Shown: piece after piece, positions 1 through 64,000 of the stretch
Layout: every line of letters starts with the position of its first letter
Numbering within the stretch: position 1 is the stretch's first letter
Assembly: GCF_013408655.1 (NCBI RefSeq)
Contig: NZ_JACCBP010000001.1
Span: 3,472,001 to 3,536,000, forward strand
From: Pigmentiphaga litoralis
GTDB taxonomy: Bacteria > Pseudomonadota > Gammaproteobacteria > Burkholderiales > Burkholderiaceae_B
DNA length: 64,000 nucleotides
Direction of reading: 5' to 3'
Made by a program: the position numbers and the translations under genes
The notes under the pieces: generated by a model
What the model was told of the DNA's origin: nothing
Database searches by the model: none
Seen by the model: the letters and a program-made list of their open reading frames with translations, nothing else

Positions 1-303
1 GAACGCGTCCGACAGTTCCACCATCCGCGCCTTGCGCGCGTGCATGGTCGGGACCACGAACAGGTCGGTCAGGCCGCGATGGCCCACTTCCTTTTCCCAC
101 AGGCGTTCGGGAATGATGCCGGTCACGGTGCCGCCAGCGGCCAGCGTGGCATTGGCCACCTCGCCCATCAGGCCGACGTTGCCCCCGCCATAGACCAGGC
201 GCAGGTTGCGGCGGGCCAGCGCGGTGCCGAAGTCGCGGGCGACCTCGGCATGACGCGGATCGGTGCCGGGACTCGATCCGCAATAGACGCAGATCGCATC
301 CAT
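1..303 (-). CDS. LOG-family (TIGR00730) protein, N-terminal part
   Basis: This is the N-terminal 101 codons of a LOG-family Rossmann-fold protein; the 3' end lies outside the window. The protein starts [18 protein letters not shown] and continues with a GGGNVGLMG glycine-rich loop, both typical of cytokinin riboside 5'-monophosphate phosphoribohydrolases, which release a free base from a nucleoside monophosphate. The catalytic PGGxGTxxE segment is beyond the edge, so activity cannot be judged. The ATG directly abuts the TAG stop of gpsA on the same strand, so the two are probably co-transcribed. In bacteria without cytokinins, LOG proteins are thought to act in nucleotide salvage; that role is inferred here. 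Confidence 0.85.
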
Positions 304-1356
304 CTATACAGCTCCTTCGGCACGCGGATCGCGTGCAAGCAAACGGGTAACGGCCAGGGCGGGCGGGACGCGGTCGAACAGCACCGCGCAGACCGCCTCG
401 GTGATCGGCATCTGCAGGCCATGGCGCCGGCCCAGCGCCAGCACCGCAGGCGCGCAGCGCGCGCCTTCGGCCACCTGCGTCATGTCGGCCAGAATGGCGT
501 CGAGCGACGCGCCCCGGCCGATTTCGAGTCCGACCCGGCGGTTGCGCGACAGGTCACCCGTCGCGGTCAGGATCAGGTCCCCCAGGCCGGTCAGGCCAGA
601 AAAGGTATCGGCCTGCGCGCCCAGCGCCACGCCCAGCCGCGTCATTTCGGCCAGTCCGCGGGTAATGAGGGCGGCACGGGCGTTGGCGCCCATGCCCAGG
701 CCATCGCCGATCCCGCAGGCAATGGCCATGATGTTCTTGACGGCGCCGCCCACTTCCACGCCCACGACGTCGTCGCTGGCGTAGACGCGGATCGCGCCGC
801 CGTGCAAGGCATGCGTGACCTGCTCGCGCAGGTCGGCACTGCTGCTGGCCACCGTCAATGCCACCGGCAGCCCCTGGGCCACCTCGCGCGCGAACGACGG
901 CCCCGACAGCACGCCGGTCGACACCCCTGGCATGCCGCCCAGCACGTCGGCGGCCACCGCATGCGGCAGGCGGCCCGTGTCGGCGTCGAAGCCCTTGCAG
1001 GTCCAGACGACCGACAAGGCGGCCAGCGGCCGGCGTGCCAGCGCATCGGCCAGCATGCGGCAGGCGCCCGCCATGCCCACTACCGGCACGCCCAGGATGA
1101 TCAGGGCGTCGGTATCGGGAAGGTCGAGGTGGTCGAAAACGGCGTCCAGGTCGCTGGTAAAGGCCAGCGTGTCGGGCAGCGGCACACCCGCCAGATAGCG
1201 GGTGTTTTCCTGCGATGCCACCAGGCTGGCCGCCATGGCCGGATCACGCGCCCACAGCAGGGTGGGCTGGTTGCGGGCGCTGGCGGCGGCCAGCGCCGTG
1301 CCCCAGCTTCCCGCGCCCAGCACGGCCACCCGCAGCGGACGGTGCGTACCAGTCAT
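304..1356 (-). CDS. gpsA: NAD(P)H-dependent glycerol-3-phosphate dehydrogenase
   Basis: GpsA reduces dihydroxyacetone phosphate to sn-glycerol-3-phosphate for phospholipid synthesis in the cytoplasm. The N-terminal nucleotide-binding motif [14 protein letters not shown] is at about residues 9-22. The central [18 protein letters not shown] carries the catalytic lysine, and [16 protein letters not shown] follows. The 350-residue length fits the family. The ATG at 1356 was chosen because the family starts just before the GAGSWG motif; a longer open frame runs back into secB without family resemblance. The gene follows secB by 22 bases, as in many proteobacteria, and a LOG-family gene follows immediately. 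Confidence 0.95.
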
Positions 1357-1378
1357 GAGCACCGCTCCGGTCAGGCGA

Positions 1379-1903
1379 TCAGTGCTTGATGTCGCCAGCG
1401 CCACCCGGAAGGATGATGCCGCTGTCGTTGCCGGCGGCTTCGGCGGCAGCCTGCTGTTCCATCGCGGCGGCAATGCGCTGCTCGTAGATCGACTGGAAGT
1501 TGACTTCGGCCAGGTGCAGCGGGGCCATCGAGGCACGGCTGATCGCGTCGGCAATGTTCGAACGCAGGTACGGATAGACGATGCCCGGGCACACGATGCC
1601 CAGCACCGGATCCAGCTGCTCGGCCGGCAGGTTTGCCAGCTCGAAAATGCCGGCTTGCTTGCCTTCGACCAGGTACAGCACCTTGTCGTTGATCTTGGTG
1701 GTGACGGTGGCGGTCACGGTCACTTCGAACACCGTCTCGGCCAACGCCGCGGCGCCGACGTCGATCGACACTTCGACCGCGGGCTGTTCCTGTTCAAGGA
1801 AGATCTGCGGCGAATTGGGCAACTCGAGCGACAGGTCTTTCAGGTAGACGCGCTGGATGTTGAAAACAGGAGCGGGAGCTTCTTGGTCTTGGATGTCGGA
1901 CAT
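1379..1903 (-). CDS. secB: Protein-export chaperone SecB
   Basis: SecB holds preproteins unfolded and passes them to SecA for Sec export; it works as a cytoplasmic tetramer. The 174-residue product contains the conserved core from [19 protein letters not shown] through [16 protein letters not shown], with the usual acidic N-terminus and an Ala/Gln-rich tail. The gene sits between grxC (132 bases upstream) and gpsA. The rhodanese-grxC-secB-gpsA order is recurrent in Beta- and Gammaproteobacteria, so this is probably one transcription unit starting near 2800. Confidence 0.96.
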
Positions 1904-2034
1904 GGACGGAATTCGCGAAAAACGGGAGCCGGAGGGCAGAATCCGGCCGCGGGCGGCCGGAACGGAAAAAACATCTCAGCCCGGCACGATACACCGGGCC
2001 GGGCGGGCAGATCAGCGGGGCCGGGACAAAAACG

Positions 2035-2298
2035 TCACGCTTCGCCGTTCAGCAGCGGCAGCAACTTGCCTGCCCGGTCGAGCGCCGCGAGGTCATCGCT
2101 GCCGCCAACGTGTGTGTCGCCAATGTAGATCTGCGGTACCGTGCGTCGGCCCGTGCGTTCGATCATCTCGTCACGCTTGGTCCGGTCGACGTCGATGCGG
2201 ATCTTTTCGATGTTCTCGACGCCGCGCTGCTGCAGCAGCATTTCGGCGCGTTGACAGTAGGGGCAGTAGCCCGTGGCGTACATCACAACGTTTTGCAT
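2035..2298 (-). CDS. grxC: Glutaredoxin 3
   Basis: This is a small (87 aa) dithiol glutaredoxin that reduces disulfides and glutathione mixed disulfides with GSH. The active site is YCPYC at about residues 10-14, in MYATGYCPYCQRAE. The cis-Pro segment RTVPQIYIG and the glutathione-binding GGSDDL loop are both present. The ATG at 2298 places the active site at the normal distance; the frame stays open further upstream but only overlaps the rhodanese gene. It lies 4 bases after the rhodanese stop, so the two are translationally close. Confidence 0.95.
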   Translation of the reverse strand: MQNVVMYATGYCPYCQRAEMLLQQRGVENIEKIRIDVDRTKRDEMIERTGRRTVPQIYIGDTHVGGSDDLAALDRAGKLLPLLNGEA

Positions 2299-2302
2299 GG
2301 CG

Positions 2303-2707
2303 TTATCCTTTGGCGATTGGCAACCCGGCCTGGACCCATCCTGCAATGCCGCCAGCCAGGCTGGTGACTTCGGCAAAGCCCTGCTTACGGAATTTTTCAA
2401 CTGTCTTTGCAGACGCCTTTCCGTTCATGCAGACTAGGACCAAGGGTTTGTTCTTGGGAAGAGCAGCGGCTTTCTGTTCGATTTCGGCTTCCGGCACGTT
2501 GCGCGACTGCGCAATGCGGCCTTCGGCAAATTCGGCGGGCGGACGGACATCGACGAACACGGCCTGGCGCTGGTTGACCATCTGGGTCGCTTCGACGGGC
2601 GTCACGGCCCCGCCCCGCTTGCCGTTGCGCAGGGTCGGCAACAGCAGCATGAGACCGGACACGGCCGCCAGGGCAACCAGAAAGATGTTATCGATTAAAA
2701 ATTTCAC
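2303..2707 (-). CDS. Membrane-anchored rhodanese-like protein
   Basis: The 134-residue protein has an N-terminal transmembrane anchor (residues ~4-24, FLVALAAVSGLMLLLP) and a single rhodanese domain. The active-site loop is VCMNGKAS, with Cys at about residue 93, preceded by the VFVDVRPPAEFAEGRI element. Such YibN-like proteins are probably involved in sulfur transfer or redox handling at the membrane; the substrate is unknown. It is the first gene of the rhodanese-grxC-secB-gpsA unit and is preceded by a plausible sigma-70 promoter at 2807-2834. Confidence 0.9.
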   Translation of the reverse strand: MKFLIDNIFLVALAAVSGLMLLLPTLRNGKRGGAVTPVEATQMVNQRQAVFVDVRPPAEFAEGRIAQSRNVPEAEIEQKAAALPKNKPLVLVCMNGKASAKTVEKFRKQGFAEVTSLAGGIAGWVQAGLPIAKG

Positions 2708-2806
2708 TAGAGGATCCTGAAGAGGAGATCTGATAGAACGCCCCGGACTCGGATATGTCCCGCGGAGCGCCTCGCCATCACGATGGATGTTGGGAATAGC
2801 CGCAGG

Positions 2807-2834
2807 ATTATAAAATGTCGGGGTTGCGTGCCAA
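2807..2834 (-). promoter_or_regulatory. Sigma-70-like promoter for the rhodanese-grxC-secB-gpsA unit
   Basis: On the minus strand, TTGGCA (2834-2829) and TATAAT (2812-2807) are separated by 16 bases, close to the consensus. The expected start near 2800 leaves a leader of about 93 bases before the rhodanese ATG at 2707. It is a sequence match only. Confidence 0.5.
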
Positions 2835-2850
2835 ATTTCAAGCTTTCGGC

Positions 2851-2881
2851 GGCGTCCCGGTCCAAGATGGACCGGGACGCC
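2851..2881 (+). promoter_or_regulatory. Perfect 13-bp stem-loop upstream of gpmA
   Basis: GGCGTCCCGGTCC (2851-2863) and GGACCGGGACGCC (2869-2881) are exact inverted repeats around the loop AAGAT. The structure ends 46 bases before the gpmA start and lies within the divergent rhodanese/gpmA spacer. No T-run follows on either strand, so it is not a typical rho-independent terminator. It could be a 5'-leader hairpin of gpmA or a protein-binding palindrome. Confidence 0.6.
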
Positions 2882-2927
2882 GGATTGTATTCAACCTTCA
2901 CCTTTGCGGCAGCGCCGCCCCTATCCC

Positions 2928-3680
2928 ATGTACAAAATCGTACTGATGCGTCACGGCGAAAGCCAATGGAACCTTGACAACCGGTTCACCGGCTGGACCG
3001 ATGTCGACCTGACCGAAAAAGGCCGCGAAGAAGCGCGCAAGGCCGGCGAACTGCTCCAGCGCGAAGGCTACGGCTTCGACGTCGCCTACACCTCGGTGCT
3101 CAAGCGCGCCATCCGCACCCTGTGGATCGCCCTCGACACGATGGACGCCATGTATCTGCCGGTCATCAACAGCTGGCGCCTGAACGAGCGTCATTACGGC
3201 GCCCTGCAAGGCATGAACAAGTCCGAGACGGCCGCCAAATACGGTGACGAGCAGGTCCTGATCTGGCGCCGTGCCTACGCCATCGCGCCGAATCCGCTGG
3301 ACATCGACGATGAGCGTCACCCGCGCTTCGATCCGCGCTACAGCGCCCTGAGCGCCGCCGAACTGCCCGCGACCGAATGCCTGAAGGACACGGTCGAACG
3401 CGTCGTGCCCTACTGGAACGAGTCGATTGCCCCCGCCATCAAGGCCGGCAAGCGTGTCCTGATCGCCGCCCACGGCAACAGCCTGCGCGCCCTGATCAAG
3501 CACCTGGATAACGTGTCCGACGACGAAATCGTAGGCCTGAACATCCCGACCGCCCAGCCGCTGGTGTACGAACTCGACGAAAACCTCAAGCCGATCAAGC
3601 ACTACTACCTAGGCAATGCGGACGAGATCGCCGCCGCCATGGCCGCCGTGGCCGCACAAGGCAAGGCGAAGGCCAAGTGA
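2928..3680 (+). CDS. gpmA: 2,3-bisphosphoglycerate-dependent phosphoglycerate mutase
   Basis: GpmA interconverts 3- and 2-phosphoglycerate in glycolysis and gluconeogenesis through a phosphohistidine. The catalytic RHG motif is in [10 protein letters not shown] (residues ~6-15), followed by [12 protein letters not shown] and the second histidine region [15 protein letters not shown]. The 250-residue length is normal for the dPGM class. The ATG at 2928 gives the standard [12 protein letters not shown] start. The stop overlaps the GTG start of the envC-like gene by 4 bases, suggesting translational coupling. Confidence 0.97.
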
Positions 3681-5122
3681 TTCTGCAAGCGGCGACGTTT
3701 TCGCTGGCTGCGCTGGTCCTGGTGGCCAGCGGCACGTCGGCCGCGGTGGCGGCACAGTCCGCCACCACGCCCCCGCCCGGGGCACCTTCCGATCCCAAGG
3801 TGGTGGCGCGCGAGCGGGAAGCGCTGCGCAACCGCCTGGAAGCCCTCAAAAAAGACATTGCCGAGCAGGAAGAGGCCAAATCCGACGCAGCCGACGCGCT
3901 GAAGGAATCGGAACAGACCATTTCCCGCACCAATCGGCGGCTTGCTGAAATTTCCGCGTCCCAGGCCAAAGCCCGCGCGGAACTGGATGCCAAGAATTCA
4001 CAGATCGCGACGCAGGAAGCCGTGCTGGCCCGCCGCCAGGACAATCTGGGCGACCTGCTGCGCAAGCAATACGCCACCGGCGGCATTACGCCGTGGAGCG
4101 CCCTGCTGTCGGGAGACGACCCGCAGCGCCTGGGCCGAAACTTGTCCTACCTGGGCTACGTGTCGCAGGCACGCGCCGCGGCCGTGGTCGACCTGCGGTC
4201 GGAACTGGAACAGCTGAACCAGCTGCGCAACCAGGCCGACAACCGGCGCACGGAACTCGACACGCTCGCCAAGGAAGAAGGCAGGCAGCGCGAAGAACTG
4301 CTCAAGCAATCGGCCGAACGCCGCAAGGTGATGGACACGATTTCGGCGCAGCTGGACAGCCAGCGCAAGGAAGCCACGGCTGTCGCCCGCGACGAACAGC
4401 GCCTGTCGCGCGTGATCGACGAGCTGACCCGGATGATCGCCAAGCAGGCCGAAGAGGCCCGCCAGAAGCGGATCGCCGAACAGAAACGGCGCGAAGAAGA
4501 CGCCCGGCGCGTGGCGGCCGCCGCCGCGGCCGAGGCACGCCGCGCCGAAGCCGCGGCCAAGGCGCAAGCTCAGGCCCAGGCCCGCGCGCGGGCCGAAGCG
4601 GCGCGCCAGGGCCGCACCCCGCCGCCCGAGCCACCGCCGGTGGCGGTGCGTCCGGCTCCCCCACCGCCGCCGCCTGAAACGGCGGTGGCCCGCAACGACG
4701 ACGTGCCCGATGCGTCGCTGTCCGGCCAATTCGAAAAGCTGCGGGGCCGCCTGCGGCTGCCGGTGCGCGGCGACGTGGTCGGCCGCTTCGGCTCCCCGCG
4801 CGGCGAAGGCGGCAGCTGGCGCGGCGTGTTCATCCGGGCGGGCGAAGGCGCCACCGTGCATGCCGTCGCAGCCGGCAAAGTGGTGTTCGCCGACTGGCTG
4901 CGAGGATTCGGCAATCTGGTGATCGTGGACCACGGCAGCCAGTATTTGTCGATTTATGGTAACAACCAATCCATCCTCAAACACGTCGGCGACAGCATCG
5001 CGAGCGGCGATGTGATCGCCAACGTAGGCGCCACCGGGGGACAGTCGGAATCGGGCCTATACTTTGAACTCCGTTTCCGCGGCGCCCCGTTCGATCCACT
5101 CAAATGGACCGCATTGCGTTAG
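3677..5122 (+). CDS. envC: EnvC-type murein hydrolase activator (degenerate LytM/M23 domain)
   Basis: The 481-residue periplasmic protein has a signal peptide (to about residue 25), a long Gln/Glu/Ala/Arg-rich coiled coil (~40-300) with a Pro-rich linker, and a C-terminal LytM domain (~360-480). The usual zinc ligands are absent: the first motif reads WRGVFIRAG instead of HxGxD, and the last reads LYFELRF instead of HFE. This is the E. coli EnvC pattern, where LytM activates septal amidases rather than cutting peptidoglycan. The start is GTG overlapping the gpmA stop (GTGA). A ctp protease gene follows, as in many proteobacteria. Confidence 0.88.
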
Positions 5123-5255
5123 CGCGCAGGAACCGGATAATCCTGTCATCAGCGCGGCGCGTCGCCGTATCCATCATTTTCAACCTCCAACCGAACCCGC
5201 AGGCCAGTCGGATGTCCAACTGTGGATCATTCCGATCGTAGCCCCGGAGGAATAC

Positions 5256-6773
5256 ATGGGCAGCAAAAGTAAAGTTCGCAGTATTGGCCTGGTCAGCGTG
5301 GGCGTCGTGGCAGGTGTCCTGGTCAGCGTTGGCCTGACGGCCGTCGCCCAGCGCGACACGCGTGGCCCGCTGCCCCTCGAAGAACTCCGCCAGTTCTCCA
5401 GCGTATTCGCCACGATCAAGAGCAGCTACGTCGAACCCGTCGACGACAAGAAGCTGATCGACGGCGCAATCGCCGGCATGCTGTCCGACCTGGACCCGCA
5501 TTCGGCCTATCTGGACGCCGACGCCTATCGCGAAATGCAAAGCACGACGCAGGGCGAATTCGGTGGCCTGGGTATCGAAGTGGGTACCGAAGACGGCTTC
5601 GTCAAAGTCATTTCCCCGATCGAAGACACCCCGGCTGCACGCGCCGGCGTGAAGGCGGGCGACCTGATCATCAAGATCGACGACAAGTCCACCAAGGGCC
5701 TGCTGCTCAATGACGCCGTCAAGCTGATGCGCGGCAAGCCCAAGACCCCGATCGTGCTGACGCTGGTGCGCAAGGGCGCCGACGTGCCGCTGGTCGTGAA
5801 GATCGAACGTGACGTCATCAAGGTCCAGAGCGTACGCAGCAAGACGCTGGATAACGGCGTCGGCTATGTGCGTGTGTCGCAATTCCAGGAACAGACCGGC
5901 GCTGACCTGATCACGCATCTGGATCGCCTGGGCAAGAACGGCGCGCCCAAGGGCCTCGTGCTGGACCTGCGCAACGACCCGGGTGGCCTGCTTCATAGCG
6001 CCATCGGTGTCGCGGGCGCCTTCCTGCCGCCGGGTTCGGTGATTGTGACGACCGACGGCCGCACGCCCGACTCCAAGCGCAAGTACGAATCGGTGCCCGC
6101 AGACTACCTGCGCAGCAGCGACGACTACATGAAGCGCCTGCCCGCCTGGGCCAAAACCATTCCGATGGTCGTCCTGGTAAATGCCGGATCGGCTTCGGCA
6201 TCGGAAATCGTGGCCGGCGCCCTGCAGGATACGGACCGCGCCAAGGTGCTGGGTACGCAAACGTTCGGCAAGGGCTCGGTGCAGGTCATCCTGCCGATCT
6301 CGCGCGAATCGGCCATCAAGCTGACGACGTCGCGTTACTACACCCCCAAGGGTCGTTCGATCCAGGCCAAGGGCATCGTCCCTGATCTGGCCGTGACCGA
6401 AACCCCCGACGGCGATCTGTTCGAGCGTCCTCGCGAGGCCGACCTGGCCAAGCACCTGATCAACGACAAGGATCCGGAAGAGAAGAAGTCGGCCGTGCTC
6501 GACCCCGAAAAGCTTGCGGAACAGCGCAAGGCTGCGCTCAAGCCGATCGAATTCGGCGGCGCCGACGACTTCCAGCTGCAGCAGGCGCTGAATCAGCTGG
6601 CCGGCCGTCCGGTGCAGGTCGCCAAGGCCGAAGACGTTGCCAAGGCGGCAGCCCAGCAGGCGGCATCCAAGGCCGACGAAGAAAAGGGCACCAAGCCGAA
6701 CCGTCCGTCCGACGGTGACAAGGCCAACAAGCCGGTCGAAGTGATCAAGCCGACGCCCGCACCGGCGAAGTGA
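5256..6773 (+). CDS. S41-family C-terminal processing peptidase
   Basis: This is a tail-specific (Ctp) serine protease of the cell envelope, 505 aa. The N-terminal signal or anchor segment (GLVSVGVVAGVLVSVGLTA) is at residues ~8-28. A PDZ domain follows (GGLGIEVGTEDGFVKVISPI, then AGVKAGDLIIKID), then the protease core with the catalytic serine in NAGSASASEIVAGAL and lysine in FGKGSVQ. The charged C-terminal tail is Lys/Ala/Pro-rich. GGAGG-like GGAGG at 5246-5250 supports the ATG at 5256. It lies downstream of envC and upstream of moeB in one plus-strand run, and may control levels of peptidoglycan hydrolases or their activators. Confidence 0.93.
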   Translation: MGSKSKVRSIGLVSVGVVAGVLVSVGLTAVAQRDTRGPLPLEELRQFSSVFATIKSSYVEPVDDKKLIDGAIAGMLSDLDPHSAYLDADAYREMQSTTQGEFGGLGIEVGTEDGFVKVISPIEDTPAARAGVKAGDLIIKIDDKSTKGLLLNDAVKLMRGKPKTPIVLTLVRKGADVPLVVKIERDVIKVQSVRSKTLDNGVGYVRVSQFQEQTGADLITHLDRLGKNGAPKGLVLDLRNDPGGLLHSAIGVAGAFLPPGSVIVTTDGRTPDSKRKYESVPADYLRSSDDYMKRLPAWAKTIPMVVLVNAGSASASEIVAGALQDTDRAKVLGTQTFGKGSVQVILPISRESAIKLTTSRYYTPKGRSIQAKGIVPDLAVTETPDGDLFERPREADLAKHLINDKDPEEKKSAVLDPEKLAEQRKAALKPIEFGGADDFQLQQALNQLAGRPVQVAKAEDVAKAAAQQAASKADEEKGTKPNRPSDGDKANKPVEVIKPTPAPAK

Positions 6774-6783
6774 CCGCGGCGAA

Positions 6784-7533
6784 GTGAACGACGACCAGCT
6801 ATTGCGGTATTCGCGCCATGTCCTGCTCGATGAACTCGGGATCGAAGGGCAGGCGCGGATCATCGCGTCGCGGGTTCTGATCATTGGCGCGGGCGGTCTG
6901 GGATCGCCCGCTGCCTATTACCTGGCTTCGGCCGGGGTCGGCACGCTCGTGCTGGCTGACGACGACACCGTCGACCTGACCAATCTTCAGCGACAAATCC
7001 TTCACACCACCGACCGGATCGGCCAGCCCAAGGCCGACTCGGGCCGGCGCACGCTCAATGCCATCAACCCGGAAGTCGAGGTGATTGCGTTGACGGTGCG
7101 GCTGGCGGGTGACGCGCTGGAGGCCGAAGTGGCCAAGGCCGATGTGGTGCTCGATTGCTCGGATAATTTTGCGACCCGCCATGCGGTCAACCGCGCCTGC
7201 GTCAGGCACGGCACGCCGCTGGTATCGGGCGCCGCCATCCGTTTCGATGGGCAGGTCAGCACCTTTGATTTGCGGGACGCGAAGGCGCCCTGCTATCACT
7301 GCCTGTTCCCGGACGGCGATGATGTCCAGGAAGAACGCTGCGCCACGATGGGTGTGTTCTCGCCGCTGGTAGGCATCGTCGGGTCCATGCAGGCGGCCGA
7401 AGCGATCAAGCTGATCGCCGGCGTAGGCAAGAGCCTGTCGGGCCGGCTGTTGATGCTGGAAGCGCTCAGCATGGAATGGCACAGCGTGCGGGTGGCCCGG
7501 GATCCGGGCTGCGCGGTCTGCTCGGACCGCTGA
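6784..7533 (+). CDS. moeB: MoeB/ThiF-family adenylyltransferase
   Basis: This E1-like enzyme adenylates the C-terminal glycine of a ubiquitin-fold sulfur carrier (MoaD or ThiS). The 249-residue protein has the N-terminal RYSRHVLLDELGIEGQ signature, the ATP-binding GAGGLGSP, DDDTVDLTNLQRQ and KADSGRRTLNAINP. Two CxxC zinc pairs, CYHC and CAVC, are present. No rhodanese extension is present. It starts with GTG 10 bases after ctp. MoeB and HesA/ThiF cannot be separated without a tree, but the stand-alone length favours MoeB. The molybdenum hydroxylase at 39-41 kb gives the cell a use for molybdopterin. Confidence 0.88.
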   Translation: MNDDQLLRYSRHVLLDELGIEGQARIIASRVLIIGAGGLGSPAAYYLASAGVGTLVLADDDTVDLTNLQRQILHTTDRIGQPKADSGRRTLNAINPEVEVIALTVRLAGDALEAEVAKADVVLDCSDNFATRHAVNRACVRHGTPLVSGAAIRFDGQVSTFDLRDAKAPCYHCLFPDGDDVQEERCATMGVFSPLVGIVGSMQAAEAIKLIAGVGKSLSGRLLMLEALSMEWHSVRVARDPGCAVCSDR

Positions 7534-7569
7534 AAGGCGTTCGGCCTCGTTCAGGCTGCTTGGGCTGGC

Positions 7570-8151
7570 TCAGGCCCGCAGCATCAGCACCATTTGCGAA
7601 TCCAGGAACTCGGTGGGGGATTTCTTCCACCCCGTCTTGGCATATCGCTGCCACCTTCCCAGGATGAAATGCAGGATCAGGCTGGCCCGCGCGTGAATGT
7701 CGTCGGCCGGCGGCAATTCGCCCAGCGACAGCGCATTGCGCAGCCCCTGCCGCAATGACGCTTCAATCCGGTCGACGAATTGGTTCATGCGTTCCTGCAG
7801 CCGTTCATCTTCGATCACCAGGGCGTCGCCCACCAGCACCCGGGTCAGCCCCTTGTTGCGTTCCGCGAAGGACAGCAGCAGCGAGATGACCTTGCGGCTT
7901 TGCGCGATGCCACTGGCTTCGCTGTCGGCGATCTGGTTGATCAGGCCGAAGATGGACGTTTCGATGAATTCGATCAGCCCTTCGAACATCTGGGCCTTGC
8001 TGGCGAAGTGGCGATACAACGCCGCTTCGGACACCTGAAGCCGGGCCGCCAGGGCCGCGGTGGTAATACGCTCGCCTTTGGGGTGCTCGAGCATCTCTGC
8101 AAGCATCTGAAGGATCTGGGTCTTTCTTTCGCCTGACTTGATGGCCGCCAT
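7570..8151 (-). CDS. slmA: Nucleoid occlusion factor SlmA (TetR fold)
   Basis: SlmA binds DNA sites over the nucleoid and disrupts FtsZ polymers there. The HTH is in ITTAALAARLQVSEAALYRHFASKA, preceded by RKTQILQMLAEMLE, and the FEGLIEFIE segment follows. These are SlmA signatures and distinguish it from ordinary TetR proteins. The ATG at 8151 (MAAIKSGERK) gives 193 aa, like other family members. A GTG at 8208 would add 19 residues without resemblance. It follows the nucleotidase gene on the same strand, and argB lies further upstream. Confidence 0.85.
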   Translation of the reverse strand: MAAIKSGERKTQILQMLAEMLEHPKGERITTAALAARLQVSEAALYRHFASKAQMFEGLIEFIETSIFGLINQIADSEASGIAQSRKVISLLLSFAERNKGLTRVLVGDALVIEDERLQERMNQFVDRIEASLRQGLRNALSLGELPPADDIHARASLILHFILGRWQRYAKTGWKKSPTEFLDSQMVLMLRA

Positions 8152-8220
8152 AAAGCGCTGAATCCGTGTAAAGAAGGAATCTTCGTCGCTGTCCCGGGTG
8201 GCCCTCACCCGGGGGCAGGA

Positions 8221-9035
8221 CTACACGCGGCGGAGCAGGCGACGCTGTAACAACAAGTGACTGACCGAGTTTACTTGAAGGTCGATAAACATCGGACGGC
8301 CACGGTGGGTCTTGGCAAACGGCGTCTGGGGGTGCCGCACGTACACCGTTCGCATGCCGACCTGACGCGCCCCCCGCAAGTTGGCGGCAGTGTCTTCGAC
8401 CAGCACGGCGCGGTGGGCGCTGACCCCTTCGTGCGCCAGCACATGACGCATCAAGGCAGGTGACGGCTTGACCTTGAAATCGCCATGGAAGCGCATGTCT
8501 TCGACGGCCCACAGGCTGTCGAAGCAACGCAGGATACCCAGATGCGAAAGGATTGTCCGTGCGTAATTATGCGGAGCGTTGGTCAGCAGGACCTTGCGGC
8601 CCGGCAGCTTGTCCAGGCGATTGCGTAGGTCTTTATCGGCACGCACCAACGGGCGGATGTCGAAGTTGTGGCTGCGATGCAGGAAGTCTGCCGACGACAC
8701 GCCGTGGTGGCGCACCATGCCGATCAGGGTGGCCCCGTAGCGCTGCCAGTACTTCTTGCGCAGCGCGTGGGCTTCCTCTTCGGACACATTCAGGGTTTCA
8801 CGCACCGCCGCCGTCATCGACAGGTCGATATGCGAAAAGATGGCGTGCGACGCGTCGTGCAGCGTGTTGTCCAGGTCAAAGAACCAGACCAGTTCCTTGG
8901 ACTTGGCGGAGGGCAGCAGCCGGCGGCTGGCGCGCACCCGGCCCAGCGGCCGTTTGACCTGCCGCCGGTAGTCGCCCAGCGCGGGCACGCCCGTGGCGCG
9001 CGCCGCCGCATCGCTGACGACAAGGTGATCGGTCA

Positions 9036-9036
<1 letters not shown>
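8221..9036 (-). CDS. Pyrimidine 5'-nucleotidase (HAD superfamily)
   Basis: The 271-residue HAD phosphatase has motif I FDLDNTLHD (nucleophile Asp), motif II LLTNAP, and motif III/IV KPSPALM and VLVEDTAANL. The arrangement matches the SDT1/YjjG-like pyrimidine 5'-nucleotidases that dephosphorylate UMP and CMP. The N-terminal ~45 residues precede the catalytic domain and are poorly conserved by eye. The start ATG overlaps the argB stop by one base (TGATG), so it is coupled to argB. Confidence 0.85.
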
Positions 9037-10170
<1,134 letters not shown>

Positions 10171-10190
10171 GGTGGACTGGCGACAAGGGC

Positions 10191-10221
10191 TTGACCTTGA
10201 CATCATGGTAGGCTTGAAAGT
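10191..10221 (+). promoter_or_regulatory. CueR-type promoter/operator of the copper operon
   Basis: TTGACC (10191-10196) and GAAAGT (10216-10221) are separated by a 19-base spacer, the over-long spacing of MerR/CueR-controlled promoters. The spacer TTGACATCATGGTAGGCTT holds partly symmetric half sites (CCTTGAC and GTAGGCT) aligned like those of E. coli copA. The copA ATG is 78 bases downstream. cueR, encoded in the same operon, is the expected regulator. Confidence 0.65.
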
Positions 10222-10299
10222 CAGGTCATTGCCCGGATCGTCAGGCGTGCCGTTACGACGGCGTTCCTTGATGCCGGGCCTACCTCAGGGAGTTTTGCC

Positions 10300-12654
10300 A
10301 TGGATGCCGCCACTTTTCACGCCACGCACCGCCTGTCGGTCGGGGGAATGACCTGCGCCTCGTGCGTGGGGCGGGTCGAACGCACTTTGCGCAAGCTGCC
10401 GGGGGTGCGTGACGTGTCCGTCAACCTGGCGACCGAACAGGCGCACGTGGACGCCCCGGGCGTGCAGGTCGAAGCGCTGGCGGCCGCGATCGAAAAGGCC
10501 GGCTACGAGGCCCGCGCGCTGGCCGATGATACCCAGGCGCCGTCCAGCAAGCTGCCCGATGCCTGGCCGGTGGTGGTGGCCGCCATCCTGACCGCGCCGC
10601 TGATCCTGCCCATGGCCGGCATGCTGGCCGGCCGCGACTGGATGTTGCCGGGCTGGCTGCAATGGCTGCTGGCGACGCCGGTGCAGTTCTGGCTGGGCGC
10701 CCGCTTCTACCGCGCGGGGGCCAAGGCGGCGCTGGCTGGCACCGGCAACATGGACCTGCTGGTCGCATTGGGAACGTCCGCTGCGTATGGCCTGTCGGTC
10801 TGGCAATTGCTGCAGCATGGCGGCGATCACATGCCGCATCTGTATTTCGAAGCGTCTGCCGCGGTGATCACGCTGGTGCTGCTGGGCAAGTGGCTTGAAA
10901 CCCGCGCGCGCCGCCAGACCACCGAGGCCCTGCGCGCGCTGCAGGCCCTGCGGCCGGATACCGCGTGGGTGCGGCGCGCGGGGGGCGACGGCAAGGGCCC
11001 TGTCGAGGTGGAAATCCCGATCGATCACGTGCGGGTGGGTGACCTGGTGCTGGTCAAGCCCGGCGCGCGCATTCCGGTCGATGGCGACGTCGAAGAAGGC
11101 CGCAGCTATGCCGACGAGTCGATGCTGACCGGGGAAAGCCGGCCCGTGGAAAAGACCGTGGCCGACCGGGTCACCGGCGGGTCCATCAATGGCGACGGGC
11201 TGCTGGCGGTGCGCACGCGCGCCATCGGCAGCCAGACCACGCTGGCGCGCATTGTGCGGCTGGTAGAAGACGCGCAGGCCACCAAGGCGCCGCTGCAGCG
11301 GCTGGCGGATCGGGTCAGCGCCATCTTTGTGCCCATCGTGCTGCTGATTGCGCTGGTGACCTTGCTGGGCTGGGGCCTGACCACGCATGACTGGCCGCAG
11401 GCGCTGCTCAATGCCGTCGCCGTGCTGGTGATTGCCTGCCCGTGCGCACTGGGGCTGGCCACGCCCGCGGCGATCATGGCCGGGACCGGCGTGGCCGCGC
11501 GTCACGGCATTCTGATCAAGGATGGCCAGGCGCTGGAAACCGCGCACCGGGTGGATTGCGTGACCTTCGACAAGACCGGCACGTTGACAGCCGGGCATCC
11601 GACGTTGACGGTGATCAAGGCAGTGGGCGGGGATGCGTCCAATGCCGCCGTGCTGCGGCTGGCGGCCGCCTTGCAGCGGGGCAGCGAACATCCGCTGGCC
11701 AAGGCGGTGCTGGACGCGCAGGCGGCGCGGGGCGGTGACGTCCCGGCCAGCGATCAGACGCAAGCCTTGCCTGGCAAGGGCCTGCAAGGTGACGTGGAAG
11801 GCCGCCGCGTGTGGCTGGGCAGCGGCGCGTTGATGCGCGATCTGGGCGTGGCGACCGATGTGTTGAAGGTGGCGGCGCGGGAAGCGGAGGCAGCCGGCTA
11901 CACGGTGTCATGGCTGGCGGCGGATGACGCGTCGGCCGCGTCAACGGGCGCAGCGGCGACCTCGGCGGGCAACGGCACGTCCGCGAATGACGCCGGGCCG
12001 AACATTGGCCCCCACGCCCCCACCCTGCTCGGCGTGCTGGCTTTTGGCGACACGATCCGCCCGGAATCCGCAGCCGCAGTGGCGGAACTGCATCGGCTGG
12101 GCGTGCAGGTCGTGCTGCTGACCGGCGACAACGCGGGCAGTGCGGCGGCGGTGGCCGATGCGCTCAACATCGACCACGTGGAAAGCCAGATGCTGCCCGC
12201 CGACAAGGTTGCCGCCGTGGCGCGGCTGCGCGCGGAACGGCGGCGGGTCGCCATGGTCGGGGACGGCATCAACGATGCGCCTGCCTTGGCCACCGCCGAT
12301 GTGGGCATCGCCATGGCCAGCGGGTCCGACGTGGCCATGCAGACGGCAGGCATCACCTTGATGCGCAATGACCCGGGGCTGGTCGCGGATGCCATTGCCA
12401 TCTCGCGCCGCACGACGCACAAGATCCACCAGAACCTGTTCTGGGCCTTTGCCTACAACGTCGTCGGCATTCCGCTGGCGGCAATGGGATGGCTGAACCC
12501 CGTGCTGGCCGGCACCGCCATGGCGCTGAGCAGCGTGTGCGTGGTCAGCAATGCCGTACTGCTGCGCCGCTGGTCACCCGCGCCGCGGCGGGCAGCCCCG
12601 CCGGGGCAGGCAGCATCCAACGGGGTGACGACCGCACTTGCCAAGGAGGCTTGA
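10300..12654 (+). CDS. copA: Cu(I)-exporting P1B-type ATPase
   Basis: CopA pumps Cu(I) out of the cytoplasm using ATP. One N-terminal heavy-metal-associated domain carries GMTCASC (Cys 19 and 22). The transmembrane metal site is CPC at residues 380-382 in [12 protein letters not shown], the phosphorylated Asp is near residue 424 in DKTGTLT, and the hinge [10 protein letters not shown] is near 655. The actuator TGES is also present. The 784-residue length is standard for a one-HMD copper ATPase. An Ala/Gly/Thr/Ser-rich insert (~545-570) interrupts the ATP-binding domain just before FGDTIRPE and looks disordered. cueR follows with a one-base gap. Confidence 0.96.
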
Positions 12655-12655
12655 G

Positions 12656-13069
12656 ATGAACGCGCTCAATATTGGTGACGCGTCAAAAGCGTCGGGCGTG
12701 TCGGCCAAGATGATCCGGCACTACGAATCGATCGGGCTGATCCCTGCCGCGCGGCGCACCGACGCCGGCTACCGGCTGTACAAGGACGACGACATCCACA
12801 CCCTGCAGTTCATCCGCAACGCGCGGGACCTGGGCTTTTCGATCGCGCAGATCGATACGCTGCTGCAGCTGTGGAAAGACCGGGGCCGGCCCAGCGCCGA
12901 TGTGAAGACGCTGGCGATGGGGCATATCCAGGAACTGGACGACAAGATCCGCGCCTTGCAGGCCATGCGCGACACGCTGGAAAACCTGGCTTCGCACTGC
13001 CACGGCGATCATCGGCCGGACTGCCCGATTCTTGCTGGACTGGAAGGGCAGCCCGCGATCACCTGCTAG
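12656..13069 (+). CDS. cueR: Cu(I)-responsive MerR-family regulator
   Basis: CueR senses Cu(I) and distorts long-spacer promoters to activate copper efflux. The N-terminal winged HTH reads NIGDASKASGVSAKMIRHYESIGL, followed by the MerR coiled coil. The C-terminal copper loop has two cysteines, in SHCHGDHRPDCPIL, as in CueR. The start ATG at 12656 follows AAGGAGG inside the copA end, giving 137 aa. It is encoded with copA and probably binds the 10191-10221 site. Confidence 0.93.
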   Translation: MNALNIGDASKASGVSAKMIRHYESIGLIPAARRTDAGYRLYKDDDIHTLQFIRNARDLGFSIAQIDTLLQLWKDRGRPSADVKTLAMGHIQELDDKIRALQAMRDTLENLASHCHGDHRPDCPILAGLEGQPAITC

Positions 13070-13103
13070 CATGTGCACTGCACCATCGTCTGAAGGAGAC
13101 CGC

Positions 13104-13391
13104 ATGAAACGAACGTTGACCGTTATTGCCGCAGCCGCCGCGTTGCTGGCGACCAGCCTGGTCATGGCCGCATCGGCCAATACCAGCGGCGAAGTGCGTC
13201 GCATCGACGCCGCCGCAGGCAAGATCACCATCAAGCACGGCGCGATTTCCAATCTGGATCTGCCCGCGATGACCCTGGTCTTTCACGTGGCCGACCCGGC
13301 CATGCTGCAGAACGTGAAGCCGGGCGACAAGGTCCGCTTCGCGGCCGACAAGATCAACGGCCAGTACACGATCACCGCGCTGGAGCGCTGA
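13104..13391 (+). CDS. Periplasmic CusF-like copper-binding protein
   Basis: The 95-residue protein has a signal peptide (residues ~1-25, ending near VMAASA) and a small beta-barrel domain. It contains GEVRRIDAAAGKITIKHGAI, LDLPAMTLVFHV and VKPGDKVRFAADK, the CusF_Ec pattern. CusF binds Cu(I)/Ag(I) with two Met, one His and one Trp; here the KHG histidine and PAMT methionine are visible, while the tryptophan position is occupied by Phe. AAGGAG precedes the ATG. It is the last gene of the copA-cueR group and probably a periplasmic copper chaperone. Confidence 0.85.
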   Translation: MKRTLTVIAAAAALLATSLVMAASANTSGEVRRIDAAAGKITIKHGAISNLDLPAMTLVFHVADPAMLQNVKPGDKVRFAADKINGQYTITALER

Positions 13392-13400
13392 TCGTTGCTG

Positions 13401-14114
13401 TCATTCCCGCCCGGGCGCCACCGTGTGTGTCGCCATCGCGAAGTGTGCGTTGCTGCCGGTGAACGGCGGGAATTGTTCAAAGTCGGCGCGCATGCGGTGG
13501 CGCACGTCGGATTGCAGGGCGTCCGTCAGGCAAGCGGCGCTGTCGAACACCAGCTTGTTGCGCTGCATGTACGCCACCCGTTCCCACGGCATGGCGTCGC
13601 ACCAGTCCACGCGTGAAAAGATCTCGATCTCGCGAATACCTGGAAAGTCTTTCATGATCTGCGGATGGTGCGACAGGTAGTAGCTGTGCCATGCATTCAG
13701 ATCGGCGGCCTGGCCGGGGTAATGCACCAGGTAGCTGCAGGGCAAGGTATCGGCCGCGGCGTCAGCGCGCGCGTCGATGACCGGGAAGGGGCGCGTCACC
13801 ATGACTTGCTGCGTGACGTGCGTGCCCGCCAGGCTCGGCAGTGCACTGGCATCGGCCAGCTGCTGCAGATGGCCGTTGGCCGCGACGGCGGCTTCCAGTT
13901 CCGGCAACTCATTGAACTTCAGCTGCATCATGAACAGCGGTGACGGGCCGTCATCGGTGTAGTAGTCGCGTGCCGACTCAGGGGTGAACAGATGCGCCAG
14001 GCGCAGCCCCGGCGTGCCCAGCACGACGGTCCGTATGGCTTCCAGATCAGCGGACGACAGGCGCGCCGTCGGATCGTTTTCATGCCGGAACGTGACGATG
14101 TAGGAAAAGCGCAT
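13401..14114 (-). CDS. Conserved protein, possible tandem dimeric alpha/beta-barrel domains
   Basis: The family is not recognised with certainty. The 237-residue protein has two similar-sized halves: residues ~1-110 (starting MRFSYIVTFRHEN) and ~125-237 (starting with a YLVHYPGQ element and a WHSYYLSHHPQIMKDFPGIREIEIFSRVDW stretch). The second half resembles EthD/REDY-type small ferredoxin-fold proteins, with HHP-IM--FPG. There is no signal peptide. It is the last gene of the minus-strand catabolic unit and lies 50 bases after the asparaginase-like gene, so it may act on a ring-cleavage product. That role is inferred. Confidence 0.55.
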   Translation of the reverse strand: MRFSYIVTFRHENDPTARLSSADLEAIRTVVLGTPGLRLAHLFTPESARDYYTDDGPSPLFMMQLKFNELPELEAAVAANGHLQQLADASALPSLAGTHVTQQVMVTRPFPVIDARADAAADTLPCSYLVHYPGQAADLNAWHSYYLSHHPQIMKDFPGIREIEIFSRVDWCDAMPWERVAYMQRNKLVFDSAACLTDALQSDVRHRMRADFEQFPPFTGSNAHFAMATHTVAPGRE

Positions 14115-14164
14115 GCGGAACTCCGGTCAGCTGGGGACGGATGGCGGTGCAACGCAGACCGCCA

Positions 14165-15232
14165 TCAATACGCAAACAACATCTGCTGAATCACCTGGGG
14201 ATCGTCGGTCCGCACCAGCGCCAGCATCAGCAGGATGCGCAGCTTCTGCGGCGACAGGTCGCCGCCTGCCAGGATGCCGTCGGCGGACAGAAAGCGTTGC
14301 ACCGGCACCGTGCCGCGCGCTGCCCGGGTCGACTGCACCACAGTCACGCCTTGAGCCACGGCATCGACCAGCCCGGCGCGTTCGCCACTGGCCGGACGAC
14401 CGGGCGGCAGCCCCGCGCTGATGATGCCGCGCGTGCCGGCGGCGACCAGCGCGTCGATCACGACGCGGTCGGCGCCCGCGTACGACAGCACGATGTCCAC
14501 CCGCGGCAGGGCCCCCACATCGGCCAGGTTCGTGATCGGCAACCTGCCCGCGGGCCGCACGGGCAGACGGCGCAGCGCGACCTGCCCTTGTGCATCGATG
14601 CGGGCCAGCGGCCCAAAGCCCGGCGCTTCGAACGCGGCCAGCTCGAAGCTCGATACCTTGGTGGCGTCCCGCGCGGGCAGCACGACGTTGTCCATCACCA
14701 CCAATACGCCCAGATCCCGCAAGGCGGGCGAGCACGCCGCAGCCAACGCGGCGCGCAGATTCACGCACGCGTCGGACCCCTCGGTGTTGGACGGCCGCTG
14801 TGCGCCGGTCACGATCACGGGAATGTCCAGTGCCAGCGTCAGGTCAAGGAACCAGGCGGTTTCTTCGAGGGTGGCAGTGCCATGCGTGATGACGATGCCG
14901 TCCAGCAGAGGATCGTTGGCGATCGTTGACGAAATCAACAATGACAGCGCCAGCCAGTCCGCCGGTACGATGCCGGTGCTGCCCAGCGCACGAAACCCGA
15001 TCGGGACGATATCGATGTGCGGCGCGAGTTCGCCCATCGTCGTCAGCAAGTGATCAATGCCAAGGATCACGCCGCTTTCGCTGTACTCGACCCAGTCGAA
15101 TCGATGGCGCGCCTGCATGGCAAAAGTGCCACCGGTGCCGATGACGGCGATACGCGGACGCCGCGATGACGCCGCAGTCCTGCTCGACATGCCTGTCACG
15201 CCTATGGCCGCCCTGCCCGGCTCGCTCGTCAC
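14165..15232 (-). CDS. Asparaginase/glutaminase-family protein with altered active site
   Basis: The ~355-residue cytoplasmic protein belongs to the bacterial asparaginase family: IGTGGTFAM at the N-terminus carries the nucleophile-loop Thr. The second conserved motif reads ITHGTATLEETA, with Ala where nearly all family members have Asp (HGTDT). That Asp normally holds the substrate alpha-amino group, so the substrate may lack one. GAQRPSNTEGSD stands where MRPxxxxSADGP is usual. The GTG at 15232 overlaps the Rieske ferredoxin stop (GTGA) and was preferred; an ATG at 15190 is possible. The position after PyrDK-like genes suggests hydrolysis of an amide from a ring-degradation intermediate. 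Confidence 0.8.
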   Translation of the reverse strand: MTSEPGRAAIGVTGMSSRTAASSRRPRIAVIGTGGTFAMQARHRFDWVEYSESGVILGIDHLLTTMGELAPHIDIVPIGFRALGSTGIVPADWLALSLLISSTIANDPLLDGIVITHGTATLEETAWFLDLTLALDIPVIVTGAQRPSNTEGSDACVNLRAALAAACSPALRDLGVLVVMDNVVLPARDATKVSSFELAAFEAPGFGPLARIDAQGQVALRRLPVRPAGRLPITNLADVGALPRVDIVLSYAGADRVVIDALVAAGTRGIISAGLPPGRPASGERAGLVDAVAQGVTVVQSTRAARGTVPVQRFLSADGILAGGDLSPQKLRILLMLALVRTDDPQVIQQMLFAY

Positions 15233-15621
15233 CCTTCCACCTTCACGTACACCCCGCCCTGATAGAAACGGACCGGATGGGTGCGCACCGGACGCGTCAC
15301 CGGCGAACACATGGGCTTGCCCGATCGCACGTCGAACACGCCGCCATGGAGCGGGCACTCCACTTCAAAGCCGTCCAGTTCGCCGTCAGTCAACATGGCG
15401 TGACCGTGCGTACACAGATCGTCAATGGCATAGACCTCGTCATCGACCAGGAACAGGCCGACCTTGACGCCGTTGACCGTTGCCTGCAGGCACGGCGAGT
15501 CGCCAAAGCAGGCGTCGCGCGGACCCAGGTCATGCCAGTCAGCACCCGGGGCGCCGTCGTGCAGGTCGTTGCCGTGATCATCGCCACGATCACTGCCCGC
15601 CCCTGAAATCATTGCGTTCAT
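15229..15621 (-). CDS. Rieske-type [2Fe-2S] ferredoxin
   Basis: The 130-residue protein has an Asp/His/Gly-rich N-terminus (~1-25) and a Rieske domain with ligands in CTHGHAM and CPLHGGVFD (C-x-H and C-x2-H). Ferredoxins of this type pass electrons from a reductase to a Rieske oxygenase, here probably the one at 19408-20688. The ATG overlaps the stop of the PyrD-like gene (ATGA) and its own stop overlaps the asparaginase-like start, so the three genes are translationally coupled. Confidence 0.92.
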   Translation of the reverse strand: MNAMISGAGSDRGDDHGNDLHDGAPGADWHDLGPRDACFGDSPCLQATVNGVKVGLFLVDDEVYAIDDLCTHGHAMLTDGELDGFEVECPLHGGVFDVRSGKPMCSPVTRPVRTHPVRFYQGGVYVKVEG

Positions 15622-16547
15622 AAGGTCGCCCTCCGTTCCAGCATCACAGGTTCGAACATCTGCATCGCGCCGATCAGGTCGCGGATGCGCGAGATGCCGC
15701 GGCGCTGGCAGAAGGCCGCCAGGTCGTCGATCATGCGCGGCATGGCATTCGGGCTGACGAAGCTGGCGGTGCCGATCTGCACCGCGCTGCAACCCGCCAG
15801 CATGTATTCCAGCGCGTCGTTCGCGTCCGAGATGCCGCCGCAACCGATCACCGGAATCGACACCGCCTGCGCGCATTGGTAGGCCATGCGCAGGATGATG
15901 GGCTTGGTGGCGCGGCCGGTAATGCCGCCCATCAGGTTGGCGACCTTGGGGCGGAAGGTGTCGACATCGATCGCCATGGCCAGCAACGCGTTGGCCGCGA
16001 CGATGGCATCCGCGCCGCCCCGTTCGGCGGCCCGCGCCACGGCAGCCATGTTGCCCGCGTTGGGCGTCATCTTGGCCCATACCGGCACCTTGGTCGCGGC
16101 CTTCATGGCGCGCACCACCTGCTCGGTCGCATCGGCATCCATGCCGAAGGCCTGTCCGTCTTTCTTGATATTCGGGCATGACACGTTGGCTTCGATGGCC
16201 ATCACGCCCGGCACCGAAATGCGCGCGGCCAGGTCGGCAAAACCTTCCACCGTATCGGCCGAAATGCTGGCGATCAGGGGTGGCACATAGCCGGTATAGA
16301 ACGGCACCAGTTCGTTCACATAGTGGTCGGCGCCCTTGCTCGGAATGCCGATCGAAAACAGGGTCGCGTCGCGGAACTCGGCAATGCGCGGCGGCGGATT
16401 GCCTTCGCGCACGTCGTGCGTGATGGTCTTGCTGACAATGGCGCCCAGCAGGTTCAGATCGATCACCTTGGCCATGCCTTCACCAAACGTGCCTGACCCG
16501 GGCATCACGGGATTGGCCAGCGTCATGCTGCCTATCGATACGCTCAT
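15618..16547 (-). CDS. PyrD-like (class 1B) dihydroorotate/dihydropyrimidine dehydrogenase subunit
   Basis: The FMN TIM-barrel of about 309 residues matches class 1B dihydroorotate dehydrogenases: NPVMPGSGTFGEG at the N-terminus, the catalytic cysteine in ANVSCPN, KMTPNA, AANALLAMAIDV and the phosphate-binding GCGGISDANDALEYMLAG. The ATG at 16547 gives MSVSIGSMTLANPVM; a GTG at 16556 overlaps the PyrK-like stop and is an alternative. Setting inside a Rieske-oxygenase operon rather than with pyr genes argues for a catabolic substrate such as a dihydropyrimidine or another N-heterocycle. The exact reaction is inferred. Confidence 0.85.
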   Translation of the reverse strand: MSVSIGSMTLANPVMPGSGTFGEGMAKVIDLNLLGAIVSKTITHDVREGNPPPRIAEFRDATLFSIGIPSKGADHYVNELVPFYTGYVPPLIASISADTVEGFADLAARISVPGVMAIEANVSCPNIKKDGQAFGMDADATEQVVRAMKAATKVPVWAKMTPNAGNMAAVARAAERGGADAIVAANALLAMAIDVDTFRPKVANLMGGITGRATKPIILRMAYQCAQAVSIPVIGCGGISDANDALEYMLAGCSAVQIGTASFVSPNAMPRMIDDLAAFCQRRGISRIRDLIGAMQMFEPVMLERRATL

Positions 16548-16555
16548 GTCTACCA

Positions 16556-17440
16556 CTATACGGTCTCCTGCAGATCGAACACCGGGCCGTCCCAACACAC
16601 CCGCTTGTAGGTCAGCACGGTGGCGCCGGGCGCCTTGCGAAAGGGTTTGACGCAGCCATAGCACATGCCCAGCGCGCATCCCATGTGCTGTTCCAGCGCG
16701 ACCTGACCCGGTACGTGCAGGTCGTCGCTCAGCCGCTGCAGCAACAGCAGCAGGCGGTTGGATCCGCAGGTCGTCAGCAGATCGAAGGGTTCGCGCGCAT
16801 GCAGGTCGCGGATCAGGCTTTCGACATGCACGATGTCGCTGGTCTGTTCGTCGTCGGTCACGGTGTGGACCCGTGCACCGACCTCACGCAGATACGCTTC
16901 GGACATGACCAGGGCCGGGCTGCGCGCACTCAGCACCGCGGTCACGGCAGCGCCTTGCCGGATCGCATAGTCGGCCAGCGGCGCCAGCGTGGCCAGGCCC
17001 ACGCCCCGGGCCAGCAACAGCACATGGCGGCAGTCCGCCGGCAGGTCGAAGCCCACGCCCACCGGGCCGACGGCGTCCAGGGTGTCGCCCGGATTGAGGA
17101 AAGCCAGCCCCCGCGTGCCCGCGCCCTGCACCTTGTACAGAAATTCGACGTGGCCTTGCGCCGGGTCCACCCGGTACAGACTCATGGGCCGGCGCAGGTA
17201 GGGGCTGTCGGTGCCGCTGGGTGGGCAGGCCAGATGAAAGAACTGCCCGGGCCGCGCGGTCAATGCGATAGGCGGCGCTTTCAAGACCAGGTGTTTGTAT
17301 TCGGGATTGACCCAGTCGTTGGACAGCACGGTGCACAGGTTTTCTGCCACCGTGAATGCCGGGGCCGGACGGTCGGACAGCGGCCGGTCGCACGCCGGGG
17401 CGGCCGTGCCACCCACGACGTGCAGGGGGGGACTCAACAT
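16556..17440 (-). CDS. PyrK-like FAD/[2Fe-2S] electron-transfer subunit
   Basis: The ~294-residue protein is like the PyrK subunit of class 1B dihydroorotate dehydrogenase. The FAD-binding region has LRRPMSLYRVDPAQGHVEFLYKV, followed by NAD-binding LLLARGVGLATLAPLADY. The C-terminal cluster has four closely spaced cysteines in MGCALGMCYGCVKP plus a later Cys in KRVCWDGPVFD. PyrK passes electrons between NAD and the FMN of PyrD. It directly precedes the PyrD-like gene. The ATG at 17440 overlaps the SnoaL-like stop. Confidence 0.85.
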   Translation of the reverse strand: MLSPPLHVVGGTAAPACDRPLSDRPAPAFTVAENLCTVLSNDWVNPEYKHLVLKAPPIALTARPGQFFHLACPPSGTDSPYLRRPMSLYRVDPAQGHVEFLYKVQGAGTRGLAFLNPGDTLDAVGPVGVGFDLPADCRHVLLLARGVGLATLAPLADYAIRQGAAVTAVLSARSPALVMSEAYLREVGARVHTVTDDEQTSDIVHVESLIRDLHAREPFDLLTTCGSNRLLLLLQRLSDDLHVPGQVALEQHMGCALGMCYGCVKPFRKAPGATVLTYKRVCWDGPVFDLQETV

Positions 17441-18036
17441 GATGGCGGACTCTCCAGTGTCATGGACGACGCAGACCGGCGGCTTGCCAGCGCGGCCAGG
17501 GTGGCTGCCAGCGGCGCGGGACCGCGTCCGACGGGCAGCATGTGCAGTTGCTCGAAGCGCATCCGGCTGTGCAGCCAGGCGCCATCGGCTTGGCGTGCAT
17601 AGGATTCGTGGGTGACCGCCGCGAGCAGCACGGCTTCGCGCGTGTCGTCGGCCATGGCGATCTGCCACAGGCGCCACGTGCCGGTGGCCGCGTCGCCCTG
17701 CACGTCGATGACCGGGCTGCCGTAGTAATGCACGGCAAAGCACCAGGGGGACTGCTGGAACCAGGCGAACAAGGCATCGCGCCCGACGCGGTTCGCGCCG
17801 AAGCCTTCACCGGCTTCCCACACGGCGTTGTCGGTGAAGCACTGCGCCTGTTGCCAGGCCACCTGGCGCATCGTGTCGGCATCGACCCGCGCGTAATCCG
17901 CCGTGTACTTCGCATCGGCCAGGGCGCCGTAGCGTGCCTTCAGCGACTGGATGGCCGCCAGGGATTCGAGGCGGTCCAGGCGGTCGGCCAGCGATAGGGA
18001 GTCGTCTGTGGCGGCGAAGCGCGGCGAAGACATCAT
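17434..18036 (-). CDS. SnoaL/NTF2-like protein
   Basis: The 200-residue protein has a predicted NTF2-like core: LADRLDRLESLAAIQSLKARYG forms the first helix, followed by WEAGEGFGANRVGRDALFAWF and HYYGSPVIDV. This fold includes SnoaL cyclases, ketosteroid isomerases and the beta subunits of ring-hydroxylating oxygenases. The usual beta-subunit length (~160-180) and presence in the same operon allow that it is the small subunit of the Rieske oxygenase. It might equally be an isomerase. It overlaps the neighbouring genes by a few bases on both sides. Confidence 0.7.
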   Translation of the reverse strand: MMSSPRFAATDDSLSLADRLDRLESLAAIQSLKARYGALADAKYTADYARVDADTMRQVAWQQAQCFTDNAVWEAGEGFGANRVGRDALFAWFQQSPWCFAVHYYGSPVIDVQGDAATGTWRLWQIAMADDTREAVLLAAVTHESYARQADGAWLHSRMRFEQLHMLPVGRGPAPLAATLAALASRRSASSMTLESPPSC

Positions 18037-18617
18037 GATGGGGACGCTGCGGTGGACGTAACTGCGGGGGGCGTGGCGGGGGGCGTGGCCATGGCCGGGG
18101 CCGCGGGCACGGAATCGGCCGCGTTGACCGCCGCCGCCTCGTCTTCCGGCACGCCCGGCTCACGCACCAGCACGCGGTACAGCACGCCCCGCGCGGACGT
18201 GCAGCGCCACGTGCGGGCCTCAAACTCCGGTATCACGATGGCTTCGCCACGCGCCAGGTCGTAGCTTTCGCCCGCGGCGTCAACATGGAACTGGCCTTCC
18301 AGCACGGCGGCAACTTCTTCGCCGATCGCATCGGCATCCGCACTGACCGTCTCACCTTCAGCGAACACACGGATGGCCACATCAAAGGCCTTGCCGGTGG
18401 CATCGAACTGCTGGCCGGCGGCGTCCGCAGCGCGCCATTTGGCGCCTGCGTCAACGCGCAGGCAATGTGCGGACCCGGCATGCTCCGCGCGGGTGGCCGC
18501 AGCATCCGCAACCGTGGCAACCGTAGCATCCGTAACCGCAGCACCCGCAACCGCAGCACCCCGTGCGGCGCCCTCGTGCGCAAGGCCTTCACCGCCCGAA
18601 CCATTCATCGCGTTCAT
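18033..18617 (-). CDS. Cupin-domain protein with low-complexity ends
   Basis: Residues ~50-165 form a cupin-like domain (FDVAIRVFAEGETVSADAD, EEVAAVLEGQFHVDAAGESYDLARGEAIVIPEFEAR). The family HxH metal motif is not seen in the usual place, so metal binding is doubtful. Residues 15-48 are an Ala/Val/Thr-rich stretch encoded by degenerate ~12-base repeats at about 18482-18550, and the tail is Pro/Ala/Thr-rich. The ATG overlaps the upstream cupin stop (ATGA). The role is unknown; it may be a non-enzymatic binding partner in the pathway. Confidence 0.65.
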   Translation of the reverse strand: MNAMNGSGGEGLAHEGAARGAAVAGAAVTDATVATVADAAATRAEHAGSAHCLRVDAGAKWRAADAAGQQFDATGKAFDVAIRVFAEGETVSADADAIGEEVAAVLEGQFHVDAAGESYDLARGEAIVIPEFEARTWRCTSARGVLYRVLVREPGVPEDEAAAVNAADSVPAAPAMATPPATPPAVTSTAASPS

Positions 18618-19030
18618 GCCTGCGTCTCCCTGTCCTTGAGCGGGTAATACGGCGTCGTGTCTTCCGGCCCATATTCCTTGCGCGCAGGCGTCACCACATT
18701 CAGTCGCAGGCTGATACCGGCAGGCTCGAAGCGATTGCCGCCGTAGTGCATCACGTCACCCGGAATGATCAGCGCATCGCCTTCATCCATCACGAATTCG
18801 AGATCGCCCGGCGCGCCCAATCCTTCGAACACCGAACAGCCGCCACTGACCTGCAGCGACGCTTCTTCGCCATGGGCGTGTGCCTTGGCGGGCAGATCGC
18901 GCCCGGCGCCTTCGACGAACTTCACGACTGCCACGCTGATGTGTTTGCCGAACAAGTGCTTCATGTACAAGCCACCGGGCACCACTTCCTTCAGGCTGTC
19001 ATCGATACCGAACACTCTGCATTTGGCCAT
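18614..19030 (-). CDS. Cupin-domain protein
   Basis: The 138-residue single-cupin protein includes KAHAHGEEASLQVSGGCSVFEG (cupin motif 1 with HxH and Glu) and DALIIPGDVMHYGGNRFEPAG (motif 2 with His). The metal triad is plausible. Small cupins of this type are often dioxygenases or isomerases of degradation intermediates. Here the product sits between the Rieske oxygenase and PyrDK-like genes. Substrate unknown. Confidence 0.75.
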   Translation of the reverse strand: MAKCRVFGIDDSLKEVVPGGLYMKHLFGKHISVAVVKFVEGAGRDLPAKAHAHGEEASLQVSGGCSVFEGLGAPGDLEFVMDEGDALIIPGDVMHYGGNRFEPAGISLRLNVVTPARKEYGPEDTTPYYPLKDRETQA

Positions 19031-19047
19031 GGTGAATGCTCCTGGAC

Positions 19048-19395
19048 TCAGAGGGAAGGACGCAGCACGAAGCTTTCGTTCGCTATGAATCGGCGGGGAT
19101 CGTAGCCATCGATAACGGCGGGCTGCTTGTAGAACTCCACGGCCGGACCCACCTCGGCCAGCGACAGCAGCAAGTACATCAGCGGTTTGTCTTCATCGGG
19201 CAAGGCGTCGATCGGATGGCGATCCAGCCACGCAACAAGGGCATCGACCTCGGGCAACATCGCGTCCTTGAACGCCAGAATGTCGGCCATCGAGCTGGTG
19301 TTGCGCAGCGTGTTGCGTTCGGTCTCGGTGGCCAGGCACCAGCGCGTGAAAGGCGCCAGGTGGGCGAAGGCATCAGGCAAGGTAATGGATGACAT
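19048..19395 (-). CDS. Small conserved hypothetical protein of the Rieske operon
   Basis: The 115-residue protein is not recognised. It is mostly helical by appearance (AFAHLAPFTRWCLATETERN, EVDALVAWLDRHP) with a WxR-type start and a C-terminal FIANESFVLRPSL. There is no signal peptide or cysteine motif apart from one Cys. The ATG at 19395 was chosen; a TTG at 19407 is possible. It lies 12 bases after the Rieske oxygenase gene and may be an accessory subunit. It could instead be a stabilising protein. Confidence 0.6.
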   Translation of the reverse strand: MSSITLPDAFAHLAPFTRWCLATETERNTLRNTSSMADILAFKDAMLPEVDALVAWLDRHPIDALPDEDKPLMYLLLSLAEVGPAVEFYKQPAVIDGYDPRRFIANESFVLRPSL

Positions 19396-19407
19396 CAACG
19401 ATTCCAA

Positions 19408-20688
19408 TCAGCGTGCGGCGTCGGCCTGGACCAGCCCGTCGACCACCTTGTAGTTGTGGCGAACCAGCAGTTCATAGTCCTGCAGGATCATGTGTTTCTT
19501 CACGCCTGTCTGTGCCGCGGTCTGGGTGCGCTCCAGCGTGCTCAAGTCTTCGAGCAGCACATCGCGCAGCGCCACCTTCATGTATTCCAGAAAGAAGCGG
19601 CCGCCTGCGGTGGGCATGTCGGGGTAATAGACGCGAGCTTCGAGCAGCGTGCGGTTGTGCGAAATGGGACGGAAGTTGTAGGCCTGGCAGTAGTTGGGCC
19701 GCAAGGACAGATAGAACTCGGGGAACACGACATTGATGTCGAACAGCCAGTTGTCACTGCCCGTCCAGTTCATGCCCTTGGGCAGTGTGTCGAGCCGGAA
19801 TTCATGCGTGGCGCTGCCCATCCCGGCACGCAGCGCGGCGGCAGCGATCGGGCGGGTGGCGGCCGACTCGGCCAGGGCTTCGCGCGCCGCTTCCCCGCCC
19901 GAGGTCACGGCCTTGGGATTGCCGTACACCGACTTCGGGTTGCCCGCCAATGACAGCCGGCGATGGAATTCGCCACACAGCGCGTCCAGCGGCCGCATCG
20001 ATCCGCCGTCGCTTTTGTCGATCGCGTCGGCGATCGAATGGCCGTGCACATAGGCCACGTGATAGGCCTCCTGGAAGGCGTCCAGCGCCAGCTTCCAGTT
20101 GCAGTTGACCTCGGTCGTCCACGAAAAGCCGGTGGTCAGCTTGTCGAAGGGATAGCCTTCGATGTCGCCATACATGGGCTTCATGAAGTCCGCGAGGGAC
20201 AGGGCGGGTTCGGGGTCCATGTTGACGAAGATGAAGCCTTGCCACACCTCGCAGGCGACCCGCGACAGCCCGTAGTCGACCTTGTCCAGATCGAAAAAGC
20301 AGCCCTCTTCCGGCACGCCGGTCAGCTTGCCGTCCAGGTCATAGGCCCAGCCGTGGAACTTGCAGAAGAACTTGCGCGCCTTGCCGCAGGGCTCGTACAC
20401 GACCTGGTTCATGCGGTGCGCACAGACGTTGTGCATGGCGCGGATCACGCCCTGCTTGTTGCGCACCACGATGATCGATGTATCGCAGGCTGCCAGATCC
20501 TTGACGAAATAGTCGCCCACCCCGGGGATCTCTTCGACGCGCCCGACGTGCAGCCACGTCTTCTTGAAGATCTTTTCCTTTTCCTGCGCGAAGTAGGCCG
20601 GCGAGATATAGGGTTCGACCGGCACCGGCCCGGTGCCCAGTTCAGGGTAACGATCATGCAGTCTTGCGGTCGTCCGGCTCATGCCCAT
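19408..20688 (-). CDS. Aromatic ring-hydroxylating (Rieske) oxygenase alpha subunit
   Basis: The 426-residue subunit has an N-terminal Rieske domain with CAHRMN (C-x-H) and CKFHGW (C-x2-H) and a C-terminal catalytic domain with the mononuclear iron motif DAFQEAYHVAYVHGHS (E-x-x-H-x4-H). These enzymes add O2 to aromatic or heteroaromatic rings or demethylate them. It is the first gene of a nine-gene minus-strand run. The partner ferredoxin is at 15229-15621 and the reductase could be the PyrK-like protein. ATG at 20688 or 20682 are both possible; the TTG at 20694 is less likely. The substrate is not evident. Confidence 0.88.
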   Translation of the reverse strand: MGMSRTTARLHDRYPELGTGPVPVEPYISPAYFAQEKEKIFKKTWLHVGRVEEIPGVGDYFVKDLAACDTSIIVVRNKQGVIRAMHNVCAHRMNQVVYEPCGKARKFFCKFHGWAYDLDGKLTGVPEEGCFFDLDKVDYGLSRVACEVWQGFIFVNMDPEPALSLADFMKPMYGDIEGYPFDKLTTGFSWTTEVNCNWKLALDAFQEAYHVAYVHGHSIADAIDKSDGGSMRPLDALCGEFHRRLSLAGNPKSVYGNPKAVTSGGEAAREALAESAATRPIAAAALRAGMGSATHEFRLDTLPKGMNWTGSDNWLFDINVVFPEFYLSLRPNYCQAYNFRPISHNRTLLEARVYYPDMPTAGGRFFLEYMKVALRDVLLEDLSTLERTQTAAQTGVKKHMILQDYELLVRHNYKVVDGLVQADAAR

Positions 20689-20702
20689 CCCCAAGCTTCA
20701 AT

Positions 20703-20821
20703 AATGAACGTCATTCTGTATTACGCCAAACACGCATGTCAACGGAATTTGCGAAACGTCCGGCCGGTCATGGGCACCGCCCGGAAATAAGGTGTTTGCG
20801 GATTAAAAAAAGAATGTCATT
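20703..20821. promoter_or_regulatory. Divergent control region with two AATG(A)-n-TCATT palindromes
   Basis: The 226-base spacer between the Rieske operon and the ABC operon is A/T-richer than its surroundings. It contains AATGA-ACG-TCATT (20703-20715) and AATG-T-CATT (20813-20821), about 107 bases apart, close to the two divergent starts. Such paired dyads are typical regulator sites, and the TetR protein encoded at the end of the ABC operon is the natural candidate. Promoter hexamers are not clear enough to place. Confidence 0.45.
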
Positions 20822-20914
20822 ATTTATTTACAAACGAAAACGCTGATCCGCCATCAGGACCCGGCTGTCACCGGCCGGGCTCCGCCGACCGCTGTCCAAC
20901 TCTGGGAACATGCC

Positions 20915-21907
20915 ATGTCACCGCTTTCGCTGCCGGCGCCCCGCCGCCTGTTTGTCCCCCGTGCCCGCCGGGTTGCCTGCACGTTTCTCCGCACCGCCGC
21001 CCTCGCCTGCGCCACTGCACTTGCAGTGGCGCCCGTCCACGCGCAGACCGCTGCCGCACCGGTGCGTATCGGCACCGGCATCGACGCGGCCTACACGCCC
21101 TGGTACCTGGCCAACAGCCAGAAGGGCTTCGACAAGGCAGGACTCAAGGTCAACTTCAAGAAATTTGCGAATGGCGGCGAAGCGCTCGACGGCTCGCTCG
21201 CGGGCATGATCGATATGTCCGGCGCGGCCGAACCCAGCGTGCTGGTGCGCATGGCCCATGGCGACGTGCGCGCGCTGGCGGTGTTCGGGCAGTCCGCCAA
21301 CTTCATCAAGCTGGCCGTGCGGCCGGGCATTACCGACGCCAGGCAGATCAAGAAATATGGCGTGATTGCGGGCAGCGTCAGCGACTATGCGACAGTCAAA
21401 TTGCTTGAGAAGAACGGGATCGATCCGGCGTCGGTGCAGATCATCAAATCCGGGCCGCCCGAGCTGCCGGCCCTGCTCACGTCCGGCGCAATCGACGCCT
21501 TCTTTTCGCCCGAGCCGTGGCCGTCATTGGCAGTCAAACAGGGCGCGAAGATTTTGATGAACAGCGGCGACGTCGGCTACACCTTCACTTTGTGGGTGAC
21601 GGCCGCCGGCCCTTGGTTCGACACCCATCAGGACGACGCCCGGCGTGTGGTGGCCAGCCTGGCCCAGGCGTGCCGCGAGATCCGCGCCGACCCCGCCAAG
21701 GGCGCCGCGGCCGCGCAGGCCGAGACCAAAGCGCCGCCGGCCATGACCCTGAGCTTTCTGTCGGAAGTGGACTGCACGGTGCGCGACTTCACCGACCAGG
21801 ACATGGCCAGCTACGACCAGATCGCCGACTTCCTGGCCAAGGCCAAGATCACTCCCACCCGCGTCGACTTCCGGAAGTCCATGGTCCGCGGCTTCTACAA
21901 GGAATGA
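20915..21907 (+). CDS. NMT1/SsuA-type ABC transporter substrate-binding protein
   Basis: The 330-residue protein has an N-terminal signal peptide (to about residue 44, ending VHAQTAAA), with a long Arg-rich n-region. The mature part starts VRIGTGIDAAYTPWYLANSQKGF and includes YGVIAGSVSDYATVKLLEKNG, the NMT1/Thi5-like binding fold. This group collects sulfonates, nitrate, pyrimidine-type precursors and aromatic acids. It is the first gene of the ABC operon and is divergent from the Rieske oxygenase, so its ligand is probably the substrate of that pathway. Confidence 0.88.
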   Translation: MSPLSLPAPRRLFVPRARRVACTFLRTAALACATALAVAPVHAQTAAAPVRIGTGIDAAYTPWYLANSQKGFDKAGLKVNFKKFANGGEALDGSLAGMIDMSGAAEPSVLVRMAHGDVRALAVFGQSANFIKLAVRPGITDARQIKKYGVIAGSVSDYATVKLLEKNGIDPASVQIIKSGPPELPALLTSGAIDAFFSPEPWPSLAVKQGAKILMNSGDVGYTFTLWVTAAGPWFDTHQDDARRVVASLAQACREIRADPAKGAAAAQAETKAPPAMTLSFLSEVDCTVRDFTDQDMASYDQIADFLAKAKITPTRVDFRKSMVRGFYKE

Positions 21908-21911
21908 CGCC

Positions 21912-22706
21912 ATGGTTCCCGGCGCGGCAATCCATATCGACCGGCTGTCCATCGACCTGGGCGGGCAGTGCATTGTTGGTGAAACGTCGCTGGACGTGGC
22001 GCCCGGTGAATTCGTCTGTCTGCTCGGCCCCAGCGGCTGTGGCAAATCCACGCTGCTCAATGTGATGGCGGGCTTTCTGCCAGCACAAGGGCGAGTCACG
22101 GTGGGCGGCGTTCCTGTCACGGGGCCCGGCGTGGACCGCGGCGTGGTATTCCAGAGTACCGAAGCCCTGTTCCCGTGGCTGACCGTGACCGAAAACGTGA
22201 TGTACGGCCCACGCCTGCGTGGCCTGTCGCGCAAGGACTGCGCCGCCAAGGCGCGCCACTACATCGACATGGTCGGGCTGACGCATGCCGCGCACAAGTT
22301 TCCGCGCGAGCTGTCGGGTGGCATGCGGCAACGGGCGCAGATTGCGCGCGTGTTGGTCAATGAACCGTCGGTGATCCTGATGGACGAGCCGTTCGGCGCG
22401 CTCGATGCGCAAACGCGCGAAGTCATGCAGCGCGAAGTCGATCGCATCCGCCGCGCGGCCCAGGCCACGGTGGTGTTCGTGACCCACGACATCTGGGAAG
22501 CCATTGTGCTGGGCGACCGGGTCATCACCATGACGGCGGGCCCGCAGGCGCGCATCAAGTCCGACATCCGGGTCGACCTGCCCGCGCCGCGCGACCAGGC
22601 CGATCCCGACGCGATCCGGCTCTACAGCACGATCCGCGACGGCATTGCGGCGGAAGTGGACAAGGTCATGCGACGGCAAGGCCTGGTGCGCGAGGTGGCC
22701 GCATGA
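21912..22706 (+). CDS. ABC transporter ATP-binding protein
   Basis: This NitT/TauT-type ATPase (264 aa) has Walker A GPSGCGKST, Q-loop QSTEALFPWLTV, signature LSGGMRQR, Walker B VILMDEPFGALDA and the H-loop in FVTHDIWEA. It energises uptake of the ligand bound by the product at 20915-21907. The gene is 4 bases after the receptor gene, and its stop overlaps the permease start. Confidence 0.93.
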   Translation: MVPGAAIHIDRLSIDLGGQCIVGETSLDVAPGEFVCLLGPSGCGKSTLLNVMAGFLPAQGRVTVGGVPVTGPGVDRGVVFQSTEALFPWLTVTENVMYGPRLRGLSRKDCAAKARHYIDMVGLTHAAHKFPRELSGGMRQRAQIARVLVNEPSVILMDEPFGALDAQTREVMQREVDRIRRAAQATVVFVTHDIWEAIVLGDRVITMTAGPQARIKSDIRVDLPAPRDQADPDAIRLYSTIRDGIAAEVDKVMRRQGLVREVAA

Positions 22707-23521
22707 ACGCGTCCGCCAAGATCGTCACCGCGCCGCTGGCTGCCCCGCGCCGCCCGGCGTTCCGGCTGGGCGCCTTCGGTCCGTCGGTGACCGGCCTTGT
22801 GTCGGTGCTGGCCGGGCTGTTGCTGTGGCAATTGGTCAGCCTGCGCGTGCCGCCGTTGTTCCTGCCCTCCCCTTCGGCCACCTGGGCCGGCGCGGTCGAA
22901 CTGGCGCAAGACGGCACGCTGTGGGGATCGGTCGTGGCATCGCTGCGCCGCATCCTGATCGGCTGGGCCATCGGCGTTGCCGTTGGCGTGCCGCTGGGCA
23001 TTCTGATGGGCCAGTTCCGGCTGCTGCGCCGCCTGCTCGATCCCTATATCGAGTTCTTCCGCTTCGTGCCGCCCATTGCTTTCGTGACGCTGGCGGTGAT
23101 CTGGCTCGGCCCCGATGAAAGCTCCAAGATTGCGCTGATCGTCTACACCACCGTGTTCATCGTCACCCTGAACATGATCGCAGGCGTGCAGTCCGTGGAT
23201 CCCTTGCGCGTGCGGGCGGCTGCCGCATTGGGCGCCGGGCCGGTCAAGACGCTGTTCTCGGTCGTGGTGCCGTCCACCGTCCCGTTCATGGTGACCGGCG
23301 CCCGGCTGGCCATGGGCAATTCCTTCTTGACCATCGTGTCGGCCGAGATCGTTGCGGCGCAGGAAGGCCTGGGCGCGCTCATCTGGGCGTCGCGCAACTA
23401 CGCGCGGACCGATTGGGTGTTCGTCGGGATCATTACCCTGGGCCTGTTGGGATTTGTGATCGACCGGATCGTGCGCTGGGTCGCAAAGAAGATGCTGTCG
23501 CGCTACGACGTCGCGCTGTAG
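22703..23521 (+). CDS. ABC transporter permease
   Basis: The 272-residue inner-membrane protein has about six hydrophobic segments (first near VTGLVSVLAGLLLWQLVSL) and the EAA loop region (RVRAAAALGAGPVKTLFSVVVPSTVPF) that contacts the ATPase. It is of the SsuC/TauC/NitT type. It starts with ATG overlapping the ATPase stop. With a single permease gene the transporter is expected to use a homodimer. Confidence 0.92.
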   Translation: MNASAKIVTAPLAAPRRPAFRLGAFGPSVTGLVSVLAGLLLWQLVSLRVPPLFLPSPSATWAGAVELAQDGTLWGSVVASLRRILIGWAIGVAVGVPLGILMGQFRLLRRLLDPYIEFFRFVPPIAFVTLAVIWLGPDESSKIALIVYTTVFIVTLNMIAGVQSVDPLRVRAAAALGAGPVKTLFSVVVPSTVPFMVTGARLAMGNSFLTIVSAEIVAAQEGLGALIWASRNYARTDWVFVGIITLGLLGFVIDRIVRWVAKKMLSRYDVAL

Positions 23522-23592
23522 ACGTGAGGGCGGACGCGGGCTGTTCTACACTGCCCGCATCCAGACCACACCTACAACAGCAAAGAGACACC

Positions 23593-24177
23593 GTGCCGCA
23601 AGTCAAGAAACAGGGGATGCGGGAAGCCATCGTGGAAGCTGCGTTCCACCTCTTCTCGCAAAAAGGCTATACCACCACGACCATGGCGGAGATCGCCCGG
23701 GCGGCCAACATGACCGTGGCCAACCTGTATGTGTATTTCGATTCGAAGCTGATGATCCTGTACGAGATCTACCGCCCCTGGTTGGGCGGCCAGCTGGACA
23801 CGCTGCGGCAGGCGGTGCGCCGGTCGCGCTCGCCGCGCAGCAAGCTCAAGCGTATCTTCATGGGGATCTGGGACGACATTCCGAAGGCGGAACACTCGTT
23901 TGCGAACGCGCTGATCGAGGCGCTGGCCTCGGCGCCGCAAAACATGGGCAAGCCCACCGATCTGCTCGCCACGGTCGAAACCTTCCTGACCGAGATGATC
24001 CTGGAAAGCCTGCCGCCCGAGCGCCAGAGCCTGGCCAAGGACGGCCTGCTGGCGCACGTGATCTGGATGGCGTTTGACGGATTCGTAATCAATCAGCGAA
24101 TCGGCGACGTACGGAATATTTCCGCAGTCGCCGATCTGATGACGGACCTGCTGCTGGGCGAGACGCCCAGCCGTTGA
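23593..24177 (+). CDS. TetR-family transcriptional regulator
   Basis: The 194-residue protein has an N-terminal HTH (TTTTMAEIARAANMTVANLYVYFDSK) followed by a ligand-binding helical domain. The GTG at 23593 gives VPQVKKQGMREAIVEAAF; an ATG at 23617 would be too close to the HTH helix. It lies 71 bases after the permease, so it may be in the same operon. It is likely to control the Rieske and ABC units through the dyads at 20703-20821. Confidence 0.88.
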   Translation: MPQVKKQGMREAIVEAAFHLFSQKGYTTTTMAEIARAANMTVANLYVYFDSKLMILYEIYRPWLGGQLDTLRQAVRRSRSPRSKLKRIFMGIWDDIPKAEHSFANALIEALASAPQNMGKPTDLLATVETFLTEMILESLPPERQSLAKDGLLAHVIWMAFDGFVINQRIGDVRNISAVADLMTDLLLGETPSR

Positions 24178-24195
24178 GCAGGCTGGCCGTGTTCC

Positions 24196-25518
24196 TTACA
24201 GCACGTAGCGGGCGAGGTCCTGCTGCGCCACGGCTTCCTGCAGCCGTTCCACCACGTAGGGCGCGTCGATCCGGATGACGTCACCGGACTTCTTGGTGGC
24301 GTCGAACGACAGGTCTTCCAGCAGCTTTTCCATGACGGTGTACAGGCGGCGGGCACCGATGTTCTCGGTCTTTTCGTTAACCGCGAACGCCAGTTCGGCC
24401 AGCTTTTCGATGCCGTCGGGCGTGAATTCCAGCGTCACTTCTTCGGTGCCGAGCAGCGCCGTGTACTGCTTGATCAGCGACGCATCGGTGTCCGACAGGA
24501 TGTGCACGAAGTCCTGCGCCGACAGCGAGTCGAGCTCGACCCGGATCGGGAAGCGGCCCTGCAGTTCCGGGATCAGGTCCGACGGCCGCGACAGGTGGAA
24601 CGCGCCTGACGCGATGAACAGGATGTGGTCGGTGTTGATCATGCCGTATTTGGTCTTGACCGACGTGCCTTCCACCAGCGGCAGCAGGTCGCGCTGCACG
24701 CCCTGGCGGGACACATCCGACCCGCTCGTTTCCTGACGCGTGGCGATCTTGTCGATCTCGTCCAGGAACACGATGCCGTTCTGCTCGACCGCGGCGATCG
24801 CCTTGGTGCGCAGTTCTTCTTCGTTCACGCGCTTGCCGGCCTCTTCTTCCACCAGCAGCTTGAAGGCTTCCTTCACGCGCATCTTGCGCGGCTTTTTCTT
24901 GTCCTGCGCCATGCCGGCGAACATGCCGCGGATCTGCTCGGTCATGTCTTCCATGCCCGGCGGCGACATGATCTCCATCTGCGGGGCGGTCTGCGCCACG
25001 TTGATTTCGATTTCCAGGTCGTCGATCTGGCCTTCGCGCAAGCGCTTGCGGAAGGTCTGGCGGGCGGCATTGTCTTCGCGGACCGGGTTGCCCGACGCAT
25101 CGCGCGGCGGCGTCACCAGCACGTCCAGGATGCGGTCTTCGGCAGCGTCTTCGGCCTGCGTGCGCACGCCGCGCATTTCGTTTTCGCGCACCAGCTTCAC
25201 GGCCACTTCGGCCAGGTCACGGATGATGGTTTCGACGTCGCGGCCCACATAGCCCACTTCGGTGAACTTGGTGGCTTCGACCTTTACGAACGGCGCGTCG
25301 GCCAGCTTGGCCAGGCGGCGGGCGATCTCGGTCTTGCCGACGCCCGTCGGCCCGATCATCAGGATGTTCTTGGGGTGGATCTCGTGGCGCAGGGGCTCGG
25401 GCACCTGCTGACGGCGCCAGCGGTTGCGCAGGGCGACCGCGACGGACCGCTTGGCCTTGTTCTGGCCAACGATGAATTTGTCGAGTTCGGAAACGATTTC
25501 GCTAGGGGTCATGTTCAT
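24196..25518 (-). CDS. hslU: ATP-dependent protease ATPase subunit HslU
   Basis: HslU (ClpY) unfolds substrates and feeds them to HslV. The 440-residue protein has [16 protein letters not shown] at the start, Walker [16 protein letters not shown], Walker [10 protein letters not shown], an intermediate domain (~100-230), and the C-terminal segment used to dock on HslV ending LARYVL. The ATG at 25518 overlaps the hslV stop by 4 bases (ATGA). It converges on the TetR gene with only 18 bases between. Confidence 0.96.
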
Positions 25519-26063
25519 CCCAACACCTCGATCGTGTGGTGTTGATTGGTATAGATGCACAGGTCGCCGGCAATGGTCAGCGCCTTCTTCACGATCTCTT
25601 CGGGCGGCAGGTCGGTGTTCTGCTGCAGGGCCAGCGCGGCCGAATGGGCGTAGGAGCCGCCCGAACCGATCGCGGCCAGGCCATGTTCGGGTTCCAGCAC
25701 GTCGCCGTTGCCGGTCAGCACCAGCGTGGTGGTCGCGTCGGCCACGATCAGCATGGCTTCGAGCTTGCGCAGCACCCGGTCCGTGCGCCAGTCGCGCGTC
25801 AGTTCGACGGCGGCGCGCAGCAGGTGGCCCTGGTGCTTTTCCAGCTTGGCCTCGAACCGTTCGATCAGGGTGAAGGCGTCGGCGGTCGCACCCGCGAAGC
25901 CTGCCAGGACGGAATCCTTGTACAGGCGGCGAACCTTGCGGGCCGTGCCCTTCATGACGATGTTGCCGAGGGTGACCTGGCCGTCGCCGCCGATGGCGAC
26001 GCGGTTGCCACGACGAACGCTGACGATCGTCGTGCCGTGAAATTGTTCGATGTCTTTTTCCAT
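25515..26063 (-). CDS. hslV: ATP-dependent protease peptidase subunit HslV
   Basis: HslV (ClpQ) is the threonine peptidase partner of HslU. The catalytic N-terminal Thr lies after a short propeptide, in [12 protein letters not shown], and [19 protein letters not shown] and [11 protein letters not shown] are family motifs. The length is 182 aa. The ATG at 26063 gives [12 protein letters not shown]. No good Shine-Dalgarno sequence precedes it; just upstream a sigma-32-like promoter ends only 9 bases from the start. hslU follows with a 4-base overlap. Confidence 0.95.
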
Positions 26064-26071
26064 GTCAGGAC

Positions 26072-26101
26072 AGATGGGGACAGCCCGCGGACCAGGCAAG
26101 A
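26072..26101 (-). promoter_or_regulatory. Sigma-32-like heat-shock promoter for hslVU
   Basis: On the minus strand, TCTTGCC (26101-26095) is followed after 15 bases by CCCCATCT (26079-26072). The latter is a perfect match to the sigma-32 -10 consensus CCCCATNT, and the former keeps the CTTG core of the -35 element. hslVU is a known heat-shock operon. The predicted start would fall about 2 bases before the hslV ATG, implying a nearly leaderless transcript, so a second promoter may lie further upstream. Confidence 0.45.
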
Positions 26102-26134
26102 CCCCGAAGCGAAAAAATGGACGAAAAAAACCTG

Positions 26135-26518
26135 TCAGGCGCTTTTGGAGTAGAACGCGACGTCAGGCAGGCCCTTGAAATGGGCGTCGCAGGTCAAGAG
26201 TTCGGCACGCTGATGGCGTGCTGTCGCATAGACAATCGCGTCAGCGGTGGCAAGCCTGTATTCGCGGTGAAGATCCGCAGCCAGCAACGCGATCGAGGTG
26301 TCCAGAGGAACGACCACACACTTCTGCGTGTAGGCGATGACCCGGTCGGCCTCATCTTCACCCAGTTCGCGATTCAGCCATTTCGACAGCTCCAGCTGCA
26401 CGATGGTCGGTACGATGCAATGCTGTTTATCCGGGAATCGATCGCGGTTTCGTAAGAATATTGTCGATTCAACACGATGCCCGTTTTTGTGTATTTGCAC
26501 GTCTGGTCGACAGGACAA
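26135..26518 (-). pseudogene. VapC-like PIN-domain toxin remnant lacking its N-terminus
   Basis: Residues ~35-125 are a clear VapC PIN core: CIVPTIVQLELSKWLNREL, CVVVPLDTSIALLAADLH and [31 protein letters not shown], with the later acidic active-site residues. The first strand of PIN toxins (hydrophobic-D-T/S-x-V/I near residue 5) and about ten following residues are missing. The upstream frame instead runs into the dksA terminator and has only a TTG start. No vapB antitoxin gene is adjacent. It looks like a decayed toxin; a short active form from GTG codons around 26500 or 26477 cannot be excluded. Confidence 0.65.
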
Positions 26519-26573
26519 AAAAATCCCTGCATCGCTGGCCGGCCCGGGGTACGGGCGGCCTGATGCAGGGATT
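26514..26573 (-). terminator. Rho-independent terminator of dksA
   Basis: AATCCCTGCATC (26522-26533) and GATGCAGGGATT (26562-26573) are perfect 12-base inverted repeats. The loop region GC-pairs further, and on the minus strand the stem is followed by a T-run (26523-26517). It begins 50 bases after the dksA stop. Confidence 0.85.
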
Positions 26574-26622
26574 CATGGACAGCGTGGCACACCGCCGGCG
26601 CAGGCCGGCGGTTCAAGCAGGC

Positions 26623-27111
26623 TCAGTCGCCGTACAGCTTCTGGCGAAGTTCGCGGCGCTGCTGCGCTTCGAGCGACAGCGTGGCGGTCGGACGGGCCAG
26701 CAGACGCGGCACGCCAATCGGCTCGCCTGTCTCTTCGCACCAGCCGTAGTCGCCACCATCGATGCGCTGGAGCGCCTGCTGCACTTTCTTGAGCAGCTTG
26801 CGTTCGCGATCGCGGGTGCGCAGTTCCAGCGCGTGTTCTTCCTCGATCGTGGCGCGATCGGCGGGATCGGGCACGAAGGGGGTTTCGCGCAGATGCTCGG
26901 TGGTTTCACCGGCGTTCTGGAGCAGTTCGCGTTCGATTTCCTGCAGACGGGCCTTGAAGAAGGCGAGCTGCACGTCGTTCATGTACTCGGCTTCTGGCAT
27001 GGCCAACAGCGCTTGTTCCGAGATCACGGCCGTGGCCGGTTTGGTAATCACGCTTTCCAACGCGTCCTCCTGAGTGACTTCTTGGGTTTTTGGTGCCGCT
27101 TTCGTTACCAT
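26623..27111 (-). CDS. dksA: RNA polymerase-binding transcription factor DksA
   Basis: DksA binds the RNA polymerase secondary channel and works with ppGpp on rRNA and stress promoters. The coiled coil (~60-115) has FFKARLQEIERELLQNAGETTEHL and the DPADRATIEEEHALELRTRDRERKLLKK segment that carries the tip acids. The zinc-finger region reads DYGWCEETGEPIGVPRLLARPTATLSLEAQQ, so only one of the four usual zinc cysteines remains. The 162-residue start at 27111 includes a longer N-terminus (MVTKAAPKTQEV). It lies 43 bases after the COG0523 gene on the same strand. Confidence 0.93.
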   Translation of the reverse strand: MVTKAAPKTQEVTQEDALESVITKPATAVISEQALLAMPEAEYMNDVQLAFFKARLQEIERELLQNAGETTEHLRETPFVPDPADRATIEEEHALELRTRDRERKLLKKVQQALQRIDGGDYGWCEETGEPIGVPRLLARPTATLSLEAQQRRELRQKLYGD

Positions 27112-27154
27112 CGCATGCCCCGCGCTTCGAGTGCCTATGTGGCGTTGAGCGGGC

Positions 27155-28306
27155 TCAAGCAGCCAGACACTGCTCCAGCCCGTGCATGAAGACGTCCTTC
27201 GGCAGATTGCGGCCGATGAACACCATTTTGCTGGAGCGCTTTTCGTTCGGACCCCAGGCCCGACCGACATCTGCGCCCATCAGCATGTGCACGCCCTGGA
27301 ACAGCATGCGACGGTTGACGCCGTCCATATACAGAATTCCCTTGTACCGCAATAAATCCGTTCCGTACACCTGCACAATGCCTCCCAGAAACTCCTCCAA
27401 ACGCATGGAGTCGAAAGGCTTATCCGACTTGAAAACGAAGGCGCCGATGGCGTCATCGTGATGGTGATGATGTGCGTGACCATGCCCATGATCGTGGGTC
27501 GGATCGGTGCACGTCGCGGCATCGTGATCGTCGTGCGCGTGGTCGTGTCCGTGGTCGTGCCCATGGTCATGACCGTGTTCATGGCCATGATCGTGGTCGT
27601 GAGATTCGGCGGCGTCGGGGTGGGTTTCGGCCAGGAATTCAGGATCGATATCCAGGATGGCATTCAGGTTGAAGCCATTGATATCGATGATTTCCTTGAG
27701 GTCGACCTCACCAAAATTTACAGGCGTGATCGTCGCGCGTGGGTTGATACGCAACAGTCGCGAACGCAGCGCCTGGTACTCGGCGTCTTTCACCAGATCG
27801 ATCTTGGACACCAGCACGCGATCGGCAAAGCCGACCTGGCTCAGGGCTTCGGGCTGTTCGTCCAGCGTGGTCATGCCGTGCTTGGCGTCGACCACCGTGA
27901 TCACGGCGTCGAGCTTGAAGTACGACGACACGTCGTCGTCCATGAAGAAGGTCTGGCACACCGGGCCTGGGTTGGCCATGCCGGTGGTTTCGATGATCAC
28001 GCGTTCGAAATTCAGCTTGCCGGCGTAACGCTTGGCTTTCAGTTCGAGCAGGATGCGGACCAGGTCGCCGCGCACCGTGCAGCAGATGCAGCCGTTGTTC
28101 ATTTCGACGATTTCTTCGTCGTTGTGCTGGATCAGCAGATCGTTGTCGATCCCTTCCGGTCCGAATTCGTTTTCGATGACGGCGACGCGGCGGCCATGGA
28201 ATTCGGTCAGGATGCGGTTCAGCAGCGTGGTCTTACCGGCGCCCAAAAACCCGGTCAGGATGGTGACCGGAATCTGTGCGGTAGTGCTTTTCTTGGCGGA
28301 CGACAT
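27155..28306 (-). CDS. COG0523/CobW-family GTPase with His-rich linker (ZigA-like)
   Basis: The 383-residue GTPase starts [19 protein letters not shown] (Walker A), has the metal-binding GCICC motif (CxCC), [12 protein letters not shown], and VLVSKIDLV (guanine specificity). The C-terminal domain is preceded by a His/Asp/Gly-rich segment (~240-290: repeated [11 protein letters not shown] and HAHHHHHDD) for loose metal binding. Such proteins are zinc chaperones induced when zinc is scarce. It is 3 bases downstream of the Zur-like regulator, supporting zinc. The DNA under the His segment is a run of GTG/GTC-type repeats. Confidence 0.9.
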
Positions 28307-28309
28307 GAA

Positions 28310-28831
28310 TTAGAGCTCCTTGCGCAATGCGTCTTTACTGCGTCGACGTGGCGGTGGGGCGGCGGCTTCCTTGCCGCAGGCCGGGCAAAGGCCTCGCACG
28401 ACCATCTCCACGTCGCGCCCTTCAAATCCGGCGGGCAGGCGCTCCAAGGTCTGCTCGATGCCCACCGGGGCGTCGATACAGAACATGCGCCGGCACGCGT
28501 CGCACTGGAAATGACCGTGCTGGGCATGGGTATGCGCCTCGCCGTCATGACCGTCGTGCGTCGGGTGATCGTGGTCGGACTGATGCAGCGCGCTGAAACG
28601 CCAGACCCGGTCTTCACCGGCGATCCGGTGCGCCAGGCCACATTGCACCAGCCATTCCAATACGCGGTATACCGTGACCCGATCGACGGACACCGCCCTG
28701 CCGATCCGGTCGAATACTTCCTGATGCGTGAGGGCGCTGACCGCGTCCAACAGGGTCGCCAGCACTCGCACCCGGGTCGCAGTCACCCGCGCGCCCTGCG
28801 TGCGAATCGCTTCGCGAGCTTGTTCCTCCAC
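28310..28831 (-). CDS. zur: Fur-family zinc uptake regulator (Zur-like)
   Basis: Residues from VEEQAREAIRTQGARVTATRVRVLATLLDAVSALTHQEVFDRIG form the Fur-type winged helix, with VSVDRVTVYRVLEWLVQCGL. The dimerisation domain has HDHPTHDGHDGEAHTHAQHGHFQCDACRRMF and GLCPACG, giving two CxxC pairs. The family includes Fur, Zur, Nur and PerR. Pairing with a COG0523 GTPase favours Zur. AGGAGG precedes the GTG at 28831, giving 173 aa. A longer frame goes back to 28963. A His-rich insert in the middle may add metal sites. Confidence 0.82.
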   Translation of the reverse strand: MEEQAREAIRTQGARVTATRVRVLATLLDAVSALTHQEVFDRIGRAVSVDRVTVYRVLEWLVQCGLAHRIAGEDRVWRFSALHQSDHDHPTHDGHDGEAHTHAQHGHFQCDACRRMFCIDAPVGIEQTLERLPAGFEGRDVEMVVRGLCPACGKEAAAPPPRRRSKDALRKEL

Positions 28832-29027
28832 GCATTCCTCCTGAAAGCAGCGGGCGAATGAGGGCGCCGGATTACAGCACGCGCTGACTTCCACCCGCAA
28901 ACCCGGACTTACCCCTGATACCGCGAAAAAAGCAGCGGACGGTGTAACACGAATCGCCGTCAACAGGCGCTACATGTATGTCCAAATACGGCAATTTCAA
29001 GTCCCAGGGCACGCTTGAGGGGGCTCC

Positions 29028-30224
29028 CTACCCCACGCGCTGAAGCAGGAGGCCCTTCAGGTACTCGCCTTCCGGGTGCGTCATCCGCATCGGGTGGTCG
29101 ATGCCGGCGGCCAGGCGCTCGAGCAGGACGAATTCCATGTGCGAATCCGTCACCGCGCCAGCGACGATTTTTTGAAACAAATCGACGGTGATGGCGCCCG
29201 AGCACGAAAACGTCAGCAGGTAGCCGCCCGGCTTCACCAGACGCATCCCCTTCAGGTTGACGTCCTTGTACGCCCGCGCCGCCTTGTCCACATGGTGGGC
29301 CGATGGCGCGAACTTGGGCGGATCCAGTACGACGATGTCGAACTGCTGGCCCTCGGCGGCCAGCGCGCGCTGGGCGTCGGCCACCTTGCTGACCCGGCAT
29401 TCGAACGCCGCCGGATCAATGCCGTTGCGGGCCGCATTCTGGGCCGCCGCCGCCAGCGCATCGGCCGACGAATCGACCGAAATCGCGCGCGCCGCGCCGG
29501 CCTTCATGGCCGCCAGCGAAAATCCGCCCGTGTACGAAAAGCAATTCAGGATCGTGGCCGACGGGCCGATCTGCGCCGCCAGTTCCGCGACGCGCTTGCG
29601 GCTTTCCCGCTGATCCAGGTAGAAGCCGGTCTTGTGGCCATGCAAGACGTCAACGCCATACCGCACGCCATCTTCAACGATCTCGACCGGTGCGGAAGGC
29701 GCATCGCCCCGCATCGGGCCGACCCGCGATTCCAAACCTTCGCGTTCGCGCACGGCGGCGTCCGACCGTTCATACACCTGCGTGCAGCCGGTGGCGGCGA
29801 CCAGGCCATCCACCAGGGCTTCGCGCCAGCGCTCCACCCCGGCGGCCAGAAATTGCACCACCAACTGGCCATCGTAGCGGTCGGCCACGAAGCCCGGCAG
29901 GCCGTCGGCCTCGCCAAACACGACGCGGGCGCCATTGCTGCGCGCCGCGAGCGAACTGCGCCGCGCCACGGCTTCGTGCACGCGCTGCGCCATCCAGGCC
30001 GCATCGATCGTGTCCTGCTCGATGAAGCTCCAGCAGCGCACGCGGATCTGCGATTCGGGACTGAAGGCGCCCCATGCCAGGAAGCGGCCCTTGTCGTCCA
30101 CGACCCGCACCGTGTCGCCCGACAGGGGGCGGCCCACAGTCTGGGCGATGCCGGTGGCGTACACCCAAGGATGGCGGCGCAGCAGCGACCGTTCTTTGCC
30201 GGACTTCAGGACGACTTCACTCAT
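29028..30224 (-). CDS. rlmI: 23S rRNA m5C1962-type methyltransferase (RlmI family)
   Basis: The 398-residue class I SAM-dependent methyltransferase has an N-terminal PUA domain (VVLKSGKERSLLRRHPWVYATGI) and a Rossmann core with LNCFSYTGGFSLAAMKAGA (SAM binding) and VVLDPPKFAPS (catalytic motif IV). RlmI methylates C5 of C1962 in 23S rRNA in E. coli. The start ATG is followed directly by SEVVLKSGK. It is a single gene on the minus strand with 111 bases to the asparaginase gene upstream. Confidence 0.9.
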   Translation of the reverse strand: MSEVVLKSGKERSLLRRHPWVYATGIAQTVGRPLSGDTVRVVDDKGRFLAWGAFSPESQIRVRCWSFIEQDTIDAAWMAQRVHEAVARRSSLAARSNGARVVFGEADGLPGFVADRYDGQLVVQFLAAGVERWREALVDGLVAATGCTQVYERSDAAVREREGLESRVGPMRGDAPSAPVEIVEDGVRYGVDVLHGHKTGFYLDQRESRKRVAELAAQIGPSATILNCFSYTGGFSLAAMKAGAARAISVDSSADALAAAAQNAARNGIDPAAFECRVSKVADAQRALAAEGQQFDIVVLDPPKFAPSAHHVDKAARAYKDVNLKGMRLVKPGGYLLTFSCSGAITVDLFQKIVAGAVTDSHMEFVLLERLAAGIDHPMRMTHPEGEYLKGLLLQRVG

Positions 30225-30335
30225 GGGGGGATCTCTTGCGGGCGGCGGGCGCCCAAATTCACGAAAGCGGGGATGTTATGCGATCGGCGCTCGGCGTGCA
30301 GACCGCCGGGCGCCATGGGGACCGTGCCCCGGGGG

Positions 30336-31466
<1,131 letters not shown>

Positions 31467-32504
31467 TCAGGACGACGTTTTCTTGTCGTCGGGCGCCGCC
31501 CGCGCCGCACGCGGATGGGCCTTGTCGTACACCTTGGCCAGGTGCTGGAAGTCGAGCCGGGTGTAGATCTGCGTGGTGGAAATGCTGGCGTGACCCAGCA
31601 TTTCCTGCACGGCGCGCAGGTCTTCGGCGGACTGCAACACATGGCTGGCAAAACTGTGGCGCAGCACGTGCGGGTGGACATGGGCCGGCACGCCGGCCGC
31701 TTGCGCCCACCGGGCCAGCTGCATCTGCACCACCCGCGGCGCGATCCGGGCGCCGCGCACGCCCACGAACAGGGCATTGGCGTCGGCCGGATGCGCGGCC
31801 AGCTGCGATGCGTCGTCTTTGGCCAGCGACGGCCGGTCGGCCAGCCAGGCGGTCAGCGCCGTCCGGGCCGCTTCGCCCACGGGCACCGTGCGGCGCTTGC
31901 CGCCCTTGCCCAGCACGCTGACTTCAGCCGCATCCAGATCGATCCAGCCCGCCGACTCGTACTGTGCCGTCTTCAGGTAACGCACGTCCAGTCCGGTCAA
32001 CTCCGATAAGCGAAGACCGCTGGAATAGAAAAGCTCGAACATGGCCCGGTCGCGGCTGGCCACCAGCCGGTCGGGTTCCGACAGGTGCGCGGCCACGCCG
32101 CCCACGGTGCCGGGCACGTGATCCAGCAAGGCCTGGGTCTGGTCGACCGACAGCGCCTTGGGCAGTCCGCGGGGCGCCTTGGGCGCGCGCAGACCCGCCA
32201 CCGGATTGCCGGGCAGGCCCGCCTGGGGCGCCCACCACTGATAGAAGCCGCGCCACGACGCGAGCATGCGTGCCAGGCTGCGCGGCCCCATGCCGCGGGC
32301 ATGCAGCTGGCCCAGATAGCGGCGGATATGGCCGGACGAGATGTCGGCCAGCGGCAGGCCCCCCGCCAGCGTCATCAATTGCTGCAGGTCGCGCCGGTAG
32401 GCGGACAGGGTATGGGCGGAATAGCGGCGGGCAGTTTCCAGATGCTGCAACCACTGCAGCATCGGCGGCGCCAAGGGAACGGTGTCGGCTGGCGCGCCCG
32501 CCAT
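31467..32504 (-). CDS. xerC: Site-specific tyrosine recombinase XerC
   Basis: XerC with XerD resolves chromosome dimers at dif. The 345-residue protein has an N-terminal core-binding domain and a catalytic domain with SGLRLSELTGLD (Arg), KGGKRRTVPVG (Lys), HPHVLRHSFASH (His-x-x-Arg), LGHASISTT (His) and the nucleophile Tyr in TQIYTRLD. The ATG at 32504 follows the DUF484 stop by one base. The dapF-DUF484-xerC order is a conserved proteobacterial block. The C-terminal tail is short and basic. Confidence 0.93.
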   Translation of the reverse strand: MAGAPADTVPLAPPMLQWLQHLETARRYSAHTLSAYRRDLQQLMTLAGGLPLADISSGHIRRYLGQLHARGMGPRSLARMLASWRGFYQWWAPQAGLPGNPVAGLRAPKAPRGLPKALSVDQTQALLDHVPGTVGGVAAHLSEPDRLVASRDRAMFELFYSSGLRLSELTGLDVRYLKTAQYESAGWIDLDAAEVSVLGKGGKRRTVPVGEAARTALTAWLADRPSLAKDDASQLAAHPADANALFVGVRGARIAPRVVQMQLARWAQAAGVPAHVHPHVLRHSFASHVLQSAEDLRAVQEMLGHASISTTQIYTRLDFQHLAKVYDKAHPRAARAAPDDKKTSS

Positions 32505-32505
32505 G

Positions 32506-33192
32506 TCAGTCTGCCAAAAGCCGCGAGAGCGACGCGCTGGCGACTTCGCCAATGCGCGCCAAAAAGGCCGTGCCCATCGACGGCGAAAAGCGGTCCGGAT
32601 CGGGCGATGCCAGGACCAGCAGGCCGAAGGCCTGGGGCGACAGGCCCACGCGCAGGGGGATCAGCGCGATCGAGCCCACCGTGCGTTCCAGCCAGGTGGC
32701 CGCCTCGAAGCCCGCGTTCGGGCCGCAATACGGCGACATCAGGCTGTTGGTGAAGCTGCGCACGTCGTCGGTGACGCTGCCCTGCCAGACCGGGGTGTCA
32801 CCCGCGCCATCAGTCTTTACCGGAAGGCCCCACACCCGCAGCGCCACGTCGGGCACGCTGAAGATGTCGGCCAGGCCGGTGGTCAGCACGTCGGGCAGCT
32901 TGCGCGCCGACGCTTCTTTCAGCAGCGCGCGGCTCCAGCGCTGCAGGTTGTCGGCGATGTGTTCGTTTTCGGCGGCGTTCCGAACCAGTTCGGCCACCCG
33001 CAGTTCCATGCCGCGCACGCGTTCGCGCAGCGCCAGCACCTGGCGTTCGGCCAGCGGAATCGCGCGGCCTTCATGGGGGTGGGGCACCTTCAGCGTACTG
33101 AAGAGCTCGGCATGCTGTTCAAAGAAATCGGAGTGGTCCTGCAAGTATTGCGCGACTGCGTTGGCGTCCATCGTGTGCTTTTCTAGATCCAT
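32506..33192 (-). CDS. DUF484 family protein (GAF-like)
   Basis: The 228-residue protein begins with a helical region (NAVAQYLQDHSDFFEQHAELFSTLKVPHP, then a coiled coil ERQVLALRERVRGMELRVAELV) and continues into a GAF-like domain with FGLLVLASPDPDRFSPSMGTAFLARIGE. Function unknown. It is genetically linked to dapF and xerC in many proteobacteria, and here xerC follows one base later. It may be a cytoplasmic regulator of the block. Confidence 0.88.
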   Translation of the reverse strand: MDLEKHTMDANAVAQYLQDHSDFFEQHAELFSTLKVPHPHEGRAIPLAERQVLALRERVRGMELRVAELVRNAAENEHIADNLQRWSRALLKEASARKLPDVLTTGLADIFSVPDVALRVWGLPVKTDGAGDTPVWQGSVTDDVRSFTNSLMSPYCGPNAGFEAATWLERTVGSIALIPLRVGLSPQAFGLLVLASPDPDRFSPSMGTAFLARIGEVASASLSRLLAD

Positions 33193-33244
33193 TGATTACC
33201 TTCTTCCAGGGAGTGCCCGGCGGGTTGGCGCCGGGCGACCGCGT

Positions 33245-34120
33245 TCAGCCCAGCAGGGTGTCGACGTCGATCACGCCCTGGAAGACCGTCACGACCGGGC
33301 CGGTCATGACCAATTGTTCGCCGTCCCACGCAATGGTGAGCACGCCGCCGCGCGTCTGCACGCGCACCGGCGAATCCAGCAGTCCGCGGCGGATGCCGGC
33401 GGCCACCGCCGCGCAGGCGCCCGTCCCGCAGGCCAGGGTTTCGCCCGACCCGCGTTCGAACACGCGCAGCCGGATGTTGCGCCGGTCGACGACTTGCATG
33501 AAGCCGGCGTTGACCCGGCGCGGGAAGCGGCGATGGCTTTCCACTCGCGGGCCCACCGTGGCGACCGGGGCGGTATCGACATCGTCGACCACCTGCACCG
33601 CGTGCGGGTTGGAGATGCCGACCACCGATACCCACACCGTGCGTTCGGCGCCGTCTTCCCCGGTCAGGGCCAGCGGCCAGAGCCGGTCTTCGCCTTCGAT
33701 GCGCGGCACCAGGCCGGCGCTGTCGAACGGAACGGCCGCCGGCTCGAAGCTGGTGCGGCCCATTTCGACGTTGACCTCGCCATCGTCCTGCTCGTTGAGC
33801 ACGATGATGCCGGTGCAGATTTCGGCGCGGATCGGATTGCGGTCGGTCAGGCCCTGCTCGTGCACGAAGCGGACGAAGCAGCGCGCGCCGTTGCCGCAGT
33901 GTTCGACCTCGCCACCGTCGGCATTGAAAATGCGATACCGGAAGTCGGCGTCGGCCCGCGTCGCAGGTTCCACCAACAGGATTTGATCGGCCCCGACACC
34001 GAATTGACGATGGGCGAGCTTGCGCGCGCGCTCGGGGGTGAGCGTGATGTTTTGACGAACGCCATCGAGAACGACAAAGTCGTTGCCTGCGCCGTGCATT
34101 TTGGTGAAGTGCCAGTCCAT
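33245..34120 (-). CDS. dapF: Diaminopimelate epimerase
   Basis: DapF converts LL- to meso-diaminopimelate for lysine and peptidoglycan. The 291-residue protein has the N-terminal [16 protein letters not shown], catalytic Cys in [16 protein letters not shown], and the second catalytic Cys in [17 protein letters not shown]. The ATG at 34120 gives [10 protein letters not shown], the standard start. It is 52 bases upstream of DUF484 and heads the dapF-DUF484-xerC run. Confidence 0.95.
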
Positions 34121-34260
34121 CGCCGGATTATCGCACCTTGTTGCACATTCGGCCGTGCGCCCGCCGCGGGGCCGCCGCAACAGCAGGTTTCCAACGAACG
34201 CGGCAGTCACCGGGCCGGGCTTGCTATTCTGCGGACTTGCCCCTTTCTTCCCGGTTGACC

Positions 34261-35889
34261 ATGGCCCGTATCGTTCCCGACGGCTGGCGCGAAGTCAGCG
34301 CCACCGGCGCCGCCCAGCGCGAAATCGAAACCCTGGCGCTGCTCGCGCGCGGGCTGCCCGAGGGCTACACCGTCTATCACGCGGTCCACTGGACCAACGT
34401 CGAACAGGGCTTTTCGATCTACGGCGACATCGACTTTGCCGTGGTCAGCCCCGCCGGCGAACTGCTGCTGATCGAGCAGCAGGCCGGCTTTCTGGAAGAG
34501 ACGCCCGAAGGCATCTTCAAGAAGTATCCCGATGGCGCCAAGAACGTGCGCGTGCAACTGGCCCGGCAGGTATCGGTACTGCAGAGCCGTTTGTCGAAGC
34601 GGCCCAACATCGGCCCGGTGCGGGTGGAATACCTGCTGTACTGCCCTGACTATCTGGTGCGCTTTCCCGACACGGCCGGCCTGGCGCCGGAACGTATCGT
34701 GGACGCCGATCGCCGCGACCAGCTATGCGCGATCATCCAGGCGGCGATCCCGCCCGGCCCGCCCAACGGCCAGGGCGCGCATGTCCACCGCTTCCTGAGC
34801 GACGTGATCCAGCTGCATCCTGACACCAGCGTGATGGTGGGCCGCGCGCAGGCGATGGTGACGCGGATCTCGGGCGGCCTGACGCACTGGGCGCATCAGC
34901 TGGAGTTCGATCCCTTCCGCCTGCATGTGATTGGCACGGCCGGATCCGGCAAGACCCTGCTGGCGCAGGCCGAATACCGCGACGCGATCGATGCCGGCAA
35001 GCGGCCCTTGTATGTGTGCTTCAACCGTCCGCTGGCCGACCACTTTGCCGAGGTCGCACCGGAAGGCGGCATGGCCTGCACCTTCCACACGCTGTGCGGC
35101 GCCATGCTGCGCACGATCGGCACGCAGGCCGACTTTTCGCGCGCCAGCGTGTTCGACGATCTGGTCGAGCAGGCCGCGACGATTCCCGTGCCGCCATCCA
35201 TGATCTTCGACACCGTGATCGTGGACGAAGGCCAGGACTTTACCGACCACTGGCGCGACATCGTGCTGCGCCACGCGGCGCCCGACGCGCGCATCGTGTG
35301 GCTTGAAGATCCGATGCAGAACCTGTACGACAAGCCGCCCGTGCAACTGCCCAAGTGGGTCACCCTGCATGCCACGGCGAACTACCGCAGCCCGCGCAGC
35401 GTGGTCAAGCTGCTGCAGAACCTGCTGCCCGATACGGTCACGGTGGAACCCTGCGGGCCGATCGCCACGTCTGACGTGGAAGTGATGGTCTATGACGACA
35501 CCGCGCAATTGATCGACCACACCAAGAAGGCGATTTCGCATTGCCTGGCGGCGGGCTTCAAGCGCAGCGACATTGCCGTGATCGGATTCCGTGGCCGCGA
35601 GCAGTCGGCCCTGCTGCGCCAGTCGCAGCTTGGCCCGCATGCCATGCGCACCTTTACCGGCACCTACGACCTGTTCGGCAAGCCGGAATTTTCGGAAGGC
35701 GACGTGCTGATGGAGTCGATCTACCGCTTCAAGGGCCAGGCCGCGGCGGCCGTGGTGTTTACCGAAATTGACTTCGAAGCGCTGGACACCAAGACCAAAC
35801 GCAAGCTGTTCGTGGGCGCGACGCGGGCCATGATCAAGCTGGTGCTGGTGGTGTCGAAGCGGTCGCCGAAAGACTGGCTCGACAGCTGA
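34261..35889 (+). CDS. UvrD-like helicase with N-terminal NERD-like domain
   Basis: The 542-residue protein fuses a NERD-like nuclease domain (~25-160; [22 protein letters not shown]) to a superfamily 1 helicase. Walker A is [12 protein letters not shown] (Lys 231), Walker B is VIVDEGQDF (Asp 322, Glu 323), and motifs NYRSPRSV and LFVGATRAM follow. The NERD lysine (ExK) is Gln here, so nuclease activity may be lost. ATG at 34261 lies 140 bases from dapF on the opposite strand. No defence or repair partner is adjacent; a DNA-processing role is inferred. Confidence 0.82.
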
Positions 35890-35971
35890 CGGCCGAGGGG
35901 CGCGACCCCTTTGGCCGCAGCCCGGGCGCGCAGCTTGCTTGGGTCGGGCGTCCCGACTCCAGGAAATTTGC

Positions 35972-36865
35972 ATGTCCCCGCAGCACTTCGATGTCATTGT
36001 CGTCGGCGGCAGTTATGCCGGCCTGTCGGCGGCCATGCCGCTTGCCCGTGCCCGGCGCAGCATACTGATGATCGACGCCGGCCAGCGCAGGAACCGGACG
36101 GTCGAACGCGCGCATGGCTTCCTGGGCCATGACGGCAAGGGCCCCGCTGCGATCGCGGCCTTGGGCCGCGAACAGCTGCTGGCCTATCCCAATGTGCAAT
36201 GGCGCGACGCGTTTGCTGAAACCGTTCGGCGCGACGGTGATCGTTTCGTTGTTACCTGCAACGATGGGGTGCCGGTGTCTTCCGACCGGCTGGTGCTGGC
36301 CACCGGCCTGATCGACGATCTGCCCGACATTCCCGGACTGTCGGAACGCTGGGGCAAGACGGTCTTCAACTGCCCCTATTGCGATGGTTATGAACTGGAT
36401 CGCGGTCCCGTCGGCCTGCTCGGTACCGGCGCGTTGTCGGTGCACGAATCCATGATGCTGACCGACTGGGGCACGGTCACCCTGTTCACGAATGGCTGCG
36501 TGGCGCTGGATGCCGACCAGGCAGCCCAACTGCAGGCGCGCGGGGTCGACGTCGTGGACGGCATCGTCGCGTCCATCGACGAGCAGGCCACGATCGTCAT
36601 GGACGACGCCCGGCGCCAGGTCTTGCGCGGCCTGTTCGTGGCGCCGCGCCAGCGGATGACCAGCACGCTGCCGCAGCAGCTCGGCTGCACGCTTGAAGAA
36701 GGCCCCTTTGGCAGCTTCATCCGCACCGACGCCTGCAAGGCAACCGACGTGCCGGGCGTCTTCGCCTGTGGTGACGCGGCGCGCGCCACGCACAGCCTTG
36801 CGTCAGCCGTTGGCGATGGCTTCCAGGCCGGCGTGGCCGTCCACCAATCGCTGGTGTTCGCCTGA
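35972..36865 (+). CDS. Thioredoxin-reductase-like FAD/NAD(P) oxidoreductase
   Basis: The 297-residue flavoprotein has the N-terminal FAD motif VIVVGGSYAGLSA, the redox-active CPYC in FNCPYCDGYEL, and the C-terminal FAD-binding VFACGDAARATHSLASAVGDG. The usual second GxGxxA/G motif is degenerate (GLLGTGALSVHE), so NADPH binding may be weak; related proteins are seen in the FAD-linked TrpR/TrxR-like oxidoreductase group. AGGAAAT precedes the ATG. A DUF4142 gene follows at 59 bases. Confidence 0.85.
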   Translation: MSPQHFDVIVVGGSYAGLSAAMPLARARRSILMIDAGQRRNRTVERAHGFLGHDGKGPAAIAALGREQLLAYPNVQWRDAFAETVRRDGDRFVVTCNDGVPVSSDRLVLATGLIDDLPDIPGLSERWGKTVFNCPYCDGYELDRGPVGLLGTGALSVHESMMLTDWGTVTLFTNGCVALDADQAAQLQARGVDVVDGIVASIDEQATIVMDDARRQVLRGLFVAPRQRMTSTLPQQLGCTLEEGPFGSFIRTDACKATDVPGVFACGDAARATHSLASAVGDGFQAGVAVHQSLVFA

Positions 36866-36923
36866 CCCGGGCGCGCCACTTGCTGTACCGGAAGCTCCCA
36901 AGAAAACCCACAAGGAGTCCTCC

Positions 36924-37541
36924 ATGAGCATTCGCACCGCAACCTTGAGCGCTGTCGCCGCATGTTTCGTCATGGCCAGCACAGCCGCGGTCGCACAGAC
37001 CGGCTCGCAGACGCCTCCGGATGGCCCGACCGTCCGCGCGGCCCCCGCGACATCGCCTGACACGTCGATGCCTTCAACAAAAGGATCGCGCTCCAACCTG
37101 CACAAGACGGACACCGCATTCCTGGAGAACGCGGCGCAGGGCGGCTTTGCCGAAGTGGAAGCCGGCAAGCTGGCGCAAAGCAAGGCCAGCAATGCCGAGG
37201 TCAAATCCTTTGGCCAGATGCTGATCGATGAACACACCAAGGTGAACCAGGAACTGGCGACCCTGGCTTCGTCCAAGGGCTACACGCCGCCGACCGAACC
37301 GTCGGTGGTGCAGCGGACCGAACTGCGTGCCCTGGGCGTGCTCGACGGTGACAACTTCGACAAGATGTTCATCCGCCGTATCGGCGTGGCGTCGCATGAA
37401 GCCACCATCAAGCAGTTCCGCGAAGCGTCGCGCAGTGCCCGTGACCCTGACGTGAAGGCATTTGCCACCAAGACGCTGCCGTCGCTGGAACAGCACCTGA
37501 AGATGGCCAAGACCCTGCAGACCAAGCTCGGCAAGGACTGA
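36924..37541 (+). CDS. Periplasmic DUF4142 protein
   Basis: The 205-residue protein has a signal peptide (to about residue 24, VAQT), then a helical domain with DTAFLENAAQGGFAEVEAGKLAQSKA and FGQMLIDEHTKVNQELATLA, the DUF4142 hallmark. It resembles a ferritin-like helical bundle but lacks obvious metal residues. Function is not known. AAGGAG precedes the ATG. It sits between an oxidoreductase and a P450 peroxygenase, a setting compatible with oxidative-stress roles. Confidence 0.85.
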   Translation: MSIRTATLSAVAACFVMASTAAVAQTGSQTPPDGPTVRAAPATSPDTSMPSTKGSRSNLHKTDTAFLENAAQGGFAEVEAGKLAQSKASNAEVKSFGQMLIDEHTKVNQELATLASSKGYTPPTEPSVVQRTELRALGVLDGDNFDKMFIRRIGVASHEATIKQFREASRSARDPDVKAFATKTLPSLEQHLKMAKTLQTKLGKD

Positions 37542-37628
37542 GCGCCCCGATGAACGAGATACGGTGGCACGCCTGAGCAGGGTCTGCCGCCGCGAGCAAA
37601 TCCCGCTCATCCGTTTCAAGGAAGGTTG

Positions 37629-38900
37629 ATGCTTGCAACGATGCCCCGGGATGGCCGGCTGGAAAGCACGCTGGCCATGCTGGCTGATCCCTACCGCTAT
37701 ATATCGAGCCAGTGCAGGCGCCTGGGCACCGAGGCCTTTGAAGCCCGGATCATGTTGCAGCCAACGATCTGCTTCAGTGGCGCGCAGGCGGCGGCCGTGT
37801 TCTACGACACCGACCGCTTTCGACGCGCCACTGCCGCACCCGAACCCGTACGCGCCACCCTGTTCGGCAAAGTGACGGTACAGAATCTGGACGCCGACGC
37901 CCACCGCGTGCGCAAGGCCATGTTCGTCGATGTGTTGAATGCGGCGGCGGTACAGTCGCTGGTGCAGCACACCTCGCGCGAATGGCACGCCGCCCTGTCG
38001 GGCGGCACGGCGCAGCCCCTGTATGAACTGACGCACTGCGTGCTGACGCGCGCGGTGTGCCGGTGGGCGGGTGTCCCGCTGTCCAGAGAAGAGGCGCCCC
38101 GCCGCCAGGGCCAGCTTGTCGCGCTGTTCGATGACGCCGCGCGCAACGTGGCCAGCCATTTTCGTGCACGCACTGCCCGCGGCCAGGCCGAGCGGTGGCT
38201 GGCGGGCGTGATCGACAACGTGCGGGCCGGCCGCTATACGCCGCCTGCCGACAGCGTGCTGGCGGCGGTGGCGCGGCATCGTGACGCCGATGGGCAGGCC
38301 ATGCCATCCCATGTAGCGGCCGCCGAACTGTTGAACGTATTGCGGCCGGTCGTGGCCGTGTCGGTCTACATCGTGTTCGTCGCGCACGCGTTGGCGATGC
38401 ATCCGGCGTGTACCCGGCGGCTTGCCGACGGCGACCGGCGATTCAAGCTCGCTTTCGTTCAGGAAATCCGGCGGCACTACCCGTTCTTTCCTGCGGTGGT
38501 GGCACGCGCCACCCGCGATTTCGAGTGGAACGGTCTGCGCATTGAACGTGGCCGCCGCGCCCTGCTCGACCTGTATGGCACCAATCACGATCCCCGCACC
38601 TGGGACATGCCGGAACGTTTCGACCCGGCCCGTTTCCTTGACCGCGCGCTGGGCCCGTTCGACCTGGTGCCGCAAGGTGGCGCCGATGTCCGCACGCACC
38701 ACCGTTGCCCGGGCGAAGATGTCACCACGGCATTGATGTCTCTGTTTACCGACCACCTGCTGCGCAGCGAAGTGATCCCTGGCGACACCGAGCTGGACTG
38801 GCGCCGCCTGCCTGCCTTGCCGCGCGGCCGCATCCTGGTCAAGGCGCGCGCCGGCATCCGCCAGGCCGGTCTGGCCGACCTTGGCATGGGCGCCGCCTGA
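37629..38900 (+). CDS. CYP152-type cytochrome P450 peroxygenase
   Basis: The 423-residue haem protein has the CYP152 features: [18 protein letters not shown] in the I helix, with Arg-Pro replacing the usual acid-alcohol pair, [33 protein letters not shown] and the haem-ligand motif HHRCPGED. These enzymes use H2O2 to hydroxylate or decarboxylate fatty acids and need no redox partner. Arg of the RP pair usually binds the fatty-acid carboxylate. The ATG at 37629 follows AAGGAAGG-like GGAAGG. It is an orphan P450 with no ferredoxin nearby, which agrees with the peroxygenase reading. Confidence 0.85.
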
Positions 38901-39003
38901 CACCCCGCTGAACGCTGCACCGGATTTCCCTACACCTTTACCGGCTACCCCTGCCCTGCCAGTCGTGACGGCAGTACGCTGTCGTTTTCGTACGGAGCCC
39001 ACC

Positions 39004-39456
39004 ATGCCTTCCTTCACGCTTAATGGACAGCCGACTACGCTCGACGTCCCTGACGACATGCCCCTGCTGTGGGCGATCCGCGATGTGGCCGGCCTGACCG
39101 GCACCAAGTTCGGTTGTGGCATTTCCATGTGCGGCGCCTGTACGGTGCACATGGACGGCGCGGCCATCCGGTCCTGTGTGACGCCGGTATCGGTGGCGGA
39201 AGGCAAGGCCATCACCACCATCGAAGTCATGGACCAGGATCCGGTCGGCAAGAAGGTGCAGGCGGCGTGGCGCCAGATCGACGTGGTGCAATGCGGCTAC
39301 TGCCAGTCGGGCCAGATCATGGCCGCGACCGCGCTGCTCAAGACCACGCCGACCCCGTCCGATGCCGACATCGACGGCGCCATGTCCGGCAACATCTGCC
39401 GCTGCGGCACCTATGGCCGCATCCGCGCCGCGATCAAGATCGCCGCCGCGACGTAA
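39004..39456 (+). CDS. (2Fe-2S)-binding subunit of a molybdenum hydroxylase (IorA/CoxS type)
   Basis: The 150-residue iron-sulfur subunit has the plant-type [2Fe-2S] site [17 protein letters not shown] plus IRSCV, and the second [2Fe-2S] site in [11 protein letters not shown] and ICRCGTY. It passes electrons from the molybdenum centre onward. It is 9 bases upstream of the molybdopterin-binding subunit. The pair lacks an FAD subunit, like isoquinoline 1-oxidoreductase and related two-subunit aldehyde or N-heterocycle hydroxylases. Confidence 0.93.
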
Positions 39457-39465
39457 GGAGCCGAC

Positions 39466-41697
39466 ATGACCGATATCGTTACTCCCGCAGCCATCGACTC
39501 CCCCACCCGCCGCCGCTTCCTGCAGGTGGGCGCCGCAGCCGGCGGTGGCCTGCTGATCGGCTTTGGCCTGACCGCGTGCAGCCGTGAAGATCGCAACGCC
39601 AAGCCGCCCGAAGCCGCGGTGGGCCACGCCACCACCAACGTGACCGGCGATGCGCCGGCGCTGGCGCAGCGTGCGTTTATCCGCATCGACCGTCAGGGTG
39701 TCGTGACCCTGATCGTGCACAAGACCGAAATGGGCCAGGGCACCTACACGTCGATGCCCATGCTGATTGCCGAAGAACTGGAAGTGGACCTGTCGCAGGT
39801 CAAGCTCGAACACGCGCCGGCCGACAACTCGTTGTATAGCGACCCGTTGTTGGGCGGCCAGGTAACGGGGGGCTCCACGTCCATCCGGGGCGGCTGGCAA
39901 CCCATGCGCGAAGCCGGCGCGGCCGCGCGCATAGTGTTGATCGGCGCCGCTGCGCAAGCATGGAAGGTCGATGCCGGCGAATGCCAGGCCCGCAATGGCA
40001 AGGTCACGCACACCGCCACCGGCCGCACGATGCATTACGGCGAGCTGGTCGATGCGGCCGCGAAGATGGACACGCCAAAAACGATCACGCTCAAAAAGCC
40101 CGACGAATTCACCGTGATCGGCAAGTCGCTGAAGCGCCTGGATTCGCCTGAAAAGGTGAACGGCCAGGCCAAGTTCGGCATCGACGTGCGCCTGCCCAAC
40201 ATGCTGGTCGCCACGGTCGCGGCCTGCCCCGTGCCGGGCGGCAAGCTGCAGGCCGCCGACGAGGCGAAAGCCATGGCGGTGAAGGGCGTGCGGCATGTAC
40301 TCAAGCTGGACAACGCCGTGGCCGTGGTGGGCGATCACATGTGGGCCGCCAAGCAGGGCCTGGCCGCACTGGATCCGACCTGGTCGGACGGGCCGAACGC
40401 GGCCATGACCACGGCCACCATCGTTGCCGACATGAAGACGGCATCGAACACCGCCGGGGTGGTGGCGCGTAACGATGGCGACGCCAACAAGGAAGCGCCC
40501 AAGGGCGGCCAACGCCTGGAAGCTGTCTACGAGATGCCCTTCCTGGCCCACGCGACGATGGAACCCATGAACTGCACGGTAGACCTGCGCGCCGATGGTT
40601 GCGATCTGTGGCTGGGCACCCAGGTGCCCGCGCTGGCGCAAGGCGCGGCGGCCAAGCTGACCGGCCTGACCAACGACCAGGTCAAGGTGCACAACCACTT
40701 CATTGGCGGCGGCTTTGGCCGGCGGCTGGAAGTGGACATGGTGACCCAGGCCGTGGCTTTCGCCAAGCAGGTGAAGCAACCGGTCAAGTTCGTCTGGACC
40801 CGCGAAGAAGACATCCAGCACGACATGTACCGGCCTTACTACTACGACCGGCTGTCGGCCACGATCGACGACAAGGGCATGCCGCAAAGCTGGTCGCATC
40901 GCATTACCGGATCATCGATCATGGCGCGCTTTGCACCCGCCGCCATGAAAGACGGACTGGACCCCGATGCCGTCGAAGGCGCGCGCGACATGCCCTACAA
41001 GATTCCGAATGTGCATGTGGATTACGTGCGTCACGAACCACCGGTGCCTACCGCGTTCTGGCGGGGTGTCGGGCCGACGCACAACATCTGGGTGGTCGAA
41101 AGTTTTATTGATGAGCTGGCCGCGGCAAGCAAGCAGGATCCGGTTGCCTACCGGCGCGAACTGCTCGACAAGTCGCCCCGTCTGCGCCAGGTGCTGAACC
41201 TGGCGGCCGAGAAGGCCAACTGGGGCACGCCCGCGCGCGCCGTCGAAGGCCATCGGGTGGGCCGCGGCGTGTCGGCGCAGTTTGCGTTCGGCAGCTACAT
41301 CGCCCAGGTGATTGACGTGGCGGTCGACCCCGCGGGCGAAGTGAAGGTGACGCGTGTCGTCTGCGCCGTCGACTGCGGTCAGCTGGTCAATCCCGACACC
41401 GTCATGGCGCAGATCGAAAGCGGTGTGGTGTTCGGGCTGACAGCGGCCTTGTGGAACGAGATCACCTTCGACAAGGGGCGGGTGCAGCAGTCGAACTTTG
41501 GCGACTACCGCATGATGCGGCTGAACGAAGCGCCAAGGATCGAAGTCGTGCTGGCCAAGAGCACCGACGATCCGGGCGGCATCGGCGAGCCGGGCACGGC
41601 GGCCACCGCGCCTGCATTGACCAACGCCATCTTTGCCGCGACCGGTCAACGCATCCGCAAGCTGCCGGTGTCCAGCGCGCAGTTGAAAACCGCCTGA
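39466..41697 (+). CDS. Molybdopterin-binding catalytic subunit of a periplasmic hydroxylase (IorB type)
   Basis: The 743-residue subunit has a twin-arginine leader (RRRFLQVGAAAGGG, residues 15-28) with a lipobox-like LTAC (Cys 38). The molybdopterin-binding core includes GQGTYTSMPMLIAEELEVD, HNHFIGGGFGRRLEVD, AFWRGVGP and the catalytic Glu in GGIGEPGTAATAPALTNA. It is of the IorB/CoxL-like xanthine-oxidase family. Substrate (aldehyde or N-heterocycle) cannot be told. A cytochrome c partner is not adjacent. A strong terminator lies at 41732-41774. Confidence 0.9.
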   Translation: MTDIVTPAAIDSPTRRRFLQVGAAAGGGLLIGFGLTACSREDRNAKPPEAAVGHATTNVTGDAPALAQRAFIRIDRQGVVTLIVHKTEMGQGTYTSMPMLIAEELEVDLSQVKLEHAPADNSLYSDPLLGGQVTGGSTSIRGGWQPMREAGAAARIVLIGAAAQAWKVDAGECQARNGKVTHTATGRTMHYGELVDAAAKMDTPKTITLKKPDEFTVIGKSLKRLDSPEKVNGQAKFGIDVRLPNMLVATVAACPVPGGKLQAADEAKAMAVKGVRHVLKLDNAVAVVGDHMWAAKQGLAALDPTWSDGPNAAMTTATIVADMKTASNTAGVVARNDGDANKEAPKGGQRLEAVYEMPFLAHATMEPMNCTVDLRADGCDLWLGTQVPALAQGAAAKLTGLTNDQVKVHNHFIGGGFGRRLEVDMVTQAVAFAKQVKQPVKFVWTREEDIQHDMYRPYYYDRLSATIDDKGMPQSWSHRITGSSIMARFAPAAMKDGLDPDAVEGARDMPYKIPNVHVDYVRHEPPVPTAFWRGVGPTHNIWVVESFIDELAAASKQDPVAYRRELLDKSPRLRQVLNLAAEKANWGTPARAVEGHRVGRGVSAQFAFGSYIAQVIDVAVDPAGEVKVTRVVCAVDCGQLVNPDTVMAQIESGVVFGLTAALWNEITFDKGRVQQSNFGDYRMMRLNEAPRIEVVLAKSTDDPGGIGEPGTAATAPALTNAIFAATGQRIRKLPVSSAQLKTA

Positions 41698-41731
41698 CCC
41701 CGTCGGGCTGAGCAGCAAGGCGCTTGCGCCG

Positions 41732-41774
41732 AGCCCGGACACGCTGGATGCCAGCGCCGTCCGGGCTTTTCTGT
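41732..41774 (+). terminator. Rho-independent terminator of the molybdenum hydroxylase genes
   Basis: AGCCCGGAC (41732-41740) pairs with GTCCGGGCT (41759-41767). An inner CGCTGG/CCAGCG extends the stem around an ATG loop. The stem is followed by TTTTCTGTTT. It starts 35 bases after the stop at 41697. Confidence 0.85.
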
Positions 41775-41925
41775 TTCCCGATGTGCCGCTGGCAGCTCGA
41801 CGCTACATCTCGTTGCATGCCCGGCATGACCCGAGTCATCGGCAGGTAAGATGCAAGAGCCGTGCTCGACCTTCCCTGACCGCTCCTTGATGTGACGCCT
41901 GCCCCGCAGCGCGTTCACCGCATTC

Positions 41926-44900
41926 ATGACCGACCTGCCCTCGTCATCCTTCCCCTTCCTTGCGCAAGGCGGCGATGTCGCCGACATCATTGCCCGCCGT
42001 GACTGGTCGGCTACTCCCATCGGCCCGATTGATACCTGGTCCAGCACGCTCACCACCACCCTTGCACTGATCCTGCGCGCGCCGCTGCCCATCGTCACCT
42101 TGTGGGGCGACGAAGGCGTCATGCTCTATAACGACGCCTATTCGGTATTCGCGGGGGGCCGCCATCCGGAACTGCTCGGGTCGAACGTGCGGGAAGGCTG
42201 GGCGGAAATTGCTGACTTCAATGACAACGTCATGAAGGTCGGCCTGGCCGGCAAGACGCTGCGATACGAGGATCAGGAACTGACGCTGTATCGCAATGGC
42301 ATTGGCGAACCGGTCTGGATGAACCTGGACTATTCGCCGATTCCGGGGCCCGACGGCGTACCGGTAGGGGTGATCGCCATCGTGGTCGAGACGACGGCCA
42401 AGGTACGCGCGGAACGCTGGCTGAGCGGCGAACGCGAACGTCTGCGGCGCCTGTTCGAACAGGCGCCGGGGTTCATGGCCATGGTGACCGGACCCGACCA
42501 CACCATCGACATGGCCAACGCCGCCTTCCTGTCGCTGGTGGGCCAACGGGAATTGATCGGCTGCAGCGTGCGCGATTGCCTGCCCGAACTGGCCGGCCAG
42601 GATTTTTTCGAACGGCTGGATCAGGTCTATGCCCTGGGCCGATCGCACGCCGGCTTTGCGCAACCGATGCACCTGACTCGCACACCGGGGACCGCACCCG
42701 AACTGCGTCACGTGGACTTCGTCTATCAGCCCGTACGCAGTGAAGACGGCGATGTGATCGGCATCTTCATCCAGGGCACCGACGTGACGGACCGCCTGCT
42801 GGCCGAAAGCGCCGTGGTCGAAAGCGAAGCCAAGTTCCGTACCTTTGCGCAGGCCATGCCGAATCAGGTGTGGTCCGCCGACAGCCGCGGCGCGCTGGAC
42901 TGGTTCAACGACAAGGTCTATGGCTACAGCGGCCAGCCGGCCGGCAGGCTGGATGGCACTGCCTGGCAGGCCACGCTGCACCCCGACGATGTGCCCCACG
43001 CGCTGAACCGCTGGCAACGCGCGATCGATACGGGCGGCACCTACGAATGCGAATTCCGGATCCGCCGGGCCGACGGCATCTACCGCTGGCATCTGTCGCG
43101 GGCCTTGCCGATCCGCGATGCAGCGGGCGACATCGTGCGGTGGGTGGGCAGCAATACCGATATCGAAGACCAGAAGTCGGCCGCGCGTGCGCTGGAACGC
43201 CTGAACAAGACGCTTGAACAACAGGTCGCCGAAAGCCATGCCGACCGCGACCGCATGTGGCGGCTGTCCACCGACGTGATGCTGGTGGCCGACTTCGACG
43301 CCAACATCGTCGCCATCAATCCGGCATGGACCGAACTGCTGGGCTGGGAACCCAGTGCGCTGGTCGGACGGTCTTTCATGGACCTGATACACCCCGACGA
43401 CCGGATCGAGACCCTGGCCGAAGTGGGAGACCTGAGCGCCGGCAAGCGCACCTACAAGTTCGTCAATCGCTACCGCTGCCGCGACGGCCACTATGTCGTG
43501 CTGTCGTGGACGGCCGTGCCCGACGCGCGGTTCATTCACGCCGTGGGCCGCGACATCACCGCCGATCGCGAAGCCGCCGATGCCCTGCGCCGCACCGAAC
43601 TCGCGCTGCAGCAGTCGCAAAAGATGGAGACGATCGGCAAGCTGACGGGCGGCGTCGCGCATGACTTCAACAACCTGCTGCAGGTGATATCGGGCAACCT
43701 GCAATTGCTGGCCACCGACGTGGCCGGCAACGGCCGCGCCGAACGCCGTCTGGCCAACGCGCTGGGCGGCGTGCAGCGCGGCGCCAAGCTGGCCAGCCAG
43801 CTGCTGGCCTTTGGCCGGCGCCAGCCGCTTGAACCCAAGACCATCAGGATCGGCCGGCTGATCGGCGGCATGGAAGACATGCTGCGCCGCAGCCTGGGTG
43901 AAGCCGTCGAGATCGAAACCCTGGTGTCGGGTGGCCTGTGGAACACGCTGGTCGATCCGACGCAGGTGGAAAACGCCATCCTGAACCTGGCCATCAACGC
44001 GCGCGACGCGATGGACGGCACGGGCAAACTTACCCTGGAAGCGGGCAACGCCTTCCTGGACGATGCCTATGCGCGGCAGCATGTGGAAGTCACGCCCGGC
44101 CAATACGTGATGCTGGCCGTGACGGACACCGGCTGCGGCATGACGCCCGAGGTGCTTGCGCAGGCCTACGAACCGTTCTTTTCAACCAAGCCCGAAGGCA
44201 AGGGCACCGGGCTTGGCCTGTCGATGGTCTACGGCTTCGTGAAGCAATCGGGCGGCCACATCAAGATCTACAGCGAGCCCGGCATGGGCACCACCGTGAA
44301 GCTGTACATGCCCCGGTCGCACGACGCCGAGGAGACGGGCGTGGTGCTGGAAACCGCCACGGTCGAAGGCGACCGCGAAACCATCCTGGTGGCCGAAGAC
44401 GACGACCAGGTCCGCGCCACCGTGGTCGAAACCTTGTCCGAACTGGGCTACCGCGTCTTGAAAGCGTCGGACGCGGCCAGCGCACTGGCCATCGTCGACA
44501 GCGGCATGGCCATCGACCTGCTGTTTACCGACGTCGTCATGCCCGGCCCGCTGCGCAGCCCCGAACTGGCTCGCCGTGCACGCGAACGCGTGCCCGGCCT
44601 GGCCGTGCTGTTCACGTCGGGCTACACCGAAAATTCCATCGTGCATGGCGGCCGGCTCGATGCCGGCGTGGACCTTCTGAGCAAGCCCTACACGCGCGAG
44701 GCACTGGCCCGAAAGATCCGCCAGGTCCTGGCCGCGGAGGGTAAACGCGGCGCCGGACTTCCGGGCACCGCCGGCGGCACCGGCCCGGCGGCAGCAACAC
44801 GGGAGGCCCAGCCGGCCGCCCACACGCGCCGCATCCTGTTCGTGGAAGACGACGCGTTGATCCGCGAGAACACACGCGAACTGCTGCAGGAATTGGGGCA

Positions 44901-45159
44901 CACGGTGTTCGTTGCAGGCAACGCCCCCGACGCGCTGGCCACCCTGGGCCGCGAGCCGATCGACGTGCTGATCACCGACCTGGGCCTACCCGGCGAGTCG
45001 GGCGAATCATTGGCCCGCGCGGCCAAGGAGGCATCACCCGGCCTGGGAATCGTCTTTGCCACCGGCACCGAACCCGACACCCTGCCCGCCGGCTTCCAGG
45101 TGCTGCGCAAGCCCTACGACACGGTGGCGATCGAAGCGGTGCTGCGGCGGCTGGGGTAA
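41926..45159 (+). CDS. Hybrid sensor histidine kinase with PAS domains and two receiver domains
   Basis: The 1077-residue soluble kinase has an N-terminal PAS-like region (~20-160), three further PAS/PAC segments (~170-290, 300-415, 440-550), a HisKA-type dimerisation helix with GGVAHDFNNLLQV (His 579), a HATPase domain (NLAINARDAM, DTGCGMT, GKGTGLGLSMVYGF) and two receiver domains with phospho-acceptor Asp near 869 (LLFTDVVMPG) and 1018 (DVLITDLGLPG). No transmembrane segment is seen. No output regulator gene is adjacent, so its phosphorelay partner is encoded elsewhere. Confidence 0.9.
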   Translation: MTDLPSSSFPFLAQGGDVADIIARRDWSATPIGPIDTWSSTLTTTLALILRAPLPIVTLWGDEGVMLYNDAYSVFAGGRHPELLGSNVREGWAEIADFNDNVMKVGLAGKTLRYEDQELTLYRNGIGEPVWMNLDYSPIPGPDGVPVGVIAIVVETTAKVRAERWLSGERERLRRLFEQAPGFMAMVTGPDHTIDMANAAFLSLVGQRELIGCSVRDCLPELAGQDFFERLDQVYALGRSHAGFAQPMHLTRTPGTAPELRHVDFVYQPVRSEDGDVIGIFIQGTDVTDRLLAESAVVESEAKFRTFAQAMPNQVWSADSRGALDWFNDKVYGYSGQPAGRLDGTAWQATLHPDDVPHALNRWQRAIDTGGTYECEFRIRRADGIYRWHLSRALPIRDAAGDIVRWVGSNTDIEDQKSAARALERLNKTLEQQVAESHADRDRMWRLSTDVMLVADFDANIVAINPAWTELLGWEPSALVGRSFMDLIHPDDRIETLAEVGDLSAGKRTYKFVNRYRCRDGHYVVLSWTAVPDARFIHAVGRDITADREAADALRRTELALQQSQKMETIGKLTGGVAHDFNNLLQVISGNLQLLATDVAGNGRAERRLANALGGVQRGAKLASQLLAFGRRQPLEPKTIRIGRLIGGMEDMLRRSLGEAVEIETLVSGGLWNTLVDPTQVENAILNLAINARDAMDGTGKLTLEAGNAFLDDAYARQHVEVTPGQYVMLAVTDTGCGMTPEVLAQAYEPFFSTKPEGKGTGLGLSMVYGFVKQSGGHIKIYSEPGMGTTVKLYMPRSHDAEETGVVLETATVEGDRETILVAEDDDQVRATVVETLSELGYRVLKASDAASALAIVDSGMAIDLLFTDVVMPGPLRSPELARRARERVPGLAVLFTSGYTENSIVHGGRLDAGVDLLSKPYTREALARKIRQVLAAEGKRGAGLPGTAGGTGPAAATREAQPAAHTRRILFVEDDALIRENTRELLQELGHTVFVAGNAPDALATLGREPIDVLITDLGLPGESGESLARAAKEASPGLGIVFATGTEPDTLPAGFQVLRKPYDTVAIEAVLRRLG

Positions 45160-45178
45160 GGGGCGTTCCGGGCAGGCG

Positions 45179-46036
45179 CTATTGCCCGTCCACCGGCGCC
45201 TCGGCCGCTTCCGCGGCGCGGGGCTTCTTGTACCGGTTGTAGCCCCACAGATATTGTTCGGGCACGCGGCGGATGATGCGTTCCATGGCGGCGTTGACCC
45301 AGGCCGCCTGCGCTTCGGTGCCTTCCGGAACCGGGCCGGGCAGCCGCACGAAGTGCACGCGCCAGCCCTTGCCGCCCTTGAGGCGTTCACCCGCCGCCAG
45401 CACCACCGCAGCGCCGGTCTGGGTAGCCAGGCGGCCTGGCAGCACCATCGAAAACGCATCGCGTCCGAAAAACGGCGCCCATACCCCTTCGCCATTGCCG
45501 GGGACCTGGTCGGGCAGGATGCCGATCGCGTCGCCCTTGCGCAACGCCCTTACCAATCGTCGCACTCCTTGCAGGTTGGCCGGCGCGGTGTCCAGGTTCG
45601 GGCCCTTGCGTCCGGCTTCCACCAGGGTGGACAGCCATTGCTTGCGCGGCGGGCGATACAGCACCGTCAGCGGGCCGCCGCGGTGCGCGTAGTAGCGCGC
45701 GGCGATCTCGAAGCACCCGACGTGCGGCGTCATGAACAGGATGCCCTTGCCTTCGGCAATGGCGGCCGCCACGTCATCCCAGCCCTCGGCCTGCACTTTG
45801 GCCAGCGATTCGTCAGGCCGGAACCAGCACTTCGGGACTTCCAGGGCGCCTTCACCCGCCGACGCGGCCGATGCACGGGCGAACGTTTCGCCGGTGAAGC
45901 CTGCCAGTGCGGCGTTCTCCCGCAGGCGCGAAGCATAGGTCGGCGACAGCCGATACACCAGGAGGCCCAGGCGGCGGCCCAGGAAATGGAGCCAGGAAAG
46001 CGGCAGCCAGGCCAGCAGTCGATAAAATGTAAGCAT
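45179..46036 (-). CDS. Lipid A biosynthesis acyltransferase (LpxL/HtrB family)
   Basis: The enzyme adds a secondary acyl chain to Kdo2-lipid IVA-type acceptors at the inner membrane. The 285-residue protein has an N-terminal membrane segment (LTFYRLLAWLPLSWLHFLGRRLGLLVY), the acyltransferase HVGCFE motif (H-x4-E), LPDQVPGNGEGVWAPFFGRDAF and YLWGYNRYK. The ATG at 46036 gives MLTFYRLL, the family start. It is divergent from metK with a 282-base spacer. It may be LpxL or LpxM; acyl-chain preference is not readable. Confidence 0.88.
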   Translation of the reverse strand: MLTFYRLLAWLPLSWLHFLGRRLGLLVYRLSPTYASRLRENAALAGFTGETFARASAASAGEGALEVPKCWFRPDESLAKVQAEGWDDVAAAIAEGKGILFMTPHVGCFEIAARYYAHRGGPLTVLYRPPRKQWLSTLVEAGRKGPNLDTAPANLQGVRRLVRALRKGDAIGILPDQVPGNGEGVWAPFFGRDAFSMVLPGRLATQTGAAVVLAAGERLKGGKGWRVHFVRLPGPVPEGTEAQAAWVNAAMERIIRRVPEQYLWGYNRYKKPRAAEAAEAPVDGQ

Positions 46037-46127
46037 CGGACTCGAATTGAAGAAAACGGGTGCCATGCCGGCCCGACAAGACCGACAGGACGGTAGGGCC
46101 ACTGCGGCCCAATCCTCGATTTTCCCC

Positions 46128-46318
46128 TAAAATGACGGTGATCGCCGAGTTAACACGACAACTTGCGGGGCGATCGGGCGTTTGCGCATGCGCGACCGCC
46201 ACATTCCGCTAAAGCGTCGCTGCTCGTACAAGGTCTTGACCCTGCCGTGCAACGCGCCGCATAACCGATATGCCGGGCCGGTTGCAGACTCCCGGCAAGT
46301 TGATAAAAGGACCATCGA
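46128..46318 (+). promoter_or_regulatory. metK leader with possible promoter and pseudoknot-like hairpin
   Basis: The 282-base lpxL-metK spacer holds TAAAAT (46128-46133) as a weak -10 candidate for metK. Closer to the gene, GCCGGG (46272-46277) pairs with CCCGGC (46291-46296) around the loop CCGGTTGCAGACT. The loop GGTT could pair with GACC in the ribosome-binding segment AAAAGGACC (46304-46312), which would make an H-type pseudoknot covering the site. It does not match any SAM riboswitch consensus that I know. Confidence 0.3.
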
Positions 46319-47488
46319 GTGGCCAACAAAGACTACCTCTTCACCTCTGAATCCGTTTCCGAAGGGCATCCGGACAAGGTCGCCGACCAGATCTCCGATG
46401 CGATCCTGGACGCGTTGCTGGAACAGGACCCCACGTCGCGGGTCGCCGCCGAAACGCTGTGCAACACCGGCCTGGTGGTGCTGGCGGGCGAGATCACCAG
46501 CCGCGCCAATGTCGACTACATCCAGGTCGCGCGCGACACCATCAAGCGCATCGGCTACGACAATACTGACTACGGCATCGACTACAAGGGCTGCGCCGTG
46601 CTGGTGGCCTATGACAAGCAGTCCCCCGACATCGCCCAAGGCGTGGACCGCGCGTCCGACGACTACCTGAACCAGGGCGCCGGCGACCAGGGCCTGATGT
46701 TCGGTTTTGCCTGCTCCGAAACCCCCGACCTGATGCCCGCACCGATCTGGTACGCGCACCGCCTGGTGCAGCGCCAGAGCGAACTGCGCAAAGACGGCCG
46801 CCTGTCGTGGCTGCGTCCGGACGCCAAGTCGCAGGTCACCTTCCGGTATGTCGATGGCAAGCCGGTTGAAGTGCATACCGTGGTGCTCTCGACCCAGCAC
46901 GCGCCGGAAGTCTCGCAGGAAACCATCCGCGAAGCCGTGATCGAAGAGATCATCAAGAAAAGCTTCCCCGACGGCATGCTGACCGCGAACACCAAGTACC
47001 TGGTCAACCCGACCGGGCGTTTCGTGATCGGCGGTCCGCAAGGCGACGCTGGCCTGACCGGCCGCAAGATCATCGTCGACACCTACGGCGGCGCATGCCC
47101 GCACGGTGGCGGCGCGTTCTCGGGCAAGGATCCGTCCAAGGTTGATCGTTCGGCCGCCTACGCCGCGCGCTACGTGGCCAAGAACGTGGTCGCGGCCGGC
47201 CTGGCCACGCAATGCCAGATCCAGGTCAGCTACGCCATCGGCGTGGCCGCCCCGATCAACATCACTGTCGACACCAACGGCACCGGCGTGATCCCCGATG
47301 ACCAGATCGTGGCCCTCGTTCAGGAACACTTCGATCTGCGTCCCAAGGGCATCGTCGCCATGCTGGACCTGCTGCGCCCGATCTACACCAAGTCGGCTGC
47401 CTATGGTCACTTTGGCCGGTCGGAACCCGAGTTCAGCTGGGAAGCGACCGACAAGGCTGCCGCGCTGCGCGCCGCCGCCGGCCGCTAA
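46319..47488 (+). CDS. metK: Methionine adenosyltransferase (S-adenosylmethionine synthase)
   Basis: MetK makes S-adenosylmethionine from methionine and ATP. The 389-residue protein has the N-terminal [50 protein letters not shown] and [16 protein letters not shown]. It starts with GTG, with AAAAGGA 8 bases upstream. The methyl-cycle partner ahcY is at the end of the window. DUF1289 gene follows by 21 bases. Confidence 0.96.
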
Positions 47489-47509
47489 GCGTCACCCTTT
47501 CCGGATTCC

Positions 47510-47734
47510 ATGGCTTCCAACGACAACGGCTACACAAAAACGGTCAGCTCCGCTTCCTTCACGGCCACGGACTCTCCGTGCGTGGCCGTGTGTTCGACCC
47601 TCTTCGATGACATCTGCCGAGGGTGCGGAAGGACGGCCATGGAAGTCTCGAACTGGGTGTTCATGACCGACGAGGAAAAGCAGGCAGTGTGGGAAAGAAT
47701 CCGCGCGCAGGGCTATCCTCGGCGGCGCGGCTGA
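47510..47734 (+). CDS. Small DUF1289 protein
   Basis: The 74-residue protein contains SPCVAVCSTLFDDICRGCGRTAMEVSNWVFMTDEEKQAVWERI, the DUF1289 pattern with four cysteines (C-x3-C and C-x2-C), probably for zinc or iron-sulfur binding. Function unknown. It begins 21 bases after metK and is likely in the same transcript. Confidence 0.85.
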   Translation: MASNDNGYTKTVSSASFTATDSPCVAVCSTLFDDICRGCGRTAMEVSNWVFMTDEEKQAVWERIRAQGYPRRRG

Positions 47735-47808
47735 CTTGCTACGAAACGCCGCGCTTCAGCAAGAAACCGCGTCGGTCGGGTCCGTGGCGGGCGCCACTGA
47801 CCGCCTCC

Positions 47809-48585
47809 TCATCCCAGCCTGAATCCCGCGTCCAGCTGGATCAATTGCCCTGTCATTTTGATTGCATCGACGGCCAGCCAATGGATCGTCCGTGCCACGT
47901 CGTCCGGGGTAATCGTCTCGTTCAGCAAGGCACGCGCGGTATAGCGTGACCGACGCGCCGCCAGTTGTTCGGGCGGCAGGCTGCCCGTCAACCAGTCACT
48001 ATCCACCAGCCCCGGCAGGACCGCATTCACACGCACGTCGGGCGCCAGTGACCGGGCCAGCGACAGGGTCAGGGTGTTGAGCGCGCCTTTGGAAACGGCA
48101 TAGGCAATGGACGACCCGGTCCCCATGATGGACGCCATCGACGACACGTTCACCATGCTGGCGCCGGCATGGCCCCGCATCAGGGGCAGCAGTGCGCGCG
48201 ACATCTGGAACGCACCCACGACATTGACCGCATGAATCGCATGGAAGTCGTCGGCCGACAAGGCGTCCAGGTCTTTCGGATCGACCACCCCGGCCGACGT
48301 GCCCGCGTTGTTGACCAGGGTATGGACACGACCCCAATGCTGGCCGACTTCGTCCGCCAGCGCGCGGCACTGCACGTCGTCGGACACGTCTGCGCGGATC
48401 ACCAACACCTGCGCACCGTCTGCCCGGCACTGCGCCGCCACGGCGTCCGCGGCGTCACGCTTGCGGGCATAGTTGATGACAACATCATGACCCTGCCGCG
48501 CGAAGTGCAGCGCCGTAGCCGCGCCGATGCCGGTCGATGAACCGGTGATCACGCACACGCGGCGCGGCGTGTCCTTGTTGATCAT
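47809..48585 (-). CDS. SDR-family oxidoreductase
   Basis: The 258-residue short-chain dehydrogenase has the NAD(P)-binding TGSSTGIGAATAL, VNNAG, the catalytic Ser in VNVSSMAS and YxxxK in AYAVSKGALNTL. It is similar to 3-oxoacyl reductases of the FabG type. ATG overlaps the acyl ligase stop (ATGA). Pairing with an AMP-ligase suggests oxidation or reduction of a CoA-activated pathway intermediate. Confidence 0.88.
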   Translation of the reverse strand: MINKDTPRRVCVITGSSTGIGAATALHFARQGHDVVINYARKRDAADAVAAQCRADGAQVLVIRADVSDDVQCRALADEVGQHWGRVHTLVNNAGTSAGVVDPKDLDALSADDFHAIHAVNVVGAFQMSRALLPLMRGHAGASMVNVSSMASIMGTGSSIAYAVSKGALNTLTLSLARSLAPDVRVNAVLPGLVDSDWLTGSLPPEQLAARRSRYTARALLNETITPDDVARTIHWLAVDAIKMTGQLIQLDAGFRLG

Positions 48586-50168
48586 GCGCTGGCCTTGGCC
48601 CAATACGGCGCACGCAACGCTTTCTTGGACAGCTTGCCGAGTTCGGAGCGCGCCAGATCGTTGCGAAACTCCACGATCGACACCCGCTGCGTCTTGCCCA
48701 GTCTGGCGTTGACCCAGTCACGCAACGTTTCTCCATCGATGCGCGCACCGGGGCGCAACACCACCAGTGCCAGCGGCGTCTCGTCCCATTGCACGCTCGG
48801 CACGCCGATCACCGCGCAGTCCTGCACGTCCTCATGGCGGGCCAGCACCGCTTCAAGATCCGCGGCATAGATATTGTTGCCGCCCGAGATGATGACGTCC
48901 TTGCTGCGGTCCAGCAGCGTCACGAATCCGTCGGCATCGATATGCCCAATGTCGCCGGTGCGATGGAACATGCGCCCGTCTTCGTCGAACCAGCGGATCT
49001 CCGCCGTGGCATCGGGGCGCTGGTGATAGCCCGCCATCATGAACGGAGAACGGCCGACGATTTCGCCCACCACGGGGTCGGTGGTGTCCCTGGCATTGCC
49101 ATGAATGCGCTGGCCGGCTTCATCGATCAGAAGGATGTCCGTGTCGTGCACCGGCACCCCCACGGTACGCAGCTTGTCGGGATAGGCGCGGCCGTCCAGG
49201 AAGCACGACACGCCGCCTTCGGTCATTCCATAGACTTCAAGAAAGCGGCCCGGCCAACGATCCAGGATGTCGCGCTTGAGCCCCGGGTCCATCGGCGCGC
49301 CCGTGGACTGGCTCAATTCAAACGCCGACAGGTCGGACGTGGCGAAGTCCGGATGGGCCAGCAGCCGCTTGTACTGGATCGGCACCAGCATGGTGTGCGT
49401 GGCGTTCAGGCGGCTGGCCAGGGCAAGAAAGTGCGCCGCGTCGAACTTGCGCATCAGGATGCATTCCCCGCCATGGGCCAATGACCCGAGGAGCGGCGTC
49501 AGCGTCGTATTCGAATACATGGGCGTCGATAGCAGCGCCCGGCTGTGCGGCCCGAAACCGAAGCCATTGCGCTGCGCCTGGCGCTGGCGCATGCCATGCA
49601 GGTGCACGATGCCTTTGGGCGTGCCGGTCGTGCCCGAGCTGTAGATGATGTTGAAGGCATCGTCGGCCTGCGGAGCAGGCAGCGGCAGATCGTGCGTCGG
49701 CCGATCGCGCCAGGCCGCGTACTCGGCAGCCTGCGCGCCTTCGTCGCCGAACCTGACGGTGGTGCATCGCGTTGACGCCGCGCCAGGCGCACTCGTCAAC
49801 AGCAGGTCCCCTACGGCCGGATCCCCGAACAGCATTCGGGCATCGCAGTCCGCCAGCATCGTCGCCAGCGTGTCGGCGCTGGCCGACGCCGGCAGCGGCA
49901 CCACGCAGGCCCGCGCCGTCACGATGCCGAACAGGCACTCCACATACGCCAGCGACGGCGGGCCCAGCAAGGCGACGCGATCGCCGGGCTGCACGCCATT
50001 TGCAACGAGTGCGCGGGCCACGCTGCGCACCCGGTCGAACAGCGTCTGCCACGTCAACGTGTTGTCTTCCATCCTGAAAGCCACATTCGCCGGCATGGCT
50101 GCTGCATGAGCGGCAATCATCTCGATGAAAGGCTGGAAGCGGGCCGGATCGTTGCGGGTGTCATTCAT
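48582..50168 (-). CDS. AMP-dependent acyl/aryl-CoA ligase
   Basis: The 528-residue ANL enzyme adenylates a carboxylic acid and forms its CoA thioester. Visible motifs are IIYSSGTTGTPKGIVHLH (P-loop), VYGMTEGG, TGDIGHIDADGFVTLLDRSKDVIISGG and the C-terminal catalytic Lys segment LGKLSKKALR. Substrate unknown. It is the first gene of a two-gene unit under the IclR regulator 21 bases upstream on the same strand, so the three may be co-transcribed. Confidence 0.9.
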   Translation of the reverse strand: MNDTRNDPARFQPFIEMIAAHAAAMPANVAFRMEDNTLTWQTLFDRVRSVARALVANGVQPGDRVALLGPPSLAYVECLFGIVTARACVVPLPASASADTLATMLADCDARMLFGDPAVGDLLLTSAPGAASTRCTTVRFGDEGAQAAEYAAWRDRPTHDLPLPAPQADDAFNIIYSSGTTGTPKGIVHLHGMRQRQAQRNGFGFGPHSRALLSTPMYSNTTLTPLLGSLAHGGECILMRKFDAAHFLALASRLNATHTMLVPIQYKRLLAHPDFATSDLSAFELSQSTGAPMDPGLKRDILDRWPGRFLEVYGMTEGGVSCFLDGRAYPDKLRTVGVPVHDTDILLIDEAGQRIHGNARDTTDPVVGEIVGRSPFMMAGYHQRPDATAEIRWFDEDGRMFHRTGDIGHIDADGFVTLLDRSKDVIISGGNNIYAADLEAVLARHEDVQDCAVIGVPSVQWDETPLALVVLRPGARIDGETLRDWVNARLGKTQRVSIVEFRNDLARSELGKLSKKALRAPYWAKASA

Positions 50169-50189
50169 AAGATATTCCTGTGAGCAGGT

Positions 50190-50996
50190 TCAGATCGCGG
50201 ACCGTGCCGTGCCGGCCTGCATGGCCTGCAGGCGCGCGCCGATGTCGGCCGCCGTCGCCTGCAGGTCGTCAAGATGGCGGGTGATGGCTTGCGCCGGGGT
50301 CATGGTCGATGCGAAGTAGGTCATGCCGACCGCACAGGCGACGCCGTGCCGATCGAACACCGGCACCGCAAGCGTATTGGTCGCGGGCCAGAACCGCGTG
50401 TCGCGGGTCGCAAAGCCTTTGGCCCGCACGTCGTCCAGCACGTCCCGGATCGCCACGCCATCTTTGGCCAACGCATCTTCGTCACGGTCGGACGATGCCA
50501 GCGCGGTGATCAGCGCGTCCTGCTGTTCGACCGAACAGTGGGCCAGATAGGCGCGGCCGATCGCGCGGCTGGCCAGGCTCAAACACACATTGAGTGTCGA
50601 ATGCCGCAGCGCCAACGGTGACAGCGGAATGGTGCTGTATCGCACGACCATTGACAGTTCATCGAGCATCGCCACCGCCACCGGCCACTTGATGCGCCGG
50701 GTCAGTTCATCCATGCAGGGCGTGGCCGCCTCGACCACCAGCGGCTCGCTGTGATAGCCGTGGCTGAGCGCCAGCACACCCGACGTCAGGTAATAGGCGC
50801 CGTGTTGCGGGGCATGTTTGACCAGCCCACATTCTTCCAGCGTGCGCATCATCCGCATGATGGTCGCCTTGGGCAGGCGGGTCTGGCAATGCAGCATGTC
50901 GATGGTGGAGATCGATCGCTGGTTCAAGGTCCGCAACAGATCGATCGCGCGAACGACGGACCTGACGGCGGTGGTTTCGCATGATGTCGAGCGCAT
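50190..50996 (-). CDS. IclR-family transcriptional regulator 1
   Basis: The 268-residue regulator has an N-terminal winged HTH (SVVRAIDLLRTLNQRS...LPKATIMRMMRTLEECGLV) and the IclR effector domain (IKWPVAVAMLDELSMVVRYSTIPLSPLAL, then SLASRAIGRAYLAHC). It is a paralogue of the IclR gene at 60562-61347; the two share the IKWP and RYSTIP/CYSTIP segments. It is divergent from the amidohydrolase gene, and the palindrome at 51063-51077 lies in the shared spacer. Confidence 0.93.
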   Translation of the reverse strand: MRSTSCETTAVRSVVRAIDLLRTLNQRSISTIDMLHCQTRLPKATIMRMMRTLEECGLVKHAPQHGAYYLTSGVLALSHGYHSEPLVVEAATPCMDELTRRIKWPVAVAMLDELSMVVRYSTIPLSPLALRHSTLNVCLSLASRAIGRAYLAHCSVEQQDALITALASSDRDEDALAKDGVAIRDVLDDVRAKGFATRDTRFWPATNTLAVPVFDRHGVACAVGMTYFASTMTPAQAITRHLDDLQATAADIGARLQAMQAGTARSAI

Positions 50997-51062
50997 ACGG
51001 CGGTCTCCTTTTTTTCCAGTATAGGAACGCCCATCACGCGGCCTTTCTATCGTGCGACGCGT

Positions 51063-51077
51063 TTTCGCTCAGCGAAA
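51063..51077. promoter_or_regulatory. Palindromic operator candidate for IclR 1
   Basis: TTTCGCTCAGCGAAA is a perfect 15-base palindrome in the spacer between the IclR gene and the amidohydrolase gene. A near-copy, TTTCGTTGAGCGAAA, occurs at 54415-54429. Flanks are also shared: GTTTTCG before and CGAAATCCC after. IclR proteins bind palindromes of this size, so the regulator encoded next to it is the likely binder. Confidence 0.6.
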
Positions 51078-51169
51078 TCCCCCATCGCCGCTCGCGCAAT
51101 CCGGACGGCGCTCCGTAAGATCGCGGCTGGAACTTGACCACAGGACACTGCACGCATGGAGACGAACGC

Positions 51170-51997
51170 ATGACCCCGCCAGCACCCGCGCTGCGGATCA
51201 TCGACACGCACGCCCACGTCTTCAGCATGACGATGCCGCTGGCTGAAGGCGCATGGCACACGCCCGCTGCCGAAGCCGATCCGCCGCTGTTTCTGCGCAC
51301 GCTGGATGAACACGGCGTCGAGTCGGGCATCCTTGCCGGCGCAAGCATTTCGGGCACCAACAACGACTACCCCCTGGCAGCGTGCGATCGCTCGCCGCGC
51401 CTGCGGACCACGGTCATCGTTGCGCCCGATTGTCCGCTGGAGGTCCTCCAGGACATGGCGCGCCGCGGCGCTGTCGGTGTGCGCTTCCAGTTGCGCAACG
51501 TGGCGCGTGTGCCGGACTTTGCGTCAACGGAATACCGCGCCCTGCTGCGCCATATCGCCGACCTTGGCTGGCACGTGCAGTTGCATGACGACGCGCGCCG
51601 TCTTCCCGACTATCTGCCTGGACTGGAAGCGGCCGGCGTCAATGTCGTGGTCGATCATTTCGGTCGTCCGGACCTGGAGGACGGCATCGGCGGCGAAGGC
51701 TTCCAGCGCCTGCTGCGGTCCATTGCCGGCGGGCGCACCTGGGTCAAGCTGTCCTCGGCGTTTCGTCTTGGATCGGATGCCCTTGTCCTGCAAGCAGCCA
51801 GCACCCTGCTCGAACACGCGGGGCCCGAACGCCTGATGTGGGGCAGCGACTGGCCGTTTGCTGCCTTCGAAACACAAGTCACGTACACGCAAGTCCTGAA
51901 CGACCTGAGCACCTGGGTGCCGGATCCCGTCACCCGCCACCGCATTGCCTTCGATACGCCCAACCTTTTCTTCCGGCCCCGCCATGACCAAGACTGA
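51170..51997 (+). CDS. Amidohydrolase family protein (LigI-like) 1
   Basis: The 275-residue TIM-barrel hydrolase belongs to the amidohydrolase-2 family (2-pyrone-4,6-dicarboxylate lactonase type). Metal and catalytic residues are visible in IIDTHAHVF (HxH), QLHDDAR, VDHFGRPDL and WGSDWPFAAFE (Asp). Such enzymes hydrolyse lactones or decarboxylate. A start at 51170 is preceded by GGAG; a TTG at 51134 is possible. It overlaps the SnoaL-like gene by 14 bases. Confidence 0.88.
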   Translation: MTPPAPALRIIDTHAHVFSMTMPLAEGAWHTPAAEADPPLFLRTLDEHGVESGILAGASISGTNNDYPLAACDRSPRLRTTVIVAPDCPLEVLQDMARRGAVGVRFQLRNVARVPDFASTEYRALLRHIADLGWHVQLHDDARRLPDYLPGLEAAGVNVVVDHFGRPDLEDGIGGEGFQRLLRSIAGGRTWVKLSSAFRLGSDALVLQAASTLLEHAGPERLMWGSDWPFAAFETQVTYTQVLNDLSTWVPDPVTRHRIAFDTPNLFFRPRHDQD

Positions 51998-52424
51998 ACT
52001 GCTTTTGCTGCGCTATGAACTTGAAGTCCTGACCATCGACTTCTGGCACGAGGTCGACATTGCCGGCGGTGGCAAGGCCGCCAGCTACTATGTTGAGGAC
52101 GCCGTGTTTGCGTCGAGCGTGCGCGAATACCGGGGCCGCGCGGCCATCGAAGCGTTCTATGAACGGCGGCGCGACCGCGGCGCGCGGGTGTCGCTGCACG
52201 TGGTCCAGAACTTTCGCATCGAGCCCGATACCGACACCCGCGTGCGTTGCCAGTACATTCTGAATCTGTACGCTGCCGATGGCGTGCCGGTCCTGCCTTC
52301 GCGGCCGGCAATCATGCTGGCGCTGGTCGAAGAGCTTGTCGTCAAACAGGCGGATGGATCGTGGCGCTACGAATCGCGCCGCGTCTTTCCCCAGTTTCGC
52401 GATGAGACGCCGACCACGGGCTGA
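51984..52424 (+). CDS. SnoaL/NTF2-like protein
   Basis: The 146-residue protein has an NTF2-like pattern: LLLLRYELEVLTIDFWHEVDIAGGG, then FASSVREYRGRAAIEAFYERRRDRG and HVVQNFRIEPD. It may be an isomerase, a cyclase or an accessory subunit. It overlaps the amidohydrolase by 14 bases and is followed by the flavin reductase gene after 50 bases. Confidence 0.7.
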   Translation: MTKTELLLLRYELEVLTIDFWHEVDIAGGGKAASYYVEDAVFASSVREYRGRAAIEAFYERRRDRGARVSLHVVQNFRIEPDTDTRVRCQYILNLYAADGVPVLPSRPAIMLALVEELVVKQADGSWRYESRRVFPQFRDETPTTG

Positions 52425-52474
52425 CCCCTGCCGATACGGATTTCCCACCCCTGCCCTCGATCTTCCTGCCACCC

Positions 52475-53104
52475 ATGTTCATCGACCCCCTGACCTACCC
52501 CGGCTTCAAGCGCTCGATCTTCAATGCGATCGTGGCGCCCCGCCCGATTGGCTGGATCAGCACCATGGCCCTGGACGGCCGCGTCAACCTCGCGCCGTTC
52601 TCGCAATTCAACTTGGTGTCGACCGCGCCGCCCGTGGTCATGTTCGCGTGCAACACCCCAGAAGATCGCGAACAGAAAGACACCATCGCCAACGTGATCG
52701 CGATCGGCGAGTTCGTCGTGAACCTGGTGTCGTGGGACTTGCGCGAGGCCATGAACCTGACCTCGATGCCGCTGCCCCATGGCACCGATGAATTCGAGCA
52801 TGCCGCGCTTGAAAAGGCAGCTTCCACGCATGTCAGGCCGCCCAGGGTGGCCGCATCGCCGGCCAGCCTGGAATGCCGGATGATCCAGCGGGTGGACATC
52901 GCACCCGACTACCCGGGCGAGACGCCAAGCACCGTCATTTTCGGCCGCGTGGTCGGTCTGCATTTGCGCGAAGACTGTGTGGATGCAGATGGCCGCTTCG
53001 ATACCGTCAAGGCGCGCCCGCTGACCCGGCTGGGCGGTTTCCAGTACGCCACGGTGGGCGACATTGTCGAGATGCGTGCCCCCTTCGTGCGTGCCGGCGG
53101 CTGA
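52475..53104 (+). CDS. Flavin reductase family protein (DIM6/NTAB-like)
   Basis: The 209-residue FMN-binding split-barrel protein has APRPIGWISTMALDGRVNLAPFSQFN and VMFACNTPEDREQKDTIANVIAIGEFVVNLV, the flavin-reductase-like domain signature. Family members supply reduced flavin to monooxygenases or act directly. No monooxygenase is adjacent. A strong terminator follows at 53131-53157. Confidence 0.85.
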   Translation: MFIDPLTYPGFKRSIFNAIVAPRPIGWISTMALDGRVNLAPFSQFNLVSTAPPVVMFACNTPEDREQKDTIANVIAIGEFVVNLVSWDLREAMNLTSMPLPHGTDEFEHAALEKAASTHVRPPRVAASPASLECRMIQRVDIAPDYPGETPSTVIFGRVVGLHLREDCVDADGRFDTVKARPLTRLGGFQYATVGDIVEMRAPFVRAGG

Positions 53105-53130
53105 CGTTTCGCCGCCTTGCCCTGCACCGA

Positions 53131-53157
53131 AAAGCCCCACGCCGTGGGGCTTTTTTT
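53131..53157 (+). terminator. Rho-independent terminator after the flavin reductase gene
   Basis: AAAGCCCCAC (53131-53140) and GTGGGGCTTT (53144-53153) are perfect inverted repeats around the loop GCC, followed by TTTTTTT. It ends the amidohydrolase-SnoaL-flavin reductase transcript before the porin gene. Confidence 0.92.
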
Positions 53158-53294
53158 CGTCTGCAGCAACAGAACATTCCGGCACTCGGAAAGCGCAAAA
53201 CGATCCGTTGCGCCGTGTGCGCCGCCCTCCTAGACTCCGCTCGCCTTCACAAAGAAGCCACGACCACAAGAAGTCACGAACGAGAGGAGACACG

Positions 53295-54398
53295 ATGACT
53301 CAGCACACCGCCCGCACCCGGTGGGGCCTGCTTGCCACGGCTGCGATGCTGGTGGCGCCGGCCGCCCAGGCACAGACCGCACCGTCGACCGCCAGCCTGA
53401 CCCTGTACGGCGTCGCCGACGCCTGCCTTGCCCTGCACAACGGCAATGCGGGTTCGAATTTCCAGGTCAATGGCGGAGGCTGCAGTTTCGGCTCACGCTT
53501 TGGCTTGCGCGGAAGCGAAGATCTGGGCGACGGCTACAAGGCCTACTTCCAGCTTGAAAGCGGGTTCGGGATCGACACGGGCGTGCTGGCGCAGAACGGC
53601 CGCCTGTTCGGTCGCAAGGCCATCGTCGGCCTGAGCGGCAAATTCGGCGCGATCGAAGCCGGCCGCGCGTACGCACCCGCCTTCGATCTGCTGACCGCCA
53701 TCGACCCCATGCGGCTGGGCATCGGCTCGGTCATCGCCACGCTGTGGTCCGGCTCGCCCGGCACGGCCGGTGGCCGGACCGACAACACCATCAGCTACCA
53801 AAGCCCCACCTACGCCGGCTTCAACGCACGGGTGCTTTTTGCGCCCGGCGAACAGGTCGCCCCACTGCCTTCCCGCGGGGGTGACACCAAGGGCCTGGGC
53901 GTCACCTATCGCAGTGAAAAACTGCTGGCGGGCATGACCTACGCCAAGGTGGGCAACGCCGCCGACACCGGCGACGACCGCGCCACCACGATTGCCGCGC
54001 GCTACGACTTCGGCACGTTCTCGCTTGCGGCTTCGGGCCAGTTCGGCGGATGGGAAGGCACCCGCAGCGCCGCCGCACCCGCCAGCGCATCGAGCATCTG
54101 GAGCCGGCGGTTCAACAGCTACATGGTCGGCGGCACCGTCAACCTGGGCGCCGATACCGTGTCGGGGTCCTACAAGCGGTATGACGACCGGACGGTATCC
54201 AACTTTGACGCCGACATCTGGAGCGTTGTCTATCGGCACACCTTGTCCAAACGCACCACGCTGTACGGCGGCCTGACCCGCCTCAAGAACCGGCATGCAT
54301 CGAACTACGGCGCGTCGGACGGCGGCGGCGCCTACACCGGCGTGGCGCTCAATGGCGCGTCGCGTGTCATCGACCTGGGCATCACGCATTTCTTCTGA
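53295..54398 (+). CDS. Gram-negative porin (OmpC-like)
   Basis: The 367-residue protein has a signal peptide (to about residue 26, APAAQAQT), and then SLTLYGVADACLALHNG, the standard start of betaproteobacterial porins. GSRFGLRGSEDLGDGYKAYFQLESGFGIDTG and the C-terminal aromatic residue, VIDLGITHFF, are as in 16-strand trimeric porins. GGAGG precedes the ATG. It lies between two transcripts of the catabolic cluster, so it may admit the substrate. Confidence 0.92.
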   Translation: MTQHTARTRWGLLATAAMLVAPAAQAQTAPSTASLTLYGVADACLALHNGNAGSNFQVNGGGCSFGSRFGLRGSEDLGDGYKAYFQLESGFGIDTGVLAQNGRLFGRKAIVGLSGKFGAIEAGRAYAPAFDLLTAIDPMRLGIGSVIATLWSGSPGTAGGRTDNTISYQSPTYAGFNARVLFAPGEQVAPLPSRGGDTKGLGVTYRSEKLLAGMTYAKVGNAADTGDDRATTIAARYDFGTFSLAASGQFGGWEGTRSAAAPASASSIWSRRFNSYMVGGTVNLGADTVSGSYKRYDDRTVSNFDADIWSVVYRHTLSKRTTLYGGLTRLKNRHASNYGASDGGGAYTGVALNGASRVIDLGITHFF

Positions 54399-54414
54399 TC
54401 GGGCACGACCGGGT

Positions 54415-54429
54415 TTTCGTTGAGCGAAA
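54415..54429. promoter_or_regulatory. Second IclR-type operator candidate
   Basis: TTTCGTTGAGCGAAA differs from the perfect palindrome at 51063-51077 at only two central positions. The extended form GGGTTTTCG-n5-CGAAATCCC is nearly symmetric. It lies 86 bases upstream of the first Bug-type receptor gene (54515). Confidence 0.6.
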
Positions 54430-54514
54430 TCCCGCGTCGCGTCGCGCACGAATGCTTCGATCGCTCATTACCATCGAATCAACAAACCAAGAACAAGACT
54501 AGGAGACAAGGCGC

Positions 54515-55531
54515 ATGACCCTTGATCGCACAGACAATCCCGGCCGGCGCAAAGCGCTGCAGTGGCTCGCGGCAGGCGCGGCGGCAGGCGCTGGCGGACT
54601 GTTCCCTGCCGGCGCGCGCGCGGCCGCATCGGCCTGGCCGACGCAGCGTGTCAGGCTGGTTGTCCCCTTTGCCGCTGGCGGATCCACCGACGCGCTGGCG
54701 CGCCTGCTGGCGCAGAAACTGCACGACACCTTCGGCCAGCCGTTCATTGTCGAAAACCGGGGCGGCGCCAACGGCAACCTGGGGGCCACCGCCGTCACGA
54801 CCGCCGCGCCGGACGGCTACACCCTGTTCTTTTCGACGACCGGTCCGTTGTCGATCAACAAGCTGCTGTATCGCACCACGCCCTTCGACCCGCTGACCGA
54901 CTTCACGCCGATTTCGTTGCTGGCCGACGTGCCGCTGCTGCTGGCGGCGCACCCGTCGTTTCCGCCTAATGACGTGAAGCAATTGCTCGATTACTTGCGC
55001 GCGAATCCGGGCAAGGTGGCCTACTCGACCGGTGGCAATGGATCGATGGGGCATCTGGCTGCCATGCTCTTGCAACGGGCCACCGGCACGTCGCTGGTAC
55101 ACGTTCCCTACAAGGGATCGGCGGGCGCACTCAATGACCTGCTGGCCGGGGTTGTGAATCTCAGCTTCGATCTGGTCCCGACCTACCTTCAGCACATCAC
55201 GGCCGGCAAGCTCAAGCCCCTGGCGGTGCTGGGCCCGCAGCGCTCGTCCAGCCTGCCCAATGTGCCGACGCTCAAGGAACTGGGCATCGATGTCAACGCA
55301 ACCGGGTGGTACGGCCTGGCCGGGCCCAAGGGCCTGCCCGCCGACATCGTGCAGAAGGTCAATGCGGCCACCAACGCGTTCCTGGCCAGCCCCGAAGGCC
55401 GCAAGCAGCTGGACGTCTACGCCATGCGCGCCATCGGCGGCACGCCCGACGCCTTGAAGACACTGATGCGCACCGAAACGGACAAATGGCGTCCGATCGT
55501 CGAGCCCATTGCCGCCACCATCATGGAATGA
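54515..55531 (+). CDS. Bug-family tripartite tricarboxylate-type receptor 1
   Basis: The 338-residue periplasmic binding protein has a twin-arginine-like leader (RRKALQWLAAGAAAG), then WPTQRVRLVVPFAAGGSTDALARLLAQKL, the Bug signature. GGANGNLGATAV and VPYKGSAGALNDLLAGVV are ligand-loop motifs. Bug proteins bind carboxylates, amides and aromatic acids. No TctA/TctB membrane genes are in the window. The stop overlaps the next start (ATGA). Confidence 0.93.
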   Translation: MTLDRTDNPGRRKALQWLAAGAAAGAGGLFPAGARAAASAWPTQRVRLVVPFAAGGSTDALARLLAQKLHDTFGQPFIVENRGGANGNLGATAVTTAAPDGYTLFFSTTGPLSINKLLYRTTPFDPLTDFTPISLLADVPLLLAAHPSFPPNDVKQLLDYLRANPGKVAYSTGGNGSMGHLAAMLLQRATGTSLVHVPYKGSAGALNDLLAGVVNLSFDLVPTYLQHITAGKLKPLAVLGPQRSSSLPNVPTLKELGIDVNATGWYGLAGPKGLPADIVQKVNAATNAFLASPEGRKQLDVYAMRAIGGTPDALKTLMRTETDKWRPIVEPIAATIME

Positions 55532-56607
55532 AGACGCCCATGCAGACCCCTCCTTTGCACCCCGTTCCCGGCCGCCGTGAGGTCCTGGGCCTGGGCGCCG
55601 TCCTGGGCCTAGGCACGCTGTTCAGTGGGTGCGCCGTGCCTGCCACGGCCGACCCGTCCTCGGCGGGTGCGGCCGCCGATCCGGCGCCACTGAAAGTCTT
55701 TGGCAATCTCGACACGCTGGAATTTGCGCCGGTGCTGCTTGCTGGCGCGACGCGCGAAGCCGGCCGGATCGAGATCGCGCAGGGTGGCATCCTGAGCCTG
55801 TTCGACAAGCAAGGCGACCTGCCCAACCTCAAGGCGACAGGACGTTCCCATGTCGCCACCAACTCCGAAACGCAAGGCTTGCGGTATTCCATCGAGAACC
55901 CCGACCTGCGCATCATTTTCACGATTTCGGAAGGCGTCTACCGCATCATCGCGCGCCGGTCGGCCGGCATCGCGTCGCTGGCGGACCTGCGCGGCAAACG
56001 CATCGGCACCATGCCCAGGACGTCGTCGGCGTACTACCTGCACCGCATGCTGAACAGCGTGGGCGTCAATGACAACGAGGTGCGCATCGAGCCCTTCGTC
56101 TCGGGCACCGCCCGCCCGCTGGCGATGATGAAGGATGCCTTGCTCAGTGGCCAGATCGACGCGGTCACCATCTGGGAACCCGAAATGCAGCGCTGCGCCG
56201 ACGCATTGGGCGCCAACGCCGTCTCTTTCTTCGATGCGGCCGCCTATCGCGAGCAGTTCAGTCTGTACAGCACGCGCGGCAATCTGGCCGATCCCGTCCT
56301 GCGTCCCAAGATCGTGTCGCTGGTACGGTCCCTGATGATTGCGTCGGAGCAGATCCGGCGCGATCCCGGCGAGGCGATCAAGCTGGTGGCGCAAGCTGCC
56401 CGCCTTGATCTGCCGTCCGTCGAACGGGCCTGGCCGCACAACACCTATCCAGGCACCTTGCTGTCGAACCTGCTCGACACGATGGTCGATGAAGAGGTGT
56501 GGGTGGCGAAGGAAACCGGCCGCGCACCGCGCACGCACGCGCAACTGGCGCCCCTGATCGATGCGTCGGTATTGCACGAGGTGCTTCAGCAGGTGCTGCC
56601 ATCATGA
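55528..56607 (+). CDS. SsuA/THI5-like substrate-binding lipoprotein
   Basis: The 359-residue protein has RREVLGLGAVLGLGTLFSGC, a twin-arginine-like start followed by a lipobox cysteine (about residue 34). The body resembles NMT1/SsuA-type receptors (LKVFGNLDTLEFAPVLLAG, then DLRGKRIGTMPRTSSAYYLHRML). No partner ATPase or permease is present. It is overlapped at both ends by Bug genes, so all are translated as one unit. Confidence 0.82.
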   Translation: MKTPMQTPPLHPVPGRREVLGLGAVLGLGTLFSGCAVPATADPSSAGAAADPAPLKVFGNLDTLEFAPVLLAGATREAGRIEIAQGGILSLFDKQGDLPNLKATGRSHVATNSETQGLRYSIENPDLRIIFTISEGVYRIIARRSAGIASLADLRGKRIGTMPRTSSAYYLHRMLNSVGVNDNEVRIEPFVSGTARPLAMMKDALLSGQIDAVTIWEPEMQRCADALGANAVSFFDAAAYREQFSLYSTRGNLADPVLRPKIVSLVRSLMIASEQIRRDPGEAIKLVAQAARLDLPSVERAWPHNTYPGTLLSNLLDTMVDEEVWVAKETGRAPRTHAQLAPLIDASVLHEVLQQVLPS

Positions 56608-57638
56608 CGTGGGGCAAGGCTACGCGGGTGTCGTGCGTGGGCCTTGTGGCCAACGCGGGCCTTGCAGGCCGCATCGGTCTGGCCGGCCTTGCACTGCTTG
56701 CGCTGACCGGCCTGCCTGCGACCGCCGCAAGCGCCGCGCCCGACGCCTGGCCGACCCGGCCAGTGCGGCTGATCGTTCCGTATGCGCCAGGCGGGCCGAC
56801 CGACATCATCGGGCGGCTGGTGGCGCGGTTCGCGGGTGAAGCGTTGGGCCAACCCGTTGTCGTCGACAACCGTGCGGGCGCGGGCGGGACGATCGGCCTT
56901 GCGCAGGCCCTTCAGGCCCCACCCGATGGCTACACGCTTGCGCTGGTCGCCCCCGGTCCGATCGCGGGCATGCCCAACCTGATGAAGCTGCCGTATGCAC
57001 CGGATGACATTGCCTACCTGACACTGGCCGCCCGCACGCCGTCGGTCATTGTCGTGCGCAGCCAGTCGGGCATCGACAGCCTTGCCGCCCTGATCGCGCA
57101 GGCCCGGCAACGCCCCGGCACGATGAACTACGGATCGGCCGGCGCGGGCACCACGCCGCACCTGGGCGCGGAACTGTTCAAACAGGAAGCCAAGGTAGAC
57201 CTGGTGCACGTACCGTACAAGGGCGCGGCCCCTGCCTTGGCCGCGCTCATGGCGGGCGATATACAGATGATGATGGTCGATCTGCTGCCCGTGATTCCGC
57301 TGGCCGCCAGCGGCCGGCTCAAGATCCTGGCCGTGGTCAGCGACCGCCGTGTGCCCAGCCTGCCGGACGTGGCCACCACCCGAGAGCTCGGCTTGCCTGG
57401 CGTTCTGATGGACGCGAACTACGGCATCGTCGGGCCCAAGGGCATTCCTTCCGGCGTGCAGAGCCGCATCGTGGATGCCGTCCGCCGCGCAGTCGCCCGA
57501 CCCGAGATGCAGGCCGAAATGGCCAAGATTGGCGGAACCGCCCTGACGTCCACGCCAGCCGACTATCGCGACATGACGCGCGTCGAATTCGAACGATGGA
57601 AGCGGGTGGTCGACACAGGCCATCTCACCCTCAACTGA
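56604..57638 (+). CDS. Bug-family tripartite tricarboxylate-type receptor 2
   Basis: The 344-residue protein has an N-terminal hydrophobic segment (GLALLALTGLPATAASAA) and then WPTRPVRLIVPYAPGGPTDIIGRLVARF, GAGGTIGLAQAL and VPYKGAAPALAALMAGDIQ, the Bug pattern. The start overlaps the previous stop (ATGA). Ligand unknown. Confidence 0.92.
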   Translation: MTWGKATRVSCVGLVANAGLAGRIGLAGLALLALTGLPATAASAAPDAWPTRPVRLIVPYAPGGPTDIIGRLVARFAGEALGQPVVVDNRAGAGGTIGLAQALQAPPDGYTLALVAPGPIAGMPNLMKLPYAPDDIAYLTLAARTPSVIVVRSQSGIDSLAALIAQARQRPGTMNYGSAGAGTTPHLGAELFKQEAKVDLVHVPYKGAAPALAALMAGDIQMMMVDLLPVIPLAASGRLKILAVVSDRRVPSLPDVATTRELGLPGVLMDANYGIVGPKGIPSGVQSRIVDAVRRAVARPEMQAEMAKIGGTALTSTPADYRDMTRVEFERWKRVVDTGHLTLN

Positions 57639-57656
57639 CCGCCAAGGATAGGCGCC

Positions 57657-58613
57657 ATGAAACGACGAACTTTTGCGATCGCCGCCGCGTGCTCCGCCCT
57701 GCCCCTGACGTGGCGCGCGGCGCAGTCGGCCGACGCGTATCCCGCGCGGCCCGTGCTGGCGATCGTGCCCTACGCGGTGGGCGGCGCCGATACCTATCTG
57801 CGGCCCTTGCAGCCGGCGCTTGAACAGGCGCATGGCATCCGGCTCGTGATCGAATCGGTCAATGGCGCAGGCGGCACGGTGGGTGCGTCGCGCGTCAAGC
57901 GCAGCACAGCCGACGGCTACACGCTGCTGTTCTGCGGGTCGGGGTTGATGTCGATTGCGCCCAGGGTGCAGCCCGCCGCACCCGTGCTTGCGGACTTCGT
58001 TCCGATCATCAACCTTGTGACCGTGCCGTACATCATTGCCACCCGCAAGGGATCGGCAATCACCACCCTGCCTGCCCTGATCGACTTCATCAGGCAGAAG
58101 CCGGGCGCCTTGACCTATGGATCCCCCGGCATCAGCACGTCGCCGCATCTGGGCATGGAAGCGCTGGCCCGCATGCTGGGCAGCAGCGTCACGCACATTC
58201 CGTATTCGGGCATTGCCACCGCCATCCAGGGTTTGCTGGGCGGACATATCGAAGCGGTGATCGGCGCGCCCAGCACGCTCATGCCGCAGATCGAGGCAAA
58301 CGCCATTCACGGGATCGCCCTGGTCGGCAAAGACCGCTTTCCGTTGGCGCCGGATATTCCGTCGCTGGCCGAGGCCGGCATCGATCTGGATGTCTCGACG
58401 CATTTCGCCGTGTATGCGCCCAGGGGCACCCCGCCCGACGTGGTGGCGACGCTGGCACGGGCGTTCCAGGACGCAGCCAGTGACCCGTCCTATACGAAGG
58501 CGATGGCAGGGGTCCGGACCCGGGTCAATCTCATGCCCGCAGACTCGCTGGCACGCGTGCTTGCCGACGAGACGGCGCGATTCGGCACGTTGATGTCCGC
58601 CATCACGACCTGA
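57657..58613 (+). CDS. Bug-family tripartite tricarboxylate-type receptor 3
   Basis: The 318-residue protein has a short twin-arginine-like start (MKRRTFAIAAACSALPLTW) and the Bug domain with YPARPVLAIVPYAVGGADTYLRPLQPAL, GAGGTVGASRVK and IPYSGIATAIQGLLGG. It is less canonical than the other two: the G-G-x-T/D loop is changed to GGADTYLRP. It is 18 bases after receptor 2 and 15 before the amidohydrolase. Confidence 0.88.
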   Translation: MKRRTFAIAAACSALPLTWRAAQSADAYPARPVLAIVPYAVGGADTYLRPLQPALEQAHGIRLVIESVNGAGGTVGASRVKRSTADGYTLLFCGSGLMSIAPRVQPAAPVLADFVPIINLVTVPYIIATRKGSAITTLPALIDFIRQKPGALTYGSPGISTSPHLGMEALARMLGSSVTHIPYSGIATAIQGLLGGHIEAVIGAPSTLMPQIEANAIHGIALVGKDRFPLAPDIPSLAEAGIDLDVSTHFAVYAPRGTPPDVVATLARAFQDAASDPSYTKAMAGVRTRVNLMPADSLARVLADETARFGTLMSAITT

Positions 58614-58628
58614 AGGAGGCCCTGCCTG

Positions 58629-59507
58629 ATGCAATCCTTGCCCCTGTCCGCACCGCCCGGCGGATCGTTGACGTCCGCAACGACATGGCGGATCGACTGC
58701 CATGCGCACGTCTACGACCTGGCGCGCCACCCTCTGCATCACAGCAGTGGCTTTGATCTGCTGCCGAATGAAATCGGCACCGCCGATCAGTTTGCCTGCG
58801 TGCTGGACGCGCACGGTTTCAGCCATGGTGTCCTGATCAATCCGCTGGGCGGATACGGCACCGACAACACTTGCCTGACTAGCACGTTGATGCGCTTCAA
58901 GGGGCGCTTCAAAGGCGTGGCGGTCATTGCTCATGACACACCCGACGCCGATTTCCACCAGATGGCGGACGCAGGCGTGGTCGGCCTGCGGTTCAACCTG
59001 AACTTTCCAGCCAGCCCGTCGCTGTTCGTTCCCGAGGCACAGCGTTCGCTGGCCATCGCACGCGAACTGGGCTGGTTCGCACAGGTGCACTATGAAGGCG
59101 ACACCCTGATCGACGCGTTGCCGGTATTGCGCCGCGCGCGCGTGCCTGTCGTGATCGATCATTGCGGCCGCCCCGACCTGTCCGCCGGCCTGGACCAGCC
59201 CGGCTTCAAGGCCCTGCTTGAACTGGGGCGCGAGGGTGAGGCGTTCATCAAGCTGGCCAGTGTCTTCCGGTTTTCGAAGCAGGGGTTTCCCTTCGAGGAC
59301 GTCGACCCCTATGTCCATGCGCTGATCGACGCCTTTACGCTGGACCGCTGCATCTGGGGATCGGACTGGCCTTATCTGCACGCCCCCCAGCGCACCGATC
59401 ACGCCACGTTGCTGCAGGCCGTGCACCGCTGGCTGCCCGATGACGCCGACCGCCGTAAAGTATTGGGTGAGACCCCGGCGAGGCTGTTCGGCTTCGCGCT
59501 TCGCTGA
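58629..59507 (+). CDS. Amidohydrolase family protein (LigI-like) 2
   Basis: The 292-residue hydrolase has RIDCHAHVYDL (HxH), QVHYEGD, VIDHCGRPDLS and WGSDWPYLHA (Asp), the same order as amidohydrolase 1 at 51170-51997. The two are clearly paralogues but differ in loops (here a FDLLPNEIGTADQF segment). A lactonase or decarboxylase role is inferred. AAGGAGG precedes the ATG. Tandem 17-base repeats follow the stop. Confidence 0.9.
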   Translation: MQSLPLSAPPGGSLTSATTWRIDCHAHVYDLARHPLHHSSGFDLLPNEIGTADQFACVLDAHGFSHGVLINPLGGYGTDNTCLTSTLMRFKGRFKGVAVIAHDTPDADFHQMADAGVVGLRFNLNFPASPSLFVPEAQRSLAIARELGWFAQVHYEGDTLIDALPVLRRARVPVVIDHCGRPDLSAGLDQPGFKALLELGREGEAFIKLASVFRFSKQGFPFEDVDPYVHALIDAFTLDRCIWGSDWPYLHAPQRTDHATLLQAVHRWLPDDADRRKVLGETPARLFGFALR

Positions 59508-59539
59508 CGTTTTTTCGATCCGTCTGCTTGGCTGATCTC

Positions 59540-59607
59540 GCCCCCATCTGATGCTTGCCCCTATCTGATGCTTGCCCCCATCTGATTCTTGCCCTTATTT
59601 GATCCGT
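59540..59607 (+). repeat. Four 17-bp degenerate tandem repeats
   Basis: The units are GCCCCCATCTGATGCTT (59540-59556), GCCCCTATCTGATGCTT (59557-59573), GCCCCCATCTGATTCTT (59574-59590) and GCCCTTATTTGATCCGT (59591-59607). They lie between the amidohydrolase stop and the bicupin-like gene. Units 1-3 differ by one or two bases and the last is more diverged. No open frame uses them convincingly. Confidence 0.85.
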
Positions 59608-59637
59608 ACCCTTTTCCATTTTCCGACCAGGACCACC

Positions 59638-60522
59638 ATGCCCCCATCAACGCGCGATGCAGTCCGTCAACCCAGCTTGTTGGACCCGACCCTCAATGGG
59701 GCTGCTTCGACTGCAGCCATCACCAACGGCATAGGGCAATGGACCGGCCGCGGCCAGAACTTCGCCGTCAACTGGACTCGTGCCGGTACAAAGAGCGATC
59801 AGACACACATCGATTCGACGTTCGAGACCATGGTGCTGGTGCTTGACGCCCCCGTGGCGATCGCTGGCGAAGGCCAACATGTCGAAGCGCCGCCGCGCAG
59901 CATTTGCCTGCTGCCGCCCGGAAGCTGGCAGTTTCAGCTCGCTGCCGGGGCAACCTGTGTCGTGCTGTCGTCATTGGCCGCCGGCCAGAACGCCGGCGCC
60001 CTGAACGAAGACGCCTACGCCGACCCGGATCCGCGCATCGCTCCCGTCGGCCCACCCTACCGGCCCGTTCGCGATGCCGACCGGATTCGCATCCTGGCCA
60101 TCGACCAGGTATCCGCATCGCCCGACAAGCCCCGTCTGAAAATGCTGCAGAGCGCCACGCTGTCGATCAATTGGGTCGAGTACGACGGCCCACGCAACCG
60201 GAACGCGCTCAGCCCGCATTCGCACACGTCGTTCGAGCAGGGATCGCTGGCCCTGGCCGGCGACTTCGAGCATCACCTGCGGGTGGAATGGGGACCGGAT
60301 GCGGATGCGTGGCAGGACGACCGCCACGAGAAGCTCGGGTCGCCGTCGTTGATGGTGGTGCCGGTGCAGATCATCCACACCAGCGAAGGCGTGGGGCCGG
60401 GCAGGCATCTGCTGATCGATGTGTTTTCGCCGCCGCGCGCCGACTTCATCGCGAACGGGTGGGTGGCCAATTCGGGCGACTACGCCGCGCCTGGCACCGC
60501 ATCTGGCGCTCAAACGCCCTGA
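59638..60522 (+). CDS. Cupin-like protein, probably bicupin
   Basis: The 294-residue protein has two beta-rich halves. The second carries HSHTSFEQGSLALAGDFEHHLRVEW and PVQIIHTSEGVGPGRHLLIDVF, resembling cupin motifs. The first (FETMVLVLDAPVAIAG...LPPGSWQFQL) lacks the histidines. No exact family is recognised. The ATG at 59638 follows AGGA. It is the last gene of the plus-strand catabolic cluster and convergent with IclR 2. Confidence 0.65.
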   Translation: MPPSTRDAVRQPSLLDPTLNGAASTAAITNGIGQWTGRGQNFAVNWTRAGTKSDQTHIDSTFETMVLVLDAPVAIAGEGQHVEAPPRSICLLPPGSWQFQLAAGATCVVLSSLAAGQNAGALNEDAYADPDPRIAPVGPPYRPVRDADRIRILAIDQVSASPDKPRLKMLQSATLSINWVEYDGPRNRNALSPHSHTSFEQGSLALAGDFEHHLRVEWGPDADAWQDDRHEKLGSPSLMVVPVQIIHTSEGVGPGRHLLIDVFSPPRADFIANGWVANSGDYAAPGTASGAQTP

Positions 60523-60561
60523 CTTACGCCGCCTGACGCACGCCGAGGCGGCCGCGGGCCA

Positions 60562-61347
60562 TCACGCGCCGTCGGACTGCCCCGGCGCCGTCAACGCCGC
60601 CTTGGCCTCGGCCGCCACATCCTGCAGCAGGCCCAGGTACCGCTTCACGCCTTCCTCGTCACTCATGGTCGACGTGAACCACGTAATGCCGATGCTGCCG
60701 ACCACGCCCTGCCCGTCGAACAGCGGCAATGCCAGCGTCTTGGACACCGGCCGCACCTTGGGATCACGCAGCGCGTAGCCTTGCCGGCGGATCAATTCCA
60801 GCGTCGCGTCCAATGACCGCCGGTCCTGCAGCGCGGCATTTTCAGGGTTGTCGGCAACGTCGGCCATGGAAATGAGCGCTTCGCGTTCGTCCTCATCGCA
60901 GAACGCCAGATAGGCCCGCCCCAGCGCGCGCGTGAACAGGCTCAGGCGCATGTCGATGCTGTTGTGAAGCAGCGCCAGCGGTGAATTCGGAATGGTGCTG
61001 TAGCAGATCACCGCCGCGCCATTGCTGGGCACGGCCAGCGCGGCGGGCCACTTGATGGCTTCGGTGACGGCGTCCAGCAAGGGCGCCACCACTTCAACCA
61101 GGCGCGGCTGGCTGTGGTACCCGCAGGCCAGCAGTTGCACCTTGGACGTCAGCATGTAGCCGCCGGCTTTCGGGCCCCGGCGCACGTAGCCCATGCCTTC
61201 CAGGGTCTGGAGCAGGCGGACCAGCGACGGCTTGGGAATTTCGGTCTGGAAGTGCAGCTGTGCAATGCTGGACACCGGATGCCGGTTCAGGCATTCCAGC
61301 AGGGTGACGGCACGGACGACCGCTTCGACAGGGGGGAAGGAAGGCAT
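60562..61347 (-). CDS. IclR-family transcriptional regulator 2
   Basis: The 261-residue regulator has the IclR HTH (AVVRAVTLLECLNRHP...IPKPSLVRLLQTLEGMGYV) and effector domain (IKWPAALAVPSNGAAVICYSTIPNSPLALLH). It is a paralogue of IclR 1 at 50190-50996 and closes the cluster on the right. Upstream, CTATCGTCGCG and CGCGACGAGATAG (about 61404-61431) form an imperfect dyad that might be its own site. Confidence 0.92.
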   Translation of the reverse strand: MPSFPPVEAVVRAVTLLECLNRHPVSSIAQLHFQTEIPKPSLVRLLQTLEGMGYVRRGPKAGGYMLTSKVQLLACGYHSQPRLVEVVAPLLDAVTEAIKWPAALAVPSNGAAVICYSTIPNSPLALLHNSIDMRLSLFTRALGRAYLAFCDEDEREALISMADVADNPENAALQDRRSLDATLELIRRQGYALRDPKVRPVSKTLALPLFDGQGVVGSIGITWFTSTMSDEEGVKRYLGLLQDVAAEAKAALTAPGQSDGA

Positions 61348-61530
61348 GCAGGATTGGCGCAAGCCAATGCAGGGAAGAAACAAGCTCGGAGAACCCCGCC
61401 TATTCTATCGTCGCGCTGCCGCGACGAGATAGCGAATTCGCCCGTGTGCACGCGCAGGCTCGGGCGCCTGTCTTGGCCCTGTCATCGGGCGCAGGCCAAA
61501 TGACGGCACCCCATCCTCGTAGCCGCCCGC

Positions 61531-62619
61531 ATGCGCATCGTCCTCGTCACGGATGCCTGGCATCCCCAAGTCAACGGTGTGGTCCACACGTGGACCTATA
61601 TGGTCAAGACGCTGACGGCGTGGGGGCACGAAGTCATCATCGTCAGCCCCCAGGGCAGCCGCACGGTCGCCGCGCCGTCCGAGCCCGATGTGCGCCTGTG
61701 CATCGAGCCCATGCGGCACGTGCTGCGGGTGCTGGATGGCCGCCTGCCCGACTCGCTGCACATCGCCACCGAAGGTCCCCTGGGGCTGGCCGCGCGCCGG
61801 CTGGCCAGGCAACGCGGCTGGCGCTTTACCACCGGCTTTCACACCATGTTTCCCGACTATCTGAAAGCACGCATGGGCGTGCCGGTGGGCATCACCTGGA
61901 AGTTCATGAAGTGGTTCCACCAGCCGTCGCAGCGGGTGCTGGTGCCGACACCCACCGTGCGCGACCTGCTGGCGCAGCGCGGACTGGGGCAGCTGCAGGT
62001 CTGGGCGCGAGGGGTGGACACCGTGCACTTCGAGCCGGGCGAGCGCGACGCCCTGCCCTACAAGCGGCCCATCTTTCTGAGCATTGGCCGCGCCGCCAAG
62101 GAAAAGAACCTGGACGCCTTTTTGTCGCTGGACCTGCCCGGCACCAAGGTGGTGGTGGGCGGCGGACCCGACGAAGCGCGGCTGCGCAAGACCTATCCCG
62201 ACGCCGTCTTTCTTGGCAGCCAGCCGCATTCGGCCCTGGCGCCCTACTACCGGTCGGCTGACGTGTTCGTGTTTCCCAGCCGCACCGATACCTTCGGGCT
62301 GGTCATGCTGGAGTCGATCGCCTGCGGCACGCCCGTGGCGGCGTTTCCGGACGCCGCGCCGCGCGCCGTGCTGCGCCCCCGCCTGACCGGCGTGCTGTCG
62401 GACGACCTGCGGGTGGCCTGCCTGGATGCCCTCAAACTGGACCGCGCTGCCGTCCGCCAGCAGGCGCTGGGTCACAGTTGGGAACAGATTGCCCGCGAAC
62501 TGCTGCACGCCCAGGTCGCCGCCGATCCTTCGAGGCCGTTGCCCCCGCCCTGGGACAGGGCGTCGGACATGCAAGGGGCTGCAATTGCTCCCCGGACCGG
62601 CTACAATCTGGCCTCCTGA
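61531..62619 (+). CDS. GT4-family glycosyltransferase
   Basis: The 362-residue GT-B enzyme has [21 protein letters not shown] at the N-terminus and, in the C-terminal donor-binding domain, [44 protein letters not shown] (the E-x7-E region). It is closest in pattern to mannosyl/glucosyltransferases of the GT4 group, perhaps making a glycolipid. Substrate unknown. The last codons overlap the SAH riboswitch stem P1. Confidence 0.9.
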
Positions 62620-62710
62620 GGAGCGTTGCGACGGGTTCATCCGCCAGGCTCAGGAATCGATCAGACCCCGGCATCCTTGCCGGTGGGGTCTGCCGCAACG
62701 GCGCTCACCC
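62615..62710 (+). promoter_or_regulatory. SAH riboswitch aptamer of ahcY
   Basis: The sequence has the conserved SAH-aptamer segments. P1 is CCTGAG (62615-62620) with CTCAGG (62649-62654). Conserved segments are GAGGAGCGTTGC, GCCAGGCTC and ACGGCGCTCACC, and the P4 pseudoknot is GAGCG (62621-62625) with CGCTC (62702-62706). A long optional hairpin, CAGACCCC/GGGGTCTG (62662-62692), sits between. In Betaproteobacteria this element turns on ahcY when SAH is high. Confidence 0.9.
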
Positions 62711-62769
62711 ATATCCTGCGACACGTGGGCGATATGGTGAGCAGATGTCGATCACCCCTGCTTCAGGGG
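62703..62769 (+). promoter_or_regulatory. Putative expression-platform helices of the SAH riboswitch
   Basis: GCTCACCCATATC (62703-62715) can pair with GATATGGTGAGC (62731-62742), leaving one C bulged. The 5' arm includes bases of the aptamer pseudoknot (GCGCTC), so the two structures exclude each other. A further hairpin, CCCCTG/CAGGGG (62755-62769), lies downstream. No T-run follows, so control may be at translation or by Rho. Confidence 0.55.
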
Positions 62770-62825
62770 CTGAACGGATGTCAGGTCACCCCTCTTTCCC
62801 GATGCGCAGGTTCATTGGAGCTTCC

Positions 62826-64000
62826 ATGAACGCTGTCCAAAACATCAAGACCAACGACTACATCATTGCCGACATCGGCCTGGCCGGCTGGGGCCGTCGC
62901 GAAATCAGCATCGCCGAAACCGAAATGCCTGGCCTGATGGCCATCCGTGACGAGTTCGCCGCGCAGCAGCCGCTCAAGGGCGCCCGCATCGCCGGCAGCC
63001 TGCACATGACCATCCAGACCGCCGTGCTGATCGAAACGCTCAAGGCCCTGGGCGCCGACGTGCGCTGGGCGTCGTGCAACATCTACTCGACCCAGGACCA
63101 TGCCGCCGCCGCCATCGCCGACAGCGGCACGCCGGTGTTCGCGGTCAAGGGCGAGTCCCTGGCCCAGTACTGGGAATACACCCACAAGATCTTCGAATGG
63201 CCGGGTGAAGGCCAGGCCAACATGATCCTGGACGATGGCGGCGACGCCACGTTGCTGCTGCACCTGGGCACGCGCGCCGAAAGCGATGCGTCCATCCTGG
63301 ACAAGCCGACCAGCGAAGAAGAAGAATTCCTGTACGCGTCGATCAAGGAACAGCTCAAGCGCGACCCGAAGTGGTATTCGACCCGCCTGGCGCAAGTGCG
63401 CGGCGTGACCGAAGAAACCACCACCGGCGTGCACCGCCTGTACCAGATGTCGCAGAAGGGCGAACTGGCGTTCGCGGCCATCAACGTGAACGATTCGGTC
63501 ACCAAGTCGAAGTTCGACAACCTGTATGGCTGCCGTGAATCGCTGGTCGACGGCATCAAGCGCGCGACCGACGTCATGATCGCCGGCAAGGTGGCCGTGA
63601 TCTGCGGCTACGGCGACGTGGGCAAGGGCTGCGCCCAGGCCATGCGTGCCCTGAGCGCGCAAGTGTGGGTGACCGAGATCGACCCGATCTGCGCCCTGCA
63701 GGCCGCGATGGAAGGCTTCAAGGTCGTGACCATGGAATATGCCGCCGACAAGGCCGACATTTTCGTGACCGCGACCGGCAATTACCACGTGATCACGCAT
63801 GAGCACGCCAAGGCCATGAAAGACCAGGCCATCGTCTGCAACATCGGCCACTTCGACAACGAAATCGATGTCGCGTCGCTCAAGCAGTACACCTGGGAAG
63901 AGATCAAGCCGCAGGTCGACCACATCATTTTCCCCGACGGCAAGCGCATCATCCTGCTCGCGCAGGGCCGCCTGGTGAACCTGGGCTGCGCCACGGGCCA
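62826..64000 (+). CDS. ahcY: Adenosylhomocysteinase (partial)
   Basis: AhcY splits S-adenosylhomocysteine into homocysteine and adenosine with bound NAD, removing the product inhibitor of methyltransferases. The first ~391 codons are in the window and the C-terminus is missing. Motifs are [65 protein letters not shown] and NAD-binding [15 protein letters not shown]. The ATG at 62826 has TTGGAG upstream. Confidence 0.96.

Follow-up and report, generated by a model that had tools for sequence, protein, structure and literature searches.

The iac pathway, which converts the auxin indole-3-acetate to catechol, shares with the family of loci described here an oxygenase alpha subunit (427 aa), a 125-aa protein, the SnoaL-fold protein IacI, an amidase, an MFS carrier, adjacent cat genes and, if the pathway proposed below is correct, a catechol product; it differs in the presence of the beta subunit IacD, the flavoprotein IacA, the SDR protein IacE and a MarR- or LysR-type regulator (accessible sections of PMC11676955, PMC7225977 and PMC9613470). 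According to the available portions of PMC7225977 and PMC9613470, the intermediates of the step that leads from the N-containing ring to catechol are not yet established; the term 'dihydroorotate' is absent from the main text of PMC11676955 and PMC9613470. The lumichrome (riboflavin) operon of N. simplex is similar in that a molybdenum hydroxylase is followed by a Rieske oxygenase that removes a fused N-ring from the benzene ring to yield a catechol, and in that a cupin is present, but it employs an alpha/beta oxygenase (LumCD), a P450 and other hydrolases (PMC12746152, in the parts available); neither 'asparaginase' nor 'dihydroorotate dehydrogenase' occurs in the text of that paper.

Another related gene set is found on the Acinetobacter plasmid pYH12138-1, where genes for an oxygenase, a 117-aa protein and an NTF2 protein are consecutive, with a Rieske ferredoxin, an amidase-family gene and catechol genes (catA, catC and a cycloisomerase gene) nearby. 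The proteins of the Pigmentiphaga litoralis locus are 38% (oxygenase), 42% (small protein), 26% (NTF2) and 44% (ferredoxin) identical to these. Unlike the Pigmentiphaga locus, which has no styrene/indole-type monooxygenase with a flavin reductase in the operon, the Acinetobacter cluster encodes such a monooxygenase, a flavin reductase, an SDR and an acetamidase/formamidase-family protein, whereas PyrDK, asparaginase and cupin are not annotated in that stretch. Judging from gene spacing, this cluster probably corresponds to one in A. piscicola p38, with genes for an oxygenase (1684), a monooxygenase (1687), a reductase (1688) and a ferredoxin (1690), of which 1684 is listed as induced by indole and by skatole (PMC11434297, accessible part).

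Gene organization and recurrence of the operon

In P. litoralis, a 64-kb window (the entire stretch of DNA analyzed) contains a ten-gene operon on the minus strand (20694-13401), with overlaps between coding regions at five of the nine junctions; an importer and a TetR gene on the plus strand face it.

20682 or 20694 to 19408, minus strand: Rieske oxygenase alpha subunit (Pfam domains Rieske and Ring_hydroxyl_A)
19395-19048, minus strand: 115-aa companion protein, gap of 12 after the oxygenase gene
19030-18614, minus strand: cupin A, gap of 17 after the gene for the 115-aa protein
18617-18033, minus strand: cupin B, overlap of 4 with cupin A; Cupin_2 match below the cut-off
18036-17434, minus strand: SnoaL_4/NTF2-fold protein, overlap of 4 with cupin B
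17440-16556, minus strand: PyrK-like FAD/[2Fe-2S] electron-transfer subunit (DHODB_Fe-S_bind), overlap of 7 with the SnoaL_4 gene
16547-15618, or from a GTG start at 16556, minus strand: PyrD class 1B-like FMN subunit, gap of 8, or overlap of 1 with the GTG start
15621-15229, minus strand: Rieske-type ferredoxin, overlap of 4 with the PyrD gene
15232-14165, minus strand: asparaginase-fold amidase, overlap of 4 with the ferredoxin gene
14114-13401, minus strand: EthD-like protein, gap of 50 after the amidase gene (TIGR02118, 30.7 vs 30.5 bits)
20915-21907, plus strand: ABC substrate-binding protein, NMT1_2/SsuA family
21912-22706, plus strand: ABC transporter ATPase
22703-23521, plus strand: ABC transporter permease, TauC/SsuC-like
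23593-24177, plus strand: TetR-family regulator

This cluster is a genuine operon: the identical gene order is found again in other genomes, which rules out a chance arrangement. An earlier note on this DNA had described the same tightly packed minus-strand genes, all of which are present, although the span that it gave stops short of the EthD-like gene. Among the ten proteins there is no match to Ring_hydroxyl_B (the oxygenase beta subunit), no M20 carbamoylase-family protein and no counterpart of IacA or IacE. The oxygenase, small protein and NTF2-type trio is homologous to that of Acinetobacter, with two cupin genes intervening here between the small protein and SnoaL. A tRNA scan of the window returned none, and an Rfam search of it gave a single distant match to the SAH riboswitch.

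The recurrence of the gene set was assessed in 40 loci, 38 of the 77 found in a single oxygenase-seeded scan together with two (L023 and L024) from a plasmid collection; all their oxygenases score above 500 bits, and the 39 weaker loci are left out of the counts. These loci are mutually related, so that the counts are not independent, and several end at contig edges (e.g., L029). A core consisting of the oxygenase, the 115-aa protein, the cupins, SnoaL, the ferredoxin and the asparaginase-like protein recurs in these mainly proteobacterial loci: the oxygenase, the 115-aa protein and cupin A are present in all 40, SnoaL and the amidase in 39 each, and cupin B in 36. PyrK and PyrD are both present in 29, often accompanied by the EthD-like gene (20 of 40). 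A molybdenum hydroxylase gene is found nearby in seven loci (plus one weak match) and a maleate-isomerase/EutA/arylmalonate-decarboxylase-like gene in 20; these two genes and the MFS gene of the relatives are all absent from the Pigmentiphaga operon.

PyrKD is tightly linked to the core, yet accessory. In one genus, four of 34 genomes encode PyrD (E 1e-85), and the oxygenase (E 1e-60) is found in the same four; in another, with 144 genomes, each of the 13 operon-type PyrDs has genes for SnoaL, PyrK, the ferredoxin and the amidase as flanking neighbors. Conversely, in eight of the nine whole genomes with a PyrKD-less locus (some of them draft or metagenome assemblies), no PyrD match was detected at E 1e-50, and in the remaining one, PyrD is encoded elsewhere, so that the PyrKD step is dispensable for the core. 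Thus, the central genes, whose co-conservation the earlier note had proposed as a test, do occur together across related genomes. The operon is conserved and apparently undescribed: no description of the gene set was found in paper titles and abstract openings, which is weak evidence of novelty given that subscription journals were mostly uncovered.

Predicted active sites of the encoded proteins

The operon PyrD passes the curated class 1 models (PRK07259, 318.7 vs 269 bits; TIGR01037, 286.7 vs 270) and, like the L. lactis PyrDB/PyrK enzyme (1ep1-1ep3), comes with both subunits, the catalytic Cys of the FMN subunit and the cysteine motif of PyrK, which aligns with 1ep3_B and keeps the FAD and [2Fe-2S] layout. 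Unlike in the L. lactis enzyme, two pocket residues are replaced in every operon member examined. At Asn72 and Thr194 (L. lactis numbering), which we take to be orotate-contacting positions, Phe and Ala are found in 36 of 36 operon-type rows (30 distinct; Phe64 and Ala187 in Pigmentiphaga) compared to Asn and Thr in 15 of 15 orotate-type rows. A second, PyrD-seeded sample yields the same partition (16 of 16 vs 23 of 23), with the Phe/Ala proteins coming from one genus (13) and, newly fetched, from another (three). Genes for SnoaL, PyrK, the ferredoxin and the amidase flank each of these 16, and none of the 23 Asn/Thr proteins has a SnoaL, ferredoxin or amidase gene next to it. The orotate-type PyrKD proteins form a separate sister group, with M20 hydrolase genes adjoining three of these loci (L002, L025 and L026) and, once, a dihydroorotase gene. 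Judging from these alignments, the substrate pocket of the operon PyrDK has probably been rebuilt for a molecule other than orotate; the pocket changes and the different neighbors of the Asn/Thr proteins also argue against uracil and hydantoin as substrates. Kynurenate, which resembles orotate in shape, is a conceivable one. A housekeeping role is ruled out by the class 2, quinone-dependent PyrD of the host genome (C1:71818; 524.2 bits vs the NCBIfam cut-off of 457). As the genome additionally contains an orotate-type PyrKD pair (L002), the operon PyrD has other copies beside it; a single copy is the outcome that the earlier note had named as refuting its reading.

The amidase belongs to the fold family of E. 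coli AnsB and keeps T12, Y25, S58, T89 and K162 (AnsB numbering) in 43 of 43 rows (40 distinct), but differs at positions 59, 90, 248 and 283. In all of these rows, D90 is replaced by Ala and N248 by Gly, Q59 is Thr or Val (Thr in Pigmentiphaga), and Glu is never found in the aligned 283 column. We take Gln59, Asp90, Asn248 and Glu283 of AnsB to recognize the alpha-amino group, and T12, Y25, T89 and K162 to be catalytic. The loss of the former and retention of the latter would suit a C4 mono-amide without an alpha-amino group as the substrate. The protein also scores below the cut-offs of the asparaginase models (TIGR00520, 229.4 vs 314.3 bits; PRK11096, 206 vs 506). The annotations 'dihydroorotate dehydrogenase' and 'asparaginase' in the database records of operon members are probably wrong.

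The oxygenase scores above the cut-off for both Pfam domains and falls in a single clade of 40 rows (support 100/100). Residues C87, H89, C107, H110, H208, H213 and D379, presumably the ligand positions, are invariant among 21 sequences. The 115-aa protein is modeled as four helices (pLDDT 92.5); it has no convincing Pfam match, its best match in a fold search of the PDB is only at E 3.7, and none of its 67 relatives carries a functional name among the names shown. Cupin A contains an invariant metal-type motif (His51, His53, Glu55/56 and His95 in an alignment of 19 sequences) and has no match up to E 1 in a PDB sequence search; in cupin B, the complete metal motif was not seen on inspection by eye. 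Asp41, His103 and Arg122 of the SnoaL_4 protein are invariant (23 sequences), and its model is closest to LinA-type dehydrochlorinases among the best 50 matches listed in a fold search. With the residue roles that we assume for LinA as the comparison, the protein is likely lyase-like; the same 50 matches favor a lyase over an oxygenase beta subunit. The closest models for the ferredoxin are of the AndAb and HcaC types, both below the cut-off.

Importer, regulator and operator-like sites

The earlier note had linked the importer to carriers of pyrimidine precursors. This link is not borne out: the nearest relatives of the importer belong to the SsuA/taurine/nitrate group, and the binding protein is encoded in only two of the 40 related loci. 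Most related loci (29 of 40, one match being weak) have a TetR homologue in the vicinity of the oxygenase gene. Two operator-like sites lie in the divergent promoter region:

20703-20715, minus strand: putative TetR operator AATGACGTTCATT, upstream of the oxygenase gene
20809-20821, minus strand: second candidate site AATGACATTCTTT, nearer the importer

A site of this kind is found in front of the oxygenase gene, in front of the importer genes and, in Cupriavidus (L040), in front of a separate PyrK-PyrD-EthD unit with its own TetR; AATGACATTCTTT, identical or as a near variant, also precedes the MFS gene in eight related loci. Shuffling gives an expectation of 0.26 of 41 at two or fewer mismatches, which is optimistic because the motif was derived from the same loci.

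Proposed pathway and alternatives

What is directly observed, namely the genes and their conservation, the recurrent operator-like site and the altered active-site residues, is best accommodated by a TetR-controlled catabolic operon for a carboxylated benzo-fused N-heterocycle (an oxindole-, indole- or 2-quinolone-type acid) that is degraded to catechol and a C4 amide, with PyrDK acting on the lactam ring; this reading is tentative, and we rate it somewhat below an even chance. The steps that we infer would be as follows. The ABC importer would take up the acid, which shares with orotate the unit N-CO-C=C-COOH, and PyrDK would be an NAD(H) flavoenzyme of the class 1B dihydroorotate dehydrogenase type, redesigned to add or remove hydrogen at the C=C bond beside the lactam carbonyl. 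The Rieske oxygenase, with the ferredoxin and the 115-aa protein, would dioxygenate the benzene ring at the N-bearing carbon, and the SnoaL-fold lyase could help expel the substituent to give catechol without a dihydrodiol dehydrogenase. The C4 mono-amide set free at this point, which would be maleamate-, succinamate- or oxosuccinamate-like, would be hydrolyzed by the amidase, and catechol would enter the ortho pathway. The ferredoxin in Pigmentiphaga would have to be fed by PyrK or by a reductase encoded elsewhere. The narrower version, possible but doubtful, is a new pathway for a plant- or alga-derived acid of the oxindole-3-acetate or 2-quinolone-4-carboxylate type, in which PyrDK would serve as a benzo-lactam dehydrogenase/reductase and the asparaginase would hydrolyze a C4 mono-amide. 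The benzene ring would then yield catechol, and the heterocycle a C4 acid and ammonia. If this is the case, a pair of nucleotide-synthesis proteins has been re-tooled for aromatic heterocycle catabolism, with the swap legible in two pocket positions, and the operon offers a genetic handle on the bacterial stripping of an N-ring from benzene to leave catechol.

The catechol end point draws on gene neighborhoods. A catechol 1,2-dioxygenase is encoded within 10 kb in seven of the 40 loci, among them L040 and L041, where its gene directly follows that of the amidase, and a muconate cycloisomerase in five; the catechol 1,2-dioxygenase-like gene of the host scores 380.5 bits, below the cut-off of 392. 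The kinship with the indole/skatole-type cluster of Acinetobacter and the molybdenum hydroxylase genes near some of the loci also speak for the proposed pathway. There is no such dioxygenase gene within 10 kb in the other 33 loci, and L058 and L073 contain a 3-carboxyethylcatechol 2,3-dioxygenase-like gene, so the ring product may differ. Moreover, the known related pathways differ among themselves: anthranilate is the end product of both the iif/ipo-dho (indole) and the iad (auxin) route, and oxidation of the indole 2,3-bond is reported for the Rieske-type IadDE (accessible parts of PMC12538310, PMC9613470 and PMC12633357); hence the benzene ring is not necessarily where the operon oxygenase acts.

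A non-fused heterocycle of the pyridine, pyrrole or pyrimidine type appears unlikely as the substrate. In this case, the oxygenase would hydroxylate the ring, cupin A would open it, maleamate would be hydrolyzed by the amidase with release of ammonia, and a maleate isomerase would produce fumarate. The metal-type motif of cupin A, the amidase changes, which fit maleamate, and the isomerase-like and molybdenum hydroxylase genes of the relatives are all compatible with such a route, but it leaves unexplained the catechol genes and the kinship with the indole/skatole-type cluster, and the isomerase-like gene is not only missing from this operon but is represented in the genome by copies that are at best 36-38% identical. 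It is still less probable that PyrDK, or PyrK alone, supplies electrons to the oxygenase, with PyrK reducing the Rieske ferredoxin with NADH in place of the absent reductase and PyrD being structural or vestigial. The intact cofactor layout of PyrK would allow this, and the window, which contains PyrK and the ferredoxin, has no FAD-type ferredoxin reductase (no match better than E 2), the homologues elsewhere in the genome being at most 40% identical. However, such a reductase is encoded within 10 kb in 37 of the 40 related loci, including all 29 with PyrK and PyrD (annotated as two pieces in L023), which rules out PyrDK as a general substitute; furthermore, the retained catalytic Cys and the uniform pocket change of PyrD are not expected of a vestigial partner, and in Cupriavidus PyrK-PyrD-EthD is a unit of its own.

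A second pyrimidine or orotate pathway, in which PyrDK would reduce an ABC-imported pyrimidine and the amidase would open or finish it, is very improbable. The scores of PyrD against the class 1 models and the hydrolase genes next to the sister PyrKD family are in line with it; against it, that family is separate, keeps Asn/Thr in both samples, has none of the operon neighbors in 23 loci and already has a member in the host genome, and the Rieske oxygenase would have no obvious role. Accordingly, the pyrimidine link drawn in the earlier note finds no support in the PyrD pocket or in the family relationships of the importer, whereas the rest of its scheme, namely oxygenation of an N-heterocycle, redox chemistry on the ring and amide hydrolysis, is still the best frame for this operon.

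Gene composition and spread of the cluster

The ten minus-strand genes of the operon and the four plus-strand genes opposite it were confirmed at the positions proposed in the earlier note, except that the EthD-like gene falls just beyond the start assigned there to the region. Five of the nine operon junctions are overlaps of 4–7 bases and three are gaps of 8–17 bases; a 50-base gap precedes the EthD-like gene. No dihydrodiol dehydrogenase is present among the ten operon proteins, and no ferredoxin reductase was found in the 64-kb window, whereas one is present in most related loci (see the table). The family assignment of the importer points to no ligand. On the plus strand, the operon is adjoined by genes for a heavy-metal P-type ATPase, a MerR regulator and a CusF-like protein (10300–13391), and the window also contains an S-adenosylhomocysteine riboswitch (62612–62713, plus strand; RF01057, 58.3 bits).

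Scanning one genome per species with the oxygenase as seed yielded 77 loci, 38 of which, together with two plasmid loci, make up a set of 40 defined by an oxygenase score above 500 bits. The hosts are Burkholderiaceae, Oxalobacteraceae, Pseudomonadaceae, Sphingomonadaceae/Sphingobiaceae, Paracoccaceae, Azospirillum, Pinisolibacter and three MAGs, one of them from Vulcanimicrobiota, and the 40 oxygenases form a single clade (support 100/100).

Genes detected by tblastn across the 40 loci
Oxygenase: 40/40
Small protein: 40/40
Cupin A: 40/40
SnoaL: 39/40
Asparaginase-like: 39/40
Ferredoxin reductase: 37/40
Cupin B: 36/40
Ferredoxin: 36/40
PyrK: 30/40
PyrD: 30/40
TetR: 29/40
MFS: 24/40
EthD: 20/40
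Maleate-isomerase/EutA-like: 20/40
Molybdenum hydroxylase: 8/40, one weak
Importer binding protein: 2/40

Among close relatives of the host the cluster is rare: in the 131 family and 399 order genomes sampled, the oxygenase was detected (E ≤ 1e-110) in the host genome only, and none was found at E 1e-60 in the four other sampled genomes of the host genus; the host probably acquired the cluster horizontally. The 115-aa small protein has a confident four-helix predicted model, for which no structural relative was found. Because it is also encoded 3' of distant oxygenases (L072, L080, L085 and other weaker loci), in places as several consecutive oxygenase-companion pairs, it appears to serve a wider oxygenase group as a general partner.

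PyrKD: copies, linkage and active site

A sole PyrD copy, as the earlier note recognized, would have made the operon pair biosynthetic. The whole host genome (G000, 6.17 Mb) contains four PyrD matches: the operon copy; L002, 59% identical to it and accompanied by a PyrK of its own and a gene of the M20 hydantoinase/carbamoylase family; L003, a distant DHO_dh-like protein; and L004, a quinone-dependent PyrD of class 2 that scores 524.2 bits (cut-off 457). The last is the expected biosynthetic enzyme, and a housekeeping role of the operon pair is very unlikely. The L002 pair (C1:4344285-4345178) lies between an MFS-like ORF and the M20 gene. Related pairs, one on a plasmid of P. putida, where dihydroorotase is also encoded, and one on a Roseomonas plasmid, look like parts of an orotate-degradation operon. 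In the plasmid collection, a PyrD relative occurs in 53 Klebsiella plasmid records, the one listed being 48.8% identical.

PyrK and PyrD occur together in 29 of the 40 loci. In 27 of these they are placed between SnoaL and ferredoxin, and L032 and L040 have PyrK-PyrD-EthD apart from the core; L029 ends at a contig edge after PyrK. PyrD-seeded samples provide a test of this linkage free of oxygenase bias. PyrD (E 1e-85) and the oxygenase (E 1e-60) are found in the identical four of 34 genomes of Herbaspirillum (the genus of L028), in accord with the co-occurrence expected in the earlier note. PyrD at E 1e-85 is present in 18 of 144 genomes of Paraburkholderia (the genus of L034), where all 13 operon-type copies have genes for SnoaL, PyrK, ferredoxin and the amidase on their flanks; six further copies, and 17 more in the order sample, are accompanied by PyrK only. 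At E 1e-50, PyrD is absent from eight of the nine whole genomes whose locus lacks PyrKD (L034, L039, L044, L045, L049, L054, L058 and L073) and is encoded elsewhere in the ninth (L041). Thus, PyrKD is strongly linked to the core, yet accessory. In Azospirillum L024, where the search covered the plasmid, a 96-aa ORF at the PyrKD position (13990-14280) fuses PyrK-like and PyrD-like pieces, a sign of past deletion. In another locus (L155, genome G672), the operon-type PyrD contains an in-frame stop, with SnoaL, PyrK, ferredoxin and amidase matches all present.

The columns of Asn72 and Thr194 of L. lactis PyrDB contain Phe and Ala in all 36 operon-type rows (30 distinct), Asn and Thr in all 15 orotate-type rows, and Ser and Ala in three distant ones. 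Pocket and context correspond without exception in the PyrD-seeded sample, with Phe/Ala in 16/16 flanked copies (13 Paraburkholderia, 3 Herbaspirillum) and Asn/Thr in 23/23 others. Given that the catalytic Cys, the Lys and two other Asn are retained, the chemistry of the operon enzyme looks preserved, with one part of the pocket now hydrophobic. In the asparaginase homologue, T12, Y25, S58, T89 and K162 are intact in 43/43 rows (40 distinct), and D90 is replaced by Ala, N248 by Gly and Q59 by Thr or Val in all of them. Under the residue roles that we assume for AnsB, this pattern points to an amide substrate with a carboxylate and without an alpha-amino group.

A putative route to catechol

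The SnoaL predicted model resembles LinA-type lyases and has an invariant Asp and His, comparable to what we take to be the LinA dyad. A catechol 1,2-dioxygenase-like gene is located within 10 kb in seven of the 40 loci (L024, L039-L041, L053, L055, L056) and a muconate cycloisomerase gene in five; a 3-carboxyethylcatechol 2,3-dioxygenase-like gene is found in L058 and L073, in the latter alongside a C-C-hydrolase-like gene, with a weak match in L044. Outside the 40-row clade, an annotated related cluster on an Acinetobacter plasmid encodes an oxygenase, a 117-aa protein and an NTF2 protein consecutively, with catA, catC and a cycloisomerase gene about 5 kb away and a styrene/indole-type monooxygenase. 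The spacing is the same in A. piscicola p38 (oxygenase 1684, monooxygenase 1687, reductase 1688, ferredoxin 1690), and the two clusters apparently correspond. The p38 study (PMC11434297) lists 1684 among the genes induced by indole and by skatole, and 1687 and 1690 among those that skatole induces; together, 1687 and 1688 are reported to break down both compounds.

These catechol genes, the indole/skatole-type kinship, the LinA-like SnoaL and the lack of a dihydrodiol dehydrogenase suggest that the substrate could be a benzo-fused N-heterocyclic acid. The oxygenase would attack the nitrogen-bearing carbon, the SnoaL-fold lyase would assist release to yield catechol, and the C4 amide released would be hydrolysed by the amidase. 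Against this proposal stand the iif/ipo-dho and iad routes, whose end product is anthranilate, and the reported action of IadDE on the indole 2,3-bond, so that the operon oxygenase need not attack the benzene ring. Under the catechol proposal, recruitment of PyrD would be explained by the N-CO-C=C-COOH unit that orotate shares with an oxindolylidene-acetate and with 2-quinolone-4-carboxylate.

Candidate operators

An inverted repeat, AATGA-CGT-TCATT, is located ahead of the oxygenase (20703–20715). With up to two mismatches, it is found in 25 of 41 upstream regions, compared with 0.26 expected from shuffles, namely in 25 of the 29 regions where a strong TetR is present and in none of the 12 others. 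A second site, AATGACATTCTTT (20809–20821), is closer to the importer, and in eight loci this sequence or one much like it stands before the MFS gene. No site was detected at one mismatch in the separate PyrK-PyrD-EthD unit of L032. The corresponding unit of Cupriavidus L040 bears such a site beside a second TetR. In L107 a site lies 5' of PyrK, and the short stretch covered there shows no TetR. On the strength of these shared sites, the importer, the oxygenase and PyrKD probably belong to one regulon.
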